A stretch of 64,000 nucleotides of DNA, taken from assembly GCF_013283195.1 (NCBI RefSeq), contig NZ_JABEKT010000002.1:496001-560000 (forward strand), given 5' to 3'. The DNA is from Ensifer adhaerens (GTDB taxonomy: Bacteria > Pseudomonadota > Alphaproteobacteria > Rhizobiales > Rhizobiaceae). Shown piece after piece: positions 1 through 64,000 of this stretch. The stretch's first letter is position 1; each line of letters starts with the position of its first letter. The position numbers and the translations under genes are program-made. The notes below the pieces were generated by a model. The model was given only the letters and a program-made list of their open reading frames with translations, was not told the origin of the DNA and did no database searches.

Positions 1-977
1 AGGATCTGGCTTGCCACCTGCTTGGCGTCGCCGCAGATGCCGACGGTCACTTTCTTGGTGAGCCCTATGCGATCGGAGTTGATGTCGACCTGGATGATCG
101 CGGCGTTCTTCGGCCAATAGTCGATGCCGTAGCCTGGAAGCGTCGAGAACGGGTTGAGGCGGGTGCCGAGTGCGAGCACGACATCGGCCTTTGCGATCAG
201 TTCCATTGCCGCCTTGGAGCCGTTGTAGCCGAGCGGGCCGGCCGCCAGGCGATGGCCGCCGGGAAAGGCGTCGTTGTGCTGATAGCCGCAGCAAACCGGC
301 GCATCGAGCCGCTCGGCAAGCGCAATCGATTCCGCAATCGCGCCGCCGATGACCACGCCGGCACCATTGAGAATGACGGGGAACTTTGCTTCCGACAGCA
401 GTCTCGCCGCCTCGGAAATCGCCTGCTTGCCGCCGGAGGGACGCTCCAGCCGGACGATGCTCGGCAGTTCGACGTCGATCACCTGCGTCCAGTAATCGCG
501 CGGAATGTTGATCTGCGCCGGGGCGCAGCCGCGCCAGGCCTTTTCGATGACCCGGTTGAGCACTTCGGGAACGCGGCTCGCGTCGCGCACCTCTTCCTGG
601 TAGCAGACCATTTCCTCGAACAGCGCCATCTGGTCGACTTCCTGGAAGCCGCCCTGGCCGATCGTCTTGTTGGCCGCCTGCGGCGTGACCAGAAGCATCG
701 GCGTGTGGTTCCAGTAGGCGGTCTTGACCGCGGTCACGAAGCCGGTGACGCCAGGGCCGTTCTGGGCGATCGCCATCGACATGTTGCCGGTGACGCGGGT
801 GTAGCCATCGGCAATCAGCGCGGCGTTGGTTTCATGGGCGCAGTCCCAGAAGGTGATGCCCGCTTTCGGAAAGAGGTCGGAGACCGGCATCATCGCCGAG
901 CCGATAATCCCGAAGGCGTGTTCGATGCCGTGCATCTGGAGGACTTTGATGAAAGCCTCTTCGGTCGTCATTTTCAT
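1..977 (-). CDS. xsc: Sulfoacetaldehyde acetyltransferase, 3'-truncated by window edge
   Basis: This is the N-terminal 325 residues of a thiamine-diphosphate enzyme of the acetolactate synthase superfamily; the C-terminal part lies beyond the left edge. Xsc cleaves sulfoacetaldehyde with phosphate to sulfite and acetyl phosphate, the last carbon-releasing step of taurine breakdown. The N-terminal ThDP-binding PYR domain is clear: HETNAALIADGYTR carries the conserved cofactor-activating Glu (about residue 49), followed by MAIAQNGPGVTGFVTAV. The central Rossmann-like domain begins near residue 200. The ATG at 977 is preceded by AAGGAA at good distance. It is the last visible gene of the tau operon, 42 bases after tauY. 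Assignment to Xsc rather than acetolactate synthase rests on overall resemblance plus the tau context. Confidence 0.93.
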   Translation of the reverse strand, partial: MKMTTEEAFIKVLQMHGIEHAFGIIGSAMMPVSDLFPKAGITFWDCAHETNAALIADGYTRVTGNMSMAIAQNGPGVTGFVTAVKTAYWNHTPMLLVTPQAANKTIGQGGFQEVDQMALFEEMVCYQEEVRDASRVPEVLNRVIEKAWRGCAPAQINIPRDYWTQVIDVELPSIVRLERPSGGKQAISEAARLLSEAKFPVILNGAGVVIGGAIAESIALAERLDAPVCCGYQHNDAFPGGHRLAAGPLGYNGSKAAMELIAKADVVLALGTRLNPFSTLPGYGIDYWPKNAAIIQVDINSDRIGLTKKVTVGICGDAKQVASQI

Positions 978-1019
978 TGTCTGTTTCCTTTCATGTTGAG
1001 TTTGGGGCCGACCGAGCGG

Positions 1020-2417
1020 CTAGAGGATTTCGTCCTTGAGGTAGTACCAGCGGTACATCCCCCACTGGCCGATGCGCCGGAACGGCGTCAGCAGCCCGTG
1101 GCTGGGAAGAGGAGAGGTGAAGATCGGCAGGTCGAGGGTGCCGCCTTTGCCGGCGACCATCTGCGCCATGCGTCGTCCGGCCTGGGCCGAGTACATGACG
1201 CCGTTGCCGCCATAGCCCATGGCGTAGAACAGCGCCTGTTTCGGATCCGGGCGAAAGATGCGCGGCATCATGTCGTGGCTGACATCGACCCAGCCCCACC
1301 AGGAGTAGTCGACCTTGATGCCGGTTAGCACCGGGAACTTGCGGTAGAGGCCTTCCAGCAGCCGGTCGAGGTGTTTCGGGTTGACCGCATCGGTGCCGGT
1401 GATCGCGCTGCGGCTGCCGATCTGCACGCGTCCATCCGGCAGCAGCCGGTAGTAGTGCCGCAGCGTGCGCGTGTCGGTGAGCGGGATGTGCGTCTGAAAG
1501 TTCAGCGCTGATCGTTCCTCGTCGGTGAGCACGCGGGTGACGATCGAGTTCGAGAGGATCGGCATCAGCCGGTGCTTCGTCAGCGGATGCAGGCCGGGTG
1601 AGGTATAGCCGGCCGTCGCGAAGCAGACGGCCCTTGCCCGAACGATGCCGCCGGGGGTGCGAAGGTGGAAGACATTGCCCTTCTGAGTGCAGGCGAGGAC
1701 CGGGCTCGAGGTATGAACGCGGGCGCCGAGCTTTCGCGCGAGAGTGAGGTAGCCGAAGGCGAGCTTGGCCGCGTGGATGCCCATGCCGTCGGGCTCGTAA
1801 AGCGCGCCGACCGCTTCGTTGTCTCGGACGAAATCGCGATGGATCTCGTCGCGGCCGAGGATGCGGGTGCGGTAGCCGAAGACATCATTGAGCACCCAGG
1901 ATTCCGCCTCCAGTGACGGCATCACCTTGTTGCGATGGGCGATATAGAGGTGTCCGCCGTCCTGCGGGTCGCAGGCGATCTCCGGCGAGCGGATGAGGTC
2001 GCGGAAGAGATCGAAGGCCTCGCTGATTTCGACGTGCATCTTCTTTGCAACATCGACGCCCCAGCGCTCGATCCACTGCGAGCGCTTGAGCCGGCCGGCG
2101 GAAATCTGTGCCTGACCGCCGTTGCGGGTGCTGCAGCCCCAGGCGACGCCGTTGGCTTCCAGCACCGTCGCCTTGATGCCATGCTCCCTGGCCAGATGGA
2201 TGGCGCAGGAGAGGCCGGTATATCCCGAGCCGACGATCGCGACGTCGACGTCGATATCCTTCGAAACGGGCCCGTCGTCGGCTGGCGGCGGGCCGGCCGT
2301 TGCGATCCAGTAGGTCGGCGCATAGTCCTTGCCGTCGCCGGGATTGGGCGCGCGGTTGGGATCGTATGCCGGGTCGAAGGGCTTGCTCTGCCGTGGTGTT
2401 CTGACAAGCTGTTCCAT
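1020..2417 (-). CDS. tauY: Taurine dehydrogenase large subunit, FAD-dependent (TauY)
   Basis: A 465-residue DAO-type FAD oxidoreductase. TauXY oxidatively deaminates taurine to sulfoacetaldehyde and ammonium, passing electrons to the respiratory chain. The FAD dinucleotide motif VAIVGSGYTGLSCAIHLA lies near residue 60 and the C-terminal FAD-contacting segment AMGYGGNGVMYSAQAGRRMA near 425. The ATG at 2417 was chosen because AGGAG lies 6 bases upstream; an upstream in-frame start at 2465 would overlap tauX and has no comparable ribosome site. It sits between tauX and xsc, all one direction, which gives the complete taurine to sulfoacetaldehyde to acetyl-phosphate route. Similar proteins can act as other amine or amino acid oxidases, so the specificity is inferred from context. 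Confidence 0.88.
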   Translation of the reverse strand: MEQLVRTPRQSKPFDPAYDPNRAPNPGDGKDYAPTYWIATAGPPPADDGPVSKDIDVDVAIVGSGYTGLSCAIHLAREHGIKATVLEANGVAWGCSTRNGGQAQISAGRLKRSQWIERWGVDVAKKMHVEISEAFDLFRDLIRSPEIACDPQDGGHLYIAHRNKVMPSLEAESWVLNDVFGYRTRILGRDEIHRDFVRDNEAVGALYEPDGMGIHAAKLAFGYLTLARKLGARVHTSSPVLACTQKGNVFHLRTPGGIVRARAVCFATAGYTSPGLHPLTKHRLMPILSNSIVTRVLTDEERSALNFQTHIPLTDTRTLRHYYRLLPDGRVQIGSRSAITGTDAVNPKHLDRLLEGLYRKFPVLTGIKVDYSWWGWVDVSHDMMPRIFRPDPKQALFYAMGYGGNGVMYSAQAGRRMAQMVAGKGGTLDLPIFTSPLPSHGLLTPFRRIGQWGMYRWYYLKDEIL

Positions 2418-2442
2418 GTCGGTCTCCTGGCCTGGCTCGTAC

Positions 2443-2841
2443 TCAGTAGCGGAAGGGAGCCGCAATCAGCGGCCGGTTCTTGCGGAAGGCCTGCTTGCGG
2501 ACGATCTTGCCGTCGCGCAGCGTGAAGAGGTCGCAGCCCTCCGCCTCGATGCGGCTGCCGTCGGCGTTGGTGCCGGAAAAGGTCCATTCCGAAACGCCGC
2601 GGTCGCCATGGACGAAGTGGCCGTGATGCGCCCAGTGTGCATCCGCCATCGTCCCCCACACGCCGCTGAAGGCGGTGGCGATCGCATCGGTGCCTTCGAC
2701 ACGCGTGCCGTGGGCTTCGTCGCCGGCGACCGTGTTGAAGATGCAATCGCTGGCGAAGAAGGACATCACGCCGTCGATGTCGTGCCGGTTGAAGGCGTCG
2801 AAGAGGTCGGAGAGGTCGTTGGCGGTGATCGGGGCGGTCAT
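2443..2841 (-). CDS. tauX: Taurine dehydrogenase small subunit, SnoaL/NTF2-like (TauX)
   Basis: A 132-residue protein with a SnoaL/NTF2-like alpha+beta fold: an early helix pair (DLFDAFNRHDIDGVMSFFA) and strands ending near ISEWTFSG-type sheet segments, then LFTLRDGKIVRKQAFRK. In taurine-degrading bacteria a small protein of this kind precedes tauY and is called the small subunit of taurine dehydrogenase; its exact catalytic role is unclear. The ATG at 2841 has AAGGAA 8 bases upstream. The stop lies 25 bases before the chosen tauY start. A generic NTF2-like protein would be the fallback name; position directly before tauY makes TauX likely. Confidence 0.8.
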   Translation of the reverse strand: MTAPITANDLSDLFDAFNRHDIDGVMSFFASDCIFNTVAGDEAHGTRVEGTDAIATAFSGVWGTMADAHWAHHGHFVHGDRGVSEWTFSGTNADGSRIEAEGCDLFTLRDGKIVRKQAFRKNRPLIAAPFRY

Positions 2842-2947
2842 ATGTCAGTTCCTTGCGTGTTGCAGGCGATGAATTCGGGCATGGCTTCGCCGTGGCCGGA
2901 TGAACCGGCAGGATCGGCTTTGTCTGTCTGGTGATGGGGCCTTTAGG

Positions 2948-2969
2948 GCCGAGCGGTTATCCGCTCGGC
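2948..2969. terminator. Stem-loop between tauC and tauX
   Basis: A perfect 9-bp stem GCCGAGCGG (2948-2956) with a TTAT loop and CCGCTCGGC (2961-2969) lies in the 156-base gap between tauC and tauX. There is no T-run, so it may be an mRNA-stabilising or attenuating hairpin that separates a transport segment (tauABC) from an enzyme segment (tauXY-xsc), not a full terminator. The remainder of this gap shows no gene. Confidence 0.5.
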
Positions 2970-2997
2970 GGCTGGCGTCCTGTCGAAGGGAGCATCG

Positions 2998-3825
2998 TCA
3001 CACCTTGCCCTTCCAGGGAATGAGCGCCTTTTCGAGATGGCGGATCAGGAGGTCGAAAGCGAAAGCGAAGACGCCGATGACGATGATGCCCATGATCACG
3101 GTGTCGCTGGCAAGGAACTCGGCGGCGTTCAGAACCATGAAGCCGAGGCCTCGGTGAGCGGCGACCATTTCGGCCGCAACCAGCGTCGTCCAGCCGACAC
3201 CGATGCCGATGCGCATGCCGGTGAAGATCTCGGGCAGCGCTGCCTTCAAAATGACGTGGCTGATGACCTGACGCCGGCTCGCACCCATCGCATAGGCCGC
3301 ATGGATCTGCTCGATCGAAACGGAGCGCACGCCGGCGCGGGCGGCAATCGCCATCGGCGCGAAGATCGCCAGGAAGATCAGGAACACCTTGGGGAATTCG
3401 CCGATGCCGAGCCAGATGATGATCAGCGGCAGGTAGGCAAGCGGCGGCAGGGGGCGGTAGAACTCGATGATCGGATCGAACAGCCCGCGCATCACCCGGT
3501 TGACGCCCATGAGGATGCCGATCGGAACTGCGGTGACGAGCGCCAGCGCGAAGGCGCCGAGCACGCGGCCGAGGCTTGCGAGCGTATGCTGGGCGAGTGT
3601 CGAGTTGGAGACGCCCTCCGTCAGCGCGATCACGAACTTGTCCCAGACGGCCAAAGGCGACGGCAGGAACAGCGGTTTCACCCATTGCATCTCGGTGATC
3701 AGCAGCCAGAGCGCGACGAGCGTCAGCGCGGTCAGGAGGCTGATATGCCCGCTCATGCCTTCGCCGGGGGCGCCGTAGATCCGGCCCGGCTTGACCGGCT
3801 TGGCCTTCATCACGCGCTCAAGCAT
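2998..3825 (-). CDS. tauC: Taurine ABC transporter permease (TauC)
   Basis: A 275-residue inner-membrane permease of the SsuC/TauC (BPD_transp_1) family with about six hydrophobic segments, beginning with [16 protein letters not shown] near residue 30. The cytoplasmic EAA loop ([24 protein letters not shown]) that docks with the ATPase lies near residue 190. It carries taurine across the membrane with TauA and TauB. The ATG at 3825 overlaps the end of tauB by 8 bases and has GGAG 7 bases upstream; a longer reading to 3930 would run through tauB and is not credible. Related permeases import nitrate or alkanesulfonates, but the surrounding tauR, tauXY and xsc favour taurine. Confidence 0.92.
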
Positions 3826-4630
3826 GGAGGAGCTCCGGGTTTCCGGACTGGCGCTCGTCGCCGTAGATGATGCTGAGGATCTGTTCACGCATGTCGATGA
3901 AGTCGCGACTGGATTTGATTGCACGGGCATTGCCTCCTTCCAGGAACCGTTTGTTGAAATCGAGCTCGTAGGTGTGGGTGATCCGTCCGGGCCGCGGCGA
4001 CATCACGATCAGCCGCGAGCCGAGGAACAACGCCTCCTCGACGCTGTGGGTGATGAAAAAGAACATCTTGTTGGTCAGCTGCCAGACTTTCAGCAGCAGT
4101 TCCTGGATGGTCTCGCGCGTCAGCGCGTCGAGCGCCGCCATCGGCTCGTCCATCAACAGCATCGACGGATCGCAGCTCAAGGCACGGGCGATGCCGACGC
4201 GCTGCTGCATGCCGCCGGACAGGTGATAGATCATGTGCCGGTGGAAATCCTGCAGGCCGACGAGGGCAAGGTTCTTGGCGGCCACCTCGTGGCGCGTCGC
4301 CTTGTCGACGCCCCGCAGTTTCAGTCCGAATTCGGTGTTGTCGATGACGTTGAGCCAAGGCAGCAGCGCGTGCTTCTGGAACACGACCCCGCGGTCGGCA
4401 CCGGGGCCGGAGACGCGGCGGTGTCCGAGCGTAATTTCGCCGGCGCTCGGGGCCATGAAGCCCGCCATCAGATTGAGCAGCGTGGTCTTGCCGCAGCCGG
4501 AGGCGCCGAGTGCCACGACGAAATCGCCGCTCTTGATCTCGAGGTTGACGCCCTTGAGCGCGATGACCGCCTCGTCCGTGTAGAGACCAGGATAGGTCAG
4601 GCTCACATTGCTGACATTGAGAGTTTCCAT
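3818..4630 (-). CDS. tauB: Taurine ABC transporter ATP-binding protein (TauB)
   Basis: A 270-residue ABC ATPase that powers taurine import. Visible motifs are Walker A GASGCGKT (about residue 43), the Q-loop [11 protein letters not shown], signature LSGGMQQR, Walker B MLLMDEP and the H-loop [10 protein letters not shown]. Length and motif spacing are typical of the TauB/SsuB group. It is the middle gene of tauABC; its 3' end overlaps the tauC start by 8 bases, which suggests translational coupling, and it begins 81 bases after tauA. Confidence 0.94.
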
Positions 4631-4674
4631 TGGAAAGGCCTTTCGAAAAACGGCTGTTGAGTGGCGTTGGCGGC

Positions 4675-4701
4675 GCTCCTGGCCGACGGGTGGCCAGGAG
4701 C
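4675..4701. terminator. Stem-loop downstream of tauA
   Basis: A perfect 10-bp stem, GCTCCTGGCC (4675-4684) and GGCCAGGAGC (4692-4701) with a 7-base loop, sits in the 81-base gap just after the tauA stop. Hairpins at this position in ABC operons commonly protect the binding-protein message so that it is made in excess over the membrane parts. No T-run follows, so full termination is unlikely. Confidence 0.6.
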
Positions 4702-4711
4702 TAAGCGTCGG

Positions 4712-5731
4712 CTACTTCGCAGCCTCTTTCGCGTAGGCGCTGTTGACATAGGGCGCGTAGTCGTCGAGCGCCTTGTCGATCTGCTTCTGGTCGGCAAGGA
4801 ACTTTGCGCTTTCGGTGAGCGCGCGAAGCGCACCGCCGCCAAGCCAGGTTTCGGAGGCCTGCTCCTCAGCCGTCGGGAACGACAGGAGGTTCAGTGCTTC
4901 CACGGTGCCGGCGCCATCGCCGCCGATCAGCTTGACGATGTTCTGGACCGGTGCGGAGTCCGCCGTCCAGCTGGCGGCGTTCGCCTTGTAGTCGGCATAG
5001 GATTCGGCCAGTACCTTGGTGAAGGCGGCCATGAATTTCGGGTTTTCGGCGGCCCATTTCTTGTCGACCACCAGTCCGTCGAAGGTGGGCACGCTTGCCG
5101 CGCCGATCACTTCGGAATCGGAGATCACCTTGCCGGTCTTCAGGAGTTCCGACAGGGCCGGCGGCCAGACATAGGCGGCATCGATATCGCCGCGCTGCCA
5201 GGCGGCAACGATCTGCGGCGGCTTCATGTTGAGGATGTTGACTTCGCGCGGATCGACCTTCCATACCTGCTCAAGGCCGACCAGCAGATGGAAATGCGAG
5301 GTTGAGACGAACGGCACGCCTACCGAGCGCCCGACCAGATCTTCGGGCTTCTCGATGCCGGAACCTTCGCGGGCTACGAGCGCCTCCGACTTGCCGATGT
5401 TGTCGAGGATCCAGAACAGTTCGAGATCGACGCCGCGGGTTGCTGCGGCCGTGGTCCCGGTCGAGCCGATAACGCCGATCGGCACGTTGCCGGATGCAAG
5501 CGCCGTCGAGATGTCGCCGCCGGAGCTGAATTGGCGCCAGTCGACGATATAGCCCGCCTCCTTGGCGGCGGCGTCGAAGCGGCCGTCGGCGATCGCCGCG
5601 ATGAACGGACCGACGATCTGCTGGTAGCCGATGATCACGTTGGTCTCGGCGCGGGCAAGGCTGGAAGTCAGGAGGCTGGCCGCAATCGTGGCTGCCCCCG
5701 CCATATATTTCAAGGCGTTGGAGTAGAACAT
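4712..5731 (-). CDS. tauA: Taurine-binding periplasmic protein (TauA)
   Basis: A 339-residue solute-binding protein of the SsuA/TauA family. A signal peptide of about 28 residues ends at SSLARA before ETNVIIGYQQIVGP. Family-typical segments follow: FSSGGDISTALASGNVPIGV and GSTGTTAAATRGVDLELFWI near the ligand pocket, and PPQIVAAWQRGDIDAAYVWPP. It captures taurine in the periplasm and hands it to TauC. The ATG at 5731 is preceded by GAGGGAA. It is the first gene of the tau operon, divergent from tauR, and the likely TauR-controlled promoter lies directly upstream. Confidence 0.94.
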   Translation of the reverse strand: MFYSNALKYMAGAATIAASLLTSSLARAETNVIIGYQQIVGPFIAAIADGRFDAAAKEAGYIVDWRQFSSGGDISTALASGNVPIGVIGSTGTTAAATRGVDLELFWILDNIGKSEALVAREGSGIEKPEDLVGRSVGVPFVSTSHFHLLVGLEQVWKVDPREVNILNMKPPQIVAAWQRGDIDAAYVWPPALSELLKTGKVISDSEVIGAASVPTFDGLVVDKKWAAENPKFMAAFTKVLAESYADYKANAASWTADSAPVQNIVKLIGGDGAGTVEALNLLSFPTAEEQASETWLGGGALRALTESAKFLADQKQIDKALDDYAPYVNSAYAKEAAK

Positions 5732-5830
5732 GTGTTTCCCTCTGGTTCCGACCCCGTTTTTCGGGATCTGTCGACTGTTTTGCCGATCTCATTTTCGACC
5801 ATTAGGAATAGAGCAGCTTTGCCGTTTGCT

Positions 5831-5862
5831 TTATAGCCAGATTGAAAGTTAGATAAGTCCAG
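5831..5862. promoter_or_regulatory. Candidate TauR operator (two direct repeats)
   Basis: The 154-base tauA-tauR divergent gap holds TTATAGCCAG (5831-5840) and ATAAGTCCAG (5853-5862), in the same orientation with starts 22 bases apart. Read on the minus strand they are CTGGCTATAA and CTGGACTTAT, matching the CTGGACYTAA direct-repeat site I recall for Rhodobacter TauR at 7 and 9 of 10 positions. Two repeats about two helical turns apart fit a dimeric MocR-type regulator activating tauABC. Recognised by eye only. Confidence 0.6.
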
Positions 5863-5885
5863 TTGTCGTCGTTGGGAGATCGGAC

Positions 5886-7358
5886 GTGGCGCGCATCTCT
5901 GTTCCGGAAACCGTGTTCTTCGTCGACCGGGCGGGCCGCGCCAGCTTGCAGGCCCAGATCCGCGAGACGGTCGTTTCCGCCGTGCTGTCGGGACGACTGC
6001 CGCCAGGTGCCCAGCTTCCCTCTACCCGCAAGCTTGCAAACTATCTCAATATTTCCCGCCTGACCGTCACGCTTGCCTATCAGGAACTGGCGACCCAGGG
6101 ATATCTCGACGCGGCCGACCGCAGCAGTTTCCGGGTCGCCGACAAGCCCCCCTTCAACGTGCTCGGCGCGGACGTGGCTCCACCGGACGCGGAAGCTGTG
6201 GACTGGTCGTCCAAGCTGCGCTCGACCTTTCGTGTCGCCAAGCAGATGCGCAAGCCGCTCGACTGGAGGCGGTATCCGTACCCCTTTCTCTACGGCCAGA
6301 TGGACCCGTCTCTGTTCGATCTCTCCGCCTGGCGAGATTGTGCCCGACGAGCGCTGGCGCGCGAAGACTTCGAACTGATGGCCGGCGATTTCGCCGCGTC
6401 GGATGACGTGCAACTGGTCAATTACATTTGTTCGCGTACGCTGCCCGGGCGGGGCATTCGGGCCAATCCCGATGAGATCCTGGTGACGGTGGGGGCGCAG
6501 AATGCGCTCTGGATCGTTATTCAGCTGTTGCTGCGGCGTGGCTCGCATGCCGTCTGTGAAAACCCCTGCCACCCGGATATGAGTGCCTCGCTGCGGCTGA
6601 GCGGTGCCAAGGTCACGGTGCTGGACGTCGACGACGGCGGGCTGCCGCCGGCGAACCTGCCTGAGCAGGTCGACGCCGTGTTCGTGACGCCGAGCCATCA
6701 CTCCCCGACGGGAGCAACGATGCCGATGGATCGCCGCGTCGCGCTGCTCGAAGCCGCTTCAAGCAGGGACTTCGTCATCATCGAGGACGATTACGAGTTC
6801 GAAATGAGCTTTCTCGCCCCGCCGTCGCCGGCGCTGAAGGCCTTCGACAGAAACGGGCGGGTGTTTTACATCGGCAGTTTCTCGAAATCGCTCTTTCCCG
6901 GTCTGCGGCTCGGCTATCTCGTGGCGCCGGCGCCTGTGATCCGGGAGGCGCGGGCGCTGCGCGCCCTGATGCTGCGCCATCCGCCGGGCCATCTGCAGCG
7001 CACGGCCGCCTATTTCCTGGCGCTTGGCCACTACGACGCCGTGCTGCACCGGATGCGGGAGGAATATCACCTGCGCCATCGGGTTATGGCAGAGGCGCTC
7101 AATGCCAACGGACTGAAGATCGCCGGATCGGCAGCCTTCGGCGGGACCTCGTTCTGGATCGAAGGGTCTGACGGTCTGGATGCCGACAGGCTGATGGCCG
7201 ACCTGCGGGAAGACGGGGTGCTGATCGAATGCGGATCGCCGTTCTTTCCGACCGAAGAGGAAAGCTGCCGCTTCTTCCGCATGGGGTACTCGTCGATCGG
7301 CCGGGACCGCATTGCCGACGGCGTCAAGTTGACGGCAAGCCGAATGGCGCAACGCTGA
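5886..7358 (+). CDS. tauR: MocR-family taurine regulator (TauR)
   Basis: A 490-residue MocR/GabR-type regulator: an N-terminal GntR winged helix (LQAQIRETVVSAVLSGRL ... LPSTRKLANYLNISRLTVT, residues about 20-75) joined to a PLP fold-type I aminotransferase-like domain. The PLP-binding lysine is in GSFSKSLFPGLRLGYL (near residue 335), and VIIEDDYEFEMS carries the pyridine-contacting Asp. Family members activate taurine genes when PLP and substrate bind. The GTG start at 5886 follows GGGAG; no better ATG exists. It is divergent from tauA, with paired direct repeats between them. Other MocR proteins control GABA or PLP genes; context picks TauR. Confidence 0.9.
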   Translation: MARISVPETVFFVDRAGRASLQAQIRETVVSAVLSGRLPPGAQLPSTRKLANYLNISRLTVTLAYQELATQGYLDAADRSSFRVADKPPFNVLGADVAPPDAEAVDWSSKLRSTFRVAKQMRKPLDWRRYPYPFLYGQMDPSLFDLSAWRDCARRALAREDFELMAGDFAASDDVQLVNYICSRTLPGRGIRANPDEILVTVGAQNALWIVIQLLLRRGSHAVCENPCHPDMSASLRLSGAKVTVLDVDDGGLPPANLPEQVDAVFVTPSHHSPTGATMPMDRRVALLEAASSRDFVIIEDDYEFEMSFLAPPSPALKAFDRNGRVFYIGSFSKSLFPGLRLGYLVAPAPVIREARALRALMLRHPPGHLQRTAAYFLALGHYDAVLHRMREEYHLRHRVMAEALNANGLKIAGSAAFGGTSFWIEGSDGLDADRLMADLREDGVLIECGSPFFPTEEESCRFFRMGYSSIGRDRIADGVKLTASRMAQR

Positions 7359-7366
7359 TCGAAAAG

Positions 7367-7385
7367 GCCCCGGCGTCGCCGGGGC
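7367..7385. terminator. Stem-loop after tauR
   Basis: GCCCCGGC (7367-7374), loop GTC, GCCGGGGC (7378-7385): a perfect 8-bp GC stem starting 8 bases after the tauR stop. There is no T-run, so it is either a weak terminator or a 3'-end stabiliser shared with the convergent small gene. Confidence 0.55.
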
Positions 7386-7423
7386 TCCGTCCCGTCAGCC
7401 GGGATCGGCGTGCCTGCCGCTTT

Positions 7424-7615
7424 CTAGCCGTTCGACAGAAGGGCCAGGATCTCGGTGCGGTTAAGCTTCTTGCCGCTCGCGACGTCGAAAATCCGAAGCG
7501 CGATCCGGTTGGCGGGTGGGTCGGATTGGGTGCAATTGTTCTGGGTGCACCACTCGGCCAGAGCTTCACGCATCTCGATGATATCGGTTGCTGGCGGATT
7601 GCGGGTGTTTGACAT
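7424..7615 (-). CDS. Small hypothetical protein, 63 aa
   Basis: A 63-residue soluble protein of mixed composition (DIIEMREALAEWCTQNNC then FDVASGKKLNRTEILALL). GAGG lies 7 bases before the ATG at 7615, and codon use looks like that of the neighbours, with no strong competing frame. No domain recognised. It stands alone between tauR (convergent) and the GntR gene (same strand, 105 bases upstream). The helical C-terminal half could form a small dimer, but no function can be assigned. Confidence 0.55.
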   Translation of the reverse strand: MSNTRNPPATDIIEMREALAEWCTQNNCTQSDPPANRIALRIFDVASGKKLNRTEILALLSNG

Positions 7616-7720
7616 GGCAGAACCTCATTTTCGCCTTGAGCTTAGGTTCTGCACCACTCCGTCACAACTCTGAGAAATCAGGGGGAACCGGCCGTTTTAC
7701 CCATCAGAAAGCACGGTACG

Positions 7721-8392
7721 TCATGCCTGACGCGCAGCGCTTTCAGTTGGGGCGGCATCGCCCGTCTGGCGGATATGCGCCTCGATCAGGTGTTTGAGAT
7801 CGGCGACATCGCGGGCTTCGAGCGCATCGACCATCATGTGGTGCTCGCGCGCCGAGCGTTCGACGCGGGCTCGTGTGCGCCACTGCGAGACCGGTGCCGA
7901 CGAGGTGCGTTGGCGGATTTCGGAAACGAGATCCACAAGCTCGTTGTTGCCCGACAGGAGCAAGAGTTCGCGATGGAAGGCGAGGTTTGCCTCGTAGTGC
8001 TCCAGCACGGTGCCCTCCATCGTCATCCGGTCAAAATGGCTGGCGAGTTGGCGCAGTTTGGCGATGCTTTCGGGCGTGGCCCTTTCCACCATCAGGTCCG
8101 CCACCGCGGTTTCGAGGATGACGCGGATGTCACTGACTTCCTGCGCGCGCCGCCCGTCCGGCTGATAGACGTGATAGCCGCGGTTGGGCACATGTTCGAC
8201 CAGACGCTTCTGTGACAGCCGGTCAAGAGCCCGACGAACCTCCGGCCGGGTGCAATCGTAGCGCTTTTCCAGGTCGATCTGCTTGAGCCAGGTGCCGGCC
8301 GGAAGCACCCCGGTCAGGATGTCTTCGAGAACGAGATCGGTGACGTCTCGGTCGTTGGCCGCATTTTCGGTCACATCGTGCATTTCGGTCAT
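7721..8392 (-). CDS. GntR-family regulator, FCD/FadR subfamily
   Basis: A 223-residue regulator. The N-terminal winged helix covers residues about 15-75 (LEDILTGVLPAGTWLKQIDL ... CTRPEVRRALDRLSQKRLVE) and an FCD ligand domain follows (IRVILETAVADLMVERA ... EANLAFHRELLLLSGNNELV ... REHHMMVDALEARD), with the His/Asp residues that bind a metal or carboxylate in this class. The ATG at 8392 was chosen because AGGA sits 6 bases upstream; a start at 8398 is too close. It is divergent from the M20/ABC operon, and two inverted repeats in the shared gap are likely operators, so it probably controls that operon in response to an organic or amino acid. Confidence 0.88.
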   Translation of the reverse strand: MTEMHDVTENAANDRDVTDLVLEDILTGVLPAGTWLKQIDLEKRYDCTRPEVRRALDRLSQKRLVEHVPNRGYHVYQPDGRRAQEVSDIRVILETAVADLMVERATPESIAKLRQLASHFDRMTMEGTVLEHYEANLAFHRELLLLSGNNELVDLVSEIRQRTSSAPVSQWRTRARVERSAREHHMMVDALEARDVADLKHLIEAHIRQTGDAAPTESAARQA

Positions 8393-8464
8393 GGGCATTC
8401 CTGTTTTCTCGTTTGCCGGCGGGCTCGTTTGGTTCGATCCGCGATCGGTGCGAATTCGGCGTGA

Positions 8465-8487
8465 GATGGATACCGAAAATATCCATC
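8465..8487. promoter_or_regulatory. Inverted repeat, candidate GntR operator 1
   Basis: Perfect 8-bp arms GATGGATA (8465-8472) and TATCCATC (8480-8487) separated by 7 bases, in the divergent gap between the GntR gene and the M20 amidohydrolase gene. The size fits a dimeric regulator site lying 72 bases upstream of the gntR start. Its neighbour palindrome at 8520-8535 is unrelated in sequence. Confidence 0.5.
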
Positions 8488-8519
8488 GCCGCCCATTGCG
8501 CAAATTATTTTTGTATCCT

Positions 8520-8535
8520 AAATTGGCGCCAATTT
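8520..8535. promoter_or_regulatory. Perfect 16-bp palindrome, candidate operator 2
   Basis: AAATTGGCGCCAATTT is a perfect palindrome 33 bases before the amidohydrolase start, in an AT-rich promoter-like stretch (the run ATTATTTTTGTATCC lies just upstream). The position suits repression or activation of the M20/ABC operon by the divergent GntR protein. Confidence 0.55.
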
Positions 8536-8567
8536 TGGTAACTATCGCATGTGGGACGCTAAACGCA

Positions 8568-10019
8568 ATGAAGAATACGGAACACGTATGGTCGATCGTC
8601 GAGGAAAAGAGCCCGGCCTTCTTCGCGCTCAGCGACCGCGTCTGGGACAGTCCCGAAACCAATTACGAAGAGTTTCAATCCGCCAGCGAGCACGCCCGCC
8701 TGCTTGAAGCCGAGGGGTTTCGCGTCGAGCGTAATGTCGCCGGCCTGCCGACTGCGGTGACGGGCGAGGCCGGCGAAGGCGGCCCGGTGATCGCGATCCT
8801 CGGTGAGTTCGACGCGCTTCCGGGCCTGAGCCAGGTCGCGGGCCTGGCCGAAGAGCGCCCGGTCGTTCCCGGAGGCAACGGCCACGGCTGCGGCCACAAT
8901 CTGCTCGGCTCCGGCTCCATGCTTGCGGCTGCCGCGGTCAAGGATTACCTCAAGGCCAATGGTCTGAAAGGGCGCGTGCGCTATTATGGCTGTCCGGCCG
9001 AAGAGGGCGGCTCGTCCAAAGGCTTCATGGTGCGGGCCGGCGCCTTCGACGATGTCGACGTCGCCATCTCCTGGCACCCGGCAGCCTTTTCCGGCGTCAA
9101 CAATCCGATCTCGCTTGCCTGCAACGAGATCAATTTCCACTTCTCCGGTCGCGCCTCCCATGCCTCGGCGACGCCGCACCTCGGTCGCAGCGCGCTTGAT
9201 GCCGTCGAGCTGATGAATGTCGGCGTCAACTACATGCGCGAGCACATGCCATCGAGCGCCCGGGTGCACTATGCCATCACCGATGCCGGCGGCAACGCAC
9301 CGAACGTGGTGCAGGCCCGCGCGACGGTGCGTTATCTCATTCGCGCTCGTTCCTTGCCGGACCTGCTCGGCCTGATCGAGCGCGTCAAGAAGATCGCTGA
9401 AGGGGCCGCGCTGATGACGGAAACGACCGTGCGCCATGAGGTCATCAGCGGGGATGCCAATCTTGTCGGCAACGGTCCGCTCGAGGCGCGGCTCCACACC
9501 TGTCTCGAGCATCTCGGGCCTGCCGCCTTCGATGCCGCCGACCTGGAGACGGCGCGAAAGTTCCAGGCCACCTATACGCCTGACGATATTTCCGCATCCT
9601 ACGCCCGCTTCGGCCTGTCGCCGCGCAAGGGGCAGCCACTGTGCGACATGATCTATCCGCTTTATGGCGGCGACGGCAGCATCGTCGGCTCCACTGACGT
9701 CGGCACCGTGAGTTGGGTCGTCCCAACGGTGCAGATGCGTGGCGCGACCTATGCGATCGGCACGCCGGGCCATTCCTGGCAGCTGGTCGCCCAAGGAAAA
9801 CTGCCGGCGGCCCACAAGGGCATGGCCCATGCGGCGAAAGCCATGGCGAGCCTTGCCATCGACCTGATGTCGGATCCCGAACTGGTGGCCGCCGCCAAGG
9901 CGGACCATCGCAGCCGGCTCGACGGAACGCCCTTCGTCAATCCGATCCCTGATGATGTCGATCCGCCTCTTCCTGTGCGCGAGGCAAGCTTCGCCGAAAA
10001 GGGAGCGCAGGCATTGTGA
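8568..10019 (+). CDS. M20-family amidohydrolase, AbgB-like
   Basis: A 483-residue zinc-dependent amidohydrolase of the M20D/AbgB group, which includes the p-aminobenzoyl-glutamate hydrolase subunit; such enzymes cleave N-acyl or amide bonds of amino acids. Metal-ligand motifs are visible: GHGCGHNLLGSG (about residue 105), CPAEEGGSSKG (about 145) and SWHPAAFSG (about 165). The dimerisation domain follows (NEINFHFSGRASHASATPHL). The ATG at 8568 is weakly served by GGGA. Its stop overlaps the next permease start by 4 bases (GTGA), so uptake and hydrolysis are coupled. The true substrate is unknown; an imported amidated or opine-like amino acid is the likely type. Confidence 0.88.
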   Translation: MKNTEHVWSIVEEKSPAFFALSDRVWDSPETNYEEFQSASEHARLLEAEGFRVERNVAGLPTAVTGEAGEGGPVIAILGEFDALPGLSQVAGLAEERPVVPGGNGHGCGHNLLGSGSMLAAAAVKDYLKANGLKGRVRYYGCPAEEGGSSKGFMVRAGAFDDVDVAISWHPAAFSGVNNPISLACNEINFHFSGRASHASATPHLGRSALDAVELMNVGVNYMREHMPSSARVHYAITDAGGNAPNVVQARATVRYLIRARSLPDLLGLIERVKKIAEGAALMTETTVRHEVISGDANLVGNGPLEARLHTCLEHLGPAAFDAADLETARKFQATYTPDDISASYARFGLSPRKGQPLCDMIYPLYGGDGSIVGSTDVGTVSWVVPTVQMRGATYAIGTPGHSWQLVAQGKLPAAHKGMAHAAKAMASLAIDLMSDPELVAAAKADHRSRLDGTPFVNPIPDDVDPPLPVREASFAEKGAQAL

Positions 10020-10735
10020 CCCAACCCGGTATCCTCGAACTCCTCAGTTTTGGCCCCGACGGCTGGGGAAACATCCTGCTTGCCGGCGCGATGATGACGA
10101 TCCTGATCGCACTGTCGGGTTACGCGACCGGTGCTGTCATCGGCGTCCTTGGCGCCTGGGCGAAAGTGAGGGGCGGGCCGGTCACGCGTCTGGTTGCAGA
10201 TGTCTACACGACGGTGCTGCGCGGCATTCCGGATCTGCTGGTCATCTATCTGCTCTATTTCGGCGGTTCCGCCGCAATCTCCGCGGTTGGGCATCTGTTC
10301 GGTGCCGAAGGCTTCATCGGCTTTCCGGGCTTCCTTGCCGGCATGCTTGCGGTCGGGATTACCTCCGGCGCACAGCATACGGAGGTTTTTCGTGGCGCGT
10401 TCAGGGCAGTGCAACCCGGAGAGATCGAGGCGGCGATTGCCTGCGGCATGCCGCGGTGGCTGCGCTTCCGGCGCATCGTTGCGCCGCTGACCCTTCGGCA
10501 CGCGCTGCCCGGCCTCGGCAATGTCTGGCAGGTGGTGCTCAAGGAGAGTGCGCTGGTCTCGATTACCGGCGTCGCGGAACTGCTCCGCCAGTCCCAGGTT
10601 GCCGCAGGCTCCACCGGCCTGCCCTTCGATTTCTACCTGATCGCCGGCGGCATCTATCTGGCGATCTCGACGGTATCGAGTGCCGTCCTGCACCGGGCCG
10701 AGCATCATTTCAGCCGCGGCGTGAGGAGAAACTGA
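10016..10735 (+). CDS. Polar amino acid/opine ABC transporter permease 1
   Basis: A 239-residue HisQ/OccQ-type permease with about five membrane spans. The EAA loop is EIEAAIACGMPRWLRFRRIV, and YTTVLRGIPDLLVIYLLYF is typical of the HisMQ family. The GTG start at 10016 overlaps the amidohydrolase stop. The 3' end shares one base with the next permease start. It forms the membrane channel together with the second permease. Confidence 0.9.
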   Translation: MTQPGILELLSFGPDGWGNILLAGAMMTILIALSGYATGAVIGVLGAWAKVRGGPVTRLVADVYTTVLRGIPDLLVIYLLYFGGSAAISAVGHLFGAEGFIGFPGFLAGMLAVGITSGAQHTEVFRGAFRAVQPGEIEAAIACGMPRWLRFRRIVAPLTLRHALPGLGNVWQVVLKESALVSITGVAELLRQSQVAAGSTGLPFDFYLIAGGIYLAISTVSSAVLHRAEHHFSRGVRRN

Positions 10736-11460
10736 TGGACTGGACCTTCCTTCAGGAGACCTTCGTCAGTCTCATTTCTGCCGTCCCGCTGACATTGCTG
10801 CTGGCGGTCAACGCGATCGCGTTCGGCGCGGTCCTGGCGGTCGGCATCGCCGTTGCCCGTTTTTCAGCCATCGCGCCGCTGCGCTGGCTGGCGCAGGCCT
10901 ATGTCTTCGTTTTCCGCGGCACGCCGCTGCTCGTCCAGCTCTTCATCATCTACTACGGCCTCAGCCAGTTTCCGGCCATTCGCCATAGTCCGCTCTGGCC
11001 GATCCTCAGGGAGCCCTACTGGTGTGCAGTGCTGGCGCTTGCGCTCAACACCGCCGCCTATGCCAGCGAGATCGTCCGCGGCGGTCTGCTTTCGGTTCCT
11101 TTCGGACAAATCGAAGCGGCCAGGGCATGCGGCATGTCACGTTTCATGATCTTCCGGCGCATCACGCTGCCCCTCGGCGTCCGGCAGGCGCTGCCCGGCT
11201 ACGGCAACGAGATGATCTCGATGGTCAAGGCGACGTCGCTGGCATCGATCATCACGCTCATGGAAGTGACGGGCGTTGCGGCGCGCATCATCTCCGAGAG
11301 CTACCGCGCGATCGAAGTCTTCGTCGTCGCCGGCGCCATCTATCTCACCATCAACTTCCTGCTCACCCGCCTGGTGCAGCTCGTCGAGTTCCGGCTGAGC
11401 CCACACCTCAGGCAGCCGGTCGCGGTGTTGCCCGCCATCATCGAAGGAGAAGCGCATTGA
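10735..11460 (+). CDS. Polar amino acid/opine ABC transporter permease 2
   Basis: A 241-residue HisM/OccM-type permease: [19 protein letters not shown] and the EAA loop [20 protein letters not shown] are the family signatures, with about five membrane spans. The ATG at 10735 overlaps the preceding TGA by one base and has GAGGAGAA just upstream. The gene end overlaps the ATPase TTG start by 4 bases. Confidence 0.92.
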
Positions 11461-12239
11461 GTTCGCCCGCGTCGTCCGTTGCGCCCGTCGCCATCAGCGT
11501 TCGGGACATCCACAAGAGTTTCGGCCCGATCGAAGTCCTGAAGGGCATTTCGCTCGACGCACGCGAAGGCGAGGTCGTCTCCATTCTCGGCTCGTCCGGC
11601 TCGGGCAAGTCGACCCTGCTTCGCTGCATCAACATGCTCGAAACGCCCGATCGTGGCGCGGTCACGGTTGCAGGCGAGACCATCGAGATGCTTGCTGCCG
11701 GCAACGGCAAGAGCCGCCCGCGGGATCGCGCCCAGGTGGATCGCATCCGCTCGCGCCTCGGCATGGTGTTCCAGAGCTTCAATCTCTGGTCCCACAAGAC
11801 GGTGCTGGAAAACGTCATCGAGGCCCCGATCCACGTGCAGAAGCGCCCGCGCGCCGAATGCATCGAGGAGGCTGAAGCGCTTCTTGCCAAGGTCGGGATC
11901 GCAGCCAAGCGCAATCACTACCCGGCGCATCTTTCCGGCGGCCAGCAGCAGCGGGCGGCGATCGCCCGGGCGCTCGCCATGCGCCCGGCGGTGATGCTGT
12001 TCGACGAGCCGACATCGGCACTCGATCCCGAACTCGTCGGTGAGGTGCTGCGCGTGATGCGCGCGCTCGCCGAAGAGGGGCGCACGATGCTGGTCGTCAC
12101 CCACGAGATGGGCTTTGCGCGCGATGTCTCGAGCCGGGTCATCTTTCTTCACCAGGGTCAGATCGAGGAAGACGGTCGACCAGACGAGGTATTTGGCAAC
12201 GCCAAATCCGAACGCTTCCGGCGGTTCATCAAGGCGTGA
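11457..12239 (+). CDS. Polar amino acid/opine ABC transporter ATPase, HisP-like
   Basis: A 260-residue ABC ATPase of the HisP/GlnQ/OccP group. Walker [10 protein letters not shown] (about residue 45), Q-loop [10 protein letters not shown], signature LSGGQQQR, Walker [12 protein letters not shown] and H-loop VVTHEMGFA are all intact. The insertion between the first strands ([18 protein letters not shown]) is typical of HisP/OccP. The start is a TTG at 11457 (TTGA overlap with the preceding stop) with AGGAG 7 bases upstream; there is no suitable ATG before conserved sequence begins. Confidence 0.92.
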
Positions 12240-12277
12240 ACCGGCGGCCTTAACCACTCAAAAAAGGGGAACTACCA

Positions 12278-13135
12278 ATGAACTACACGAAATCGGCAAT
12301 GAAGGCATTGTGCATCGCGACGATGATGTTTTCGGCCACCGGCGTGCATGCGGAAAACAAGACGTGGACGCGCGTGTCGATCGCAACCGAAGGCGGGTTC
12401 AAGCCTTACAACTTCACAAAGCCCGACGGCACGCTCGACGGCTATGAGATCGAGCTCAGCAAATATCTCTGCGCCCATATGAAGGTGGAATGCGAGATCA
12501 ACGTCCAGAACTTCGACGGCATGATCCCGGCGCTGAACGCCGGCAAGTTCGACGCGATTATTTCCGGCATGTCGGCGACCGCCAAGCGCGAACAGGTCAT
12601 CGACTTCAGCGACTCCTACGGTTCGACGGGCCAGGCATTTGCTACCTCGAAGTCGGGCCCGCTCGCGGCGCTGCCTGAAAAGGGCGTCGTGTTTTCGCTC
12701 GCATCGAACGAGGCAGGCGCTGTCGCCGAGATCGAGAAGCTGAAGCCGTTGCTCGAAGGCAAGACGATCGGCGTCCAGATCGCCTCGACCGGTGCCGCCT
12801 TCGTCGACAAGTATCTGAAGGGCGTGGTCGAGGTGCGCGAGTACAAGACCACCGAAGAACACGACCTTGATCTGGCTGCCGGCCGCGTCGATCTGGTCAT
12901 GGCCTCGATGGCCTATCTGACGACCGCTTCCGAAAAGCCCGGAAACGAGGACATGACCACGACCGGCCCCCGCTTCCAGGGCGGCTTTCTCGGTCGTGGC
13001 AGTTCGGTTGGCCTGCGCAAGACCGATCCGGAACTGAAGGCACTGTTCAACGCGGCGATCGCAGCCGCCAAAGCGGATGGAACGATCAAGACGCTTTCAG
13101 AAAAGTGGTTCGGCTTCGACGTCACGCCGCGATAG
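12278..13135 (+). CDS. Periplasmic amino acid/opine-binding protein
   Basis: A 285-residue SBP_bac_3 protein. The signal peptide (about 25 residues) ends at GVHA before ENKTWTRV. Ligand-pocket landmarks are GGFKPYNFTKPDGTLDGYEI, FDGMIPALNAGKFDAIISGM and SATAKREQVIDFSDSY. The C-terminal FQGGFLGRGSSVGLRKTDPE resembles octopine/nopaline and lysine/arginine/ornithine binding proteins. AGGGGAA precedes the ATG. It ends the operon that begins with the amidohydrolase, and supplies the solute that the hydrolase acts on. The exact ligand cannot be read from sequence. Confidence 0.9.
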   Translation: MNYTKSAMKALCIATMMFSATGVHAENKTWTRVSIATEGGFKPYNFTKPDGTLDGYEIELSKYLCAHMKVECEINVQNFDGMIPALNAGKFDAIISGMSATAKREQVIDFSDSYGSTGQAFATSKSGPLAALPEKGVVFSLASNEAGAVAEIEKLKPLLEGKTIGVQIASTGAAFVDKYLKGVVEVREYKTTEEHDLDLAAGRVDLVMASMAYLTTASEKPGNEDMTTTGPRFQGGFLGRGSSVGLRKTDPELKALFNAAIAAAKADGTIKTLSEKWFGFDVTPR

Positions 13136-13175
13136 GTTAAGCATCTCGATCAGACACAGCTGATTGCTTTTTCAC

Positions 13176-13209
13176 CGGACGCCGTCGCGCACGATCGCGG
13201 CGGCGTCCG
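13176..13209. terminator. Convergent stem-loop
   Basis: CGGACGCCG (13176-13184) pairs with CGGCGTCCG (13201-13209) across a 16-base loop that can itself pair in part. It lies between the binding-protein gene and the convergent siderophore-binding gene and probably ends transcripts from one or both sides. Confidence 0.5.
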
Positions 13210-13285
13210 ACTTGCCTGACGGGCGAAAAACTGTGCCTTCGCCCCTGATCTGCCAAGCGTATAGACCCGGCCGGACCCGCGTCGA

Positions 13286-14164
13286 TCAGGCCTGCATTTT
13301 CGCAATCGCATTGGTCGCCAGTCCGAGCAGCGACGCGGGGCCGCCGAATGGCCAGCTTGGCAGGCCCACTGGAACCATGCCTCCCGACGCGACCACCGGA
13401 AGCATCGGCCACAGCGCGCTATTTTCCAATTCTACCGGCGCTTCGTCGGCAAGCAGGATAAGTTTGGATTTTCCATCGAGCGCAGCGAGGCCCTCGAGCC
13501 CGATGGTGCTGAACCCGAACGGTTCGGCCGGCAGATCGAGGGCCGCGGCAAAGCCGGCCCGGACGAACATCTGCATCACCGCCGAGTTCGATGTGAAAAT
13601 GCGCAGGCGCGGCACGCCCGGCAGCGGTTGGGCAATCAGCACTGGCTGGCCGCCAAGCTTGCTATCGGTGATATTGGCCGCGATGTCGGCAAGCTTCCTG
13701 TCGAAATCCGCAAGCAGCCCGTTGGCCGCTTCGCTGCGGCCGAGCGCTTCGCCTGCAGCTTTGGTTGCGGTGTAGACTGCGGCCAGCAGGTCACCGTCTT
13801 GCGGTTGGTCATCGAGGAGCCGCGTCGGGGCGATTTCCGAAAGCTGCTGTTCGAGCGCCCGGTGTCGCAGGGCGGAAGACAGAATGAGGTCCGGCCGAAG
13901 ACGGTTCAGAGCCTCCATGCTCGGTTGCTGGCGCCCGCCGACATCAATCGCATCGACAAGCCCGTCGTTTTCGATCGACACCCAGCGTCGATAGCCGTCG
14001 AGATCGGCCACGCCGACGGGACGTTCGCCGAGCAGCAGGGCGATCTCGGTTGCCAGCCATTCGAGCGTGACGAGCCTGCGCGGCTCGCCGGCATGAAGGC
14101 GCGGTGCGGCCAGAAGCGACAGGGCGCCGAAAACGAAACCCCGTCGTGTCTGACTGATTACCAT
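13286..14164 (-). CDS. fhuD: Iron-siderophore periplasmic binding protein, FhuD-like
   Basis: A 292-residue class III (FhuD/BtuF) binding protein. It starts with a twin-arginine-like leader (SQTRRGFVFGALSLLAAP) ending near residue 25. The core has VTLEWLATEIALLLGERPVGVADLDGY-type strands, with MEALNRLRPDLILSS and SPLLxx-like helices seen in FhuD. It would take a ferric hydroxamate-type chelate from the outer-membrane receptor to the FhuB permease. The ATG at 14164 overlaps the receptor stop by 7 bases, so the two are translationally coupled. Ligand identity (ferrichrome or another siderophore) is open. Confidence 0.85.
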   Translation of the reverse strand: MVISQTRRGFVFGALSLLAAPRLHAGEPRRLVTLEWLATEIALLLGERPVGVADLDGYRRWVSIENDGLVDAIDVGGRQQPSMEALNRLRPDLILSSALRHRALEQQLSEIAPTRLLDDQPQDGDLLAAVYTATKAAGEALGRSEAANGLLADFDRKLADIAANITDSKLGGQPVLIAQPLPGVPRLRIFTSNSAVMQMFVRAGFAAALDLPAEPFGFSTIGLEGLAALDGKSKLILLADEAPVELENSALWPMLPVVASGGMVPVGLPSWPFGGPASLLGLATNAIAKMQA

Positions 14165-16383
14165 TTGATGCTCGCGGTGGCGACGACGGACCGGCCCTGG
14201 CCGTAGTAGCACTGAGTGGTGGTGTTGCAGCCGGCGACATAGGTCTTGTCGCCGAGGTTGTAGCCGTTGAGCTGCAGGCGATAGCGATCGTGTTCGTAGC
14301 GAACGAAAGCATCGACGAGCGTGTACCCCGGGACGAAGAACGTGTTGGTGGTGTCGCCGGCAGTCTTGCCGATGTGGCGCACGCCGCCGCCGATCACCAG
14401 TTCGCCTTCCCAGGCGTCCGGCAGGGGCATGTCGTAGCTGACGAACAGCGACTGCTGCTGCTTGGGAACGGTATAGGGCATCTTTCCGATCTGCGACGCG
14501 GTCTGGCTTTCCGTGACTTCCGGATCCTGGAAGCTGGCGGCCGCTGTCAGGTTGAGGCCATCCCAAAGGCTGGCATTGGCTTCGATCTCGACGCCGCGCA
14601 CCCGGACTTCATCGGTTTGATAATAGACGGTGGCGATACGGTTGACCACATTCTGCTGCGTCGCCTCGAAGGCCGACAGCGTCACGTCGAAGTCTGCTTC
14701 GTCAGGCGCATACTTGACGCCCACTTCCTTGAGCGTGCCGGTCGTCGGCTTCAGCGGCGTATTGGCCAGCGTCAGCACCGGCAGGAACGAGGTCGAATAG
14801 AGCGCGTAGGGCACGACGCCGTTGTCGAAGACATAGGCCGCGCCGACGCGGCCTGTAAACTGGCTCGGATCCTGTGTGTATGGCGTCGTCACGCCGGTTG
14901 CCAGCGCCTTGGACTGAGAGCTGATGTTGACGAAATCCTGGCGCCCGCCGGCGGTGAGCCGCAGTCCACCCAGTTCGATCTGGTCCTGGACATAAATGCC
15001 GACCTGTCGCTGGATCTGGTCGAGGCGGGTCGTAAGCGCCGCGGGCGTGAACGGCTGGTCGTAGGTCGGATCGAACAGATCCTGAGTCGGGCCGACCTTG
15101 GAGCCGGTGTTGTTGATCAGGCGCTGCCATTGAAAGTCGACGCCGGCCAGCATCGTGTGTTGCATCGGGCCGGTATCGAATTTGTACTCGAGGTTGGTGT
15201 CGAGCGCATAGGCGTCGAGCACCGGCTGCGCATTGTAGATGGTGCGCGTGATGGTCCGGTCGTCGGGGAGCAGGCCGCTGGTAAACAGGTTCTGATAGTT
15301 TGCGTCGAGACGGGAGTAGCGGAAGTTCTGTCGCAGCGTCAGGTCGTCGCTGAGCGCCTGTTCCAGGCGATAGCCGACATAGGCCGTTTCCTTCTCATAG
15401 GTGTCATAGCGCGGGTCGCCGTCGGTGAAGTTCCGTGGGATCGCCATTCCCAGGCTATTGGGCAGTACGCTGCCGCGCGCCGGGATGATCGCGCCAGCCT
15501 GGCCGGCGTCGTCCTTCATGTAGGCGCCGTAGACGGTGAGGCTCGTATCCTCGTCCGGCGTCCAGGAGATCGTCGGGCTGATGGCGAAACGGTCGTTCTT
15601 GCCGAGCTTGATGCCCGTTTCGCTGTCACGGTAGATGCCCATAAGGCGATAGGCGAGATCGCCGTCCTTGCCGAGCGGGCCGGTGAGGTCGAAGCCGGTT
15701 TCCTTCTGGCTGAAGCTGCCGTAGCGCGCGTAGACTTCGCCGCTTGCTTCGTCGGACGGGTCCTTGCTGATCATGTTGACGACGCCGCCGACATTGGTCT
15801 GGCCGAACAGAGCCGAGCTCGGGCCGCGAAGGACTTCGACGCGGTTGAGGAAATATGGCTCGACGCGGAAGCCGGCATAGCCGCCTGTCTGGTTGGCGAT
15901 CTGCGGGATGCGCAGGCCGTCGAGATAAAGATCGGCCGGGAAGCCGCGCACGGTGAAGTAGTCGGAGCGCGTGTCGTTGCCGTAGCGCTGGCCGTTGACG
16001 TTGGCGCTATAGACCAGGCTGTCGGCGACGGATTGCACTGCACGATCCGTCATGCTGGCCCGCGTGATAACCGATATGGATTGCGGCGTCTCGGCGACCG
16101 GTGTCGGCGTCTTGGTGGCCGATGCGCTGTCCTTGGCAACATAGCCTTCGCCGGGCGAGCGCGAGGTCTTCGTCGAGGCGCGGCTGCCGTCGACCGTGAT
16201 CGTCTCCAGCTTTGTCGCCGGCTGGCCATCTTGCGCATGGGCGAGTGGCATCTGCGACAGAATTGCGAAACCGGCGACACTGGAAATCAGCAGGCCATGG
16301 GTCTTCGAGCGGGCTTTTTGCGCGGAACGCATCGGCAGGTCGCCGTTGGAGGAGCGCGCGGAACTCGAATGCCTGTGTACCAT
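14158..16383 (-). CDS. TonB-dependent siderophore receptor
   Basis: A 741-residue outer-membrane receptor of the FhuA-like siderophore class. A long leader ends at PLAHA before QDGQPATKLETITVDG (TonB box region). The plug domain has PQSISVITRASM, RGFPADLYLDGLRIP and VEVLRGPSSALFGQTNVGG. A 22-strand barrel follows and ends in the terminal aromatic of ASIKW. The ATG at 16383 has AGGA 9 bases upstream; the TTG at 16389 is too close to that site. Transcribed divergently from the AraC gene and coupled to fhuD. Iron regulation is suggested by a RirA-like site upstream. The receptor could serve an external hydroxamate or the petrobactin-like product made from the locus at 36-43 kb; sequence alone does not decide. 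Confidence 0.92.
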   Translation of the reverse strand: MVHRHSSSARSSNGDLPMRSAQKARSKTHGLLISSVAGFAILSQMPLAHAQDGQPATKLETITVDGSRASTKTSRSPGEGYVAKDSASATKTPTPVAETPQSISVITRASMTDRAVQSVADSLVYSANVNGQRYGNDTRSDYFTVRGFPADLYLDGLRIPQIANQTGGYAGFRVEPYFLNRVEVLRGPSSALFGQTNVGGVVNMISKDPSDEASGEVYARYGSFSQKETGFDLTGPLGKDGDLAYRLMGIYRDSETGIKLGKNDRFAISPTISWTPDEDTSLTVYGAYMKDDAGQAGAIIPARGSVLPNSLGMAIPRNFTDGDPRYDTYEKETAYVGYRLEQALSDDLTLRQNFRYSRLDANYQNLFTSGLLPDDRTITRTIYNAQPVLDAYALDTNLEYKFDTGPMQHTMLAGVDFQWQRLINNTGSKVGPTQDLFDPTYDQPFTPAALTTRLDQIQRQVGIYVQDQIELGGLRLTAGGRQDFVNISSQSKALATGVTTPYTQDPSQFTGRVGAAYVFDNGVVPYALYSTSFLPVLTLANTPLKPTTGTLKEVGVKYAPDEADFDVTLSAFEATQQNVVNRIATVYYQTDEVRVRGVEIEANASLWDGLNLTAAASFQDPEVTESQTASQIGKMPYTVPKQQQSLFVSYDMPLPDAWEGELVIGGGVRHIGKTAGDTTNTFFVPGYTLVDAFVRYEHDRYRLQLNGYNLGDKTYVAGCNTTTQCYYGQGRSVVATASIKW

Positions 16384-16495
16384 TGCCAATTTTCCTGACC
16401 TTGCATGTCCAGAGCGGCGGACCCGCCTGCGGGTGCAGAAAGGTCGGTGCCTGTCGTCTTCTTGCGGGTCTGTCGAACCGCTTACGGCGACTAAC

Positions 16496-16512
16496 TAGAC
16501 TTTTGTAGTCAA
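16496..16512. promoter_or_regulatory. RirA-like iron-responsive site
   Basis: TAGACTTTTGTAGTCAA contains AGA-N9-TCA (TGA-N9-TCT on the receptor strand), one base off the rhizobial iron-responsive operator core TGA-N9-TCA that I recall for RirA. It lies 113 bases upstream of the receptor start. This fits repression of siderophore uptake when iron is plentiful; judged by eye. Confidence 0.45.
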
Positions 16513-16537
16513 CATTGTCAGGTCAAAAACGATCGCG

Positions 16538-16560
16538 ATCGGGCCAATATATGGCCCGAT
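16538..16560. promoter_or_regulatory. Inverted repeat, candidate AraC operator
   Basis: Perfect 9-bp arms ATCGGGCCA (16538-16546) and TGGCCCGAT (16552-16560) around ATATA. Similar half-sites recur twice closer to the AraC gene. Repeated half-sites between a receptor operon and its divergent AraC gene are typical of a siderophore-responsive activator. Confidence 0.5.
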
Positions 16561-16729
16561 GAAGTGCGAAGTAATTGAATAAGGGAAATGGGCCAAATAT
16601 CGCTTTGAAAATACCCGGTGCCGTGTCTATTGCTCACCGAAATATGGGCCGGAAGAGCAATCCCGCCGGGCATGAGCGAGAGGCGCAACGCAAGGTAGCG
16701 CTCAGCGGATAGCAATTGATGAGGACGAA

Positions 16730-17476
16730 GTGAAGCGCCCGCAGCAAGCCATCGATCTTCAGACGGTTCCGCGGCCCGTTGCGGCGATGACACGTCTCTA
16801 CGAGACGAGTGTCGATTTCGGCTGGCACAGCCACCGGCGCGGGCAATTGCTGCAGAGTGTCGAAGGCTTCATGACGGCGCGAACGCTGGATGCATCGTTC
16901 ATCGTGCCGAGCGGGCATGGCCTGCTGATCGCACCGAACCTGCCGCATGCGGTTACCAGTCATGGCCGGGTAAGGATGCAGTCGCTTTACATCGAGCCGG
17001 TGACCGATCCGGTGCTCGGCTGGGAGCCCGTCCGGGTCATTCCCACCTCGCCGTTGCTGTCGGCGACCGTTTCGGCCCTGCTTGAAGAGCCCGTGCTCTA
17101 TGACGAGGATGGCCGGGGCGGGCATCTCGTCGCCTTGATCCTGCAGGAAATCACACGCGCCAAGGAAGGTCCCTTCGCCCTGCCGATGCCGCAGGACAAG
17201 CGGTTGCAGAAACTCTGCATGGATCTCTCCGACAGGCCGTCCATCGATCTCGATATCGACAGCTGGTCCGACATGCTGGGCATGAGCCGGCGCACGATGA
17301 CCCGCAAATTCAGGATGCAGACCGGCATGAGCTTTGCCGAGTGGCGGCGGCGTCTGCGCATCGCCCATGTCATGCGGCGTCGTGCCGAAGGCGCACGGCT
17401 GGAGGAGGCGGCTGTTGACGTCGGATATCGCTCCGTTTCGGCCCTGCGCAATGCACTGCGCGAGGTGCTGTCGTGA
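16730..17476 (+). CDS. AraC-family regulator of siderophore uptake
   Basis: A 248-residue regulator with an N-terminal cupin-like sensor (VDFGWHSHRRGQLLQSVEGF, then LIAPNLPHAV) and a C-terminal double HTH (WSDMLGMSRRTMTRKFRMQTGMSFAEWRRRLRI, VDVGYRSVSALRNALREV). The cupin type resembles YdeC/NimR-like proteins. The C-terminus stops right after the second recognition helix, about a dozen residues short of the usual P-x-x-Y/F tail. The GTG at 16730 follows GAGGA. The stop overlaps the ATPase GTG by 4 bases, so the regulator is part of the uptake operon, which suggests it senses the imported siderophore. Confidence 0.85.
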   Translation: MKRPQQAIDLQTVPRPVAAMTRLYETSVDFGWHSHRRGQLLQSVEGFMTARTLDASFIVPSGHGLLIAPNLPHAVTSHGRVRMQSLYIEPVTDPVLGWEPVRVIPTSPLLSATVSALLEEPVLYDEDGRGGHLVALILQEITRAKEGPFALPMPQDKRLQKLCMDLSDRPSIDLDIDSWSDMLGMSRRTMTRKFRMQTGMSFAEWRRRLRIAHVMRRRAEGARLEEAAVDVGYRSVSALRNALREVLS

Positions 17477-18336
17477 CCGTTGCGGCGATGGCGGTGGACA
17501 CCGCTGAGGCAAGGCGTGCCGCAATCATCGAGGCGACGGATGTCAGCGTTGTCTTCAATGGCGTGGCTGCCGTCGATCGGGCCTCGGTGGCAATTCATCC
17601 CGGCCGGATCACTGCGATCTGTGGTGCCAACGGCTCGGGCAAGAGCACGCTGCTGAAGTGCCTTTCAGGCCTCGAGGCGCCGACCGGCGGCGATATCCGG
17701 CTCGCCGGTCAAGCCCTTGGCGGTCTCAGCCGCCGCGACATCGCAAGACAGGTTGCCGTGCTCGGGCAAAACCCCGAAACGCCGGCGGGATTGAACGTCG
17801 AGGAACTGGTTGAGCAAGGGCGATACCCGCATCGGCCGTGGCTGACGCGGCTGAGGACCAATGACAGGGACGCGATCGAGCGGGCAATCGCCGCCGTCGA
17901 TCTCGCGGACATGCGCAAGCGCCAACTCGCCTCGCTGTCCGGCGGCGAACGCCAGCGTGCCTGGGTGGCGATGGCGCTCGCCCAGGAGCCGCAGATCCTG
18001 TTTCTCGACGAGCCCACGAGCTTCCTCGACGTGCGCCATCAGGCAGAGCTTTTGACGCTGCTGCGCCGGCTCAACCGCGAGGATGGGCTGACGATCATTG
18101 CGGTGCTGCATGATCTCAATCAGGTGATCGAATTTGCCGACGACGTCATCCTGATGAAAAAGGGGCAGGTGCTTTCGACGGGTGCGCCGGCTGATATTTT
18201 TACGCCGCAGAGCCTCAGCCATGCCTTTGGGTGCAAGGTCGATGTGGTCGCGCATCCGCATACAGGCCGACCCTTCTGCCTGATCGACTGGGTCGGCGAC
18301 GATCGCGGTCGCGATCGCGCTGGAGACGATCGCTAG
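17473..18336 (+). CDS. fhuC: Siderophore ABC transporter ATPase, FhuC/FecE-like
   Basis: A 287-residue ABC ATPase of the iron-siderophore group: Walker A GANGSGKST (about residue 57), Q-loop VLGQNPETPAGL with VEELVEQGRYPHRPWL, signature LSGGERQR, Walker B ILFLDEPTSFLDVRHQ and H-loop AVLHDLNQV. The FLDVRHQ segment is typical of FhuC/FecE. The GTG start overlaps the AraC stop; the stop codon shares one base with the FhuB GTG. The C-terminal tail is Asp/Arg/Gly-rich (DDRGRDRAGDDR), encoded by a GCGATCG-rich stretch. Confidence 0.9.
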   Translation: MTVAAMAVDTAEARRAAIIEATDVSVVFNGVAAVDRASVAIHPGRITAICGANGSGKSTLLKCLSGLEAPTGGDIRLAGQALGGLSRRDIARQVAVLGQNPETPAGLNVEELVEQGRYPHRPWLTRLRTNDRDAIERAIAAVDLADMRKRQLASLSGGERQRAWVAMALAQEPQILFLDEPTSFLDVRHQAELLTLLRRLNREDGLTIIAVLHDLNQVIEFADDVILMKKGQVLSTGAPADIFTPQSLSHAFGCKVDVVAHPHTGRPFCLIDWVGDDRGRDRAGDDR

Positions 18337-20306
18337 TGCGTTCGGCATCGTTGCATGCGTCGACCGCAGTTTCACTGAGGCTGATGTTCGGGTTGGGGCT
18401 GGTCCTGCTGATCGGCCTTGCGCTCCTGGCGCTGAAACAGGGCGGCGGCTTGGTCGCCTGGGGCGATATTGTCGCGGCCCCCTCGCGCCCCGAGACGCTG
18501 GCGCAAGCCATCATCGAGGCCATTCGCGCGCCCCGGCTTTCGGCTGCGATCCTGGTCGGCATCTGTCTCGCTGTCGCCGGCGCCGTGATGCAGACCGTGC
18601 TGCGCAATCCGCTTGCTGCACCCGATATTCTGGCGGTGACGACGGGCGCGCAGCTTGCGCTGGTCATCGTCACGCTGCTTCTGCCGTTCTATGTGCCGAG
18701 CCTCGCGGCGACCGTTTTCGGCGGCGTTTTCGGCGGGCTCGCCTGCCTGACGCTGGGTGGTGGCCTCCGTGCGCCGCCGGTTCGTCTGGCGCTTGCCGGC
18801 ATCGCGGTTTCGCTGTCGTTTGCGGCGATTTCGTCGGCGATCGTGCTGATGGCCGACGATAGGGCCTCCGGCATCGTCCTCTGGTCGGCCGGCATCCTCG
18901 ACCAGACAGGCTGGACGAAGATCGCAACCGTCGGGCCGGCCGTCTTCGCGGGGCTGTTCGTGGTCAGCTTGATGGCGCCGTCTCTCGATTTGCTGGGGCT
19001 CGGCGAGGATTCGGCCAGGGGCCTTGGCGTGACCCGGGCGGTGACGTTGCTTGCCCTTAGTGCCAGCGTGGTTCTGGCCGGATCGGCCGTGACGCTCGGC
19101 GGTCCCATCGGTTTTGTCGGACTTGCCGTTCCCAATCTGCTCCGTGGCATCGGCATCACCCGGCATCGCCATGTCATTCCCCTCTCGGCAATCTGGGGCG
19201 CTGTGGCTGTTCTGATTGCCGACGTCACGGCACAGTGGCTGGGCGCCGAAGGCTCGTCGATCCCGACCGGCGCGATCGTTGCCTGCCTTGGAGCCCCGGC
19301 AATGCTGGTCCTGCTCAGATTTGCCAGGATCGGCCAGGAACAGCGGCCGCGGGCGCTTTCGATATCCGCTCGGCTGCCGGCCAGCCTCCTCTTTGCTGTT
19401 CTCCTGGTCGCATCGGCGGTTGCCGTCGCGTCGGCACTCGCCGTCGGCGACGGCGTCGCCAGGACCGTGTCGGAGCTGGTGGCCGTTTTCGATTTGCGGG
19501 CGCCGCGCCTTCTGGTCGCCATGGGCGCCGGCATGCTTCTGGCTGGCGCCGGCGTCTTCCTTCAGGCGGCCACCCGCAATCCCTTGTGCGGGCCGGAAAC
19601 CCTGGGTCTGGCACAGGGGGCAGCCCTTTTCAGTCTTGTGGCGCTTCTCGGCGGGTTGCTGCCGGGCTCGCCGGGCTTCCAGCTGGTGGCGGCTGCGGGT
19701 TCCTTTGCCGCCCTGTTCTGCCTCTTTGCCTTCGGCGTTCACCGGACACCGGAAAGGCTGGTGCTTTACGGCATTGCCCTTGCGGCGAGCCTCGGCGCCT
19801 GCGGCACCATCGTCGTCGTCGAGGCGCGGCTGCAGACCACGCAGGCCTTGTCGTGGCTGGCAGGGTCCACGCATGCTCGCGGCATGGACGACGCGGTAGC
19901 CCTCCTACCCTGGCTCCTGCTTCTGCTCGTTGCAGCCGTGTCGTTCTGCTCGCGGCTCGATGTGCTGGTCCTCGGTGACGACACGGCACGGTCGCTGGGG
20001 CTCTCGACCAGCAGAACCCGTCTTGCTGCGGCCGCGTGCGCCGCCGCCTTCGTCGCCGGCGCGGTGTCGTCCGTCGGCGCTATCGGCTTCGTCGGTCTGC
20101 TCGCGCCGCATGCCGGAAGGCTTCTCGCCGGTCCGAAACATGCGCGCCTTCTACCTGTTTCGCTGGTCCTCGGCGCTGTTCTCGTCGTCGTCGCCGATAT
20201 GTTGGGACGCAGTGTCATTGCGCCACGCGAGTTGCCGGCAGGCATCGTGACCGCATTGGTCGGGGCGCCGGTGTTCGCTCTGCTGCTGCACCGTCGTCGT
20301 TCCTGA
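18336..20306 (+). CDS. fhuB: Double-length siderophore permease FhuB
   Basis: A 656-residue FecCD-family permease made of two fused homologous halves, the hallmark of FhuB; single-half permeases are about 330 residues. Each half carries the conserved signature: APRLSAAILVGICLAVAGAVMQ with NPLAAPDILAV in the first, and APRLLVAMGAGMLLAGAGVF with NPLCGPETLGLAQG in the second. ATPase-contact GxGDDxAxxLG-like loops occur as LGEDSARGLG and LGDDTARSLG, and GPIGFVGLAVPNLLR and GAIGFVGLLAPHAGR follow. About 18-20 membrane spans. The GTG at 18336 follows GGAGA and overlaps the ATPase stop by one base. Confidence 0.92.
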   Translation: MRSASLHASTAVSLRLMFGLGLVLLIGLALLALKQGGGLVAWGDIVAAPSRPETLAQAIIEAIRAPRLSAAILVGICLAVAGAVMQTVLRNPLAAPDILAVTTGAQLALVIVTLLLPFYVPSLAATVFGGVFGGLACLTLGGGLRAPPVRLALAGIAVSLSFAAISSAIVLMADDRASGIVLWSAGILDQTGWTKIATVGPAVFAGLFVVSLMAPSLDLLGLGEDSARGLGVTRAVTLLALSASVVLAGSAVTLGGPIGFVGLAVPNLLRGIGITRHRHVIPLSAIWGAVAVLIADVTAQWLGAEGSSIPTGAIVACLGAPAMLVLLRFARIGQEQRPRALSISARLPASLLFAVLLVASAVAVASALAVGDGVARTVSELVAVFDLRAPRLLVAMGAGMLLAGAGVFLQAATRNPLCGPETLGLAQGAALFSLVALLGGLLPGSPGFQLVAAAGSFAALFCLFAFGVHRTPERLVLYGIALAASLGACGTIVVVEARLQTTQALSWLAGSTHARGMDDAVALLPWLLLLLVAAVSFCSRLDVLVLGDDTARSLGLSTSRTRLAAAACAAAFVAGAVSSVGAIGFVGLLAPHAGRLLAGPKHARLLPVSLVLGAVLVVVADMLGRSVIAPRELPAGIVTALVGAPVFALLLHRRRS

Positions 20307-20473
20307 AGAGGATAGACCAGGCAGGCGGCGATAACCTTCGGCGTTGCTCACGCCCTCGCCCCGAAGCCTTTTCGAAGACCGGTCAGGATGTCGGTCCATG
20401 GGGAGCCTCGGTTGACGTGCGCAGGCGGATCAACGTGAAAACCCTCTGCCCGCTGCGCCTTCAGCCGCTGCTC

Positions 20474-20704
20474 TTAATTGCGGAATATGCCCTTGTAGTA
20501 GGCTCCGTTCCTCGGCGGAGGGTGGTTGACGACCACGGCAGGACGCTTGTTTTTCGCAGGCGCGGCGGACGGCCTTCCCGATGCCTCGGCATTGCGTGAG
20601 CGGTCCTGTGATCCGCCCTGGGCTGCGGCGGGGTTCGCGACGCCGGTGCCGATCGTAAAGGCCAGCACTGCAATGACCGACAGTCCGCGGAGCATTCTGC
20701 GCAT
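20474..20704 (-). CDS. Small secreted hypothetical protein, 76 aa
   Basis: A 76-residue protein with a clear Sec leader (LRGLSVIAVLAFTIGTGVA, ending near PAAAQ) and a short basic, Pro/Ala/Arg-rich mature part ending NGAYYKGIFRN. GGGGGA lies 6 bases before the ATG at 20704. No domain recognised. Convergent with fhuB and divergent from the gene at 20955. Probably periplasmic; low complexity prevents a functional guess. Confidence 0.6.
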   Translation of the reverse strand: MRRMLRGLSVIAVLAFTIGTGVANPAAAQGGSQDRSRNAEASGRPSAAPAKNKRPAVVVNHPPPRNGAYYKGIFRN

Positions 20705-20954
20705 TGTTCCATCCCCCTGTTGCTGCGTCACGGTAGACGATCGCATGAGCCTGCGTCGATGCTGTGACGCTTGCAGCGCGCTGCCCAGTCTCCAGGATGG
20801 CGCCAACATGCCCACCAACCCGATCCTCGCCTGGAAAAGCTGCGCTTTGCAACCCAGCAGGCGGGTGCGGCGGGCCATATTCTATTCTGGATCGGCTGAA
20901 TGCGCGCCGATCAAGTGTTAAGATCGCGGCTCCAAGGCGACGAGGGCGAGTGAC

Positions 20955-21320
20955 ATGCTGAGCGCGGACCGCAGTGACCGGGGGCCATTCTGGACACGAC
21001 CCATTCCAGTGGGGCAGGCGGAGCTCAATCCGTCCGTTCTCGATGAGATTGACGCAAATGGGGGGCGGACCGGATTTCGCGGCTACGTTCTGCAGATCTT
21101 CGAGGCGCTGGATGCGCCGCCTTCGGGGGTTCTCGAAATCGCGTTCAATCGGAAGCAGCGTCGCGCCTGCGGCATTTACGAAAGCGAAGCATCGGGCCCC
21201 GCCGCCCGAAAGGATCATGTCGTCCTGATGACCGATCCTGTCTGGTTTGCCGCCTCGACCCCGCAGGAGGCCGCAAACGTCCTGTTTCAGACGCTGGTCG
21301 ACCGCGCGCCTGATCTTTAA
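20955..21320 (+). CDS. Hypothetical protein, 121 aa
   Basis: A 121-residue soluble protein without a leader or membrane span. Segments of note are ANGGRTGFRGYVLQIFEALD, VLEIAFNRKQRRACGIYE and VLMTDPVWFAASTPQEAANVLFQTLVD. I do not recognise the family. A GAG-containing ribosome site precedes the ATG. It is followed by two strong hairpins and converges on the aconitase-X gene, so it is probably transcribed alone. Confidence 0.65.
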   Translation: MLSADRSDRGPFWTRPIPVGQAELNPSVLDEIDANGGRTGFRGYVLQIFEALDAPPSGVLEIAFNRKQRRACGIYESEASGPAARKDHVVLMTDPVWFAASTPQEAANVLFQTLVDRAPDL

Positions 21321-21332
21321 GCGCACCCGAAC

Positions 21333-21398
21333 CCGCCGCAAGTGTTGCGGCGGCGAGGCAGAAACGCATTCAGGTCAAGATGCCCAGCCGGCATCTTG
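21333..21398. terminator. Tandem convergent hairpins
   Basis: Two perfect 9-bp stems occur in a row: CCGCCGCAA-GTG-TTGCGGCGG (21333-21353) and CAAGATGCC-CAGCC-GGCATCTTG (21376-21398). They fill the 88-base gap between the convergent hypothetical gene and the aconitase-X gene and likely terminate one direction each. Confidence 0.65.
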
Positions 21399-21408
21399 TC
21401 GGCGGACG

Positions 21409-23112
21409 TTATCGATCCGCGGGGGAAAGCCAGTCCGGCATCCGCGCCGACACGCGTCCCGTCAGCGCCGCTGTCACGCAATCGGCAAGGTTGCCAAGGC
21501 GAACCGCACGGCCGGATAGGCCGGGGCCGTAATGGGCATATTTACCGGAATTGGTCATCAGCGCCCGGGTTTGTGTGGGGAACACGGGTTCCGAAATCGA
21601 GCACCAACAGAGGTCGGGCAGGACCTGAACGCCGCTTGCCTCGAGGGCGGCCAGCACGCCTTCGGTGCGGGCAGCGGCAATCACGTCGCGGCCGGCGGTG
21701 ACGATGACGGCAACATGCTTGTGCCGCGGACGACCGCCGAGGGCCGTGGCGAGTGCCCGACATTCGGCAAGCGACGCATGGGGACTGCCGATCGCGACGA
21801 GGTCCACATCCTCCGGCCCACTGTTCAGCACCGTCCAGGCGGCCGCCATCTCGGCGCGCGTGATCGTTACGGTATCGGCGTCGTCTGCCGCGGCGCCTTC
21901 GGCCTCGGGTGTGACGCCTTCGATATGCAGCATTGGCGAAGCGGACGTCGTCCCGAAGGCGGCACAGAGTGCCTTCAGGTCGTCGGGCGAAGGTTTCGCA
22001 GCGGCAAGGCCGCGCAAAAGCGGAATACGATCCGGCGCGGCGCGCCCGGCGAGATAGCCGATCAGCGGCCAGAAGGCGTCATCCACGGTTTCCGGCAGAT
22101 CCACGTCGATGACGCGGCTCGCCTTGCGGTGTTCATCGAGATAGACGCCGGAGAGCGGTGCGCGACCGGTCAGCGCGATGCACAGGTCGAGGAAATCAGG
22201 GTGTTTTGCCGTGCGAGCGCCGAGCACGGTATTGGCGTAGATCACGGCGTTCGATTCCGCCCAGGCGATCGCTTCGCCGGCCTCAGGCGCGCTGTCGAGC
22301 AGATAGGGCGAACAGGTAAAGGTCGGGCGGCAGCCCATGCGGACATAGGCGTCGGCAAGACGGGCGGCCGGGTCGCCGAAGGACGAGGGCACACCCTGCG
22401 CCTGCCAGTTGGCCCGGTCGACCGAGATGGCGTTCATCGTCGTCGGCAGCCGGACTTGCGCGCCCATGTCAGCCATTTTCTCGGCGAAGGTCAGGTTGGC
22501 GGGGCTGGCATAGATGCAGCCGTCGATATGCCCCTGGGTGACGCTGATAAGGCGGGTGGCGCCCTGTTGCGCCGCCATGGCGCAGATGATGCGCATGGCT
22601 GCCTCAACCGCCACGCCGTCGCGGCCGTCAAGCATGGCTCGATCAGCGTCATCAAGGTCGAGCCTTGCGGTCGCAGGCGGTGCAATCTCGATCGTCAGCC
22701 CCTCGGCCTCGATCGCCTTTTCGGTGATGCGCGCAGACTTTGCCTTGGCGAGTGCTGCGAACGCATCGCGTGAGAGGCGCAGGACGGGCAGCCGCTTGTC
22801 GAACATCTCGGCGGCTATCAGCGCGCCCAGCGTCAGCACGTCCTCTGCCTCGGAAAAGACGAGCGCTGCCGGAGCGCGGCCGGTCAGCGCCAGATCGAGC
22901 AGCACGCCGGAGCCGGTGCAGGAGCCCCGGCTCGACGGCATCATCAGGATACTGCCGGTCAGACAGAGCCCGTGCAGCGGGTGGTGAACATCGATCACCG
23001 CTCCGGTCGCCGGATCGACGCCCCCCCAGAAGCTCAACGCTTCCGGTGCGGCAACGACGGGTCCCTCGGCGGTGCCGCCAAGGATGCTGTGAGCGGAGAT
23101 CGAATTTGTCAT
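21409..23112 (-). CDS. Aconitase-X family dehydratase, likely cis-3-hydroxy-L-proline dehydratase
   Basis: A 567-residue AcnX protein in which the small (former DUF126) domain is fused N-terminally (about residues 1-145; [20 protein letters not shown]) to the large (former DUF521) domain. Landmarks are [57 protein letters not shown] and a late [14 protein letters not shown]. Fused type I AcnX proteins dehydrate cis-3-hydroxy-L-proline to delta1-pyrroline-2-carboxylate. The ATG at 23112 overlaps the epimerase stop by 4 bases, placing it in the hydroxyproline operon. With the imine reductase at 30258 it forms a 3-hydroxyproline to proline branch. The alternative family member, mevalonate-phosphate dehydratase, is archaeal and does not fit. 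Confidence 0.88.
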
Positions 23113-24110
23113 TTGACGACGAAGCCGTGTGCGAAGGGGTCGCGATCGTCGATGAAGATCGTGTTGATGCCGGTCATGCGCGCCCATCCGGCGATGGAGG
23201 GGATGATCGCATCGCGGTCGGCGACCTTGGTCGCCGCCTCGACCCGACCCTTGAACAGCGATCCGATAATCGATTCATGCACGAATTCATCGCCGACCTT
23301 CAGCTTGCCCTTGGCGGCCAGCTGCGCCATGCGCGCGGAGGTGCCAGTGCCGCAGGGCGAGCGGTCGATCGCCTTTTCGCCGTAGAACACGGCGTTGCGG
23401 GCGTGCGCTTCGGCCTGCGTCGGCTTGCCCGTCCACTGGATGTGGCTGAGCCCCTTGATCTCCGGATGCTCGGGATGGACGAACTCGTACTTGGCGTTCA
23501 GGGCGGCGCGCAGTTTTGGGCTCCAGCCGATCAGTTCGCCGGCCGTGTGGTCGGCCATGTCGCGGAAGTTTTTCTGCGGCTCGACGATGGCGTAGAAGTT
23601 GCCACCATAGGCGACGTCGACGACGATCTCACCAAGGCCCTCGACCTCGGCCGTCAGGCCTTCGGCGTAGAGGAAGCCGGGCACGTTGGTCAGGCGCACT
23701 TCCTCGACGAAGCGGCCCTCCTGGCGGTAGCTGATGTCGACCTTGCCGGCAGGCGCGTCGATCGACAGCTTGCCGGGCTCGCGCGGCGTGATTAGCCCGT
23801 TCTCGATCGCCATGGTGATCGTGCCGATGGTGCCGTGGCCGCACATCGGCAGGCAGCCGGAGGTCTCGATGAACAAAACGGCGACATCGCAATCGGGGCG
23901 TGTCGGCGGGTAGAGGATCGAGCCGGACATCATGTCATGGCCGCGCGGCTCGAACATCAGGCCGGTGCGGATCCAGTCGAATTCCCGCAGGAAATGGGCG
24001 CGCTTTTCCAGCATGTTGGCGCCCTCGAGACGAGGGCCGCCGCCGGAAACGAGGCGGACGGGATTGCCACAGGTGTGCCCGTCGATGCAGGAGAAGGTGT
24101 AGGTGGCCAT
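23109..24110 (-). CDS. hypRE: 4-hydroxyproline 2-epimerase
   Basis: A 333-residue proline racemase family enzyme. Both catalytic cysteines are present: Cys90 in [13 protein letters not shown] and Cys253 in [14 protein letters not shown]. Two Cys indicate an epimerase; a trans-3-hydroxyproline dehydratase would have Thr or Ser at the second site. It interconverts trans-4-hydroxy-L-proline and cis-4-hydroxy-D-proline, the entry step of the pathway. GAGG lies 8 bases before the ATG at 24110. Gene order (importer, FAD dehydrogenase, epimerase) matches the hypMNPQ-O-RE order I recall from Sinorhizobium meliloti. Confidence 0.93.
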
Positions 24111-24124
24111 GGTCGAAACCTCTG

Positions 24125-25375
24125 TCAGAACCGTTGCGGCGAGAAGGGGGCGATGTCAATCGTCGGGGACTGGTTGGTCAGGAGATCCGCGACCAGCCGG
24201 GCGGTGCCCGCCGATTGGGTCAGGCCGAGATGGCCGTGACCGAAAGCATAGACGACCCGCGCCGTCGTGCGGGCGCGGCCGATGGCCGGAAGGCTGTCGG
24301 GCAGCGACGGGCGGAAACCCATCCACTGCACGCCGCCCGTGGGCTTGAGGCCTGGCAGGAAGGTTTGGGCCTTCTTGAGCATGGCCTCGGATCGGCGATA
24401 ATTCGGCGGCAGCGTCAAGCCGCCGAGTTCCACCGCACCGCCGACACGGATGCCGGTCGAAAGGCGGGTGACGACGAAGCCATGGCCGCCGAAGGTGACC
24501 TGCGTGCGAAGGTCGAAGGCATCTGCCGGCAGCGTCGTGTTGTAGCCGCGCTCGGTTTCGAGCGGAATACTCTCGCCGAGGGATTTGGCGATCCGGTGGG
24601 AGAAGGCGCCGGCTGCAAGCACGACCTGCGCCGCACGGCGCGTGTTGCCGTTCGTCGTGCGGACTTCGACACCGTCGTCGATCGTCGCAAGGGCCGTAAC
24701 CTCGGCGCGCTCGATGGCGCCGCCTCTAGAGCGGAAATGCTCCGCGAGCGCCAGCGTATAGAGCTTGGGGTCGGCGATCGAGTACCACCCCGGCGTAAAC
24801 GTGCCATGGGTGAAGCAGGGTGCAAGACCCGGCTGGATCCCGGCCATCTCGGCAGCACTCATATGGCGGAACTCGACACCATGGTTTGCACGTGCCTGCC
24901 ATCCGGGCAGCGAAGCCTTGAGCTCGGCGTCGCTTTCATAGACCTGAAGATTGCCTTCCTTGCGCAGCATGGCCAAGGTGCCGGTTGCAGCAAGGAACGG
25001 TTCCAGCTCCGCCTTGGACAGGTCCATCATCGCCGTCTGGGCGGCGGTCGAATGGGCCACCCGCTTCGGCGAGCAGGCGCGCCAGAAGCGGAACATCCAC
25101 GGCGCGATCTGCGCGGCGTAGGCGGGCGGGACACTCAGCGGCCCGAGCGGGTCGAGCAGCCACTTCGGTGCCTTCTTCAAAATGCCGGGTGAGGCGAGCG
25201 GCAGGATGTCGGTGAAGGCAAAGGCCCCGGCATTACCAGCCGAAGCCCCGGCCGCGGGGCCTTCCCGGTCGAGCACGGTGACCGAAAGCCCCCGTGCCTG
25301 GGCCGCGATTGCGGCGGAAAGGCCGACAACGCCGGCGCCGATGACGATGACGTCAGGCTGAGCTGCATCCTTCAT
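24125..25375 (-). CDS. hypO: D-hydroxyproline dehydrogenase, FAD-dependent (HypO)
   Basis: A 416-residue DadA-like DAO family flavoprotein: FAD motif VIVIGAGVVGLSAAIAAQARG near the N-terminus and ATR-like C-terminal RPSLPDSLPAIGRA with AFGHGHLGLTQSAGTARLVA. It oxidises cis-4-hydroxy-D-proline to delta1-pyrroline-4-hydroxy-2-carboxylate. The ATG at 25375 lies 7 bases after the ATPase stop. The ribosome site is weak (GAG), so coupling to the upstream gene is likely. It could also act as a D-amino acid dehydrogenase; position next to the epimerase fixes the role. Confidence 0.88.
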   Translation of the reverse strand: MKDAAQPDVIVIGAGVVGLSAAIAAQARGLSVTVLDREGPAAGASAGNAGAFAFTDILPLASPGILKKAPKWLLDPLGPLSVPPAYAAQIAPWMFRFWRACSPKRVAHSTAAQTAMMDLSKAELEPFLAATGTLAMLRKEGNLQVYESDAELKASLPGWQARANHGVEFRHMSAAEMAGIQPGLAPCFTHGTFTPGWYSIADPKLYTLALAEHFRSRGGAIERAEVTALATIDDGVEVRTTNGNTRRAAQVVLAAGAFSHRIAKSLGESIPLETERGYNTTLPADAFDLRTQVTFGGHGFVVTRLSTGIRVGGAVELGGLTLPPNYRRSEAMLKKAQTFLPGLKPTGGVQWMGFRPSLPDSLPAIGRARTTARVVYAFGHGHLGLTQSAGTARLVADLLTNQSPTIDIAPFSPQRF

Positions 25376-25382
25376 GATCGGC

Positions 25383-26105
25383 TCAGTGTGTCGCAGCCAG
25401 GAACTTTTGCAGTTCTGGATCCTTCGGCGCACCGAACAGCGCCTCCGGCGGGGCGATCTCGGCCATCACGCCCTTGTGGAAGAAGGCCACTCGGTCGGAC
25501 ACCTCGCGGGCGAACTTCATTTCGTGCGTGACGCAGATCATCGTCATGCCCTCGGAGGCAAGCATGCGCAGCGTGTCGAGCACTTCGCCGACGAGCTGCG
25601 GGTCGAGCGCCGAGGTCACTTCGTCGAACAGCATGTATTCCGGCGACATGGCAAGGGCGCGGGCAATCGCCATGCGCTGCTGCTGGCCACCGGACATACG
25701 GTTCGGGTAGACCTGGAGCTTCTCACCGAGGCCGACATGGGTCAGCTGCTTGACGGCCATTTCCTCTGCCGCCTGCTTGGACTGGCCGAGCACCTTGCGC
25801 GGGGCGAGCATGACGTTTTCAAGCACGGTCAGGTGCGGAAATGCGTTCCATTGCTGGAAGACGATGCCGATCTTGCTGCGCAGCTTGTTGAGATCCGTGC
25901 TCTTGGCATGAACTTCGGTGCCGTCGACCTTGATCCGACCGGCATCGATCGGCTCGAGGCCGTTGATGCAGGTGAGCAGGGTCGATTTTCCGGAGCCGGA
26001 ACCGCCGATGACGGTGACGACTTCACCCTTCTGGACGGTAAGGTCGATGCCTTTCAGAACTTCCAGCGTGCCGAAGGATTTGCGGACGTTTTCAATCTCA
26101 ATCAT
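25383..26105 (-). CDS. hypQ: Hydroxyproline ABC transporter ATPase (HypQ)
   Basis: A 240-residue GlnQ/HisP-type ABC ATPase with Walker A GGSGSGKST (about residue 37), Q-loop IVFQQWNAFPH, signature MSGGQQQR, Walker B MLFDEVTSALD and H-loop CVTHEMKFA. The DEVTSALD form instead of DEPTSALD is common in this subfamily. The ATG at 26105 overlaps the permease stop by 8 bases. It energises the importer whose other parts lie upstream in the same operon. Confidence 0.9.
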   Translation of the reverse strand: MIEIENVRKSFGTLEVLKGIDLTVQKGEVVTVIGGSGSGKSTLLTCINGLEPIDAGRIKVDGTEVHAKSTDLNKLRSKIGIVFQQWNAFPHLTVLENVMLAPRKVLGQSKQAAEEMAVKQLTHVGLGEKLQVYPNRMSGGQQQRMAIARALAMSPEYMLFDEVTSALDPQLVGEVLDTLRMLASEGMTMICVTHEMKFAREVSDRVAFFHKGVMAEIAPPEALFGAPKDPELQKFLAATH

Positions 26106-26751
26106 TGGGGGACCACCGTTTTTCGAGATACCCACCAAGCCGGGCGATGGGGAAGCTGATGAGGAAGTAGATTGCACCGCAGATCAGAAGAATGAACAGC
26201 GGTTCCTGCAGGCGAGTGACGAGGATCTGCGAGGCGCGCAGAAGCTCGATCAGACCGAGCCAGAGCACGAGCGCGGAGTCCTTCATGACGCCGAGCGTCA
26301 GGCCGATCCAGGAGGGCAGCGAGACGCGGGTGGCAAGCGGCGCCACGATGTAGCGCATGTCCTGCCACCAGGTCATGCCGAGCGAGCGCGCGGCGCGGCG
26401 CGTGGTCGGCGGCACCGACGTAATGCCGCCGCGCACGATCTCGGTGCAATAGGCGGCCGTATAGAGCGACAGCACCACGCAGGAGGTGGTGAACGGAGCC
26501 CAGCCCAATTTGGCGATGGACTGGAAGGCATTGGCGAGCACCAGCTGGATCAACAGCGGCACGGAGCGAAACACGTCGAGCACGAAGGTCAGCGGCATGG
26601 ACCAGTAGGGTCCGGCCTGAACGCGGATCACCCCGAAGAGGATGCCGAGCAGCGTGCCGGCGGTGACCGAGACGGCGGTGACGGCGAGCGTCATCGCCGC
26701 ACCCTGTGCCAGAAAGGCGAGATCACTCCAGGTGAGGGCGGTATTAAACAT
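26098..26751 (-). CDS. hypP: Hydroxyproline ABC transporter permease (HypP)
   Basis: A 217-residue HisMQ-family permease with about five spans. LDVFRSVPLLIQLVLANAF, the tripeptide TEIVRGGI and the cytoplasmic loop TRRAARSLGMTWWQDMRYIV are typical. It pairs with the permease encoded just upstream (12-base gap) and overlaps the ATPase gene by 8 bases. Confidence 0.88.
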   Translation of the reverse strand: MFNTALTWSDLAFLAQGAAMTLAVTAVSVTAGTLLGILFGVIRVQAGPYWSMPLTFVLDVFRSVPLLIQLVLANAFQSIAKLGWAPFTTSCVVLSLYTAAYCTEIVRGGITSVPPTTRRAARSLGMTWWQDMRYIVAPLATRVSLPSWIGLTLGVMKDSALVLWLGLIELLRASQILVTRLQEPLFILLICGAIYFLISFPIARLGGYLEKRWSPND

Positions 26752-26763
26752 CTCTCACCTCTC

Positions 26764-27429
26764 TCAGTAGCGGAACATGCGCGAGGCAATTGCTCGGGCA
26801 GCGAGGGTAACGGCCTTGGCGATGATGTAGTAGATCACCGCAGCCAGCGCGAAGAATTCGAAGGTGCGGAACGACCGTGCGTTCAGCTCCTGCGTGACAC
26901 CGGCAAGATCGGTGTTCATGCCGACGGTCACGCCGAGCGAAGTCATCAGGATTGCCCAGACCATCTGGTTGGTGGTCGGCAGGAAGGCGATGCGCAGCAT
27001 CTGCGGCAGCACGATGTAGCGGAAGGCCTGTATCGCCGACATGCCGAGCGAACGGCCGGCTCTGGTCTGGGTGTCCGGTATCGCCTTCAGGGCGCCGCGG
27101 AAGTTTTCGGCCAGATATCCCGCATTGTTGAAGGCAATGCCGACGAGCAGCGCGGTGTAGGGGCTGAGGTGAATGCCGAAATTGCCGAGGCCGAAATGGG
27201 CCATGTAAATCTGGAACAGCGCGGGCGTGTTGCGCGCGATCTCGATCCAGGTGGTGGCAAAGCCGCTGAGGACGCGGTTGCCGGACAGGCGGAACCCCGT
27301 CAGCGCGAGTGCGCAGATCACGCCGATCAGCATCGACAGCAGCGCGATCTGCAGCGTGACCAGCGCGCCGTCAAGCATTTGCGGCAATGCTTTCAGCGCC
27401 TGGTTCCAATGGAAGGTGTAATTGAACAT
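26764..27429 (-). CDS. hypN: Hydroxyproline ABC transporter permease (HypN)
   Basis: A 221-residue HisMQ-family permease: WIEIARNTPALFQIYMAHFGL, NAGYLAENFRGALKAIPDTQ and the EAA loop TRAGRSLGMSAIQAFRYIVL. The ATG at 27429 was chosen because AAGGTGAG lies upstream at proper distance; an upstream start at 27477 has no ribosome site. Second membrane subunit of the hydroxyproline importer. Confidence 0.88.
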   Translation of the reverse strand: MFNYTFHWNQALKALPQMLDGALVTLQIALLSMLIGVICALALTGFRLSGNRVLSGFATTWIEIARNTPALFQIYMAHFGLGNFGIHLSPYTALLVGIAFNNAGYLAENFRGALKAIPDTQTRAGRSLGMSAIQAFRYIVLPQMLRIAFLPTTNQMVWAILMTSLGVTVGMNTDLAGVTQELNARSFRTFEFFALAAVIYYIIAKAVTLAARAIASRMFRY

Positions 27430-27565
27430 CGCCGTCTCACCTTTTCGAAAATGGGCGATACCAATATGCGCTGACATTGGCCGATCAATCCGGAGTGCCC
27501 GGCCTCTCGGGTGGGCCGCCTTGCAGCCCCACGCAATCAGTCAATATCAACGCATCTTGGTATGA

Positions 27566-27591
27566 CGGCGCGAGGTGTTTGCCTCGCGCCG
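27566..27591. terminator. Stem-loop after hypM
   Basis: CGGCGCGAGG (27566-27575) and CCTCGCGCCG (27582-27591) form a perfect 10-bp stem just after the hypM stop and before hypN. As with tauA, this likely protects the binding-protein message and lowers read-through into the permease genes. The rest of this 179-base gap shows no gene. Confidence 0.6.
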
Positions 27592-27608
27592 CCAGAGAAA
27601 CGGACAGA

Positions 27609-28415
27609 TTAGCGGTATACGCCGTTCACCGCCAGCGAAGGCAGCTCGCCGCCGACCCACTTTTCGTAGAGTTCGGCATAGCGGCCGGTGCGGACCTGCT
27701 GGTTGATGAAGAGGTTAAGATAGTTGATGAGGCCGTATTCTTCGCGGTTGGTGAAGAGAGCGACGTAGTCGGTGTCGAACGGCGCCTTGCCGACGACTGC
27801 GATGCCCGGGAACTTGCCGGTCTTCACATTGGCCTGCGCAACGGTCGAGGTCGACACGGTTGCATCGATCTGGCCCTGGCTGAGAGCGAGGAAGACGTCG
27901 GCCTGGGTCTGGTAAGGACGGAATTCGCCCGCACCCCATTCCTTGACCTGCTTTTCGAGAGCGATGGCTTCGAAGGTGCCGGCGGTGGCGCCGACAACCT
28001 TGCCCTTCATGTCTTCGAAGGACTTGATGCCGGTCTTTTCATTGGCGGTGACGGCCATTTCGAAGGCGAAGTAGGGGATGGTCATGCCAACAGTCTTGGC
28101 GCGCTCGAGCGTGTCGGAGGTCGACGCGACACCGACGTCGACGCGTCCGGACATCAGCGCGGGAATGCGCTCGGGGAAGGGAGTTTCAACGATCTCGGCG
28201 GTGACGCCAAGCGCCTTTGCCAGGTCGTTGCAATAGTCGACGTCGAAGCCGATCGGGTTGTTGTTCTCGTCGCGAGAACCCATCGGCGGGAAGTCAAGAA
28301 CCACTGCGCAACGCAGCGTACCCGAGCCGATGATGTCATCCAGCTTGTCGGCATGGGCCGGGCTGGTCAGAGCAGTGGCGGCAACGAGGCCGAAGGCTAG
28401 GACCGAGGTCTTCAT
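27609..28415 (-). CDS. hypM: Hydroxyproline-binding periplasmic protein (HypM)
   Basis: A 268-residue SBP_bac_3 protein with a 22-residue signal peptide ending at SPAHA before DKLDDIIGSGTLRCAV. Pocket landmarks are PPMGSRDENNNPIGFDVDYC, ALMSGRVDVGVASTSDTLER and VVGATAGTFEAIALEKQVK. GGGAGAG precedes the ATG at 28415. First gene of the operon running to the aconitase-X gene. The ligand is inferred from the surrounding enzymes; a related amino acid such as proline betaine remains possible. Confidence 0.88.
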   Translation of the reverse strand: MKTSVLAFGLVAATALTSPAHADKLDDIIGSGTLRCAVVLDFPPMGSRDENNNPIGFDVDYCNDLAKALGVTAEIVETPFPERIPALMSGRVDVGVASTSDTLERAKTVGMTIPYFAFEMAVTANEKTGIKSFEDMKGKVVGATAGTFEAIALEKQVKEWGAGEFRPYQTQADVFLALSQGQIDATVSTSTVAQANVKTGKFPGIAVVGKAPFDTDYVALFTNREEYGLINYLNLFINQQVRTGRYAELYEKWVGGELPSLAVNGVYR

Positions 28416-28490
28416 TTTTCTCTCTCCCTGAATTGGTGTGCCGTTTGACGGCGACCGCAATATTCCGCTTTGGAGAGCGTAAATCAACCT

Positions 28491-28521
28491 AAAAATACAA
28501 ACAGTATACAAAAAGTATATG
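28491..28521. promoter_or_regulatory. Candidate HypR operator upstream of hypM
   Basis: In the gap between hypM and hypH lie AAAAATACAAA (28491-28501), GTATACAAA (28504-28512) and the inverted repeat TATAC-AAAAA-GTATA (28505-28519). The same ATACAAA/TTTGTAT half-site appears at 30189 and in the large palindrome at 32456-32489, so all the transcription units of this locus share it. Confidence 0.5.
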
Positions 28522-28596
28522 ATCCTAACGCCGGCCGCGTGCGGGGATCCCATTTATTTCGTCAAACGGGATCCCAACGCAGCGATCGGTCGCGTG

Positions 28597-30114
28597 TCAG
28601 TTGCCGAAGTCTTCGGGCAGCAAGGCCTCCGGCATGTTCTGGTAGGCGACGGGACGCAGGAACCGACGGATCGACATGGTCCCGACGCTGGTTGCCCCAA
28701 AGTTCGTCGAGGCCGGATAAGGCCCACCGTGCACCATGGAATCTACCACTTCGACCCCGGTCGGAAAACCGTTGACCAGGAGGCGGCCAGCTTTCCGCTC
28801 AAGAATGGGGCGCAGGCGCAGGGCTGGCTGCGTGTCGCCCGCATCCATGTGCACGGTGACCGTCAGCTGTCCCTGGAGCCCGCGCGCGAGCTGCTCCATC
28901 TCGTCCTCAGAATTCACGCGGACGACGAGGCCGAGCGGACCGAAAACTTCCTCGCCGAGCGCGTGGTCGGCCAGAAACTGCGCGCCGGTGGTCTCGAACA
29001 GATTGGGCGATGCGGTGCGGTCTGCCGAGTTGGTCACCAGCAGCGGCTTGACGCTGTTGCGGGTGGTGAACCGCTCCTGCCCGTCGCGATAGGCCTTGGC
29101 GATCCCGTCGGTCAGCATGGTCTGCGCCGCCACCTTGCCGAGTGCTTCGGTCGCCGCCGCCGTGAAGCGGTCGGCGTCGGAGCCTTCGATCACCACCGCA
29201 ATGCCCGGATTGGTGCAGAACTGGCCTGCGCCCATCGTCAGCGAGCCTGCCCAGCCTTGGCCGAGCGACTCGGCACGGGCCTTCAACGCTTCCGGCAACA
29301 GGAACATCGGGTTGACCGAGCCGAGTTCGCCGAAGAACGGGATCGGCTCCGGCCGAGCGGCGCAGAGATTGAAGAGCGCACGGCCACCGGCGAGCGAACC
29401 GGTGAAGCCGACGGCCTTGATCAGGGGATGCTGTACCAGTGCTTCGCCGACCTGTCGGTTGCCGCCCTGGATCAGCGAGAAGACGCCCGGATGGACGCCG
29501 GTCTTGCGGATGGCGGCTTCGACAGCCTCGGCGACGATCTCACCGGTGCCGGGATGGGCCGAGTGGCCCTTGACGACGACGGGGCAACCGGCGGCAAGCG
29601 CTGCGGCAGTATCGCCGCCGGCGGTCGAAAACGCGAGCGGGAAGTTGGAGGCGCCGAAGACGGCAACCGGGCCGATCGGCCGCTGGATCAGCCGGATTTC
29701 GGGGCGGGGCGCCGGCTGGCGCTCGGGAAGGGCGGCGTCGAAACGACGGTCAAGGTAGGCGCCTGCCTCGATATGGTCGGCAAACAGCCGCAGCTGACCG
29801 GTGGTGCGGCCGCGTTCACCCTGCAGACGCGCTTCCGGAAGGCCGGTTTCCTGGCTGCCGATTTCGGTGATCGCCTCGGCGCGGGCCTCGATCTCGTCGG
29901 CGATGGCGCGCAGGAAGGCGGCGCGCTCGGCCCGCGAAGAATTGCCGTAGGTCCAGAACGCTTCCTCGGCAGCCTCGCATGCGCGGTTGACCAGCTCCAC
30001 GGTGCCGACGGCGAAGTCGTGCGCCGGGCCGTGCGCCGGTGTCGAGGCGAAGGTGCCTGCGCCGTCAAGCCACTCGCCGGCGACGAGATGTTTTCCTTTG
30101 GGGGTGAAGACCAT
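28597..30114 (-). CDS. hypH: Alpha-ketoglutaric semialdehyde dehydrogenase (HypH)
   Basis: A 505-residue aldehyde dehydrogenase of the KGSADH subfamily. Visible are the cofactor-binding VFGASNFPLAFSTAGGDTAA and CPVVVKGHSAHPGTGE, catalytic Glu in PFFGELGSVNPMF and catalytic Cys in MGAGQFCTNPG (about residue 300). It oxidises 2-oxoglutarate semialdehyde to 2-oxoglutarate, the last step of 4-hydroxyproline breakdown. The ATG at 30114 has AGGA 8 bases upstream. It is separated from hypM by a 181-base gap carrying the shared operator motif, so it may be its own unit. Confidence 0.92.
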   Translation of the reverse strand: MVFTPKGKHLVAGEWLDGAGTFASTPAHGPAHDFAVGTVELVNRACEAAEEAFWTYGNSSRAERAAFLRAIADEIEARAEAITEIGSQETGLPEARLQGERGRTTGQLRLFADHIEAGAYLDRRFDAALPERQPAPRPEIRLIQRPIGPVAVFGASNFPLAFSTAGGDTAAALAAGCPVVVKGHSAHPGTGEIVAEAVEAAIRKTGVHPGVFSLIQGGNRQVGEALVQHPLIKAVGFTGSLAGGRALFNLCAARPEPIPFFGELGSVNPMFLLPEALKARAESLGQGWAGSLTMGAGQFCTNPGIAVVIEGSDADRFTAAATEALGKVAAQTMLTDGIAKAYRDGQERFTTRNSVKPLLVTNSADRTASPNLFETTGAQFLADHALGEEVFGPLGLVVRVNSEDEMEQLARGLQGQLTVTVHMDAGDTQPALRLRPILERKAGRLLVNGFPTGVEVVDSMVHGGPYPASTNFGATSVGTMSIRRFLRPVAYQNMPEALLPEDFGN

Positions 30115-30188
30115 CTGCGGATCCTTTCTTGAGAACACCGGTGTCTTTCGGCATGAATAGCTCGCAGCCGATTTGCACTTGTCAGATC

Positions 30189-30209
30189 TTTGTATACTCT
30201 ATGTATGCA
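30189..30209. promoter_or_regulatory. Candidate HypR operator between hypH and the reductase gene
   Basis: TTTGTATACTCTATGTATGC starts at 30189 in the 143-base divergent gap between hypH and the reductase gene. TTTGTATAC (30189-30197) is the exact reverse complement of GTATACAAA at 28504-28512. The position 49 bases or more from both starts would allow control of both directions. Confidence 0.45.
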
Positions 30210-30257
30210 GAACTTCAACCGCCCGCATAGGGTCATACGCAGCCAGAAAGGTACAAG

Positions 30258-31295
30258 ATGAGTGAGACCACCACCCTGACGATCTCCGCAGTTCAGGAGC
30301 GGGTCGAGGCGATCTTCCGCAAAGGCGGGCTCAACGCCGTCCAGGCCGGAGCCCTTGCACGGGTGATCGTGGCGGGCGAGCGTGACGCCTGCAAGTCGCA
30401 CGGCATCTACCGTATCGAAGGCGCGTTGCGTACCGTCAAGGCCGGCAAGGTGAAACCGGACGCGGTCCCCGAACTGCTGGCGCAGGAAGGCTCGGCCATC
30501 GTCAAGGTCAATGCCAAAGGCGGTTTTGCCAACCCGGCCTTCGAACTTGGTCTGCCAGTGCTCGCCGAACGTGCCCGGACGCTGGGCATGGCCGCACTCG
30601 TCATCAACGACTGCACCCATTTCTCGGCGCTCTGGCCTGAAGTGGAAGGCTTGACCGGAGAAGGGCTTGCCGGCCTCGTCATGTGCCCGAGCTATGCGAC
30701 GGTCGCGCCGACCGGCGGCAACAAGCCGCTTTTGGGCACCAACCCCTTCGCCTTCGGCTGGCCGCGCCAGAACCAACCGCCCTACGTTTTCGACTTTGCG
30801 ACCTCGGTTGCCGCGCGCGGCGAGATCGAGTTGCATCGACGTGCGGGCAAGCCGCTGCCGGAGGGCTGGGCGATCGATGCCGAGGGCAATCCGACGACCG
30901 ATCCGGAAGCAGCCCTTGCCGGCGCCATGCTGCCCTTCGGCGGTCACAAGGGGTCGGCCATCGGCACCATGGTCGAACTTCTCGCCGGCATCATGATCGG
31001 CGACCTGACGAGCCCCGAAGTACTGGAGTATCTCGGCACCACGACCTTGGCACCTTTCCATGGCGAGCTGATCATCGCCTTCTCGCCGGAGAAATTCGCG
31101 GCTGGACGACCGGGCAATCCGTTCGATCGTGCTGAGGTTCTGTTCGAGGCGATCGTCGGCCAGGGCGCCCGCCTGCCGTCGCAGCGCCGTTTCGTGGCGC
31201 GCGCCAAGTCGCAAGCCGAAGGCATTGTCCTCAACAAGGCAGAGATGGAGCAGCTCGACCGACTGCTCGCACTCGGGCTCGACGCCGTCGCATAA
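30258..31295 (+). CDS. Ldh2-family ketimine reductase, likely delta1-pyrroline-2-carboxylate reductase
   Basis: A 345-residue malate/L-lactate dehydrogenase (Ldh2) family protein, the group that includes DpkA-type NAD(P)H reductases of cyclic imino acids. Landmarks are ERDACKSHGIYRIEG (substrate His), VNAKGGFANPAFELG, INDCTHFSALWPEVEGL and PTGGNKPLLGTNPFAFGWP. Such enzymes reduce delta1-pyrroline-2-carboxylate to L-proline, which is the product expected from the aconitase-X dehydratase of this locus. It may correspond to the gene called hypS in Sinorhizobium, but I am not sure of that name. It runs opposite to the rest of the locus. A plain malate or lactate dehydrogenase role is less likely. 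Confidence 0.85.
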   Translation: MSETTTLTISAVQERVEAIFRKGGLNAVQAGALARVIVAGERDACKSHGIYRIEGALRTVKAGKVKPDAVPELLAQEGSAIVKVNAKGGFANPAFELGLPVLAERARTLGMAALVINDCTHFSALWPEVEGLTGEGLAGLVMCPSYATVAPTGGNKPLLGTNPFAFGWPRQNQPPYVFDFATSVAARGEIELHRRAGKPLPEGWAIDAEGNPTTDPEAALAGAMLPFGGHKGSAIGTMVELLAGIMIGDLTSPEVLEYLGTTTLAPFHGELIIAFSPEKFAAGRPGNPFDRAEVLFEAIVGQGARLPSQRRFVARAKSQAEGIVLNKAEMEQLDRLLALGLDAVA

Positions 31296-31349
31296 GCGAC
31301 GGCGCAGCCGCGCCGCATCCCTCGGCGCAAAGACGGAAATGCCAAACGA

Positions 31350-31377
31350 AAAAGGCCCTCCAACCGGAGGGCCTTTT
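31350..31377. terminator. Bidirectional Rho-independent terminator
   Basis: AAAAGGCCCTCC-AACC-GGAGGGCCTTTT, a 12-bp perfect stem with A-tract and T-tract, followed by GTTTTT. It lies between the convergent reductase and hypD genes and can stop transcription both ways. Confidence 0.9.
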
Positions 31378-31400
31378 GTTTTTAGGGCCGATGCGGACGA

Positions 31401-32363
31401 TCAGGCCTTGTACTTCTGGACCGCGCCCGTAAGCTTGCTCCACTCGGCGTACCAGCTGTTGAACAGCTTGAACTGGGCTTCGACGTAGCCGCGCTGGCTG
31501 TCCGAGAGCGCATCGCTCTCGTTGAAGTGCAGCGTGTATTCCTTGTCGCCCTTCAGCACCATCATGTGCTTGAAGTAGAGAACCAGGTCCGGGCCTTCGT
31601 CGAAGGAGGAAAGCACGGCGAGCGCCTGTTCCAGCTCCAGCGCGCGAAGGCGTGCATCGACGTCGCCTTCGGCGGCTGCCCGCGACAGGTTGCACATGTG
31701 GATGACTTCCTTCGGCAGCACGCAGCCGATGCCGGTGATCGCACCGGTCGCGCCGCAGTTGACGAAGCCGTGGAACACCGCCGTGTCGACGCCGATCATC
31801 AGCGAGACGCCATCGTCACGGCTGGTGATGTTCTCAGCCGCATAACGCATGTCGGCGGCACCGCCGAATTCCTTGAAGCCGACGAGGTTCGGATGTTCGG
31901 CGCGCAATGCGAAGAACAGGTCGGCGCGGGTGGCAAAGCCGTAGTAGGGGCTGTTGTAGATGACTGCCGGCAGGCTCGGGGCGGCCGACAGGATGTCCTT
32001 GAAGTGGTTCTTCTGGGCAGCGACAACAGAGCCACGCGACAGCACGCGCGGGATGACCATCAGGCCCTGGGCGCCGACCTTCTCGGCATGCGCCGCGTGG
32101 GCGACGGCCGATGCGGTGTTGACGGCGCCGGTGCCGACGATGACCGGAATGCCGGCCTTGACCAGGCGCTCGACGCCTTCCATGCGCTGTGCGTCGGTCA
32201 GAAGCGGCCAGTCACCCATCGAGCCGCAATAGACGACAGCCGACATGCCCTGGGCGATCAGGTCCTTGCCCTTGCGCACCAGCGCGTCGAAATCGGGGGT
32301 GCGGTCTTCCTTGCAGGGGGTCATCAACGCCGGAATGACGCCGGTGAAAATCTGTGCCTTCAT
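31401..32363 (-). CDS. hypD: Delta1-pyrroline-4-hydroxy-2-carboxylate deaminase (HypD)
   Basis: A 320-residue dihydrodipicolinate synthase (DapA) family TIM barrel. The Schiff-base lysine is in NLVGFKEFGG (about residue 165) and the Tyr of the proton relay in AVIYNSPYYGF. The enzyme deaminates and ring-opens hydroxy-pyrroline carboxylate to 2-oxoglutarate semialdehyde. GAGGAG precedes the ATG at 32363. Neighbouring hypO and hypH supply the preceding and following steps. Other DapA relatives (aldolases, DHDPS proper) are less likely because every other pathway gene is present here. Confidence 0.9.
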   Translation of the reverse strand: MKAQIFTGVIPALMTPCKEDRTPDFDALVRKGKDLIAQGMSAVVYCGSMGDWPLLTDAQRMEGVERLVKAGIPVIVGTGAVNTASAVAHAAHAEKVGAQGLMVIPRVLSRGSVVAAQKNHFKDILSAAPSLPAVIYNSPYYGFATRADLFFALRAEHPNLVGFKEFGGAADMRYAAENITSRDDGVSLMIGVDTAVFHGFVNCGATGAITGIGCVLPKEVIHMCNLSRAAAEGDVDARLRALELEQALAVLSSFDEGPDLVLYFKHMMVLKGDKEYTLHFNESDALSDSQRGYVEAQFKLFNSWYAEWSKLTGAVQKYKA

Positions 32364-32443
32364 CTGAAACTCCTCTCGGCTTGGTCACTCGGCACGGTTC
32401 GTATGCGCCATCCGCGGCGGACGTTTCCCGTGCCTCTGGAGAT

Positions 32444-32489
32444 CAGATATATCTGTTTGTATTTTATTTGTCGACAAGAAAAATACAAA
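32444..32489. promoter_or_regulatory. Palindromic control region of hypD, candidate HypR site
   Basis: CAGATATATCTG (32444-32455) is a perfect palindrome. Directly next to it, 32456-32489 is a 34-base palindrome matching at 15 of 17 positions per arm, with outer arms TTTGTATTTT and AAAATACAAA and core TTGTCGACAA. The whole stretch sits between the hypR stop (32495) and hypD (start 32363), so it is the hypD promoter region. The outer arms carry the same TTTGTAT half-site as the other hyp promoters. Confidence 0.6.
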
Positions 32490-32494
32490 GATCG

Positions 32495-33199
32495 CTACAG
32501 AGCGATGTCGAGCGTGTTTTTCCGGGCGAAGAGTTTCTGCACCTGCTGGACGATCTGCTCGGCATGGGCTTTGCCAAGACGGTCGGCGGCCTCAAGATCG
32601 CGGGCTGTAATCGCGGCGATGATTTCGGCGTGCTCGTCGACGAAGCGCTGCGGGAATTGCTCCTCGTAGGACTGGTAGTAGAGGCGCAGGATGCGCCGTC
32701 CTTCGTCCAGAAGCCGGCGGAAAAGGCTGGTGAAATAAGGATTGCGGCCGGCTTCTGCGATCGCCGCGTGGAAGGCGGCATTGGTGGCGATCATCGCCAG
32801 CGCGTCGCCCGACTTGATGGCTTCGGCATAGTCTTCGTGGAAGCCGCGAATAACAGGCAGATCTTCCGGCCGGTGGTTCTGCGCGGCAAGCCGCGTCGTG
32901 ACGCGATACATCAGCACGAGTGCGTCGAAGAACGTGTGCATGTTGAGGAAGTCGATGCTCGAAACCATCGTCGATCGGTTCGGTAGCGTGTCGATCAGGC
33001 CTTCACCGGCAAGTCGCACCAGCGCTTCGCGGATCGGCGTGCGGGACATCTTGAAGCGTTCCGCAAGCTGGACCTCGTCGATCGGGCTGCCCGGCGGCAG
33101 CGCCAGATCGAGAATTTCGTCACGCAGAAGGTCATAGACCATCTTTACGCCGGAGCCACGCTTGCGCTCGAGTGTTGGGCTGGAATCGGTGTCGGTCAT
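32495..33199 (-). CDS. hypR: GntR-family regulator of hydroxyproline catabolism (HypR)
   Basis: A 234-residue FCD-type GntR regulator. The winged helix spans residues about 15-80 (VYDLLRDEILDLALPPGSPI ... RFKMSRTPIREALVRLAGEG); the FCD domain follows with NAAFHAAIAEAGRNPYF and DEHAEIIAAITARD, which carry ligand/metal His residues. The ATG at 33199 has AGGA upstream; the upstream extension lacks a ribosome site. It is expected to repress the hyp operons until hydroxyproline or a pathway intermediate is present. It precedes hypD on the same strand, with the palindromic control region between them. Confidence 0.88.
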   Translation of the reverse strand: MTDTDSSPTLERKRGSGVKMVYDLLRDEILDLALPPGSPIDEVQLAERFKMSRTPIREALVRLAGEGLIDTLPNRSTMVSSIDFLNMHTFFDALVLMYRVTTRLAAQNHRPEDLPVIRGFHEDYAEAIKSGDALAMIATNAAFHAAIAEAGRNPYFTSLFRRLLDEGRRILRLYYQSYEEQFPQRFVDEHAEIIAAITARDLEAADRLGKAHAEQIVQQVQKLFARKNTLDIAL

Positions 33200-33432
33200 G
33201 TCGAGAATCCTTATGTCGACATGATAAATACTTCTCCCTGCCCCTCGGATCAACTCGCGTGGTCACTTGACCGTCACTTGATCGAGGCGATGCGATCCTG
33301 ATGCAGACGCGCGCGACCGTTCCGGCGTCGCGAAGCCCGCAAAAGCCGATTGAAATCGAAACGAGATGCATTTGCCTTCAGCCCGGAGAAGATGGCCCTG
33401 GCACGGGCATCAACGATCAATGGTCATAAAGC

Positions 33433-34593
33433 TCAAAGGACCGGCATGTTCGTTCGCGAGAAGCTTGCAAACGCCGCCGCCGACAGTGGACCTGCGGTCA
33501 GCAAGGTAAAATCGAAGCATGCGCGAACGTCTGGGCCGAGGACGTACTGACGATGCACGCGCAGAAAGTTGCGTCTGATCTTACGGTAGCGGTCAGCTGA
33601 CAGCATGTGCTTGACCCTGATGTAAGCGATGGACGGTTGCTTTTCCTGCGGGTGTCCGGCCAGCGTGACGGTCCGCGTCTTGTAGAAATTGACCACATCC
33701 GTCAGGCACTGCACCTCGAACCAGAAGATCTCCTTGGCGCGCGCAATCGCTCCGATCCGGGCGCGAAGGGCTCGTGCCGGCCGCATTAGCGCGCATTGCA
33801 GGATCGCGCCGCCAAGCGTTGCGAACACCACCCGTTTGCCGGCCAGAATATCCGGGTGCCGCTCGATCAACAGGCCGATGACATGCGCGGCGACGCTTGA
33901 ACCCATGCTGTGCGAACTGATCAGATACTCGTCGGCGTTTTCGCTGAACGCTTCGCGGGCGCCGTCCACACAGCTTTCGAGCCAGCGGTTGAAATCGGGC
34001 CGATCCAGTCTCGCCAAGGCAACGGCCATTTCCCAGTCGGCAAACAGATGCAACGTGTGGAACTTCGCCGCGAACGGCAGCAGGACCTGCCTGACCAGAA
34101 GCGCTGCCAGCGGCACGCTCCACAGGAGGTTCCAGTAGGAGAGGTCTAACCAGTGCGGAAAGAATGCGACGACAAGGGCGGCCGCCGTCATCAGGCCGGC
34201 CAACAGGAAGGGGAACAGCGCGAACAGGCCGAAGCGCCAGGCGTGGCGAAAGTAACCCCAAAGCCCGCCGTTGAACGCCACATGCAGCGCGCTGGCAAAT
34301 CCCCCCGCCAGCCGACGCGCCAACGACCGCCGGCTCAAGGCGTCGACGAGCACATCGTGATCGAAAACATGGATGCGGCTCGACGCCTGCCAGTCCGACC
34401 CGGCGCAATCGACATCGAAATGCGCTGCCTGTTTCGTTCTGACCAATGGTCCGACATCGGATCTGAAGTCCCATGCCGTGGCGCTTTGTTGTGCTGAACG
34501 CTGATAACGCAGGCGGTGTGCTTCCGCATCGAAGGGCTCAAAGCCCGGAAAATGCAGGACGACCCTTTTCGTGACACGGGGCATGGGAGGCAT
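33433..34593 (-). CDS. Membrane protein with alpha/beta-hydrolase-like motif, function unknown
   Basis: A 386-residue protein of two parts. Residues about 1-110 are soluble and start with a strand-like VVLHFPGFEP that recalls the first strand of an alpha/beta hydrolase. Two membrane segments follow (FGLFALFPFLLAGLMTAA and NLLWSVPLAALLVRQVLL, about residues 120-190). The C-terminal half contains DEYLISSHSMGSSVAAHVIG, where S-H-S-M-G would be a nucleophile elbow with Ser in place of the first Gly. No confident His/Asp partner can be named. The start at 34593 (MPPMPRV) is the best ATG but no ribosome site is visible. Stands alone; no operon partner. Confidence 0.65.
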   Translation of the reverse strand: MPPMPRVTKRVVLHFPGFEPFDAEAHRLRYQRSAQQSATAWDFRSDVGPLVRTKQAAHFDVDCAGSDWQASSRIHVFDHDVLVDALSRRSLARRLAGGFASALHVAFNGGLWGYFRHAWRFGLFALFPFLLAGLMTAAALVVAFFPHWLDLSYWNLLWSVPLAALLVRQVLLPFAAKFHTLHLFADWEMAVALARLDRPDFNRWLESCVDGAREAFSENADEYLISSHSMGSSVAAHVIGLLIERHPDILAGKRVVFATLGGAILQCALMRPARALRARIGAIARAKEIFWFEVQCLTDVVNFYKTRTVTLAGHPQEKQPSIAYIRVKHMLSADRYRKIRRNFLRVHRQYVLGPDVRACFDFTLLTAGPLSAAAFASFSRTNMPVL

Positions 34594-35027
34594 CTGTGAA
34601 CTTGGTTTCGAGGGCTGTCGCCGAGCGACGCGGCGGCGGTCCCGTTTGGGTAACCGCTGGCGATCTGGCGACGTGAGGCAAGGGAGGGCAGTGGGTGGAA
34701 TCAGCTTGAAATTGACCGGCACCGTATCGACGCGAACTGCGGCGCAATCGTGATCGATCAAACGCCCTGAGCCTGGTTGATGAAATAAAACGAGGCGACG
34801 TATGGCCCCCTGCCTCGCGACGGGCGGCGGCCGCCGCTGACCACTTATCGACTGTGGCAAGCGCAAAGCAACTTGGCCTTGGTCGCGCAACGGTTTATCG
34901 AGGGACGCGGTTCGGCCGGCTGGAGATTTCGCAACGTTCGCCCCAAGATGGGTGGACGATCTGGGCAAGATCATTCCGGTCGGAGAACCCGGGCTGCCAT
35001 TGAACTCGTGCCGTGAAGAGTGAGCTT
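34594..35027. other. Gap of 434 bases, possible HTH gene remnant
   Basis: No intact gene is seen between the membrane hydrolase and yceH. On the plus strand, a stop-bounded frame from about 34840 to 35000 reads STVASAKQLGLGRATVYRGT and then FGRLEI, which resembles the recognition-helix end of a resolvase or transposase HTH, but it has no start and no catalytic domain. It could be a decayed mobile-element fragment or chance. Confidence 0.3.
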
Positions 35028-35678
35028 ATGAACACCAATCCAGACACCGATTTCCCTGAACTCAATGCGATCGAAGCGCGCGTTCTTGGCTGCCTGATCG
35101 AGAAGAAGGAAACCACGCCTGACGTCTATCCGCTGACGCTCAACTCCCTCCACTCCGCCGCCAACCAGAAGACGGCGCGCGATCCGGTGATGGCGCTGGA
35201 ACAGGCGGATGTGCATCGGGCGCTCAACTCGCTCTCCCAGAAGGGCCTGGTTCGACAGGCCTTCGCGTCGCGCGTCGAACGCTACGAGCACCTCGCCGCC
35301 AACCGCTTTTCGCTGACCTCGCCGCAAATCGTCGTGCTCGGGCTGCTTTTGCTGCGCGGTCCGCAGACCGCCTACGAGCTCTGGTCCCGCAGCGAACGCA
35401 TGGCGCGGTTCCAGTCGGTGGAGGATCTGAAAGACAATCTCGATCTGATGATCGGGCGCCGGCCGCCGTTGATTGTGCAGCTCAACCGTGGCGCCGGCCA
35501 GCGCGAGGACCGGTTTGCGCATCTCCTGTGCGGCGAGGTCGACCAGACGGCCGTCGCCACGCCAGGTGCAGCCGCGTTTGGCGGGAACGGTCTTTCCGAA
35601 CTGGAGCAGCGCCTGCGGACTCTGGAAGAGACTGTGGCGACACTCCAGGCGGAAGTTGCTGCCCTCAGGGGACATTGA
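35028..35678 (+). CDS. yceH: YceH family protein (DUF480)
   Basis: A 216-residue DUF480/YceH protein with two winged-helix-like domains (NAIEARVLGCLIEKKETTPD near residue 15; ALNSLSQKGLVRQ near 70; PQIVVLGLLLLRGPQTAYEL near 105) and a C-terminal coiled coil (LEQRLRTLEETVATLQAEVA). The family is widespread in proteobacteria with no settled role; DNA binding is inferred from the fold. The ATG at 35028 is preceded by GAG-TGAG; a GTG at 35013 is possible. Ends at a strong convergent hairpin. Confidence 0.92.
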   Translation: MNTNPDTDFPELNAIEARVLGCLIEKKETTPDVYPLTLNSLHSAANQKTARDPVMALEQADVHRALNSLSQKGLVRQAFASRVERYEHLAANRFSLTSPQIVVLGLLLLRGPQTAYELWSRSERMARFQSVEDLKDNLDLMIGRRPPLIVQLNRGAGQREDRFAHLLCGEVDQTAVATPGAAAFGGNGLSELEQRLRTLEETVATLQAEVAALRGH

Positions 35679-35722
35679 TTGCCCGCAACAAGCAATCCGT
35701 GGCTTCGCGGGGCTGGTGCTCC

Positions 35723-35759
35723 ATGAAAATTCCGGGCGCGAAACGCCCGGAATTTTCAT
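35723..35759. terminator. Perfect 16-bp convergent hairpin
   Basis: ATGAAAATTCCGGGCG (35723-35738), loop CGAAA, CGCCCGGAATTTTCAT (35744-35759). GC core with AT flanks on both sides gives a bidirectional terminator. Its right end touches the stop codon of the small Cys-rich gene (35759-35761). Confidence 0.85.
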
Positions 35760-35920
35760 CACTTTCCGGCGGGAGCGGCCGACTGTCTTGCGGCTTCCGC
35801 TTCGCCGATCGCGGCAGCGCATTCCTCGCAGCAGACTTCCACCGTCTTGCCCCCAAGCTTGACCTTGATGCTGTTCTGATCGAGTTCGCAGTCGCAGGCT
35901 GCACAGGTTTTCTGGCTCAT
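35759..35920 (-). CDS. Small Cys-rich metal-binding-like protein, 53 aa
   Basis: A 53-residue protein that begins MSQKTCAACDCELDQNSIKV, continues with GKTVEVCCEECAAAI and has an Ala/Glu-rich end. The CxxCxC ... CCxxC arrangement resembles TRASH/YHS-type zinc or heavy-metal finger proteins, so a metal-binding or metal-handing role is plausible but unproven. AGAGGAG precedes the ATG at 35920 at proper distance, and a perfect hairpin marks its 3' end. Convergent with yceH. Easily missed because it is so short. Confidence 0.8.
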   Translation of the reverse strand: MSQKTCAACDCELDQNSIKVKLGGKTVEVCCEECAAAIGEAEAARQSAAPAGK

Positions 35921-36357
35921 CGTCTTCGTCTCCTCTTGGTTGTGGTTTCAACCATCGTAAAAGACCATTTGGAGCGGTTGCGCCGCTGTCAGATTCTTTA
36001 GCGATCTGATGCGGCTATTGCCGATCTTTCCGTCGCTCGCCACGGGGAACGTGGCTGTGTGGAGACTGGATTCATGCCCGATGCTCCAGCACAGTTCTAT
36101 GAAAAATTACCCCATAAAAGTTGATTGATTTTCATCGGCAAGACAGCCACAGTAGCGAGGTAGAGCACAGCTTGTCCGCTTCACGACAAAAATGAGCTAA
36201 GATGCGGGCGAGGCAGTATTTCGGTGCTCCGAAACGATATCGATTAAGAATTTTCCATACGAAAACAACAAACAAAAAATAGGCCCCGGCATATTTAGCC
36301 AGGGCCATTTTTTTTGTCGGGTGCGTCGTTGAGGGGCGATGGTCCCTGACGGTGCGA
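35921..36357. other. Gap of 437 bases upstream of the Cys-rich gene and downstream of asbF
   Basis: No gene is seen. The right end holds the asb operon terminator (36282-36315). The middle (about 36095-36145) is AT-rich and could be a promoter region for the Cys-rich gene. A short segment near 35965-36015 (CTGTCAGATT then TTTAGCGATC) is nearly repeated at 44990-45010 upstream of the DUF1127 gene, which may be a shared promoter element. Confidence 0.45.
36282..36315. terminator. Rho-independent terminator of the asb operon
   Basis: GGCCCCGGC (36282-36290) pairs with GCCAGGGCC (36298-36306) with one bulge each side; eight T follow on the plus strand and an A-rich run (AACAAAAAAT) precedes it, which becomes a T-run for minus-strand transcripts. 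It lies 43 bases past the asbF stop. Confidence 0.8.
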
Positions 36358-37206
36358 TCACGAAAAGTTGATTGCGCGCCGAACGGGCTCCTGTCTCTCG
36401 ATCACGCGACGCAGCTGTCGGCGATCGCGCCTGAGGATGTCGAGGCAATCATTGCCGAACCACTCCAGCGATGCATCGATTTGTTCGCCGTCAGCGATCT
36501 CCAGGAGAAGATCGACATAGTCGACCGTGCCTTCGAACAACGGCGTCATGCCGTCGCGGCTGCCGGCAGCGGCATAGACGTTCGCCGGCTCGAAGACCTG
36601 TAGATCCGACCGATCACGAACGTTCTTCAGATGGTAGTGGCGAATGTGCTGCTTCATTTGGCGGTGAACGATAATGGGGTCGTCGCCGCCTTCCCAGACG
36701 TGCAGCGTATCGAAATTGATGGCAAAGGCTGGGTGATCGACCTCCTCGATCAGGCGCAATGTCGAGGCGGCGGTATCGGCCAGCGTCTTCGGATGCGTCT
36801 CGACCAGCAGCCGAATGCCATAGCCCGCGATGATCGCACATATCTCCTTCAGCCGGTCAACGATCAATTGTCGCTCTTCTTCGCAGACGGAGAGACTGCC
36901 GCGATTGCCGGCGAAGGTGCGGATCTTGCGGGTTCGCCAACGGCGGGCGAGCCTGCACAGCTCGACGGTCTTGTGCCTGAGCGTTTCCGGGTCGCCATCG
37001 AGTGGCAGATAGTCGCTGAGCATCGGCACCTTCAATCCGAACGTATCAAGCCAATCGGCATTGCGGTCGGGTTGTTGCGCCAGGTTGCGCGCATGCGCGC
37101 CCCAAAGCTCGATGCCCTGGAAATCGTTGGATTGCGCCCAGGCGGCGATTTCGCCAAGCGACATCAGATGATGACGGAACGTGATCGTGCACAGCGAGAT
37201 GTTCAT
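36358..37206 (-). CDS. asbF: 3-dehydroshikimate dehydratase, petrobactin-type (AsbF)
   Basis: A 282-residue xylose-isomerase-like TIM barrel. AsbF dehydrates 3-dehydroshikimate to 3,4-dihydroxybenzoate, the aryl unit of petrobactin. Likely metal ligands, by position in the barrel, are Glu136 (LLVETHPKTL), Asp166 (AINFDTLHVW), His192 (IRHYHLKNV) and Glu248 (ASLEWFGND); length matches the Bacillus protein (about 280). The ATG at 37206 overlaps the asbDE stop by 4 bases (ATGA). Last gene of the operon, followed by a terminator. A generic sugar isomerase would be the alternative without the operon context. Confidence 0.88.
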   Translation of the reverse strand: MNISLCTITFRHHLMSLGEIAAWAQSNDFQGIELWGAHARNLAQQPDRNADWLDTFGLKVPMLSDYLPLDGDPETLRHKTVELCRLARRWRTRKIRTFAGNRGSLSVCEEERQLIVDRLKEICAIIAGYGIRLLVETHPKTLADTAASTLRLIEEVDHPAFAINFDTLHVWEGGDDPIIVHRQMKQHIRHYHLKNVRDRSDLQVFEPANVYAAAGSRDGMTPLFEGTVDYVDLLLEIADGEQIDASLEWFGNDCLDILRRDRRQLRRVIERQEPVRRAINFS

Positions 37207-38513
37207 CGCGCAACCCTCTTGAGCATGGGAGCGTCAGCAGGAATGTTCTGGTCGCACCAGAGATCGAAGATTTCCGCTAGCTTGCCTTTCAGCTTCGCCT
37301 CGATCCGGTCGGCTTCAGCCAGCCGCTCGAAAACCGGGGCGACCAATGCGCGCTCACCGGTGTGGCTCAGCTTCATGCAGTCGTAATGCAGCGTCTTCAG
37401 CGCCTGAACGAGTGCCTCGATCTCGTCGCACCAACCTTCGAATTCGCGCGCCGGCAGCTTCAAGGCGCGCCAGAAGAAGGCAAAGCCGTGCTCGTAGGCA
37501 TATTTGCGGATGGTGATGACGGGCAGTTCGCGCACGGCCGCCGCCAGATCGGAAAGACCGATGCCGCCGCGTCCTTCCAGATGGGCGGTGACGATCTGAT
37601 GCATGCTGTCGACCAGCGGATTGTTGTCCCTGATGAAGCACGCCTCGAAGAAAGCCTTGAGGTCTTCAGCGGCCGGCGCGTGCGCCTCGGCATTGTCGAA
37701 CACATAGCCGCCGCCGACGGTCGGCTGCATGACCGCATGGATCACCTTGTCGCGCGTGATCTCGCCTTCCCAGCGATAATCGGGGTCGTGCACGAACCAG
37801 GTATCCGGATCGACGGTTTCCTGCAGCATGAGGTAATGCGGGAAGGGGTTCTGGTTGAACTTGTTCTCGCGCTCCGGCAGGTGGAACATGTCGAGCATGA
37901 CCATGACGGAGCCGGTGTCCGGGCGCCGACGGACGAGATCGAGCATAACCGCGAGGTTGTCGCTCTTGCTGATGTCGGGGTCGTACCACTCGCGGACGGT
38001 GACGCCGTAGAGCCGCTGAAACCACGCACGGAAGAATTCCTGGCTAATTTCGGGTGCGTGATAGAGCAGCTGGAAGCGGTCGCTGAGCGCGAATTTCGCG
38101 TCCCAGACACCGAAGTAGAACGGCCGGTGGTCGAGGCCCCGGCGCTTCAGCCCGTCGCAGACGCAGCTGACGAAGCAATGCACCTTGATGTCATAATAGG
38201 CTTCACCGTGCACCCCTTCGTCGGTCGTACCGCCGGTCATCGGAAACGACGGGATGACTGTCGCTGCCGCCTTCGGCTGGTAGAGGGCGACGAGGTCGGC
38301 GACCGTCTGCACGTCCTGGCGCGCGATCGCCTCTTCGGGAACGCTCAGCCCGTATTCCAGCTCCAGATTGAGAAAGATCTGCAGGATCAGCACTGAATCC
38401 AGATAGAGATCCTCGTTGAGACGCGCTTCCGGACCGAAGCCGTCGAGATGCGGATGCATCATGTGATCGCTGAGGACCGTATGGATTGCTTCCAGGGTTT
38501 CTTCGCTGGTCAT
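37203..38513 (-). CDS. asbDE: Fused aryl carrier protein and dihydroxybenzoyl transferase (AsbD-AsbE)
   Basis: A 436-residue protein that joins two petrobactin functions. Residues 1-85 are an acyl carrier domain: FGPEARLNEDLYLDSVLILQ holds the phosphopantetheine Ser40 (DS motif). Residues about 95-436 resemble AsbE, which moves 3,4-dihydroxybenzoate from the carrier to spermidine/citrate arms (VHCFVSCVCDGLKRRGLDHRP, MLDMFHLPERENKFNQNPFP, WFVHDPDYRWEG). In Bacillus these are two proteins of about 91 and 327 residues, whose sum fits this length. The ATG at 38513 has GGAG upstream and overlaps asbC by 4 bases; the stop overlaps asbF by 4. No frameshift is needed, so the fusion is real in this sequence. 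Confidence 0.85.
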   Translation of the reverse strand: MTSEETLEAIHTVLSDHMMHPHLDGFGPEARLNEDLYLDSVLILQIFLNLELEYGLSVPEEAIARQDVQTVADLVALYQPKAAATVIPSFPMTGGTTDEGVHGEAYYDIKVHCFVSCVCDGLKRRGLDHRPFYFGVWDAKFALSDRFQLLYHAPEISQEFFRAWFQRLYGVTVREWYDPDISKSDNLAVMLDLVRRRPDTGSVMVMLDMFHLPERENKFNQNPFPHYLMLQETVDPDTWFVHDPDYRWEGEITRDKVIHAVMQPTVGGGYVFDNAEAHAPAAEDLKAFFEACFIRDNNPLVDSMHQIVTAHLEGRGGIGLSDLAAAVRELPVITIRKYAYEHGFAFFWRALKLPAREFEGWCDEIEALVQALKTLHYDCMKLSHTGERALVAPVFERLAEADRIEAKLKGKLAEIFDLWCDQNIPADAPMLKRVAR

Positions 38514-39790
38514 GATGCTGCTCCGGCGATTGTTTTGCTGAACTCGCCGGCGGCGTGCCGGGCGGCAACCTCGCGGCGGCTGATCTTGCCATTGGCCTGG
38601 CGCGGGATGGCATCGACCTGGCGGATGTCCATCGGCAACTGATGGCTGGCGAGGTGCTTGTTGCACCATTCGCGGATCGCCTGCGGTGCCACGGTTTCTT
38701 CTGCACTGAACAGAAGCGCGACACGTTCGCCGGCGAAGCGGTCGCCGATGCGGAAGGCAACGGCATCGGAAACCTCGGGCATCGCCATCACCGCATCTTC
38801 AACGTCGCGGGGATAGACGTTGAGACCGGAGACATTGATCATGTCGTCCATGCGCGACACGAAGACCAGCATGCCGTCACCGCGGCGATAGCCGAGGTCG
38901 CGGGTGTGGATGGCGATGCCGTCGTCCTTGGTCACCACGATTTCGCCGGTATCCTCGGCGCTGCTGCCAGTCTGTGGCAGAAGATGCGGCAGCACGAACC
39001 CCATGTCGCCGGCGGCGGTCACGTCAGGATTGATGGCGATGCATCCGGCTTCCGAGCAGCCATATTGCTGGAACATGTGCCGGCTCTTCGCCCGGATCTG
39101 GGCAAACCATGGGTCCGGCAGAAGCGTGCCGGATGTCATCGTCGCGTGGATCTGTTCGCCCTCCGGCAGGAGCCGGGCCAGCGTGTGCAGGATCGCCGGC
39201 GAGGAATAGAGCAGTGGTCGCTCTGTTTCGCGCAGGATCTTCAGGAGGTATTTCGGATTGGCGGTGTTGACGACGACGGGCGTCTGGCCGCGCTTCAGCG
39301 CCACAAGGATGCCGCAGATCAAGCCATAGGAATGGGTAGTCGGGCAGGCGACGATCGGGGTCATGTCCACCGGCTCGCGGAAGGCGGTGATATAGCTTTC
39401 GATCTCGGCGTCGATGTCCTGCCAGGTTCGCGCCACACATTTCGGCGCGCCGGTCGTGCCGGAACTCATCTGCAGCAGCGTACCGACGGGCGAGACGTTC
39501 GCCGGCCGTTCCAGCACTTCCGCCGTCAGGCTGTTGTAGAACAGCCGGTCGCAACCGGCACCGATCGCCAGCTTGCGTGCTGCGGCATAGGGCGTGCCCG
39601 GATGGATCGGCAAGACGCTGGCGCCGGCCTTGCGGATGGCGAAGAACAGCGCCAGCCAGTCGGCGGGCTCTGTAAAGCAGACCGCATAGCGACCGTCGTC
39701 GCGGTCTTTCAGGCCGATCTGTCCGGCAAGCCGTGCGGATGTCTCGTCGAAATAGGCGCGGTCATAGAGCCTGTCGTCGATGCGGATCAT
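38510..39790 (-). CDS. asbC: 3,4-dihydroxybenzoate-AMP ligase (AsbC)
   Basis: A 426-residue adenylate-forming enzyme that activates 3,4-dihydroxybenzoate and loads it on the carrier domain. Motifs: P-loop LLQMSSGTTGAPK (about residue 105), PTTHSYGL, YGCSEAG, VSRMDDMINVSGLNVYP and catalytic Lys in RQANGKISRRE. It is shorter than typical NRPS-type ligases (about 540), as AsbC is. AAGGAG precedes the ATG at 39790, which overlaps the asbB stop by 4 bases (ATGA). Confidence 0.88.
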   Translation of the reverse strand: MIRIDDRLYDRAYFDETSARLAGQIGLKDRDDGRYAVCFTEPADWLALFFAIRKAGASVLPIHPGTPYAAARKLAIGAGCDRLFYNSLTAEVLERPANVSPVGTLLQMSSGTTGAPKCVARTWQDIDAEIESYITAFREPVDMTPIVACPTTHSYGLICGILVALKRGQTPVVVNTANPKYLLKILRETERPLLYSSPAILHTLARLLPEGEQIHATMTSGTLLPDPWFAQIRAKSRHMFQQYGCSEAGCIAINPDVTAAGDMGFVLPHLLPQTGSSAEDTGEIVVTKDDGIAIHTRDLGYRRGDGMLVFVSRMDDMINVSGLNVYPRDVEDAVMAMPEVSDAVAFRIGDRFAGERVALLFSAEETVAPQAIREWCNKHLASHQLPMDIRQVDAIPRQANGKISRREVAARHAAGEFSKTIAGAAS

Positions 39791-41523
39791 GGCTTTCTCC
39801 TTCGTTGAAGTCTGTCCGCGGCGAGCGCATTGGGCACCACGTGGTGGTACTCCGGCTTGCGTGCGAGAAGCTTCCTCGTCATCAGGGATTCGGTGATGAT
39901 TTCGGGCCTGTCGTGGCCGAGCTGCGCCTGCCTGGCAGCCATGCCGTACCTGTGCGGGTAGGATGACAGCAGGTTTTCGACCCGCTGCCAGAACAGCGGT
40001 TCACCAAGGGCGTAGCAATGGGCGAGAAGGTGGCTGACTTCGCTCAAGTTGTAGACGAACAGGGTGTCCATCACCAGTTCGCGCAGGGAATCCAGGTTGT
40101 CCGTCCAGTAGAACTGGTCGGGCTCGGCGTCGCGGTAGGACGGATGCAGGGATGAAAAATCCGGTGCCTTTTCCGGTTCGCGCAAGAAGTCCGGCGAAAA
40201 TTCGATGCTCTCGTGAAAATCCCGCAGGATCAGCCGCACCGGCCAGCCGTCGCGGTGGACGAGCAGCATGTTCTGACCATGGGCCTCGACGGCGATGCCG
40301 TGATGGACGAGCAGATGCCAGACCGGCAGGACGGCGACCTCGAGCAGCCGGTTGAGCCATGGCATCAGCCCGAAGCGCCTGATCCAGTCGTCGGCAAAGG
40401 GCCGTCCGTCGGTCTCCACCATCATCAGCGCGGTGAAGGGAATGACGGCTTCTCCGGCTTTGAGCGTCGCCTCCGCGCTCTCGCGCCAGATTGCGCCCAC
40501 TTGGCCCGCCAGCGGTTCATCGGCATCGGCGATGATCCCGGCATATTCCTGCAGGATGGTCAGCGGATAGTCGTCCCGAAACACTGGGTCTGAAGCGACG
40601 ATCTCGCCAATCCAGTGTGAGATGACCGGCGCCGTGCACACCGAGTGCGGTTCGAGGATGCGCCGCGAGGATGTGTTGACGATGTTGAGCGGCAGCTTGA
40701 TGCTGGCCGCCAGCGGTCGATCCCGGTTGAGCAAGGAGCGTACCGATTGCGTGGCCGTATAGCGGTCGCCGGCAGGGCCAATGCAATGGGCCTCGCCGGC
40801 TGCGATCCAGCCGGAGGCGAGCGTCTCGCCCAGATTGCGCCATTGCCAGGGATGCAGCGGCACCAGCCCGTAATCCTCAGTGGAGGCGCCGAGCTGTTCT
40901 CGCATGCCCTGGAAATGCGCCCAGGTTTCCGCGCCAAGTTCGGTGCGCCAGAACGCTTCCTCGCTGTCGGGTAGGGCCTGGCGCAGATGGCGGCGGGCGA
41001 TAAGCAGCCAGACGAGCTGGAACGGCTGGCTGGCCTCCGGGCCGAAGAGTGCGTGGTCGGCGAATGAGAAGCCAGTGCGCGCCTTGTAGCAGGGATGATA
41101 GGGATGCCCCTCGTCGATGGCGCCTTCGAGCTCGGCGAAATCCATCTCCCGGCGGGGACCGGTGACTAGATGGCGGTCGTTCCACTCGGAAAAGGCAATC
41201 GTCTGCTTCATCTCGTTCAAGAGCTTGGCCCGGGTGATGCCGGTGCCGGGCAGGGAGGAAACCACAAGCGAGAGTGACGCCTCGTTCCAGTTTCCGTCGC
41301 TTTCCCGCATTTGCACTGATCCCGGCAACGGCCAAATTCGCCCGAATGCACCGAGGATGGCGTCGCACCGAAAGTCGTGATCGACGAGCGTCCAGCGAAA
41401 ATGCGTGGTGCCGTCGCCGTCACTTCGATGTGCGTCGACGATACCTTCGAACAAGAGGGCGGCGATCAACTGGCGAAGCACCCGGTCATCGGGGCGTCCC
41501 TTGATATCAAGAGGCAATGGCAT
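39787..41523 (-). CDS. asbB: NIS siderophore synthetase, AsbB-type (IucA/IucC family)
   Basis: A 578-residue IucA/IucC family NRPS-independent synthetase. ATP/citrate motifs: DEGHPYHPCYKARTGFS (about residue 137), VPLHPWQWRN, ATQSVRSLLNRDRP, LPLNIVNTSSRR and EAHGQNMLLVHRDG. In petrobactin assembly AsbB adds the second spermidine-type amine to the citrate core. AGGA precedes the ATG at 41523; it overlaps the asbA end by 17 bases. Second of two tandem NIS synthetases, as in Bacillus asb. On sequence alone it could be any NIS synthetase. Confidence 0.9.
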   Translation of the reverse strand: MPLPLDIKGRPDDRVLRQLIAALLFEGIVDAHRSDGDGTTHFRWTLVDHDFRCDAILGAFGRIWPLPGSVQMRESDGNWNEASLSLVVSSLPGTGITRAKLLNEMKQTIAFSEWNDRHLVTGPRREMDFAELEGAIDEGHPYHPCYKARTGFSFADHALFGPEASQPFQLVWLLIARRHLRQALPDSEEAFWRTELGAETWAHFQGMREQLGASTEDYGLVPLHPWQWRNLGETLASGWIAAGEAHCIGPAGDRYTATQSVRSLLNRDRPLAASIKLPLNIVNTSSRRILEPHSVCTAPVISHWIGEIVASDPVFRDDYPLTILQEYAGIIADADEPLAGQVGAIWRESAEATLKAGEAVIPFTALMMVETDGRPFADDWIRRFGLMPWLNRLLEVAVLPVWHLLVHHGIAVEAHGQNMLLVHRDGWPVRLILRDFHESIEFSPDFLREPEKAPDFSSLHPSYRDAEPDQFYWTDNLDSLRELVMDTLFVYNLSEVSHLLAHCYALGEPLFWQRVENLLSSYPHRYGMAARQAQLGHDRPEIITESLMTRKLLARKPEYHHVVPNALAADRLQRRRKP

Positions 41524-43291
41524 GGGTTGTCCTTGCTGCCGTCAGTGCCGCCGGCGCCCGCAATGGGTTGGCAACGGGGCGATAGAGGATCGGCGCGTGG
41601 TCGGATTGCAGTTCGTCGACATTGAACAGCCGGGTGGTCAGGTTGGCCTTGGATGCGATCGTCGGCAGGTCCAGCACGTGCCTTGCGAAGTCGCGTCCAG
41701 CGCCAGTCATCGAAAGCGCGCACTGCTCCAGGTGGTTGCGCAGCATCCGCAGCAGCGCACCTTCGTCGCAAAGCCCGTCATGGCCCATGCGGCTGATGAC
41801 GGAAAAGACCTGATTGACAATGAGATAATAGGCGAAGCGGTCGCGGATTTCGCTTTCGGGGAAGTAGAGTGACGGGATCGTCTCGGTTTCCGGAACGTGG
41901 GCCGATAGCAGGCTGCGATAGCGCTCGGAGAGATAAAAACCCTGATTGTCGCGATAGTAGCTGACGGCGGGGTAGCCGGCGCCGACGTCGAGCAGGCTGT
42001 TTTGCTGGTGCGCCTCGAGCGCGATGCCATAGTCGTCGTAGAGGCGGATCAGCGGTTCGACGGCGCAATCGAGATAGCGCTGGAACCAGGCGGTGCTGAC
42101 GTCGGCAACGGCTTCTCCGTCGCGGATCGAAAGCATGCGCAGGAGCGTCTCAAGCCTCGATTGCGTTTCCGGAAGCGGGTCGGCCGTCAGCGCCGCCACG
42201 GTTATGACGCCCTGCCCCCTGCCGTGGGTGAAGGGGTTTTCACGCAGGATGACTTCAAAGCCACTCTCGCTTTCACCCGGCAGATCGAGCGTGACATAGG
42301 CTGGATCCTGGATGATGCGGAAATTGGCCGAGCGCCCGGCAAAACCGATGCGGTCGATCAGCCGGGCCATGGCGACGCCGGCTTCCAGCTCCTGCATGCG
42401 GTTGAGGCGGACGGAATTGGTGATGCGAACCGGCAGCGAGAATTTCAGCATCCAGTCTTCGTTCGCGCCATAGACGGTACGGACGGAGGACGTGGCGCTG
42501 AAGGGGGAACCCGCCGGGCCGAGGTGACGCAGGATGCCGGCGTGCTGCATCGCCTGAATGCGCGGGTCGAGGAGCAGGGCTTCCGCCTGGAGCGGGTGCA
42601 TCGGCAACAGGCATTCGTCACCGGCAAGGCCGAGATCTGCCGCATCGAGGCTGGACAGGGAGCGCACGATGTCCGGCGCCTCTATCGGGCGCGAGGACGC
42701 GTGGCGGACATGGGCCGTCTTCGCCGCGAAATACTGCAGCCTGAACTGGCCACGCAGTTCCGGCGCGTAGCTCTCCTGCTGCCAGTAGCTCATGCCCTGT
42801 CGGCTCTTCGGCGTCGGGTGCAACCAGTGCCCGAAGACGAGCGACTGCTCGGCCTCGAGAAAATCATCGACGCCTTCTTGAGTGGGCATCGTCCTGTCGA
42901 GGTAGAGTGCCGTCTGCTGGTAGCTTTCGAGCACGCGGATCAGGAGCTCGAGTTCGAAGCCGCGCAGCGCATCCGTCAGGCCGCCATCGTCCTGGCGATA
43001 GGCGGCCTGGACCAACATATGAAGGGCGGACATCAGCTCGATCGGCCGCCACGACGGTTCGGAGACATGGCGCCCCCAGGCCCTGCCGAAGTGAAGCGGG
43101 CCGCAAAGAGACGATGATGTGACCTCGACACGCAGCATCATTTGCTGGCGGGGAAGCGACCATTCGATGCTGTCGCAGGCGCCGCCAGCGGTCCGGTGCA
43201 TCACCGGCACGCCGGGATTGACCTCGCGGAGGTAGCAGTTGGCGAAGCTTTGAAATGTCGCAGTTTCTGCGATTTGCCTAGACGATTTCAT
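41507..43291 (-). CDS. asbA: NIS siderophore synthetase, AsbA-type (IucA/IucC family)
   Basis: A 594-residue IucA/IucC synthetase that would condense citrate with spermidine in the first assembly step. The N-terminus, MKSSRQIAETATFQSFANCY, strongly recalls AsbA. Family motifs: VFGHWLHPTPKSRQG, LLPMHPLQAEALL, ATSSVRTVYGA, LKFSLPVRITNSVR and EAHQQNSLLDV. GAGGA lies 9 bases before the ATG at 43291; upstream sequence lacks family similarity. First gene of the asb operon, 542 bases after an AraC gene. Whether spermidine or homospermidine (common in rhizobia) is the amine cannot be read here. Confidence 0.9.
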   Translation of the reverse strand: MKSSRQIAETATFQSFANCYLREVNPGVPVMHRTAGGACDSIEWSLPRQQMMLRVEVTSSSLCGPLHFGRAWGRHVSEPSWRPIELMSALHMLVQAAYRQDDGGLTDALRGFELELLIRVLESYQQTALYLDRTMPTQEGVDDFLEAEQSLVFGHWLHPTPKSRQGMSYWQQESYAPELRGQFRLQYFAAKTAHVRHASSRPIEAPDIVRSLSSLDAADLGLAGDECLLPMHPLQAEALLLDPRIQAMQHAGILRHLGPAGSPFSATSSVRTVYGANEDWMLKFSLPVRITNSVRLNRMQELEAGVAMARLIDRIGFAGRSANFRIIQDPAYVTLDLPGESESGFEVILRENPFTHGRGQGVITVAALTADPLPETQSRLETLLRMLSIRDGEAVADVSTAWFQRYLDCAVEPLIRLYDDYGIALEAHQQNSLLDVGAGYPAVSYYRDNQGFYLSERYRSLLSAHVPETETIPSLYFPESEIRDRFAYYLIVNQVFSVISRMGHDGLCDEGALLRMLRNHLEQCALSMTGAGRDFARHVLDLPTIASKANLTTRLFNVDELQSDHAPILYRPVANPLRAPAALTAARTTHAIAS

Positions 43292-43833
43292 TTTTTCAAT
43301 CCTCGGCACGCGACATGCAAAGTCGCGCAATCGCGTCGCGTGGGAGGCGCAACGCATTGAATTTTCGTGGTGATTTGGCTTAGGTCGGCGCGGTGTGCGT
43401 CACGCACGGTCTGTCAGCCGCCCGTGGAGGCGGATGGGCTTGGCGCAGGATGCGGCCGGCTGCTAGCCAAGCGCCACATGAGCGCGATCCGGACGGGCGC
43501 CATTGGCGACGTCCGCTGGAGTGGTTGCTGGCCACTGCTTGCAAGGTCGTGAACGCAAACGCGTCTGTCGCCAGCGCTCCACGCAGAAATGGACCAGTGC
43601 GGCCGCGTTCCGCTTCCAAAGGCAGGCGTCCGTTAGGGCATTCCGGTGCGCTCATCTTCCACCCGTCTCTGCTTTCGGCGCGCTGCTTCAGCATGCGCTT
43701 TCAAACTAAGACGACCGGCTCCGGATTTTTTTTCACCGATCCCGGATTTTTTTATGATTATTTTTGTCCAGTTAAACTTCGCCCGCGACAGCCACTTGGC
43801 CGTTGCCGCCGCCGCGTGCAACCGCGCTGAAGG
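43292..43833. promoter_or_regulatory. Long control region upstream of the asb operon
   Basis: A 542-base gap between the AraC gene and asbA. I find no convincing gene; a plus-strand frame of 145 codons here has no ribosome site and odd composition. Features seen: GTGCG-TCA-CGCAC (43395-43407), CGAC/GTCG arms near the asbA start, and an AT-rich block at about 43722-43770 with CCGGATTTTTTT twice, which may be the AraC gene's 3' end or a promoter. No clear TGA-N9-TCA iron box. Confidence 0.4.
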
Positions 43834-44664
43834 TTAGCGAAGATGGAGGGCGCGTTGGAAATCGGCGGGCGTGCGCCCGTAGGCCTGCTTGAAGGAGGCG
43901 CTGAAATGGCTGTGACTTGAAAAGCCGATATCGAGGCCGAGGGCCGTCAAGTCACGGCAGGAGCCGAGCAGATCCAGTGCCCGGGCAAGCCGCAGCCGCA
44001 GCTGGTAGCGATAGAGCGGCATGGCTTCGACCTGCTGGAACATCTGAGTGAGATAGACCGGCGACACGCCGACCTCAGTTGCCACCTCGGTCAGGGTCCA
44101 GCGGCGGGCGAGATCGCTCGACAGAACCAGCTTCGCCCGATCGACGAGTTTTTCCCGGCCGTAGGTGGTTGCAGCGCTGTGCGACGTCCGCTCGCCGAGC
44201 GAGCGCCGGATCAATGTAAGCGTCATGGTCTCGGCTTCGAGCGTTTCTGCGACCCCGCGATGAAGGCTGTAGCGCAACAAGGCGACCAGCGCCTGCGCCC
44301 GTGGATCGATGCGCCGGCGCGGTCTTTTGAACAAGGCAAGCGCGCCCGAGCGCAATTGCTCCTTCGGCGCGAGCTCGCTGAGAACGGCTTCGTCCACCTG
44401 CACATCGAGACAGGCATCGCCACCTTCGACCGGGTGGCTGACGCGGTAGTCCTCGCCGCGGTTGAAGAAGATCACCTGATTGGATTCAGCCACCGTGTCG
44501 GCCTTGCCGACGTGCCGCATGAAGACGCCGCGATAGGGATAGACGAGGCTTGTTCGATGCGCACATTCCTCGCCGCTTTTCCCACGGCACGATCCATCGC
44601 ACACCACGTCCCGAAGCGAGGCGATCGACGTGTCGAGAAGCGTCTGGCACGAAAACTGGGACAT
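43834..44664 (-). CDS. AraC-family regulator, likely controller of the asb operon
   Basis: A 276-residue AraC regulator. The C-terminal double HTH is intact (WTLTEVATEVGVSPVYLTQM and LGLDIGFSSHSHFSASFKQA, ending RTPADFQRAL). The N-terminal sensor half has YPYRGVFMRHVGKADTVAES and VIFFNRGEDYRVSHPVEGGD (cupin-like). It carries an early Cys cluster (VVCDGSCRGKSGEECAHRTS; Cys22, 26, 34) that could sense metal or redox state. AGGA precedes the ATG at 44664. Same strand as asbA and the nearest regulator, so control of asb is inferred, not shown. Confidence 0.85.
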   Translation of the reverse strand: MSQFSCQTLLDTSIASLRDVVCDGSCRGKSGEECAHRTSLVYPYRGVFMRHVGKADTVAESNQVIFFNRGEDYRVSHPVEGGDACLDVQVDEAVLSELAPKEQLRSGALALFKRPRRRIDPRAQALVALLRYSLHRGVAETLEAETMTLTLIRRSLGERTSHSAATTYGREKLVDRAKLVLSSDLARRWTLTEVATEVGVSPVYLTQMFQQVEAMPLYRYQLRLRLARALDLLGSCRDLTALGLDIGFSSHSHFSASFKQAYGRTPADFQRALHLR

Positions 44665-44671
44665 TGCAGTC

Positions 44672-44926
44672 CTACTCGTCGCGTTGGTGGAAATCGTTAT
44701 AGGCGTCCCCGCGCGACAGGCCAATATCCTTCAGCTGATGATCGGAAAGCGCAAGCAGGTCCAGACGTCCCCGCCTGGTTTCCATCCAGCGCGAAAAGCG
44801 CCAAAACAGCCGCCGGGGCAAGCCTCGCGCTCCGAGTTCGGCCGGAGCCGCAATCCTTTGCCGCGGGGCGATCTGTTGGGTGGAGACATGGATCAGACTG
44901 TCATGGAATGAAGCTGTGTCGGACAT
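44672..44926 (-). CDS. DUF1127 small protein
   Basis: An 84-residue protein whose C-terminal 45 residues are a DUF1127 domain (FWRFSRWMETRRGRLDLLAL then SDHQLKDIGLSRGDAYNDF). DUF1127 proteins in rhizobia and Agrobacterium are implicated in RNA turnover and phosphate or carbon control; this one has a longer N-terminal stretch. GGGAG lies 9 bases before the ATG at 44926. It lies 7 bases upstream of the AraC gene on the same strand, so they may be cotranscribed. Confidence 0.82.
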   Translation of the reverse strand: MSDTASFHDSLIHVSTQQIAPRQRIAAPAELGARGLPRRLFWRFSRWMETRRGRLDLLALSDHQLKDIGLSRGDAYNDFHQRDE

Positions 44927-45134
44927 CGGGTCATCTCCCTTCATGTCGTTTCCGATGATGGCAGAATGACGCGTTGCGGCCGCGGCGGCTGTCAGATTGT
45001 TTAGCAATCGATCAGTGTTTGGCGGGGCATCTGGCGATGGGCATCGCCGAATACCAAAGTCGCCTTAAAAGTACGACTTTAGTCGCTTTGCAGGCCCCTG
45101 CCGCGGGACTATTCTTTGTCCGGGAGGATCAATC

Positions 45135-45380
45135 ATGACCAAGATAGCCGTACCGCTGGTCAGTCACGGACACCCGGATCGCGAGCCGGATTGCGAATGC
45201 GCGGTTGAAGATGCCTTCCTGGATTTGGTCGAGCGTGCGGAGGCCGCGGGCTGGACGTCGGACGAAGTGGCGGATTGTCTCGTCAACCTGTCGCACAAGC
45301 ATCGCACGACACTTAACGAGGACATCCACATGCTCGAGGAGATCACGTCCTCACTGCTGCTCTCAAGAAAGCTCCATTAG
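45135..45380 (+). CDS. Small hypothetical protein, 81 aa
   Basis: An 81-residue soluble, acidic protein: DCECAVEDAFLDLVERAEAA, GWTSDEVADCLVNLSHKHRT and DIHMLEEITSSLLLSRKL. Helical throughout, with His-Glu pairs. GGGAGGA precedes the ATG at 45135. Family not recognised, though small proteins of this look are frequent in rhizobia. Stands alone. Confidence 0.75.
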   Translation: MTKIAVPLVSHGHPDREPDCECAVEDAFLDLVERAEAAGWTSDEVADCLVNLSHKHRTTLNEDIHMLEEITSSLLLSRKLH

Positions 45381-45546
45381 AGAATCCCGCCTGCAGGTGG
45401 GTTCACTGAAGACGGATAGGATGCTCCCCAATCAAGGTGCGAGAGCGTTCTTCGAGCGTTGTTCTGAACGCGCGGCGCTCAGCGGTCCGCCGTCGTCTTG
45501 AAGCGGCTGACTTCTCCGTTCGGAACCTAGGTCAAGGATCGATGGC

Positions 45547-45990
45547 TTAGGCCGCTACGAATTTTCCATCGTATCGCACGCGAAAATTCCGGCGCTGTGC
45601 GTCCTCCTGGAAGCAGAGAAACACCAGTTCGAGATCGTTCGTGCTGCTACGCCGCCCAAGCAGGCTGAGCGTGATCACAACCACGCCGCCATAGGCACGC
45701 GTCAGATCGATTGCGGCCCTGCGAATTTCATTGGTGCCGGCATCGTCTCTATCTTCCCGCCGCTCGTACACCTGAAAGAAACGTGCCGTCTCCCAGGCCG
45801 ATCGCAATGCCTCGGTTACCTGGTCCTTGAACTCGTCCGCCGACCTGCCCTTGCTCCACGAAATGGTCTGCTCGGTGTGATCGCTAAAGATGTCGAGATA
45901 ACCGTCATAGTCGTCCGGATCGGAGAAACACCGCTCGATCATCCCGAACGCCACGTCATCGGAAATCGCTGCCTTGAAGAATATCGTCAT
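45547..45990 (-). CDS. Hypothetical protein, 147 aa
   Basis: A 147-residue soluble protein with an acidic N-terminus (IERCFSDPDDYDGYLDIFSD), a central helix (FKDQVTEALRSAWETARFFQ) and a beta-rich end (GGVVVITLSLLG, LVFLCFQEDAQRRNFRVRYD). No family recognised. AGGG lies upstream of the ATG at 45990. Faces the 81-aa gene convergently. Confidence 0.72.
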   Translation of the reverse strand: MTIFFKAAISDDVAFGMIERCFSDPDDYDGYLDIFSDHTEQTISWSKGRSADEFKDQVTEALRSAWETARFFQVYERREDRDDAGTNEIRRAAIDLTRAYGGVVVITLSLLGRRSSTNDLELVFLCFQEDAQRRNFRVRYDGKFVAA

Positions 45991-46503
45991 CGAATCGCCA
46001 ACCCTGCCTTGAGCGCCTATGTTGTCAAAGCGTCGGCGACGTATCTAGTCCCCAGAGTGCCCGATCAACGAAGTACGCGCGTTTATCCTTTCACAGCAGG
46101 GGCTTGACCCCGGTTGATAGGGCAGTTGTTGGTAACTGTCGGGCGGGGAATTCGGCATTTTTCGGTAGGCAAGAGTCCTCGGCCTACAGGCAACCGCTTC
46201 GATGACCGCGCCCGGGGTCTCATCTATTCCTAATTATATGAGTGTTGCCTTATATTCGCGGTCCATGCTATCCTTGATTTCATTCCAAATGGGTGCAACC
46301 CGCATTCTCATTTCGCATTCCGACGCACAATCTCCGAGGCTGCATCGGAAGCGCTGTTCGTTTCGATACTCATATTTGCAGCATAAAAATCTGTTTCGTC
46401 CGGCAACGCATCGGTGATGCAAGCGACCGGAAGATCGCACCGTTTCGAACGCCGAAGCGGAAACAGGCGGGGGGCGGAAACAGGCGGGAGGAGGTGTGCT
46501 TCT
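45991..46503. other. Gap of 513 bases
   Basis: No supported gene. Two divergent short frames (46202-46417 plus, 46234-46440 minus) overlap each other and lack ribosome sites. The stretch 46225-46300 is AT-rich for this genome (CTAATTATATGAG, CTTATATTCGCGG) and is the likely promoter region of the ClpP-like gene. Confidence 0.4.
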
Positions 46504-47415
46504 TTGTTCGGCAGGGCATTTCCAAGCGATCTATCTCAGCGTTCGTTGGCCATCGGCTGCCTGTCGGTTGGGCTCATGCTCTCAGCCACATCCGGTCGCG
46601 CATCGCCGCCGGAGGGCGCGGATATGCAGTTCTTCGTGGTGCGCAGCGGCCAGCCGGGGTGCGAGCCGACCTGCCCGGAATGGGTATCGGCAGAAGGCAC
46701 TATCGTTGACGAAAGCCCGGCTCGCTTCAAGAAGCTGCTCAAATCGCTCGGCAATCGTCGCCTGCCGATCGTGGTGACGTCGCCCGGCGGAGACGTCGAT
46801 GCTGCGCTGGCGATCGGGCGCATGATCAGGGCGCGAAAGCTTGACGTGGCGGTCGGCAAGACCCGCTTCGTCGGCTGCCAGCCGGAGCAGCGGGATTGCA
46901 GGGCCAACGACGGCAAGGGCGCGCGTCACATCGGCATCGCCTATTCCGGGGAAGCCTATTGCAATTCGGCCTGTCCGCTGATGTTTGCCGGTGGAACGCG
47001 GCGCGTGGTCGGCGAGTGGGCGTTCCTGGGCGTGCACCAGATCACCACGACCTACGTTCAGATGGAAACGCAGTATCGGATGAAATACCGCGTCGTGAAC
47101 GGCAAGAAGAAAGTCACCAGCAAGAAAGTCGTCGGCCGAAGGAATGTCGGCGGTTACAAGACCTATGAGATGAGCAAGGCGACCGAGCGCAAGCTGGAAA
47201 CGTACCTCACGGACATGGGCGTCGACCATGCCGTCGTCAATCTGATGAAGGTCACGCCCGCGACCGATATCCGCAAGATCGAGCCTGTCGCGATGCTGGA
47301 GATGAAGCTGACCACCGAACTGGGGGGCGTCGAATTCCTGACATCGATCGAAGTCTGCGCGACGGTGCCGGCGGCTGCCAACTGCCGGGTGTTTACCTCG
47401 GTGGATCTGGAGTAG
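46504..47415 (+). CDS. Periplasmic ClpP-like serine protease-fold protein (COG3904 type)
   Basis: A 303-residue protein with the ClpP/crotonase fold used by small periplasmic proteases. Motifs are VVTSPGGDVDAALAIGRMIR, AYCNSACPLMFAGGTRRVV (Ser in NSAC is the expected nucleophile) and FLGVHQI (His). The TTG at 46504 was chosen because a perfect AGGAGG lies 9 bases upstream and it yields a signal peptide (LAIGCLSVGLMLSATSGRAS). A GTG/ATG start at 46414-46417 is longer but without a site. The 3' end overlaps the convergent MFS gene by 23 bases. Substrate unknown. Confidence 0.75.
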   Translation: MFGRAFPSDLSQRSLAIGCLSVGLMLSATSGRASPPEGADMQFFVVRSGQPGCEPTCPEWVSAEGTIVDESPARFKKLLKSLGNRRLPIVVTSPGGDVDAALAIGRMIRARKLDVAVGKTRFVGCQPEQRDCRANDGKGARHIGIAYSGEAYCNSACPLMFAGGTRRVVGEWAFLGVHQITTTYVQMETQYRMKYRVVNGKKKVTSKKVVGRRNVGGYKTYEMSKATERKLETYLTDMGVDHAVVNLMKVTPATDIRKIEPVAMLEMKLTTELGGVEFLTSIEVCATVPAAANCRVFTSVDLE

Positions 47416-48940
47416 AGGCCGGTTTCCTCGCTACGGGCGCGGATGCCAGCCTGCCTTCACCGTGTTCAATTTCGGAGCCATCGCCTGACGACGCAGAGCG
47501 GAGGGCGAAAGCGCGACCCAAAACTGCAATGGCGACTGCCAGAAGAATGAGGCCGGCCGCGACTGCGAAGGTGACGCGCATGGCGGATGCGGCGGCCTCG
47601 GGTGATGCCGTGGCGATGTCGGAGGCCGCCGACGCCAGGGAAAAAACCGCACCCATGACCGAGGCGCCGGTGACGAGCCCCAAGTTGCGCGACAGGTTGA
47701 GCATGCCTGAAATCACGCCGCGGCGATCCGGTGGCACGTCTGCCATGACGGCCGTGTTGTTGGCGGCCTGGAAGAAGGCGTAGCCGGCGGTAACGATGAC
47801 GATGGGTGCAAGGTAGGCTGGGATGCCGAGCGTTGCCGGCAGAGTGGACAACCCGACGGCGCCGGTCGCGACTGCCGCCAGTCCGGCCAGTGTCACCGGT
47901 CGTGCGCCAAAGCGATCGACGAAGCGGCCCGCCGGAACGCCGCTGATTGCCGCCACGACCGGGCCGACCGCCATGACCAGCCCGATCACGGCCGGATCGA
48001 GCCCCAGAGCGCGGGTGAGATAAAAGGGACCGACAACCAAAGTCGTCATCATTACCGTCGAGACCAGCCCATTGGTGATCAGGTTCGCGCTCAAGGCCGG
48101 ATCGCGAAATGTCGTCGGGCGTATCAATGGGGAGGTGACCTTTGTCTCGATCATTGCAAAAGCCCCGACGCCCAGGGCCGCCGCCAATAGAAGTACGCCA
48201 TTGAGCAGACCGAAGTGGCCGCGTCCGATGGTCATGGCAAGCGCGTAGGCGGTAAGCGTCGATGCCAGCACGAGCGTACCGGGGACATCGAAGCGAGCGT
48301 CCGCGCGTGTCGTGGCCTTGCGGTCGGCAGGCAGATGACGACGCGCGACCCCATATGTCAGGATGCCGAGCGGCACGTTGATGAGGAAAAGCGCACGCCA
48401 GCCGAAGCCGGCAATCAGCGCGCCGCCCAGGGGCGGCCCCAGTGCAGTGCCGATGGCGGACATCGTTCCGAGCAAACCCATGGCGCTGCCGGTGCGTGCC
48501 TTCGGTACTGTTTCTGCAACGAAGGCCATGGTGAGCGCCATCATGACCGCCGCGCCGAGCCCCTGTGCCGCGCGCGCGACGATCAGCAGCCAAAGCGTCG
48601 GGGCAAGGCCGCTCAATCCAGAGGCCAGCGTGAAGACCGCGACGCCACCGAGCAGCAGCCGGCGCCGCCCGACAATGTCGCCGAGCCGACCGACGCCGAC
48701 GATCAGTGCGGTGATCGCGAGCAGATAAGCAAGGACCACCCATTGCACGTCCTGGAATGGCGCCTGGAAAACATGGGCGAGCGTCGGCAGGCCGACATTG
48801 GCGATGCTGGTGCCGAGTGCGGACAACAACATGGAGAGCGACAGGCCGATGAGCGACCACCGGACGGACCGCGTCCGTTCGCCACCTTCGAAATTTGACC
48901 CGGTGGGTGCTGAACCATCTCTTTTCAAGACTAACTCCAT
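47393..48940 (-). CDS. MFS exporter, DHA2 (EmrB/QacA) type
   Basis: A 515-residue major facilitator with about 14 spans. Motif A is GRLGDIVGRRRLLLGG (about residue 85) and motif C is LLGTMSAIGTALGPPLGGAL. DHA2 pumps export drugs, dyes or metabolites. The ATG at 48940 has only a weak ribosome site. Divergent from the LysR gene at 49072, which probably controls it. A siderophore-export role for the asb product is possible but speculative. Confidence 0.9.
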   Translation of the reverse strand: MELVLKRDGSAPTGSNFEGGERTRSVRWSLIGLSLSMLLSALGTSIANVGLPTLAHVFQAPFQDVQWVVLAYLLAITALIVGVGRLGDIVGRRRLLLGGVAVFTLASGLSGLAPTLWLLIVARAAQGLGAAVMMALTMAFVAETVPKARTGSAMGLLGTMSAIGTALGPPLGGALIAGFGWRALFLINVPLGILTYGVARRHLPADRKATTRADARFDVPGTLVLASTLTAYALAMTIGRGHFGLLNGVLLLAAALGVGAFAMIETKVTSPLIRPTTFRDPALSANLITNGLVSTVMMTTLVVGPFYLTRALGLDPAVIGLVMAVGPVVAAISGVPAGRFVDRFGARPVTLAGLAAVATGAVGLSTLPATLGIPAYLAPIVIVTAGYAFFQAANNTAVMADVPPDRRGVISGMLNLSRNLGLVTGASVMGAVFSLASAASDIATASPEAAASAMRVTFAVAAGLILLAVAIAVLGRAFALRSASSGDGSEIEHGEGRLASAPVARKPASTPDPPR

Positions 48941-49071
48941 CTGCTGGCAATTCTCCGAATTGGAGCTGTCAGAAGCCTAGGTCTTTACGCGGCATGGCGG
49001 AACGCGCATGGTTTGCACTTTATTCATGCATATGACGCCACATCCCGATGACACTGCGCTATACTGGGAGG

Positions 49072-49977
49072 ATGTCGAAACCTGATCTCAATCTGTTGGT
49101 CCAACTTGACGTCCTGCTCGCGGAGGGCAGCGTCGCGCGTGCGGCCGAACGGTTGCGGCTCAGTCCTTCGGCCATGAGCCGGGCGCTGGCGCGGCTGAGA
49201 GAAGTGACGGGAGACCCGCTTCTGGTGCGGGCGGGACGCGGCCTTGTTCCGACGCCGCGGGCGCTGGAGTTGCGCGAACGCGTCGGTCAACTCGTCGATG
49301 ACGCCGAGGCGGTCCTGCGCCCGGTGGACATGCTGGAGCTCAGTCGGCTCGTTCGGACCTTCACATTGCGCACGAGCGAGGGGTTCGTGGAGAACTTCGG
49401 TCCAGACCTCCTCCGGCGCATCACCTCTGAAGCGCCAGGCGTCAGCCTGCGCTTCCTGCCAAAGCCGAACAAGGAGAGCACTGCGCTGCGCGACGGTAGC
49501 GTCGATCTGGAAACCGGTGTGATCGGGGCTTCGACCGGCCCTGAAGTGCGCACGCAGGCCCTGTTTCGCGACCGCTTCATCGGTGCCGTCAGCAAAGAGC
49601 ATCCCTTGAGCCAGGGCCCGGTGACGACGGCCAGCTATGCCGGCGGCCGGCACGTGCTCGTTTCCCGGCGCGGCCTTGACCGAGGTCCGATCGACGACGC
49701 CCTGGAAACGCTCGGTTTGGCGCGGCAGATTGTCATCACGGTGGGAGGCTTCTCGTCGGCGCTGGCGCTGGCGCGAGGATCGGACCTGATCGCCAGCGTG
49801 CCAGAGCGGCATACCGGAAATCTGCGCGCCGGCATGTATAGTTTTGCACTACCGGTCCCGGTGCCCGAGGTTACGGTTTCGATGCTCTGGCACCCCCGGC
49901 TCGATGCCGATCCGGCGCATCGATGGCTGCGCGGCTGCGTTCGGGAGGTTTGCCTGGAACAGCTTGCCGATCACTGA
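49072..49977 (+). CDS. LysR-family regulator, likely of the MFS exporter
   Basis: A 301-residue LTTR. The N-terminal HTH is LDVLLAEGSVARAAERLRLS, then PSAMSRALARLREVTGDPLL. The effector domain begins near residue 85 (TFTLRTSEGFVENFGPDLLR). The ATG at 49072 gives the expected family start, yet GGGAGG abuts it directly. This is oddly close, so translation may start less efficiently or at 49048. Divergent from the MFS gene with a 131-base gap, the common LTTR arrangement. Confidence 0.88.
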   Translation: MSKPDLNLLVQLDVLLAEGSVARAAERLRLSPSAMSRALARLREVTGDPLLVRAGRGLVPTPRALELRERVGQLVDDAEAVLRPVDMLELSRLVRTFTLRTSEGFVENFGPDLLRRITSEAPGVSLRFLPKPNKESTALRDGSVDLETGVIGASTGPEVRTQALFRDRFIGAVSKEHPLSQGPVTTASYAGGRHVLVSRRGLDRGPIDDALETLGLARQIVITVGGFSSALALARGSDLIASVPERHTGNLRAGMYSFALPVPVPEVTVSMLWHPRLDADPAHRWLRGCVREVCLEQLADH

Positions 49978-50158
49978 ATGGGTGGGTCGTTCGGGCTTGG
50001 CGTGGCCGAGGCTGCCGGGCGACCAATTTGCAAGCCATGCCGGCCCAACATTCGTCCGCCTTTAATCGGCCTTTGACATTGCAAAGCCAGGTGACGAGAC
50101 AACATATACCGCTGCGGCACCTCGCGATTGCCCTTCTGATGTTGCCTCTGGAGATTTC

Positions 50159-52228
50159 ATGACCAAACCCATCCACGCACCGCTTCCCACGATTGGCGAA
50201 GATCCGTTCCTTTGGTTGGAGGACAGGACGTCCAAACCGGCGCTCGACTGGGTTCATGGTCAGAACGCGCGGACGAAGGAGAGGTTGCAGGGTGATGTTT
50301 CGTATCCGCCGCAGTATGAAACGGCGCTGGAATTGATGACCGCAGAGGACAACATCGCTGTCGGCTATGAACTGCGCGGCCATGTCTACAATTTCTGGCA
50401 GGACAAGGCCAACGTCCTCGGCCTCTGGCGTCGCACCCCAGTCGCCTCCTACAAGACCGACAAGCCGGAGTGGCAGACGATCATCGACTTCGACGCGCTT
50501 TCGGCAAAGGAGGGCGTCAGATGGGTGTTCAGCGGCGCACGCCGTCTCTATCCGGATTTCAGCCGTTGCCTCCTGAACCTGTCGCCGGATGGCGGCGATG
50601 CCAGTGAAATGCGCGAGTTCGACATCGAAACCGGGACCTTCGTCGAGGGCGGATTTCAAGCCCCAGTTTCAAAATCGAGTTTCAGCTGGCTCGATATCGA
50701 TACGGTCATCGTCGCAGCCGCATTCGAGGCGGAAGAGAGAACGCAATCCGGCTATCCTCGCGTGGTCAAATTGTGGAAACGCGGAACGAGCCTCGCCGAG
50801 GCGGTACCGATCTTCGAGGGGCAGGTCGACGATCTTGCTGTCGGCGGGGCACTCGAGTTCGACGGCGACGCGCAATACCTGCTGCTGACGCGATCGATCG
50901 ACTTCTACTCCGGCCATCATTTTGTCAGGCTGGCTTCGGGCGAAAACCGGCGGCTGCCGTTGCCGGACGATGTCGGCGACATCGCCCTTTTGAAGGGTCA
51001 AATGGTCTTCGGCGTGCGCAGCCCCTGGTCGGCCCCGGGCGGAACGACATGCCTGCCCGACGGGCTCTACGCCTTCGATTTCACGCGCTGGCTGAAGACC
51101 GGTGACATTGGTGGCATCGAGACGGTGCTGGCGCCTGCAGCGCGCGTTTCGATCGCGCATGTCGCGAGCACACGCGACCGGCTCTTCGTCAGTCTCATGG
51201 ACAATGTTCGCGGTCGGGTGGTGTTTGCGGAGCGGGGCGAGCGCGGGTGGTCACTCACTCCGGTTGCCTTGCCCGAAAACGGCAATGTCGACATCAGCCA
51301 CATCAATCAGTTCGGCTCCAGCGTCTCGTTCTCCATCACCGACTTCCTGACGCCGAGCTCGATCATCTGGTCCGACGACGACGGCGATACGCTGACGACG
51401 GTCAAGGCTCAGCCCGCGCGTTTTGATGCATCCGCACTGGTCTCGGAGCAGTTCGAGGCACGCTCGAGAGATGGCACGCTCGTTCCCTATTTTGTCGTTC
51501 GGCGTCGCGACCAGCAGGAGCCGGTGCCGGCCTTGCTCTACGGCTATGGTGGCTTCGAAGTTCCGCTTCTGCCTGCCTATGCCGGCCTGCGCGGCAAGCT
51601 GTGGCTCGAAAAGGGCTATGCCTACGTCCAGGCCAACATCCGCGGTGGTGGCGAGTTCGGTCCGCGGTGGCACCAGGCGGCACTCAGGGACAAGCGGCAG
51701 AACGCGTTCGACGACTTTGCCGCCGTTGCCGAAGATCTGGTGCGCCGCGGTATCTCGACCCCTTCGATGCTTGGCATTCAAGGCGGGTCGAATGGTGGCT
51801 TGCTCACCGGCGTTTCCCTGGTCCAGCGGCCCGAGCTTTTCGGTGCCGTCATCATCGAAGTGCCTTTGCTCGACATGCTTCGTTATACGGAATTGCCGCC
51901 GGGCGCGTCCTGGATGGCCGAATACGGCGATCCGTCGAAGCCCGAGGAGGCGGCGTGGCTGGCAACCTATTCTCCCTATCAGCACGTCGCTGACGACGCC
52001 GATTATCCGCCCGTGCTGCTGACGACGTCCACCGCCGACGACCGGGTGCATCCCGGCCATGCGCGCAAGATGGCGGCGCGCCTGCAGGCCGCCGGTCACG
52101 CGAATGTGCTGTTCTTCGAGGAAACGGAAGGCGGCCATGGCGGGCGCGGCGACCGCCGGATACAGGCAGCGCAGACTGCGATGAAGTATGTCTTCCTGGA
52201 GCAGGCGCTGACGGGCGCGACGAAGTGA
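50159..52228 (+). CDS. Prolyl oligopeptidase family serine peptidase (S9A)
   Basis: A 689-residue S9A-type peptidase: an N-terminal seven-blade beta-propeller (to about residue 410) and a C-terminal alpha/beta hydrolase domain. The catalytic Ser is in GIQGGSNGGLL (about residue 545), Asp likely in TTSTADDRVHP and His in EETEGGHGGRG. YGYGGFEVPLLPAYAG is the oxyanion region. It cleaves short proline-containing or similar peptides in the cytoplasm; no signal peptide. GGAG lies 6 bases before the ATG at 50159. No operon partner. Confidence 0.92.
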   Translation: MTKPIHAPLPTIGEDPFLWLEDRTSKPALDWVHGQNARTKERLQGDVSYPPQYETALELMTAEDNIAVGYELRGHVYNFWQDKANVLGLWRRTPVASYKTDKPEWQTIIDFDALSAKEGVRWVFSGARRLYPDFSRCLLNLSPDGGDASEMREFDIETGTFVEGGFQAPVSKSSFSWLDIDTVIVAAAFEAEERTQSGYPRVVKLWKRGTSLAEAVPIFEGQVDDLAVGGALEFDGDAQYLLLTRSIDFYSGHHFVRLASGENRRLPLPDDVGDIALLKGQMVFGVRSPWSAPGGTTCLPDGLYAFDFTRWLKTGDIGGIETVLAPAARVSIAHVASTRDRLFVSLMDNVRGRVVFAERGERGWSLTPVALPENGNVDISHINQFGSSVSFSITDFLTPSSIIWSDDDGDTLTTVKAQPARFDASALVSEQFEARSRDGTLVPYFVVRRRDQQEPVPALLYGYGGFEVPLLPAYAGLRGKLWLEKGYAYVQANIRGGGEFGPRWHQAALRDKRQNAFDDFAAVAEDLVRRGISTPSMLGIQGGSNGGLLTGVSLVQRPELFGAVIIEVPLLDMLRYTELPPGASWMAEYGDPSKPEEAAWLATYSPYQHVADDADYPPVLLTTSTADDRVHPGHARKMAARLQAAGHANVLFFEETEGGHGGRGDRRIQAAQTAMKYVFLEQALTGATK

Positions 52229-52253
52229 CCGCAGCATCAGCCGATGCCGGCTT

Positions 52254-52931
52254 CTATCTGATGGCGGGTCGTCTCGACGCCCCGCCATGTCGCAGCGCCT
52301 GGTGGCTGATGGCGACGAGATAGGAGGTCAGGAACAGGATGCCGATGAGCTTGAAGGCCTCTTCGACGAAGGTTGCTCCGCCGACATGGATCGGGGCCAT
52401 ATCGGCGGCGAAGGACAGGCCCATCGACAGCACCGAAGCGACAAGCAGCAATCGCGGCGTTGCCGCCCGAACGGTGTAGGCGCAATAGCAGAGCGCACCG
52501 AGCAGGATCATATGCGGCACGAGAACGACTTCTTCCGGGATGCCCATGGTCGCCACCGCCTCGTGCAGCATGAGGAAATCGTCGATACCCATCAGGGTTG
52601 AAAACAGCCCTCCGGCGAGCAACGTCCGCCGAAGAGCCGTGGTCCCCGCGTCAAACGTTGCCGCAAAGGCCTGGAGTGCCGCGGCCGCGCCGACGATCCA
52701 CAGGATGACCCCGATGTTGGAGACGATGCCGAAATAGCCGGGGTTGCGGGCGATCGCGTTCGGGTCGCGAACGAGATCGTAGTAATCGATGCCGAAGACC
52801 CTGTCGGCGACAACGAGCGATGCGAGAATGACGACGGAAACAAGGAGGACGGCGATGATCGTGCCGGCCTCCGATCGATGCCACCTGCCGGTCGGTGCCG
52901 GGGGCGAATGCGTCTGTGCCTTGGCACTCAT
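52254..52931 (-). CDS. Hypothetical membrane protein, 225 aa
   Basis: A 225-residue protein with about six membrane spans (IIAVLLVSVVILASLVVAD, GVILWIVGAAAALQAFAATF, VPHMILLGALCYCAYTVRAA and others). A charged motif inside a hydrophobic region, TLMGIDDFLMLHEAVATMGI, with Asp-Asp ... His-Glu, is notable and could bind a metal; a later Glu-Glu (FVEEAFKLIG) lies in another span. I do not recognise the family. The ATG at 52931 is the best start, after GAGGACGAG. Convergent with the peptidase gene, 25 bases apart. Confidence 0.72.
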   Translation of the reverse strand: MSAKAQTHSPPAPTGRWHRSEAGTIIAVLLVSVVILASLVVADRVFGIDYYDLVRDPNAIARNPGYFGIVSNIGVILWIVGAAAALQAFAATFDAGTTALRRTLLAGGLFSTLMGIDDFLMLHEAVATMGIPEEVVLVPHMILLGALCYCAYTVRAATPRLLLVASVLSMGLSFAADMAPIHVGGATFVEEAFKLIGILFLTSYLVAISHQALRHGGASRRPAIR

Positions 52932-53197
52932 GGCGTCTCGTCCTCGCATTGTCGTGGCAAACATGAATCGAACGGGGCGATCCGGCCTCTTGTTTGTGAC
53001 AGTTTTGTGACTTTGGATGCTTTTGGCTGCACGCGGCGGAGGCGAACGTGTTTCGCAGGTGGCCCAAAACCGGGTGTTGCACGGGGCTAGAGCGCGCGGT
53101 TGCGAAAAAAATCGCAGGGACCGTGTCGGCTCGCGCGGGTCCCGCTCGTCCTATTGTCAGCGTTGGTGAAGACGCGTGAAACCGCGAGGAAAGAGAT

Positions 53198-54061
53198 ATG
53201 TTTCGTTTTGCCCTTATCGCCGCAGCCCTCATCATTGCCGGGCCGGCACTTGCCGACAGCCAACCGGTCGGTGAGCGGGTCGAAGTCAACGGCATGAAGA
53301 TGTATTATGAGGTGTCCGGCGAAGGCGAGCCGCTGATCGTCCTGCACGGCGCCTATATGAACATTCCATCGATGGGCGCGATCATTCCCAAGCTTGCCGA
53401 GACCAACAAGGTCTACGCGATCGAGTTCCAGGGGCATGGCCGCACGACCGACATCGACCGGCCGATCACCTATCCAAATCTCGCCGACGACGTGGCGGCA
53501 TTCATGGACGCCGTCGGCGTCAAGAAGGCCGATGTCTTCGGCTACTCGATGGGGGCGGCTGCCGGGCTGCAGCTCGCCATCCGCCATCCCGAAAAGGTCA
53601 ACAAGCTGGCGGCAGCTTCCGTCGGCTACGACGCCGAGGGCTGGCAGCCGGAATTCAAGGCCTTCATCCCGCAGATGAACGTCGACATGTTCGTCGGCAT
53701 GCCTTTCGCTGAGGACTATCGCAAGCTTGCTGCCAATCCCGACGGCTTCCCTGCGCTCGTCGCCAAGCTGATCGCGCTCGAGAAGGAGCCGATGGCCTGG
53801 GAAAAGGACGTCAAGGCGATGAAGACGCCCGTCCTGATCATTGCCGGCGATGCCGATGTCGCAACCCTGGAACATACGGTCGCGATGTTCCGGCTGCTCG
53901 GCGGTGGTGGCATGGGCGACATGGGCAAGCCGTTGCCGGCGTCGCGCCTCGCCATCCTGCCTGCAACTTCGCACACGGCCGTCATCAATCAGCCGGAGCT
54001 GCTGGAAGCTCTGGTCGTGCCATTCTTCAAGGGCGAGACGCCAAAGGGCATGTTCCAATAG
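53198..54061 (+). CDS. Secreted alpha/beta hydrolase
   Basis: A 287-residue alpha/beta hydrolase with a 19-residue signal peptide (LIAAALIIAGPALA). Oxyanion HGAY (VLHGAYMN), nucleophile elbow GYSMGAAAG (about residue 113), Asp in IIAGDADVATL and His in LPATSHTAVI (late). It would act in the periplasm; substrate unknown, with esterase or haloperoxidase-like relatives. AAAGAGAT precedes the ATG at 53198. Convergent with the GMC gene across a terminator hairpin. Confidence 0.88.
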   Translation: MFRFALIAAALIIAGPALADSQPVGERVEVNGMKMYYEVSGEGEPLIVLHGAYMNIPSMGAIIPKLAETNKVYAIEFQGHGRTTDIDRPITYPNLADDVAAFMDAVGVKKADVFGYSMGAAAGLQLAIRHPEKVNKLAAASVGYDAEGWQPEFKAFIPQMNVDMFVGMPFAEDYRKLAANPDGFPALVAKLIALEKEPMAWEKDVKAMKTPVLIIAGDADVATLEHTVAMFRLLGGGGMGDMGKPLPASRLAILPATSHTAVINQPELLEALVVPFFKGETPKGMFQ

Positions 54062-54071
54062 CAATTGCCGG

Positions 54072-54099
54072 TGCGCCTCGTCCTGCCGGGCGAGGCGCA
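54072..54099. terminator. Convergent stem-loop
   Basis: TGCGCCTCG (54072-54080) and CGAGGCGCA (54091-54099), perfect 9-bp stem with a 10-base loop, between the convergent hydrolase and GMC genes. Probably terminates the hydrolase transcript. Confidence 0.6.
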
Positions 54100-54140
54100 T
54101 CCGTCATAAGCTTCGTGAGGCCGCCGTCAGGATGGCCCGT

Positions 54141-55844
54141 CTAGGCCCGGTTTTGAGCGTCTGCGATAATCCAGCGTGCGGCCTTCTCCGCGATCATCAT
54201 GGTCGGCGCGCTGGTGTTGCCGCTGGTGATGGTCGGCATCACGCTGGCATCGACCACGCGCAGTCCCTCGATGCCGCGAACCCGAAGCCGGCTGTCGACG
54301 ACAGCCATGCCGTCGTCCTTGCCGCCCATTCTGGCGGTGCCGACGGGATGAAAGATGGTGTTGGCGATATCGCCGGCCAGTTTCGCCAGTTCGCCATCGC
54401 TCTGGAATTCTATCCCCGGCTTCCATTCGACCGGCTGGTATCGTGAAAGTGCGGGCTGGCTGACGATCGACCGGATCTGCCGGATGCTGTCGGCAGCGAT
54501 CCGGCGGTCTTCGTCGGTGCTGAGATAATTCGGGGCAATGGCCGGCGGATCGCCACGGTGGCGCGAGCGGATTCGCACATGACCCCGGCTCGTCGGATTG
54601 AGGTTGCAGACGCTGGCGGTAAAGGCTGGAAAACTGTGCAGCGGCTCGCCAAAGGCATCGAGGCTAAGCGGCTGCACATGATACTCCAGGTTGGCATGGG
54701 CACGATCCGGGTCGGAGCGGGTGAAAGCGCCGAGCTGAGACGGCGACATGCTCATCGGTCCGCTGCGCTTCAGCACATATTCGAGCCCGATCCGCGCCTT
54801 GCCAACGAGATTGCTCGCCAGCGTGTTCAGCGTCTTGGCATTCTTGACCTTGAAGACCGCGCGGATCTGCAGGTGGTCCTGCAGGTTCTCGCCGACCCCC
54901 GGCACGTTCTGTTCAACGGAGATGCCCATGGCCTGCGACAACTGGGCCGGTCCGATGCCGGAGAGCTGCAGGATCTGCGGCGAGCCGATGGCGCCTGCCG
55001 AGAGAATGACCTCGTCGGTCGCCCGAACGGTCACCTTCTCGTTGCCACGGTAAAGCGAGACGCCCGTACAGCGCTTGGCCCCATCCGCTGACGTTTCGAT
55101 CATCAGCTTTTCCACTTCGGCCTCGGTCCAGACGACCAGATTGCGCCGGTGGCGCACCGGCCGCAGGAACGCCTTGGAGGTGTTCAAGCGCCAGCCCGCC
55201 TTCTGGTTGACCTCGAAGTAACCGACGCCCTCGTTGTCGCCGCTGTTGAAGTCCGTCGATCGCGGAATGCCCGCCTCGACGGCGGCTCCCGCGAAGGATT
55301 CGAGGATATCCCACTTCAGTCGCTGCTTTTCGATGCGCCACTCGCCGCCGCGGCCATGCATGTCGGAAAAGCGGCTGTTGTCGCCGGTTGCCGGATCGGC
55401 GCCATCGTCGAGCCGGTAGTGATCCTCATGGGCCTTGAAATCGCCCAGAGAATTCTCCCAGGACCATTCGCGGTCGTTGGTCTGGGCTGCCCAGCTTTCA
55501 TAGTCGCGCGATTGCCCGCGCATGTAGATCATGCCGTTGATCGAAGAACAGCCGCCAAGGGTCTTGCCGCGCGGATAGCGCAGCGAGCGACCGTTCAATC
55601 CCGCTTCCGGTTCGGTCTTGTAGAGCCAGTCGGTTCGCGGATTGCCGATGCAATAGAGATAGCCGACGGGAATATGGATCCAGGGATAGTTGTCGCGCCG
55701 GCCTGCCTCGATCAGCAGCACCCGCTTGCCGGGGTCGCGGCTGAGGCGGTTGGCAAGCAGGCAACCGGCCGAGCCGGCTCCGACGATCACATAGTCGAAA
55801 ACGGCGGCGTCAGCAGTCGAGGCGTAGGGCTTCATCGCAAGCAT
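54141..55844 (-). CDS. GMC-family FAD alcohol dehydrogenase, choline dehydrogenase-like
   Basis: A 567-residue GMC oxidoreductase. FAD motif DYVIVGAGSAGCLLANRLS (about residue 18), GMC signature 1 region YPRGKTLGGCSSINGMIYMR, signature 2 ILSAGAIGSPQILQLSGIG and C-terminal active-site HPVGTARMG (His) with VDASVMPTITSGNTSAPTMM (His/Asn position: Asn). It oxidises an alcohol to the aldehyde; choline is only one of several possible substrates, and no betaine aldehyde dehydrogenase is next to it. Starts at 55844 or 55835 are both possible. Divergent from the LysR gene at 56029. Confidence 0.88.
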   Translation of the reverse strand: MLAMKPYASTADAAVFDYVIVGAGSAGCLLANRLSRDPGKRVLLIEAGRRDNYPWIHIPVGYLYCIGNPRTDWLYKTEPEAGLNGRSLRYPRGKTLGGCSSINGMIYMRGQSRDYESWAAQTNDREWSWENSLGDFKAHEDHYRLDDGADPATGDNSRFSDMHGRGGEWRIEKQRLKWDILESFAGAAVEAGIPRSTDFNSGDNEGVGYFEVNQKAGWRLNTSKAFLRPVRHRRNLVVWTEAEVEKLMIETSADGAKRCTGVSLYRGNEKVTVRATDEVILSAGAIGSPQILQLSGIGPAQLSQAMGISVEQNVPGVGENLQDHLQIRAVFKVKNAKTLNTLASNLVGKARIGLEYVLKRSGPMSMSPSQLGAFTRSDPDRAHANLEYHVQPLSLDAFGEPLHSFPAFTASVCNLNPTSRGHVRIRSRHRGDPPAIAPNYLSTDEDRRIAADSIRQIRSIVSQPALSRYQPVEWKPGIEFQSDGELAKLAGDIANTIFHPVGTARMGGKDDGMAVVDSRLRVRGIEGLRVVDASVMPTITSGNTSAPTMMIAEKAARWIIADAQNRA

Positions 55845-55932
55845 TTCCCAATCCGGCGAAAGGGGATGAACGAGCCGCAGCTTGCACTGTGCAGCGGACC
55901 AAGATCATCCCACTTTTATAACGTTCATCAGC

Positions 55933-55950
55933 GATCGCAGCATTGCGATC
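55933..55950. promoter_or_regulatory. Dyad in the GMC/LysR divergent region
   Basis: GATCGCA-GCAT-TGCGATC, perfect 7-bp arms, centred in the 184-base gap between the GMC oxidoreductase and LysR genes. Size and position suit the LysR recognition site. The right part of the gap is AT-rich and close to the LysR start. Confidence 0.45.
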
Positions 55951-56028
55951 CTCCCAAAGATCAGTAAACGGCTACCCGATCACGAAATCCAATGATAAAT
56001 AGAGCTCGGTATTATAAAGGAAATTTAT

Positions 56029-56976
56029 ATGGCTGATCATCTGGATCTGCGATTGCTAAGGGCCTTCGTCACCGTGGCGCGGGAAGGCAACGTCACTCGG
56101 GCGTCCGAATTGCTGCATCTGACTCAGCCTGCCGTCAGCCTGCAAGTGAAGCGCTTGTCGCAGGAACTCGGGCTCACGCTGTTTCACCGAACAGCCAGCG
56201 GGCTTGAACTGACCCGCGATGGCGCGCTGCTGGCGGCCAAGGGCGAACAGGTGCTGGCGTCGGTGACCGAGTTTCGGCAGACGGCCATGCATCTGACGGC
56301 GCAGCTTCGCGGCACGCTCAGGATCGGCACGATCATCGACCCGGAATTCACCCGGCTCGGCGCTTTCCTCCAGGCACTGGTCGAAAGTGGTCCGGGCATC
56401 GAAACGACGCTGCGCCAGGGCATGAGCGGTGAAGTCGCGACCGGTTTGAAGCGCAACGAACTCGATGTCGGGTTTTTTCTCGGCGACCTCGATGATTTCG
56501 GGACGAGTACAGATGCGTTGGCTGGCGAGACCGATGCGCAGTTCTTCGTCAAGCCGCTGTCGCGGCTGACCTATCGCGTCGTCGCACCTCCGGCCTTTGC
56601 CGGCATCGTCGCGGACAAGGAGTGGAGCGAGCTTGCAGGCCTGCCCTGGATCGGAACGCCGCCGGCGTCGGTCCACCATCGGCTGCTTGCGCGGAAACTC
56701 GGCGGCCTGAACCTCAGGCAGAACGTGGTCGCTCTGGTCGATCAGGAAACGTCGATGTTGGCCATGGTCCGCACCGGGCTCGGGCTCAGCCTCTGCCGGG
56801 AGTCGATTGCGCTCAGCGAGCAACAGGCAAACGGGCTTGTCATCGCCAACCGGGTCAAGCTCGAAACCACGCTCGGCTTTGTCTGTCTTCGGCCCCGGCG
56901 CACCGATCCCAACGTCGCGCTGGCGTTTGACGTCATCGACAGGATATGGCGAACGGACCGCAGAGACACCGCCTGA
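56029..56976 (+). CDS. LysR-family regulator, likely of the GMC oxidoreductase
   Basis: A 315-residue LTTR: HTH LRLLRAFVTVAREGNVTRAS then LTQPAVSLQVKRLSQELG (residues about 5-60), effector domain from about 90 (GTLRIGTIIDPEFTRLGAF). AAAGGAAA precedes the ATG at 56029. Divergent from the GMC gene. Ends at the strong hairpin 56997-57037. Ligand unknown. Confidence 0.9.
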   Translation: MADHLDLRLLRAFVTVAREGNVTRASELLHLTQPAVSLQVKRLSQELGLTLFHRTASGLELTRDGALLAAKGEQVLASVTEFRQTAMHLTAQLRGTLRIGTIIDPEFTRLGAFLQALVESGPGIETTLRQGMSGEVATGLKRNELDVGFFLGDLDDFGTSTDALAGETDAQFFVKPLSRLTYRVVAPPAFAGIVADKEWSELAGLPWIGTPPASVHHRLLARKLGGLNLRQNVVALVDQETSMLAMVRTGLGLSLCRESIALSEQQANGLVIANRVKLETTLGFVCLRPRRTDPNVALAFDVIDRIWRTDRRDTA

Positions 56977-56996
56977 CGATCGTCATCGCAACGGCA

Positions 56997-57037
56997 CGTC
57001 CACCTGCACCGGGCTTGAAGCCCGGTGCAGGTGGACG
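56997..57037. terminator. Perfect 18-bp hairpin
   Basis: An uninterrupted 18-bp stem (56997-57014 with 57020-57037; outer CGTCCACC, inner CCGGGC, loop TTGAA) lies between the convergent LysR and PRC-barrel genes. No T-run, but the stem is unusually long and GC-rich and should stop or protect both transcripts. Confidence 0.75.
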
Positions 57038-57068
57038 CTCAGCCAGCGATGGGGCTGGCTTCGCCTGC

Positions 57069-57515
57069 CTACTTCTTCAGTTTGGAGTAGTCGAGTTTCG
57101 GCGCTTTCGTCAGATCGTCCTTGGTGGTGTCGACATAGGCCTTCCAGGCACCGTCCTCTTCGGCAAGGGCAATCGACGCGGGGTCGAGAACGACGTAGCT
57201 CTCCCCGACGCCAAGAAAGCCGCCGACGCTGGCGACGACGCCGATAACCGACTTGCCGCCGCCGATGACGACGTCGGAAATCTCGCCGATGTTCTCGTCA
57301 TTCTTGTTGTAGAGATCGACGCCGATGAGCTTGGACACGACCAGGTCGCTGTCCTGGATGTTGACGTATTTCAGCGGCATCGTCGCAGCCTTGCCCATGG
57401 TCAGGCCCGGGCCGGCCAACGTTGCGTCGGCGCCCGTTGCGGCGGCTTCCTGTGCCAGGGCTGCGGACGCAGACAGGGAGAAAACGGTCGCGGCAACGAT
57501 GGGAAACAACTTCAT
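57069..57515 (-). CDS. Secreted PRC-barrel domain protein
   Basis: A 148-residue protein with a 21-residue signal peptide (IVAATVFSLSASAALAQ) and a PRC-barrel domain from about residue 60: SKLIGVDLYNKNDENIGEIS, DVVIGGGKSVIGVVASVGGF, LGVGESYVVLDPASI. Such periplasmic proteins are common and often stress-induced in rhizobia; the ligand is unknown. AGGAG lies 7 bases before the ATG at 57515. Confidence 0.9.
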   Translation of the reverse strand: MKLFPIVAATVFSLSASAALAQEAAATGADATLAGPGLTMGKAATMPLKYVNIQDSDLVVSKLIGVDLYNKNDENIGEISDVVIGGGKSVIGVVASVGGFLGVGESYVVLDPASIALAEEDGAWKAYVDTTKDDLTKAPKLDYSKLKK

Positions 57516-57822
57516 ATGATACTCCTGCATGATACCGGCAGTTGATCTGCCGTGACAGGTCGATAACGGCCTTCCGTCCGAAGTGTTCCGCTACCCATCT
57601 GAAAAATGTCGCTTTTCGTCCGCGCTGCTTACGCGGCTGGTCATGCCGACGATCGCTGATCGGCTTGTTTCGAAATATCTCTCGGCGGACTTGAACTTCG
57701 ACCGAAATCGGACATTTAACGTAGCTTCTTGCCCGCAGGGCCCTTCGGGCCAACCAACGCTTTCACGCCTCATTGCACTCTCAACTGCCTGCAGACCCCG
57801 TCGCGGCGCTACGAAATGAACC
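57516..57822. other. Gap of 307 bases between PRC protein and histidine kinase genes
   Basis: No gene is seen. It contains a stem near the PRC start (CGGCAG-TTGAT-CTGCCG, 57536-57552, in that gene's leader) and GGCCC-TTC-GGGCC (57739-57751) about 70 bases before the kinase. Both genes start from this gap in opposite directions. No family-specific promoter motif was recognised. Confidence 0.4.
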
Positions 57823-60800
57823 ATGGACACCACGCTCACGCCGCCGCTTGTTTTCGTCAGTTCCGACAATGTGATTTCCGGTTGGAGCGAAGGGGCTCAA
57901 CGCCTGCTCGGTTGGTCTCGCGACGACGTGGTCGGGCAACCTCTGTCGACGATTTTCGATGAACTTGGTTTTTTCATCGGTTCGACCGGCCCCCAGGATC
58001 TCGACGCCGAAAAAGTGCTGTCTCCGGATGGTGGGTCCGTATGGGCGCTGAGAGGCAACGGCCGGCAACTGCTGGAAGAGCAGCTCGAACTGACCTTTGC
58101 CAACGCCGATGTCATCGGCGCCTGGGACTGGGACATTGCCGCTGATCGGGTGGTCGCTGACACGCGCTTCGCACAGGTGTTTGGCGTTGATCCCGAGAGA
58201 GCCAGAGAGGGGCTGCCACTGGCGCACTTTGCCGCCGGCATCCACCCGGACGATCGGGCACGGGTGACCCGGGAGATCGAGGCTGCGGTTGCTGGCGGTC
58301 CCGCGTTCAACAGTGAATATCGCGTCCTTCGGTCCGATGGATCGCTGTCGCATGTCCTGGCGCGGGGTCGGCTGGTCCAGGCCAAGGGTCATCGGCCGGC
58401 GCGCTTCCCGGGTGTCCTGTTCGATGTCACCGCCCGCAGATTGGCCGAGAGCGATGCCCACGCGAACCGCCAGCGTTATCGATCGCTGTTCGAAATGCTG
58501 CCTGACGGCTTTTGCGTCATCAAGATGATCTGGGATGCGGATGGGGTGCCGGTCGACTACGAATTTCTTGAGGTCAATTCCGCGTTCGAAAAGCACACGG
58601 GCATCACTTCGGCCATCGGCAAACGCGTGCGCCGCGATGTCGCCGCCGACCATGAACAATACTGGTTCGATATTTACGGCAAAGTGGCCCGAACCGGTGA
58701 GCCGGTCAGCTTCGAGAACTCCGCCGAGGCGCTTGGCCGGTGGTATCAAGTCCAGGCCTTTCCGATCGATGGTTTGGGATCGGAACATGTCGCCGTTCTC
58801 TTCAGCGACGTTACCGACCGCCGACGCACAGAAGTGGCGTTGAAGGCAAGCGAGGCGGAGTTCAGAACACTGTCGCAATCGATGCTCAACCACGTCTGGA
58901 CGGCAAGACCGGATGGTCAGCTAGACTGGTTCAACGATCGCGTGCTCGCGTTCAGCGGCAAGAGCGCCGGGGAGCTTGCGGGCAACGGGTGGGCGTCGAT
59001 CGTGCATCCGGACGATTTGGAGACGGCGGCGGCAGCCTGGTCGGCGGCAGTGGCAGGAAATGAGGTCTACCAGACGGAGTTTCGCATTCGCAGGGCTGAC
59101 GGCCGTTATCGCTGGCACCTGGTCAGGGCCGTTCCGGTCCGGGGCGAGTGCGGCGAGATGCGCCGTTGGGTCGGCACCAACACCGACATCGATCACGCAA
59201 AGAAGAACGAGGCGGCTCTGGCGGATCTGAACGCGACGCTCGAAGAGCGGATCGCCGAGCGCAGTGAGCAGCTGCTCCTGTCGCAAAAGGCGCTGCAGCA
59301 GTCGCAGAAGATGGAGACCATCGGCAAGCTGACCGGCGGGGTGGCGCACGACTTCAACAACCTGCTGCAGGTTGTTGCCGGAAATCTCCAGCTTCTTTCG
59401 AGGGACGTCTCAGGCAACGAGCGGGCGGCGAGCCGGGTCGACAATGCCCTGGCGGGTGTCGCTCGCGGCGCGAAACTCGCGAGCCAGTTGCTGGCCTTCG
59501 GCCGGCGGCAGGCGCTGGAACCCAAGGTCATCAATGTCGGCCGCTTCGTCAAAGGCATGGACGATCTGCTGCGCCGTTCGATCGGCGAGGGCGTCGATAT
59601 AGAAGTGATCGTTGCCGGTGGGCTCTGGAACACACTCGCGGATCCAACCCAGGTGGAAAACGCGCTCCTCAACCTGGCGATCAATGCGCGCGACGCCATG
59701 GACGGTGCCGGCAAGCTGACCATCGAAGTCGGCAACGCTTTCCTCGACGATCACTACGCGGCAACGCATCCCGATGTGAGCGCCGGCCAATACGTTATTC
59801 TCGCCGTGTCCGATACCGGATCCGGGATGCCGCCCGGCATCCTCGAACAGGTCTTCGAACCGTTTTTCTCCACCAAGCCCGAAGGCAAGGGGACGGGCCT
59901 CGGCCTTTCCATGGTTTATGGCTTTGCCAAGCAGTCCAACGGCCATGTGAAGATTTATAGCGAAGTCGGCCATGGAACGACGGTCAAGCTGTACCTGCCG
60001 AGAGAGATTGCCGAGGAAGCGCGCGAAACGGTCGTCCATGCCGCTGGCCCTGCCGTTGGCGGAACGGAAACCGTGCTCGTGGTGGAGGACGACGACGATG
60101 TCCGCGACACCGTGGTCGAGACGCTCAGCGATCTTGGCTACCGCGTGCTGACGGCGCGCGACGCGCAGAGCGGATTGTCGGTGGTGGAAAGCGGTATCGC
60201 CATCGATGTGCTCTTCACAGACGTGGTGATGCCGGGAACATTGAAGAGCCCGGAAATGGCAAAGCTCGCCAAGGCGCGCCTTCCAAATCTCGTGGTGCTG
60301 TTTACCTCAGGCTATACCGAGAATTCGATCGTGCACGGCGGAAAGCTCGACCATGGCGTCGAGCTTTTGTCGAAGCCCTATACCCGCGAAGCGCTGGACC
60401 GTCGCATTCGGCATCTTCTGGCCAACAGTCGGCAGGCGATACAGCGCGAGCGCGACGCGGCCACGAATGCGCCTGCGCCTGCGGAGGAACGCTTGCCGCT
60501 GAAGCTTCTTCTCGTCGAGGACGATTTTCTCATTCGCATGAATACGGCGGAGGTGCTGCGCGACCTCGGCCACGACGTGATCGAAGCGGGGACTGCGGCG
60601 CAGGCGATTTCGGCGGCAGAAGCGACAAGCATCGACATCCTGCTGACCGATATCGGCCTGCCGGATATGCAGGGCGGCGATCTGGCCGTGGCGGTACGCG
60701 AGATCCGTCCCGGCATTGGAATTGTCTTTGCCACGGGCGAAACGTCGATGCCACCGGGCGCGGATCCGTCCGCCGTTCTGTTGGTCAAGCCTTACAACGA

Positions 60801-60864
60801 GCGAAGTCTGAAACGGGCGATAGACAGCGCCAGCGTGCGCGAGACCGACGCGGCGCGATCCTGA
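57823..60864 (+). CDS. Hybrid sensor histidine kinase with PAS domains and two receiver domains
   Basis: A 1013-residue cytoplasmic hybrid kinase. Order: a degenerate PAS (1-95), PAS (about 90-215; [20 protein letters not shown]), PAS (about 220-335), PAS (about 345-465), coiled linker, HisKA with the phospho-acceptor His in [14 protein letters not shown] (about residue 509), HATPase (N-box [15 protein letters not shown]-boxes DTGSGMPPG and [13 protein letters not shown]), receiver 1 (about 747-865; Asp in FTDVVMPG), and receiver 2 (about 893-1005; Asp in LLTDIGLPD). No membrane span. The end has no DNA-binding output, so it signals through phosphotransfer or the last receiver acts as an allosteric switch. 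The ribosome site is weak. No partner gene nearby. Confidence 0.92.
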
Positions 60865-61040
60865 CCCTATGGATGCTGCAGTCCCCTTGGGAACAACGAT
60901 CCATGCACGGCTTGCAGGGGTGGGCTGAGGTCTTGGCGCTACTGCTCGCGGGGGTGATCGCCTATATTCCTCTCATCGAAGCGAACGAAGCGCCAAGGAC
61001 TGGCAGCTGAGCTTGGAAAGCCCAAGGAAAGGGGATCATC

Positions 61041-61187
61041 ATGAACGTAGCACGCTCTTTCAACAACTGGCTCAAGTACCGGCAGACGGTCTCCGAACTG
61101 GGCCGCATGTCCTCGCGTGAACTGCGCGACCTCGGCATCGAGCGCTCGGACATCCAGAGCATCGCACGGACTGCCTACGGCCGCTAA
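61041..61187 (+). CDS. DUF1127 small protein, 48 aa
   Basis: A 48-residue DUF1127 (YjiS-like) protein: MNVARSFNNWLKYRQTVSEL then RELRDLGIERSDIQSIARTA. The Arg/Leu pattern RMSSRELRDLGI is the family core. AAGGGGA lies just before the ATG at 61041, and a terminator follows 31 bases after the stop, so it is a complete small transcript. DUF1127 proteins of this size are thought to bind RNA and tune metabolism in alphaproteobacteria. Confidence 0.9.
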   Translation: MNVARSFNNWLKYRQTVSELGRMSSRELRDLGIERSDIQSIARTAYGR

Positions 61188-61218
61188 TCGCGCCTGAGAC
61201 CACTGACCAATTCATGAC

Positions 61219-61252
61219 GCGCCTGCTCGGCAACGAGCGGGCGCTTTTGTTT
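61219..61252. terminator. Rho-independent terminator of the DUF1127 gene
   Basis: GCGCCTGCTCG-GCAA-CGAGCGGGCGC with one G-T pair, followed by TTTTGTTTTG. Classical terminator, 31 bases after the small gene's stop. Confidence 0.88.
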
Positions 61253-61464
61253 TGTCGGTCCATCGGCTGCGAGGCGAAATCGACGGTTGGCCAAAGGGTG
61301 GCCGCGTCACGTGTTTGGCCGAGCTGATTTCCTTGGCGGCTACGCTCGTCTTGGTACCATCTTTTATTGAAACGACGCCGTGTCGCAATGCGCGATCCTG
61401 TTCTGCCGCGCAGGACCGATCACGATCCCAAACAGCCAGGTCCGCTCCAGTGGCGTTGCAGGCA

Positions 61465-63396
61465 TCATTGTGCGGGCTGCGGCACCAGGCGGCGGCGTGC
61501 CTTGGTCCTGCTTGGTGGGGCAAGCGGAAGCGATGGTCGTTTCGTCAATGCCTCGATTGCAGCCGAAGTCATGTCCGATGCAACGAAGTCGGCACCCGGA
61601 ACTTGCTCCTGGCTGGTATCGGGCTTGCGCTGGCCCGCTGCGTCGTCGGCTGAGGTATCCCAGATGACGATACCCACCCTTGCCCGGGTGTTGACGCGCT
61701 TCAGCCGGCGCACGACGAAGCGGGCGTGCTTGATCGAATCCTGATTGAGAAAGCAGACGATGATCGCATCGACGGCATCGATCTTGAGTTTGCGGATATT
61801 GGCCGCTTCGATCTCGTGAAAATTCAGCGCCGTCGCCGACGCCCCTTCAGCGCGAAGCACCTGGGCGAGCATGGCGGCCGAGACGTCGTCGATCTCGCCT
61901 CTGCCGCCGACGCAAAGGATGGTCATGCCTTCGCCGTCCGGAATGGGCTGGCTTGCAGCTTCGCTCTTCTCATCGTCGTTTTCGAGCTCGTCGTCCTCAC
62001 TCTCCTCGATCGCGACGTCCTCGAGGTTGGACACCAGCGACAGGCCGCTTGCCGCCACGCGCAGCCGCTGCTCGTCGCTCATGACGCCGCGGGCGCGGTC
62101 CTGTTCCGCCAGCGCCAAAGCGGGGATTGCCACTGCGCGGTAGTAATCGACGAGATACTCGTCTTCGAGGATCTCTTCGGCCTGATCGGTCGCTTCATCG
62201 GGATCGCCGGCCAAAAGCCGCTGGTAGAGGCGTGCGTGCGGCGCCAGTACCGGGTCGCTGCCGAAAAGCACCTGCAGAAACTCGAACTGCGGTACATGCT
62301 TGCCGAGCACGACAAGGCAGACCGTCAGCGGCGTCGACAGGATCAGGCCGACAGGGCCCCAGATCCAAGCCCAGAAGATCGCTGACACGATGATCGCCAG
62401 CGGCGACAGCCCGGTCTTGGAGCCGTAGAGCATCGGCTCGATCACATTGTTGATCACCAACTCCATCGCGATGAACAGCCCGGCTGTCCACAAAAGCATC
62501 GACCAGCCGCTGTCGACTGCGACCGACAGGAACAACGGCAGCACCATCGCAATGATAGGCCCGATATAGGGAACGAAGCGCAGGACGATCGCCAGCAACC
62601 CCCACAGTACCGCATTGGGTATGCCGATGAACCAGAGGCCGATGGCAACGGGCAGGCCATAGGCGGTGTTGACGATCAACTGCATCAGCAGGTAGTGGCC
62701 GACGCGCGTGCCGGCATCCTGCAGGCCCTCGGTGGTTCGATGCAGGTCGCCGAAGCCGGCGAGCCGTATGAACCGGTCCCTGAGATCCTCCCGCTCCAGC
62801 AGCATGAAGATGACGACGACCACGACCAAGCCGGCCATCGCCACTGGTCCAACGAGCGGCGCGATGATGTTGGTCAGGACCTGGATCGGATTGTCGCGCG
62901 AATAGATCTCGACCAGCAGCGGGTCTCTCTTCGGGCTTTCAACCCCGGTGGGCGCCTCCGCCATCGGCCGATCTATCTCGCGGTTGATGCGTTCGATGAC
63001 ATTGCCAATGCGATCGACGATGCCGTTTTCGGCCCCGGCCTCCTTCAGCTCCTTCACCTTGGTGACGATGTTGGATTGATAGGCGGGAAGGTTTTTCGCC
63101 AGTTCGGCAACCTGCAGGGCGACCACGAGGCTGAAAATGCCGATCAAGGTAAAGGTAATCAACGCGGTGGAGATCACCGCAAATGCGCGGGGTAGACCGA
63201 TGCGGCGCAGGGCCGCGACGACGGGGGCAAGCGCGAAGGTCAACAGCAGCGCGACCGCGATCGGCAGAAAGACGTCGCGGGCCAGATAGAGGATGGCAGC
63301 GGCGCCGACGAGGGTCAGCGATGTCGGCATGGCCGGGCGCACGCCCTGCATCGAGGGCGCACCGAGATCGCGGATCTGATCGATTGCCTTGCCCAA
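61465..63396 (-). CDS. AI-2E family membrane protein with a C-terminal Rossmann-like tail
   Basis: A 643-residue AI-2E/PerM family protein. Residues 1-360 hold about eight membrane spans with family landmarks (LYLARDVFLPIAVALLLTFA, ALWGLLAIVLRFVPYIGPII read as VLWGLLAIVLRFVPYIGP, IIEPMLYGSKTGLSPLAI read as NVIEPMLYGSKTGLSPLA). A cytoplasmic part follows, with an acidic linker (EESEDDELENDDEKSEA) and a domain (about 490-600) starting MTILCVGGRGEIDDVSAAML. This domain resembles B12-binding Rossmann folds but lacks their DxHxxG cobalamin motif. The start is TTG at 63396 with GAGGGA 6 bases upstream. Roles proposed for the family range from autoinducer transport to ion antiport; the tail suggests a regulatory input. 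Confidence 0.85.
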   Translation of the reverse strand: MGKAIDQIRDLGAPSMQGVRPAMPTSLTLVGAAAILYLARDVFLPIAVALLLTFALAPVVAALRRIGLPRAFAVISTALITFTLIGIFSLVVALQVAELAKNLPAYQSNIVTKVKELKEAGAENGIVDRIGNVIERINREIDRPMAEAPTGVESPKRDPLLVEIYSRDNPIQVLTNIIAPLVGPVAMAGLVVVVVIFMLLEREDLRDRFIRLAGFGDLHRTTEGLQDAGTRVGHYLLMQLIVNTAYGLPVAIGLWFIGIPNAVLWGLLAIVLRFVPYIGPIIAMVLPLFLSVAVDSGWSMLLWTAGLFIAMELVINNVIEPMLYGSKTGLSPLAIIVSAIFWAWIWGPVGLILSTPLTVCLVVLGKHVPQFEFLQVLFGSDPVLAPHARLYQRLLAGDPDEATDQAEEILEDEYLVDYYRAVAIPALALAEQDRARGVMSDEQRLRVAASGLSLVSNLEDVAIEESEDDELENDDEKSEAASQPIPDGEGMTILCVGGRGEIDDVSAAMLAQVLRAEGASATALNFHEIEAANIRKLKIDAVDAIIVCFLNQDSIKHARFVVRRLKRVNTRARVGIVIWDTSADDAAGQRKPDTSQEQVPGADFVASDMTSAAIEALTKRPSLPLAPPSRTKARRRLVPQPAQ

Positions 63397-63472
63397 GTCT
63401 ATTCCCTCTCGGATTTGTCAGAAGCTATCACGAATGACGGTCTCGTAAACGCGCCTACCTACCGGCCTGCCG

Positions 63473-64000
63473 TTAGACGAACGGAAACAGTGAAGCGTCC
63501 GGGTCGGCGTGCCCCAGGATGCTCGACGAGATGATTTCGGCGGCGATCTGGCTGAAGGTGATGCCGTTGCCGCCATAGCCCATGGCTGCGAAGGCATTCC
63601 GCATGCCCGGAACACGCCCGATCATCGGCAGGCCCTGCGCGGTGACCCCGAAGGCGGCGGCCCATCGATAGTCCGGCTCGCCGATCTTCATCCCGAGGAG
63701 GTCGGAAAGCTTCCGCCGCAGGATCTCGGACTTCGCTTTCAGCTTTGCCGGATCCCGGAACGCGTCTGCGCTTTTCTCGTCTTCGCCGCCGACGATGATG
63801 CGGCCGTCTCGCGTTGAGCGAAAGTACAGATACGGGTCGGCACCTTCCCAGACGAGATAATCGTCGAGCCATTCCGGCCGATGATGACGGGGCTTGGTCG
63901 CCAGTGCCCAGGTCGAGACGATGGCATGGTCCTTGTGTGCCACGGCCTCCAGAAACTCGTAGCCGGTGCAGAAGACCACGTGGGTCGCGGTGATGATCTG
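63473..64000 (-). CDS. FAD-dependent amino acid/amine oxidoreductase, 5' part beyond window
   Basis: The C-terminal 175 residues of a DAO-family flavoprotein; the frame stays open to the right edge. VVFCTGYEFL precedes a substrate domain (TKPRHHRPEWLDDYLVWEGA, YLYFRSTRDGRIIVGGEDE) and the C-terminal FAD-contact strand AAMGYGGNGITFSQIAAEII. The N-terminal FAD motif is not visible. It resembles a different DAO branch from TauY. Substrate unknown. Downstream gap to the AI-2E gene is 76 bases. Confidence 0.82.
   Translation of the reverse strand, partial: QIITATHVVFCTGYEFLEAVAHKDHAIVSTWALATKPRHHRPEWLDDYLVWEGADPYLYFRSTRDGRIIVGGEDEKSADAFRDPAKLKAKSEILRRKLSDLLGMKIGEPDYRWAAAFGVTAQGLPMIGRVPGMRNAFAAMGYGGNGITFSQIAAEIISSSILGHADPDASLFPFV

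What the first reader, a model, noticed from the sequence alone, without database searches (positions are those of the whole stretch)
36358..43291. Petrobactin-type siderophore operon in a rhizobial genome
Seen: five overlapping genes encode two IucA/IucC synthetases, a short aryl-AMP ligase, a carrier/transferase and a 3-dehydroshikimate dehydratase, in the order asbA-B-C-DE-F. Known: this is the complete gene set of petrobactin, a citrate-spermidine-3,4-dihydroxybenzoate siderophore studied in Bacillus anthracis and Marinobacter. Inference: this bacterium makes petrobactin or a variant, perhaps with homospermidine, the usual rhizobial polyamine. I do not know of a described rhizobial producer.
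Basis: partly seen in the sequence, partly recalled or inferred. Interest (0 to 1): 0.85.

Follow-up and report, generated by a model that had tools for sequence, protein, structure and literature searches.

The report
Rhizobial petrobactin operon, receptor genes displaced
This soil bacterium carries an intact set of genes for making a petrobactin-type iron-scavenging molecule, a system already reported in close relatives; what is new is that the matching receptor gene now sits about 32 kilobases away while its old switch still stands in front of the synthesis genes.

Summary
Window 36358-43291 (minus strand) holds five overlapping, intact genes asbA-asbB-asbC-asbDE-asbF. A petrobactin-type product is a sound inference, but "no described rhizobial producer" is wrong: a 2022 mBio paper (PMC8822346) showed that asbA is needed for siderophore production in Sinorhizobium fredii and names the cluster in Ensifer adhaerens; rhodopetrobactins are known from the same order. 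DUF6005 (asbE) matches in 16 of 16 genomes held for the genus and 29 of 297 drawn from the family. The new part is the rearrangement. In 7 of 16 genus genomes, this one included, fecI-fecR-fprA are not next to asb; here they lie 31-35 kb upstream. The stretch before asbA still carries the fprA promoter (FecI-type box, RirA-like site) and the first codons of fprA, so asb probably stays under FecI in trans. The displaced receptor looks like a different lineage of fprA (moderate evidence). The polyamine in the product is open: routes to homospermidine and probably spermidine are both encoded.

The parts
41507..43291 (-). asbA homologue, type A NIS synthetase (594 aa; in-frame upstream ATG at 43357)
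   Evidence: Pfam IucA_IucC + FhuF; best solved match IucA, 170 bits; groups with 12 other AsbA rows, support 94/100; 78% identical to S. fredii USDA 205
39787..41523 (-). asbB homologue, NIS synthetase (578 aa)
   Evidence: AsbB 3to3, 348 bits; 77% identical to S. fredii USDA 205; AsbB group in the NIS tree weakly supported, 48/0
38510..39790 (-). asbC homologue, short aryl-AMP ligase (426 aa)
   Evidence: NF006167 561 bits against cut-off 513; substrate 3,4-dihydroxybenzoate inferred
37203..38513 (-). asbDE fusion: carrier domain (Ser in DLYLDSVLIL, residue 40) plus AsbE transferase domain DUF6005 (436 aa)
   Evidence: NF005798 AsbD 71.8 bits, below cut-off 100; DUF6005 494 bits; Ser motif; one continuous match over both domains in the Rhizobiales loci except L020, where only part matched; AsbE is a separate frame in Marinobacter, Priestia and Alkalihalophilus
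36358..37206 (-). asbF homologue, 3-dehydroshikimate dehydratase (282 aa)
   Evidence: AsbF 3dx5, 261 bits over residues 1-265
43708..43735 (-). FecI-type promoter box TGAAAAAAAATCCGGAGCCGGTCGTCTT, inherited from fprA
   Evidence: Only match in 64 kb at up to 2 mismatches; expected 0.03; the 30-base form differs by 1 base from the S. fredii USDA 205 fprA promoter
43755..43769 (-). RirA-like site GGA-N9-TCA, one base off the published TGA-N9-TCA
   Evidence: aligns with the same place in fprA promoters of S. fredii USDA 205 and others
43380..43655 (-). relic of the 5' end of the original fprA (MSAPEC...), kept as an open frame (91 codons plus stop)
   Evidence: Alignment of 7 detached loci with 7 attached fprA starts; frame open in 7 of 7; no Pfam match
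43834..44724 (-). AraC-family regulator upstream of asb; link to asb not shown
   Evidence: Pfam HTH_18; present in 6 of 7 detached loci, absent in L007/L094

Best explanation
A working petrobactin-type siderophore operon, general in this genus, whose receptor module has been displaced. AsbF makes 3,4-dihydroxybenzoate from 3-dehydroshikimate. AsbC adenylates it and loads it on the phosphopantetheine arm of the AsbD domain. The AsbE domain moves it to one end of a triamine, and AsbA and AsbB join two such arms to citrate (steps inferred from homology and recalled knowledge of the pathway). Transcription starts at the old fprA promoter, which now reads into asb after loss of most of fprA and of the DUF2218 gene from the locus. 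FecI, encoded 31 kb away with fecR and fprA, should activate asbA, fecR and fprA together, and RirA should repress under iron-replete conditions. Uptake is probably by the displaced FprA with a FatBDCE-like ABC importer on another contig. Shown: genes, intactness, promoter relic, displaced genes. Inferred: activity, regulation in trans, uptake route, product.
For: Gene identities. NIS tree. Purifying selection on asbA, dN/dS 0.13 across 7 loci. DUF6005 in 16 of 16 genus genomes. fprA at G000:C12:571967-574213 with fecI and fecR before it. FecI-type box with 0 mismatches in front of asbA, distal fecR and distal fprA, and an exact match in 56 of 120 fetched loci (many overlap or hold no fec or fpr gene). 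In S. fredii FecI binds the fecR and fprA promoters, and RirA represses fecI and the fprA-asb-fat operon (PMC8822346 sections 9 and 10). RirA encoded, 289 bits against cut-off 193. Two ACPS-family phosphopantetheinyl transferase matches; the one tested is HetI-like but below that cut-off (158 of 370). HSS 796 bits; carboxyspermidine-dehydrogenase-like and NspC genes side by side. fatBDCE-like genes on C16, 42-47% identical.
Against: No expression or chemistry for this strain. The AsbD model is below its cut-off and asbA's best solved match is IucA; the AsbB group is weak in the NIS tree. Distal FprA's best NCBIfam models are haem/haemoglobin receptor subfamilies, all below cut-off, so its role rests on the S. 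fredii work. The carboxynorspermidine synthase model is below cut-off (456 of 800). No exporter identified. The RirA-like site before asbA is imperfect. The leader between promoter and asbA is about 420 bases, and an AraC gene of unknown role lies upstream.
Confidence: 0.85

Rival explanations
1. The operon makes a homospermidine analogue of petrobactin, akin to non-acetylated rhodopetrobactin, rather than petrobactin itself.
For: Homospermidine synthase is encoded (796 bits to 4plp). Rhodopetrobactin-type compounds of the same order carry homospermidine (PMC11317620 passages). The main text of the S. fredii paper mentions neither spermidine nor mass spec, LC-MS or HPLC (supplements not read), so the rhizobial product is named there by homology and CAS assay.
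Against: A carboxyspermidine-dehydrogenase-like gene and an NspC-type decarboxylase are also encoded. No acetyltransferase in the operon.
Confidence: 0.35
2. The operon is a decaying remnant without a matched receptor and no longer gives iron uptake.
For: fprA and DUF2218 are lost from the locus. In a relative, E. canadensis, an IS110-type transposase gene lies between asbB and asbC; in another, G015, the fprA frame is split.
Against: All five genes intact; asbA dN/dS 0.13; intact fecI-fecR-fprA elsewhere in the genome.
Confidence: 0.07
3. The fecI-fecR-fprA block simply moved by an inversion or transposition, with no change of lineage.
For: asbE and fprA are on opposite strands and 30-40 kb apart in all 5 detached genomes where both lie on one contig.
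Against: The relic start (MSAPEC...) resembles fprA of S. fredii USDA 205 (MSSPEC...), not the distal fprA (MCISQG...). Distal FecI and FecR are only 55-57% identical to the attached forms of L031 and L009, while attached FecR forms compared in that call are 64-74% identical to each other. Holding FprA to the AsbB grouping costs 34.5 log units, AU p 0.016.
Confidence: 0.25

Closest known systems
fecIR-fprA-c14010-asbABCDEF-fatBDCE of Sinorhizobium fredii CCBAU45436 (PMC8822346)
   Same: Same asb genes and order; fecIR-type receptor module; FecI-type promoter; RirA encoded. 77-82% identity, measured against S. fredii USDA 205
   Different: In the window fprA and DUF2218 are gone from the locus, fecIR-fprA sit 31-35 kb away and are more divergent, no fat genes follow asbF, and an AraC gene precedes
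asb cluster of Ensifer adhaerens Casida A (named in PMC8822346)
   Same: Same operon; read here as L030 and L080
   Different: Casida A keeps fecI-fecR-fprA-DUF2218 attached
Rhodopetrobactin cluster of Rhodopseudomonas palustris and mll cluster of Methylorubrum extorquens (PMC11317620 passages)
   Same: AsbA-F homologues, asbD-asbE fusion, TonB receptor with sigma and anti-sigma factor, DUF2218
   Different: Those carry a GNAT acetyltransferase gene and, in mll, an asbB-asbC fusion; neither is in this operon. Their sequences were not compared here
asb operons of Marinobacter denitrificans, Priestia taiwanensis and Alkalihalophilus (L026, L022, L025)
   Same: All five enzyme functions; 39-52% identity
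   Different: AsbE is a separate frame there

Membership tests
petrobactin asb operon | two NIS synthetases of the AsbA and AsbB clades | tested here: met
   AsbA group 94/100; AsbB group one side of a branch in the best tree but weakly supported (48/0; 52% of bootstrap trees); AsbB 348 bits to 3to3
petrobactin asb operon | AsbC, AsbD, AsbE, AsbF homologues in the same operon | tested here: met
   the AsbD model is below its curated cut-off (71.8 of 100)
petrobactin asb operon | product is citrate with two spermidine-3,4-dihydroxybenzoate arms | not testable with these tools
   Genome encodes homospermidine synthase and a probable spermidine route
petrobactin asb operon | iron-regulated expression | tested here: inconclusive
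   FecI-type box matched; RirA-like site one base off; no expression data
S. fredii-type fprA-asb-fat polycistron | fprA and DUF2218 directly upstream of asbA | tested here: not met
S. fredii-type fprA-asb-fat polycistron | fatBDCE directly downstream of asbF | tested here: not met
   tblastn of FatB, D, C and E in the window gives only FatD- and FatE-type matches of 25-36% identity, none between asbF and 32 kb
rhodopetrobactin/methylolanthanin cluster | GNAT acetyltransferase in the cluster | tested here: not met
   None among the five operon genes or the upstream AraC and MFS genes; other flanking genes were only partly scanned and the rest of the genome was not searched
rhodopetrobactin/methylolanthanin cluster | asbB-asbC fusion (methylolanthanin) | tested here: not met
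   asbB and asbC are separate frames

The most novel reading that the evidence does not exclude
In this Ensifer subclade the receptor was swapped: an incoming fecI-fecR-fprA of another lineage replaced the original, which was cut out so that its promoter now drives asb under a sigma factor encoded elsewhere. The swap accompanied a shift to a homospermidine-based siderophore that the old receptor, and neighbours carrying it, cannot use. The leftover fprA start persists as a translated leader peptide.
Probability: 0.12. Interest if true: 0.6.

Novelty: new member of a known kind. Interest (0 to 1): 0.35.

Why it matters
Genes for a siderophore and its receptor usually sit together; this clade separates them and leaves a promoter relic that records the event. 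Close relatives with attached and detached receptors let one test whether piracy or a change of product drives receptor exchange. It also shows that the two S. fredii papers seen here name the rhizobial product petrobactin without, in what I read of them, showing its structure.

Tried and rejected
Rejected: unrelated NIS clade; chance reading; decayed operon. The TonB receptor at window 14158-16389 with a FecCD importer at 17473-20306 was considered as the petrobactin receptor and set aside: its best specific models are an unnamed siderophore receptor, ferrichrome FhuA and ferrioxamine receptors, all below their cut-offs, while only the general siderophore-receptor model TIGR01783 is passed. 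This is not a disproof. AraC as dedicated regulator: not supported, absent in 1 of 7 detached loci. NodA: no match in the genome, but the control rang nowhere, so absence is not shown. The relic frame as a gene: open in 7 of 7, but dN/dS 0.65, so left open. A possible DUF2218 C-terminal relic just upstream of asbA was seen by eye only and is not relied on.

Papers: PMC8822346: abstract, sections 9, 10, 11 and 18, and passages. PMC12815270, PMC13251462 and PMC11317620: passages only. Lee 2007 (PMC1855748) is not held, so the enzyme steps are recalled. Other papers were seen as search listings only. The statement that I found no product chemistry for Rhizobiaceae rests on (30 of 38 listed; 10 of 20 listed), 87 and the passages of the first two papers; the library holds open-licence papers only, and supplements were not read.
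Full report
Observation. The five frames described are present at the given coordinates and are intact. Domain, family and solved-structure searches identify them as asbA, asbB, asbC, a fused asbDE and asbF. The weakest identifications are the carrier domain, which scores 71.8 against a cut-off of 100 for AsbD, and asbA, whose best solved relative is IucA. A tree of 30 NIS synthetases puts window AsbA with AsbA of Marinobacter, Photobacterium, Priestia, Alkalihalophilus, Phaeobacter, Tateyamaria and Azospirillum, apart from a rhizobactin and a haloarchaeal enzyme (94/100). On the AsbB side all AsbB rows are one side of a branch in the best tree, but with weak support (48/0), because a rhizobactin/haloarchaeal pair joins near them.

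Prior art. PMC8822346 (abstract, sections 9, 10, 11 and 18, and passages) reports that S. [quoted passage not shown] adhaerens Casida A has the cluster. PMC12815270 (passages) uses the same strain; of the two references it cites for the product, one is the Marinobacter structure paper and I did not look up the other. The main text of the S. fredii paper has no occurrence of 'mass spec', 'LC-MS', 'HPLC' or 'spermidine'. The polyamine of the product in Rhizobiaceae is therefore, in what I read, named by homology. Rhodopetrobactin and methylolanthanin of the same order contain acetylated homospermidine, with a GNAT gene in their clusters (PMC11317620 passages).

Distribution. DUF6005 (AsbE) matches in 16 of 16 genomes held for the window's genus and in 29 of 297 drawn from the family, three of these 29 at clearly lower scores (310-317 bits against 464-502). 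In PLSDB asbDE matches 71 of 72,556 plasmid records, including Ensifer, Neorhizobium, Pararhizobium, Azospirillum and Phaeobacter. The nearest named relatives found are Ensifer oleiphilus (asbB 89%) and E. canadensis plasmid pT173e (85% DNA identity over 95% of window 30001-50000). The window's contig is 1.46 Mb.

The displaced receptor. S. fredii FprA finds one strong match in the window's genome, 73% identical, at C12:571967-574213; the next match scores 96 bits. fecI and fecR lie just before it (Pfam). This block is 31-35 kb upstream of asbA and on the other strand. In the genus, fprA matches in 16 of 16 genomes; it is attached to asb in 9 and detached in 7. In the 5 detached genomes where both lie on one contig, asbE and fprA are 30-40 kb apart on opposite strands; in the other 2 they are on different contigs. 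In one of these two the fprA match is split over two frames. The 7 detached loci form one group in the AsbB, FprA and FecR trees (100/100 each).

The relic. In all 7 detached loci the stretch before asbA aligns with the promoter and first codons of attached fprA genes. The 30-base FecI-type box differs from that of S. fredii USDA 205 fprA at 1 base. A 28-base form, TGARAAAAAA-N11-TCGTCTT, has one match in the window at up to 2 mismatches (0.03 expected), and two in the 19 kb around the distal block, before fecR and fprA (0.00 expected). The motif was drawn from these three places, so their fit is not independent; exact matches in 56 of 120 fetched loci (many overlap) add weight. One detached locus, AFS045263, departs by one base. 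A RirA-like site, GGA-N9-TCA, lies upstream where S. fredii USDA 205 has AGA-N9-TCA; distal fprA has a full TGA-N9-TCA.

Swap or move. The relic begins MSAPEC, like S. fredii MSSPEC; distal fprA begins MCISQG. FprA of the detached clade falls outside a group (100/99) of S. fredii, attached Ensifer and several Rhizobium and Pararhizobium rows, Rhizobium sp. 32-5/1 among them. The asb genes instead place the detached clade inside a group that leaves out Rhizobium sp. 32-5/1 and P. antarcticum (AsbB 84/87; concatenate 99.6/100, there with Xaviernesmea and R. terrae inside too). Forcing the AsbB grouping on FprA gives AU p 0.016. This is moderate: it hinges on few rows, and the group was named after the AsbB tree was seen. 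I favour replacement by another lineage but do not regard it as settled.

The leader frame. The relic is an open frame of 79-99 codons in 7 of 7 genomes, with net length changes in whole codons; the other two frames hold 1-4 stops each. Its dN/dS is 0.65, against 0.13 for asbA. It may be a translated leader, or an open frame kept by chance in GC-rich DNA.

Supply and uptake. Encoded are homospermidine synthase (796 bits), a carboxyspermidine-dehydrogenase-like protein (351 bits to a saccharopine dehydrogenase entry, 336 to carboxyspermidine dehydrogenase; NCBIfam carboxynorspermidine synthase 456, below its cut-off of 800) and an NspC decarboxylase just above its cut-off (411 of 409). RirA is encoded (289 of 193). 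FatBDCE-like genes, 42-47% identical, lie at C16:432.7-436.6 kb. Distal FprA itself scores best with haem-receptor subfamilies, all below cut-off. No exporter was identified.

Verdict. A real and very probably working petrobactin-type operon of a known kind, in a genus where it is general. The novelty is limited to the detached receptor, the promoter relic and the open question of the polyamine.

Noticed in passing
L029:16779-17936 (Ensifer canadensis pT173e): An IS110-family transposase gene lies between asbB and asbC, so the operon may be interrupted in that strain.
   Followed up: partly
G015:C35:27963-30217 (L079, L100): The fprA match is split over two frames in this genome; could be real or a sequencing error.
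   Followed up: no
L015 and L018 (Xaviernesmea oryzae, Rhizobium terrae): asbA-B-C-DE is followed by fecI-fecR-fprA-DUF2218-fatB and no asbF was found in the 17.7 kb fetched; the source of 3,4-dihydroxybenzoate there is unknown.
   Followed up: partly
L020 (Rhizobium sp. 32-5/1): asbDE matches only in part (residues 64-250 of the query); the gene may be broken there.
   Followed up: no
window 14158-20306: FoxA/FhuA-like TonB receptor, ABC ATPase and a fused FecCD permease: a second siderophore uptake system, perhaps for hydroxamates.
   Followed up: partly
window 43380-43655: Open frame starting like fprA, kept open in 7 of 7 detached loci with net whole-codon length changes.
   Followed up: partly
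window 47393-48940: DHA2-type MFS efflux gene about 4 kb upstream of asbA, also found near asb in most detached loci; possible exporter, untested.
   Followed up: no
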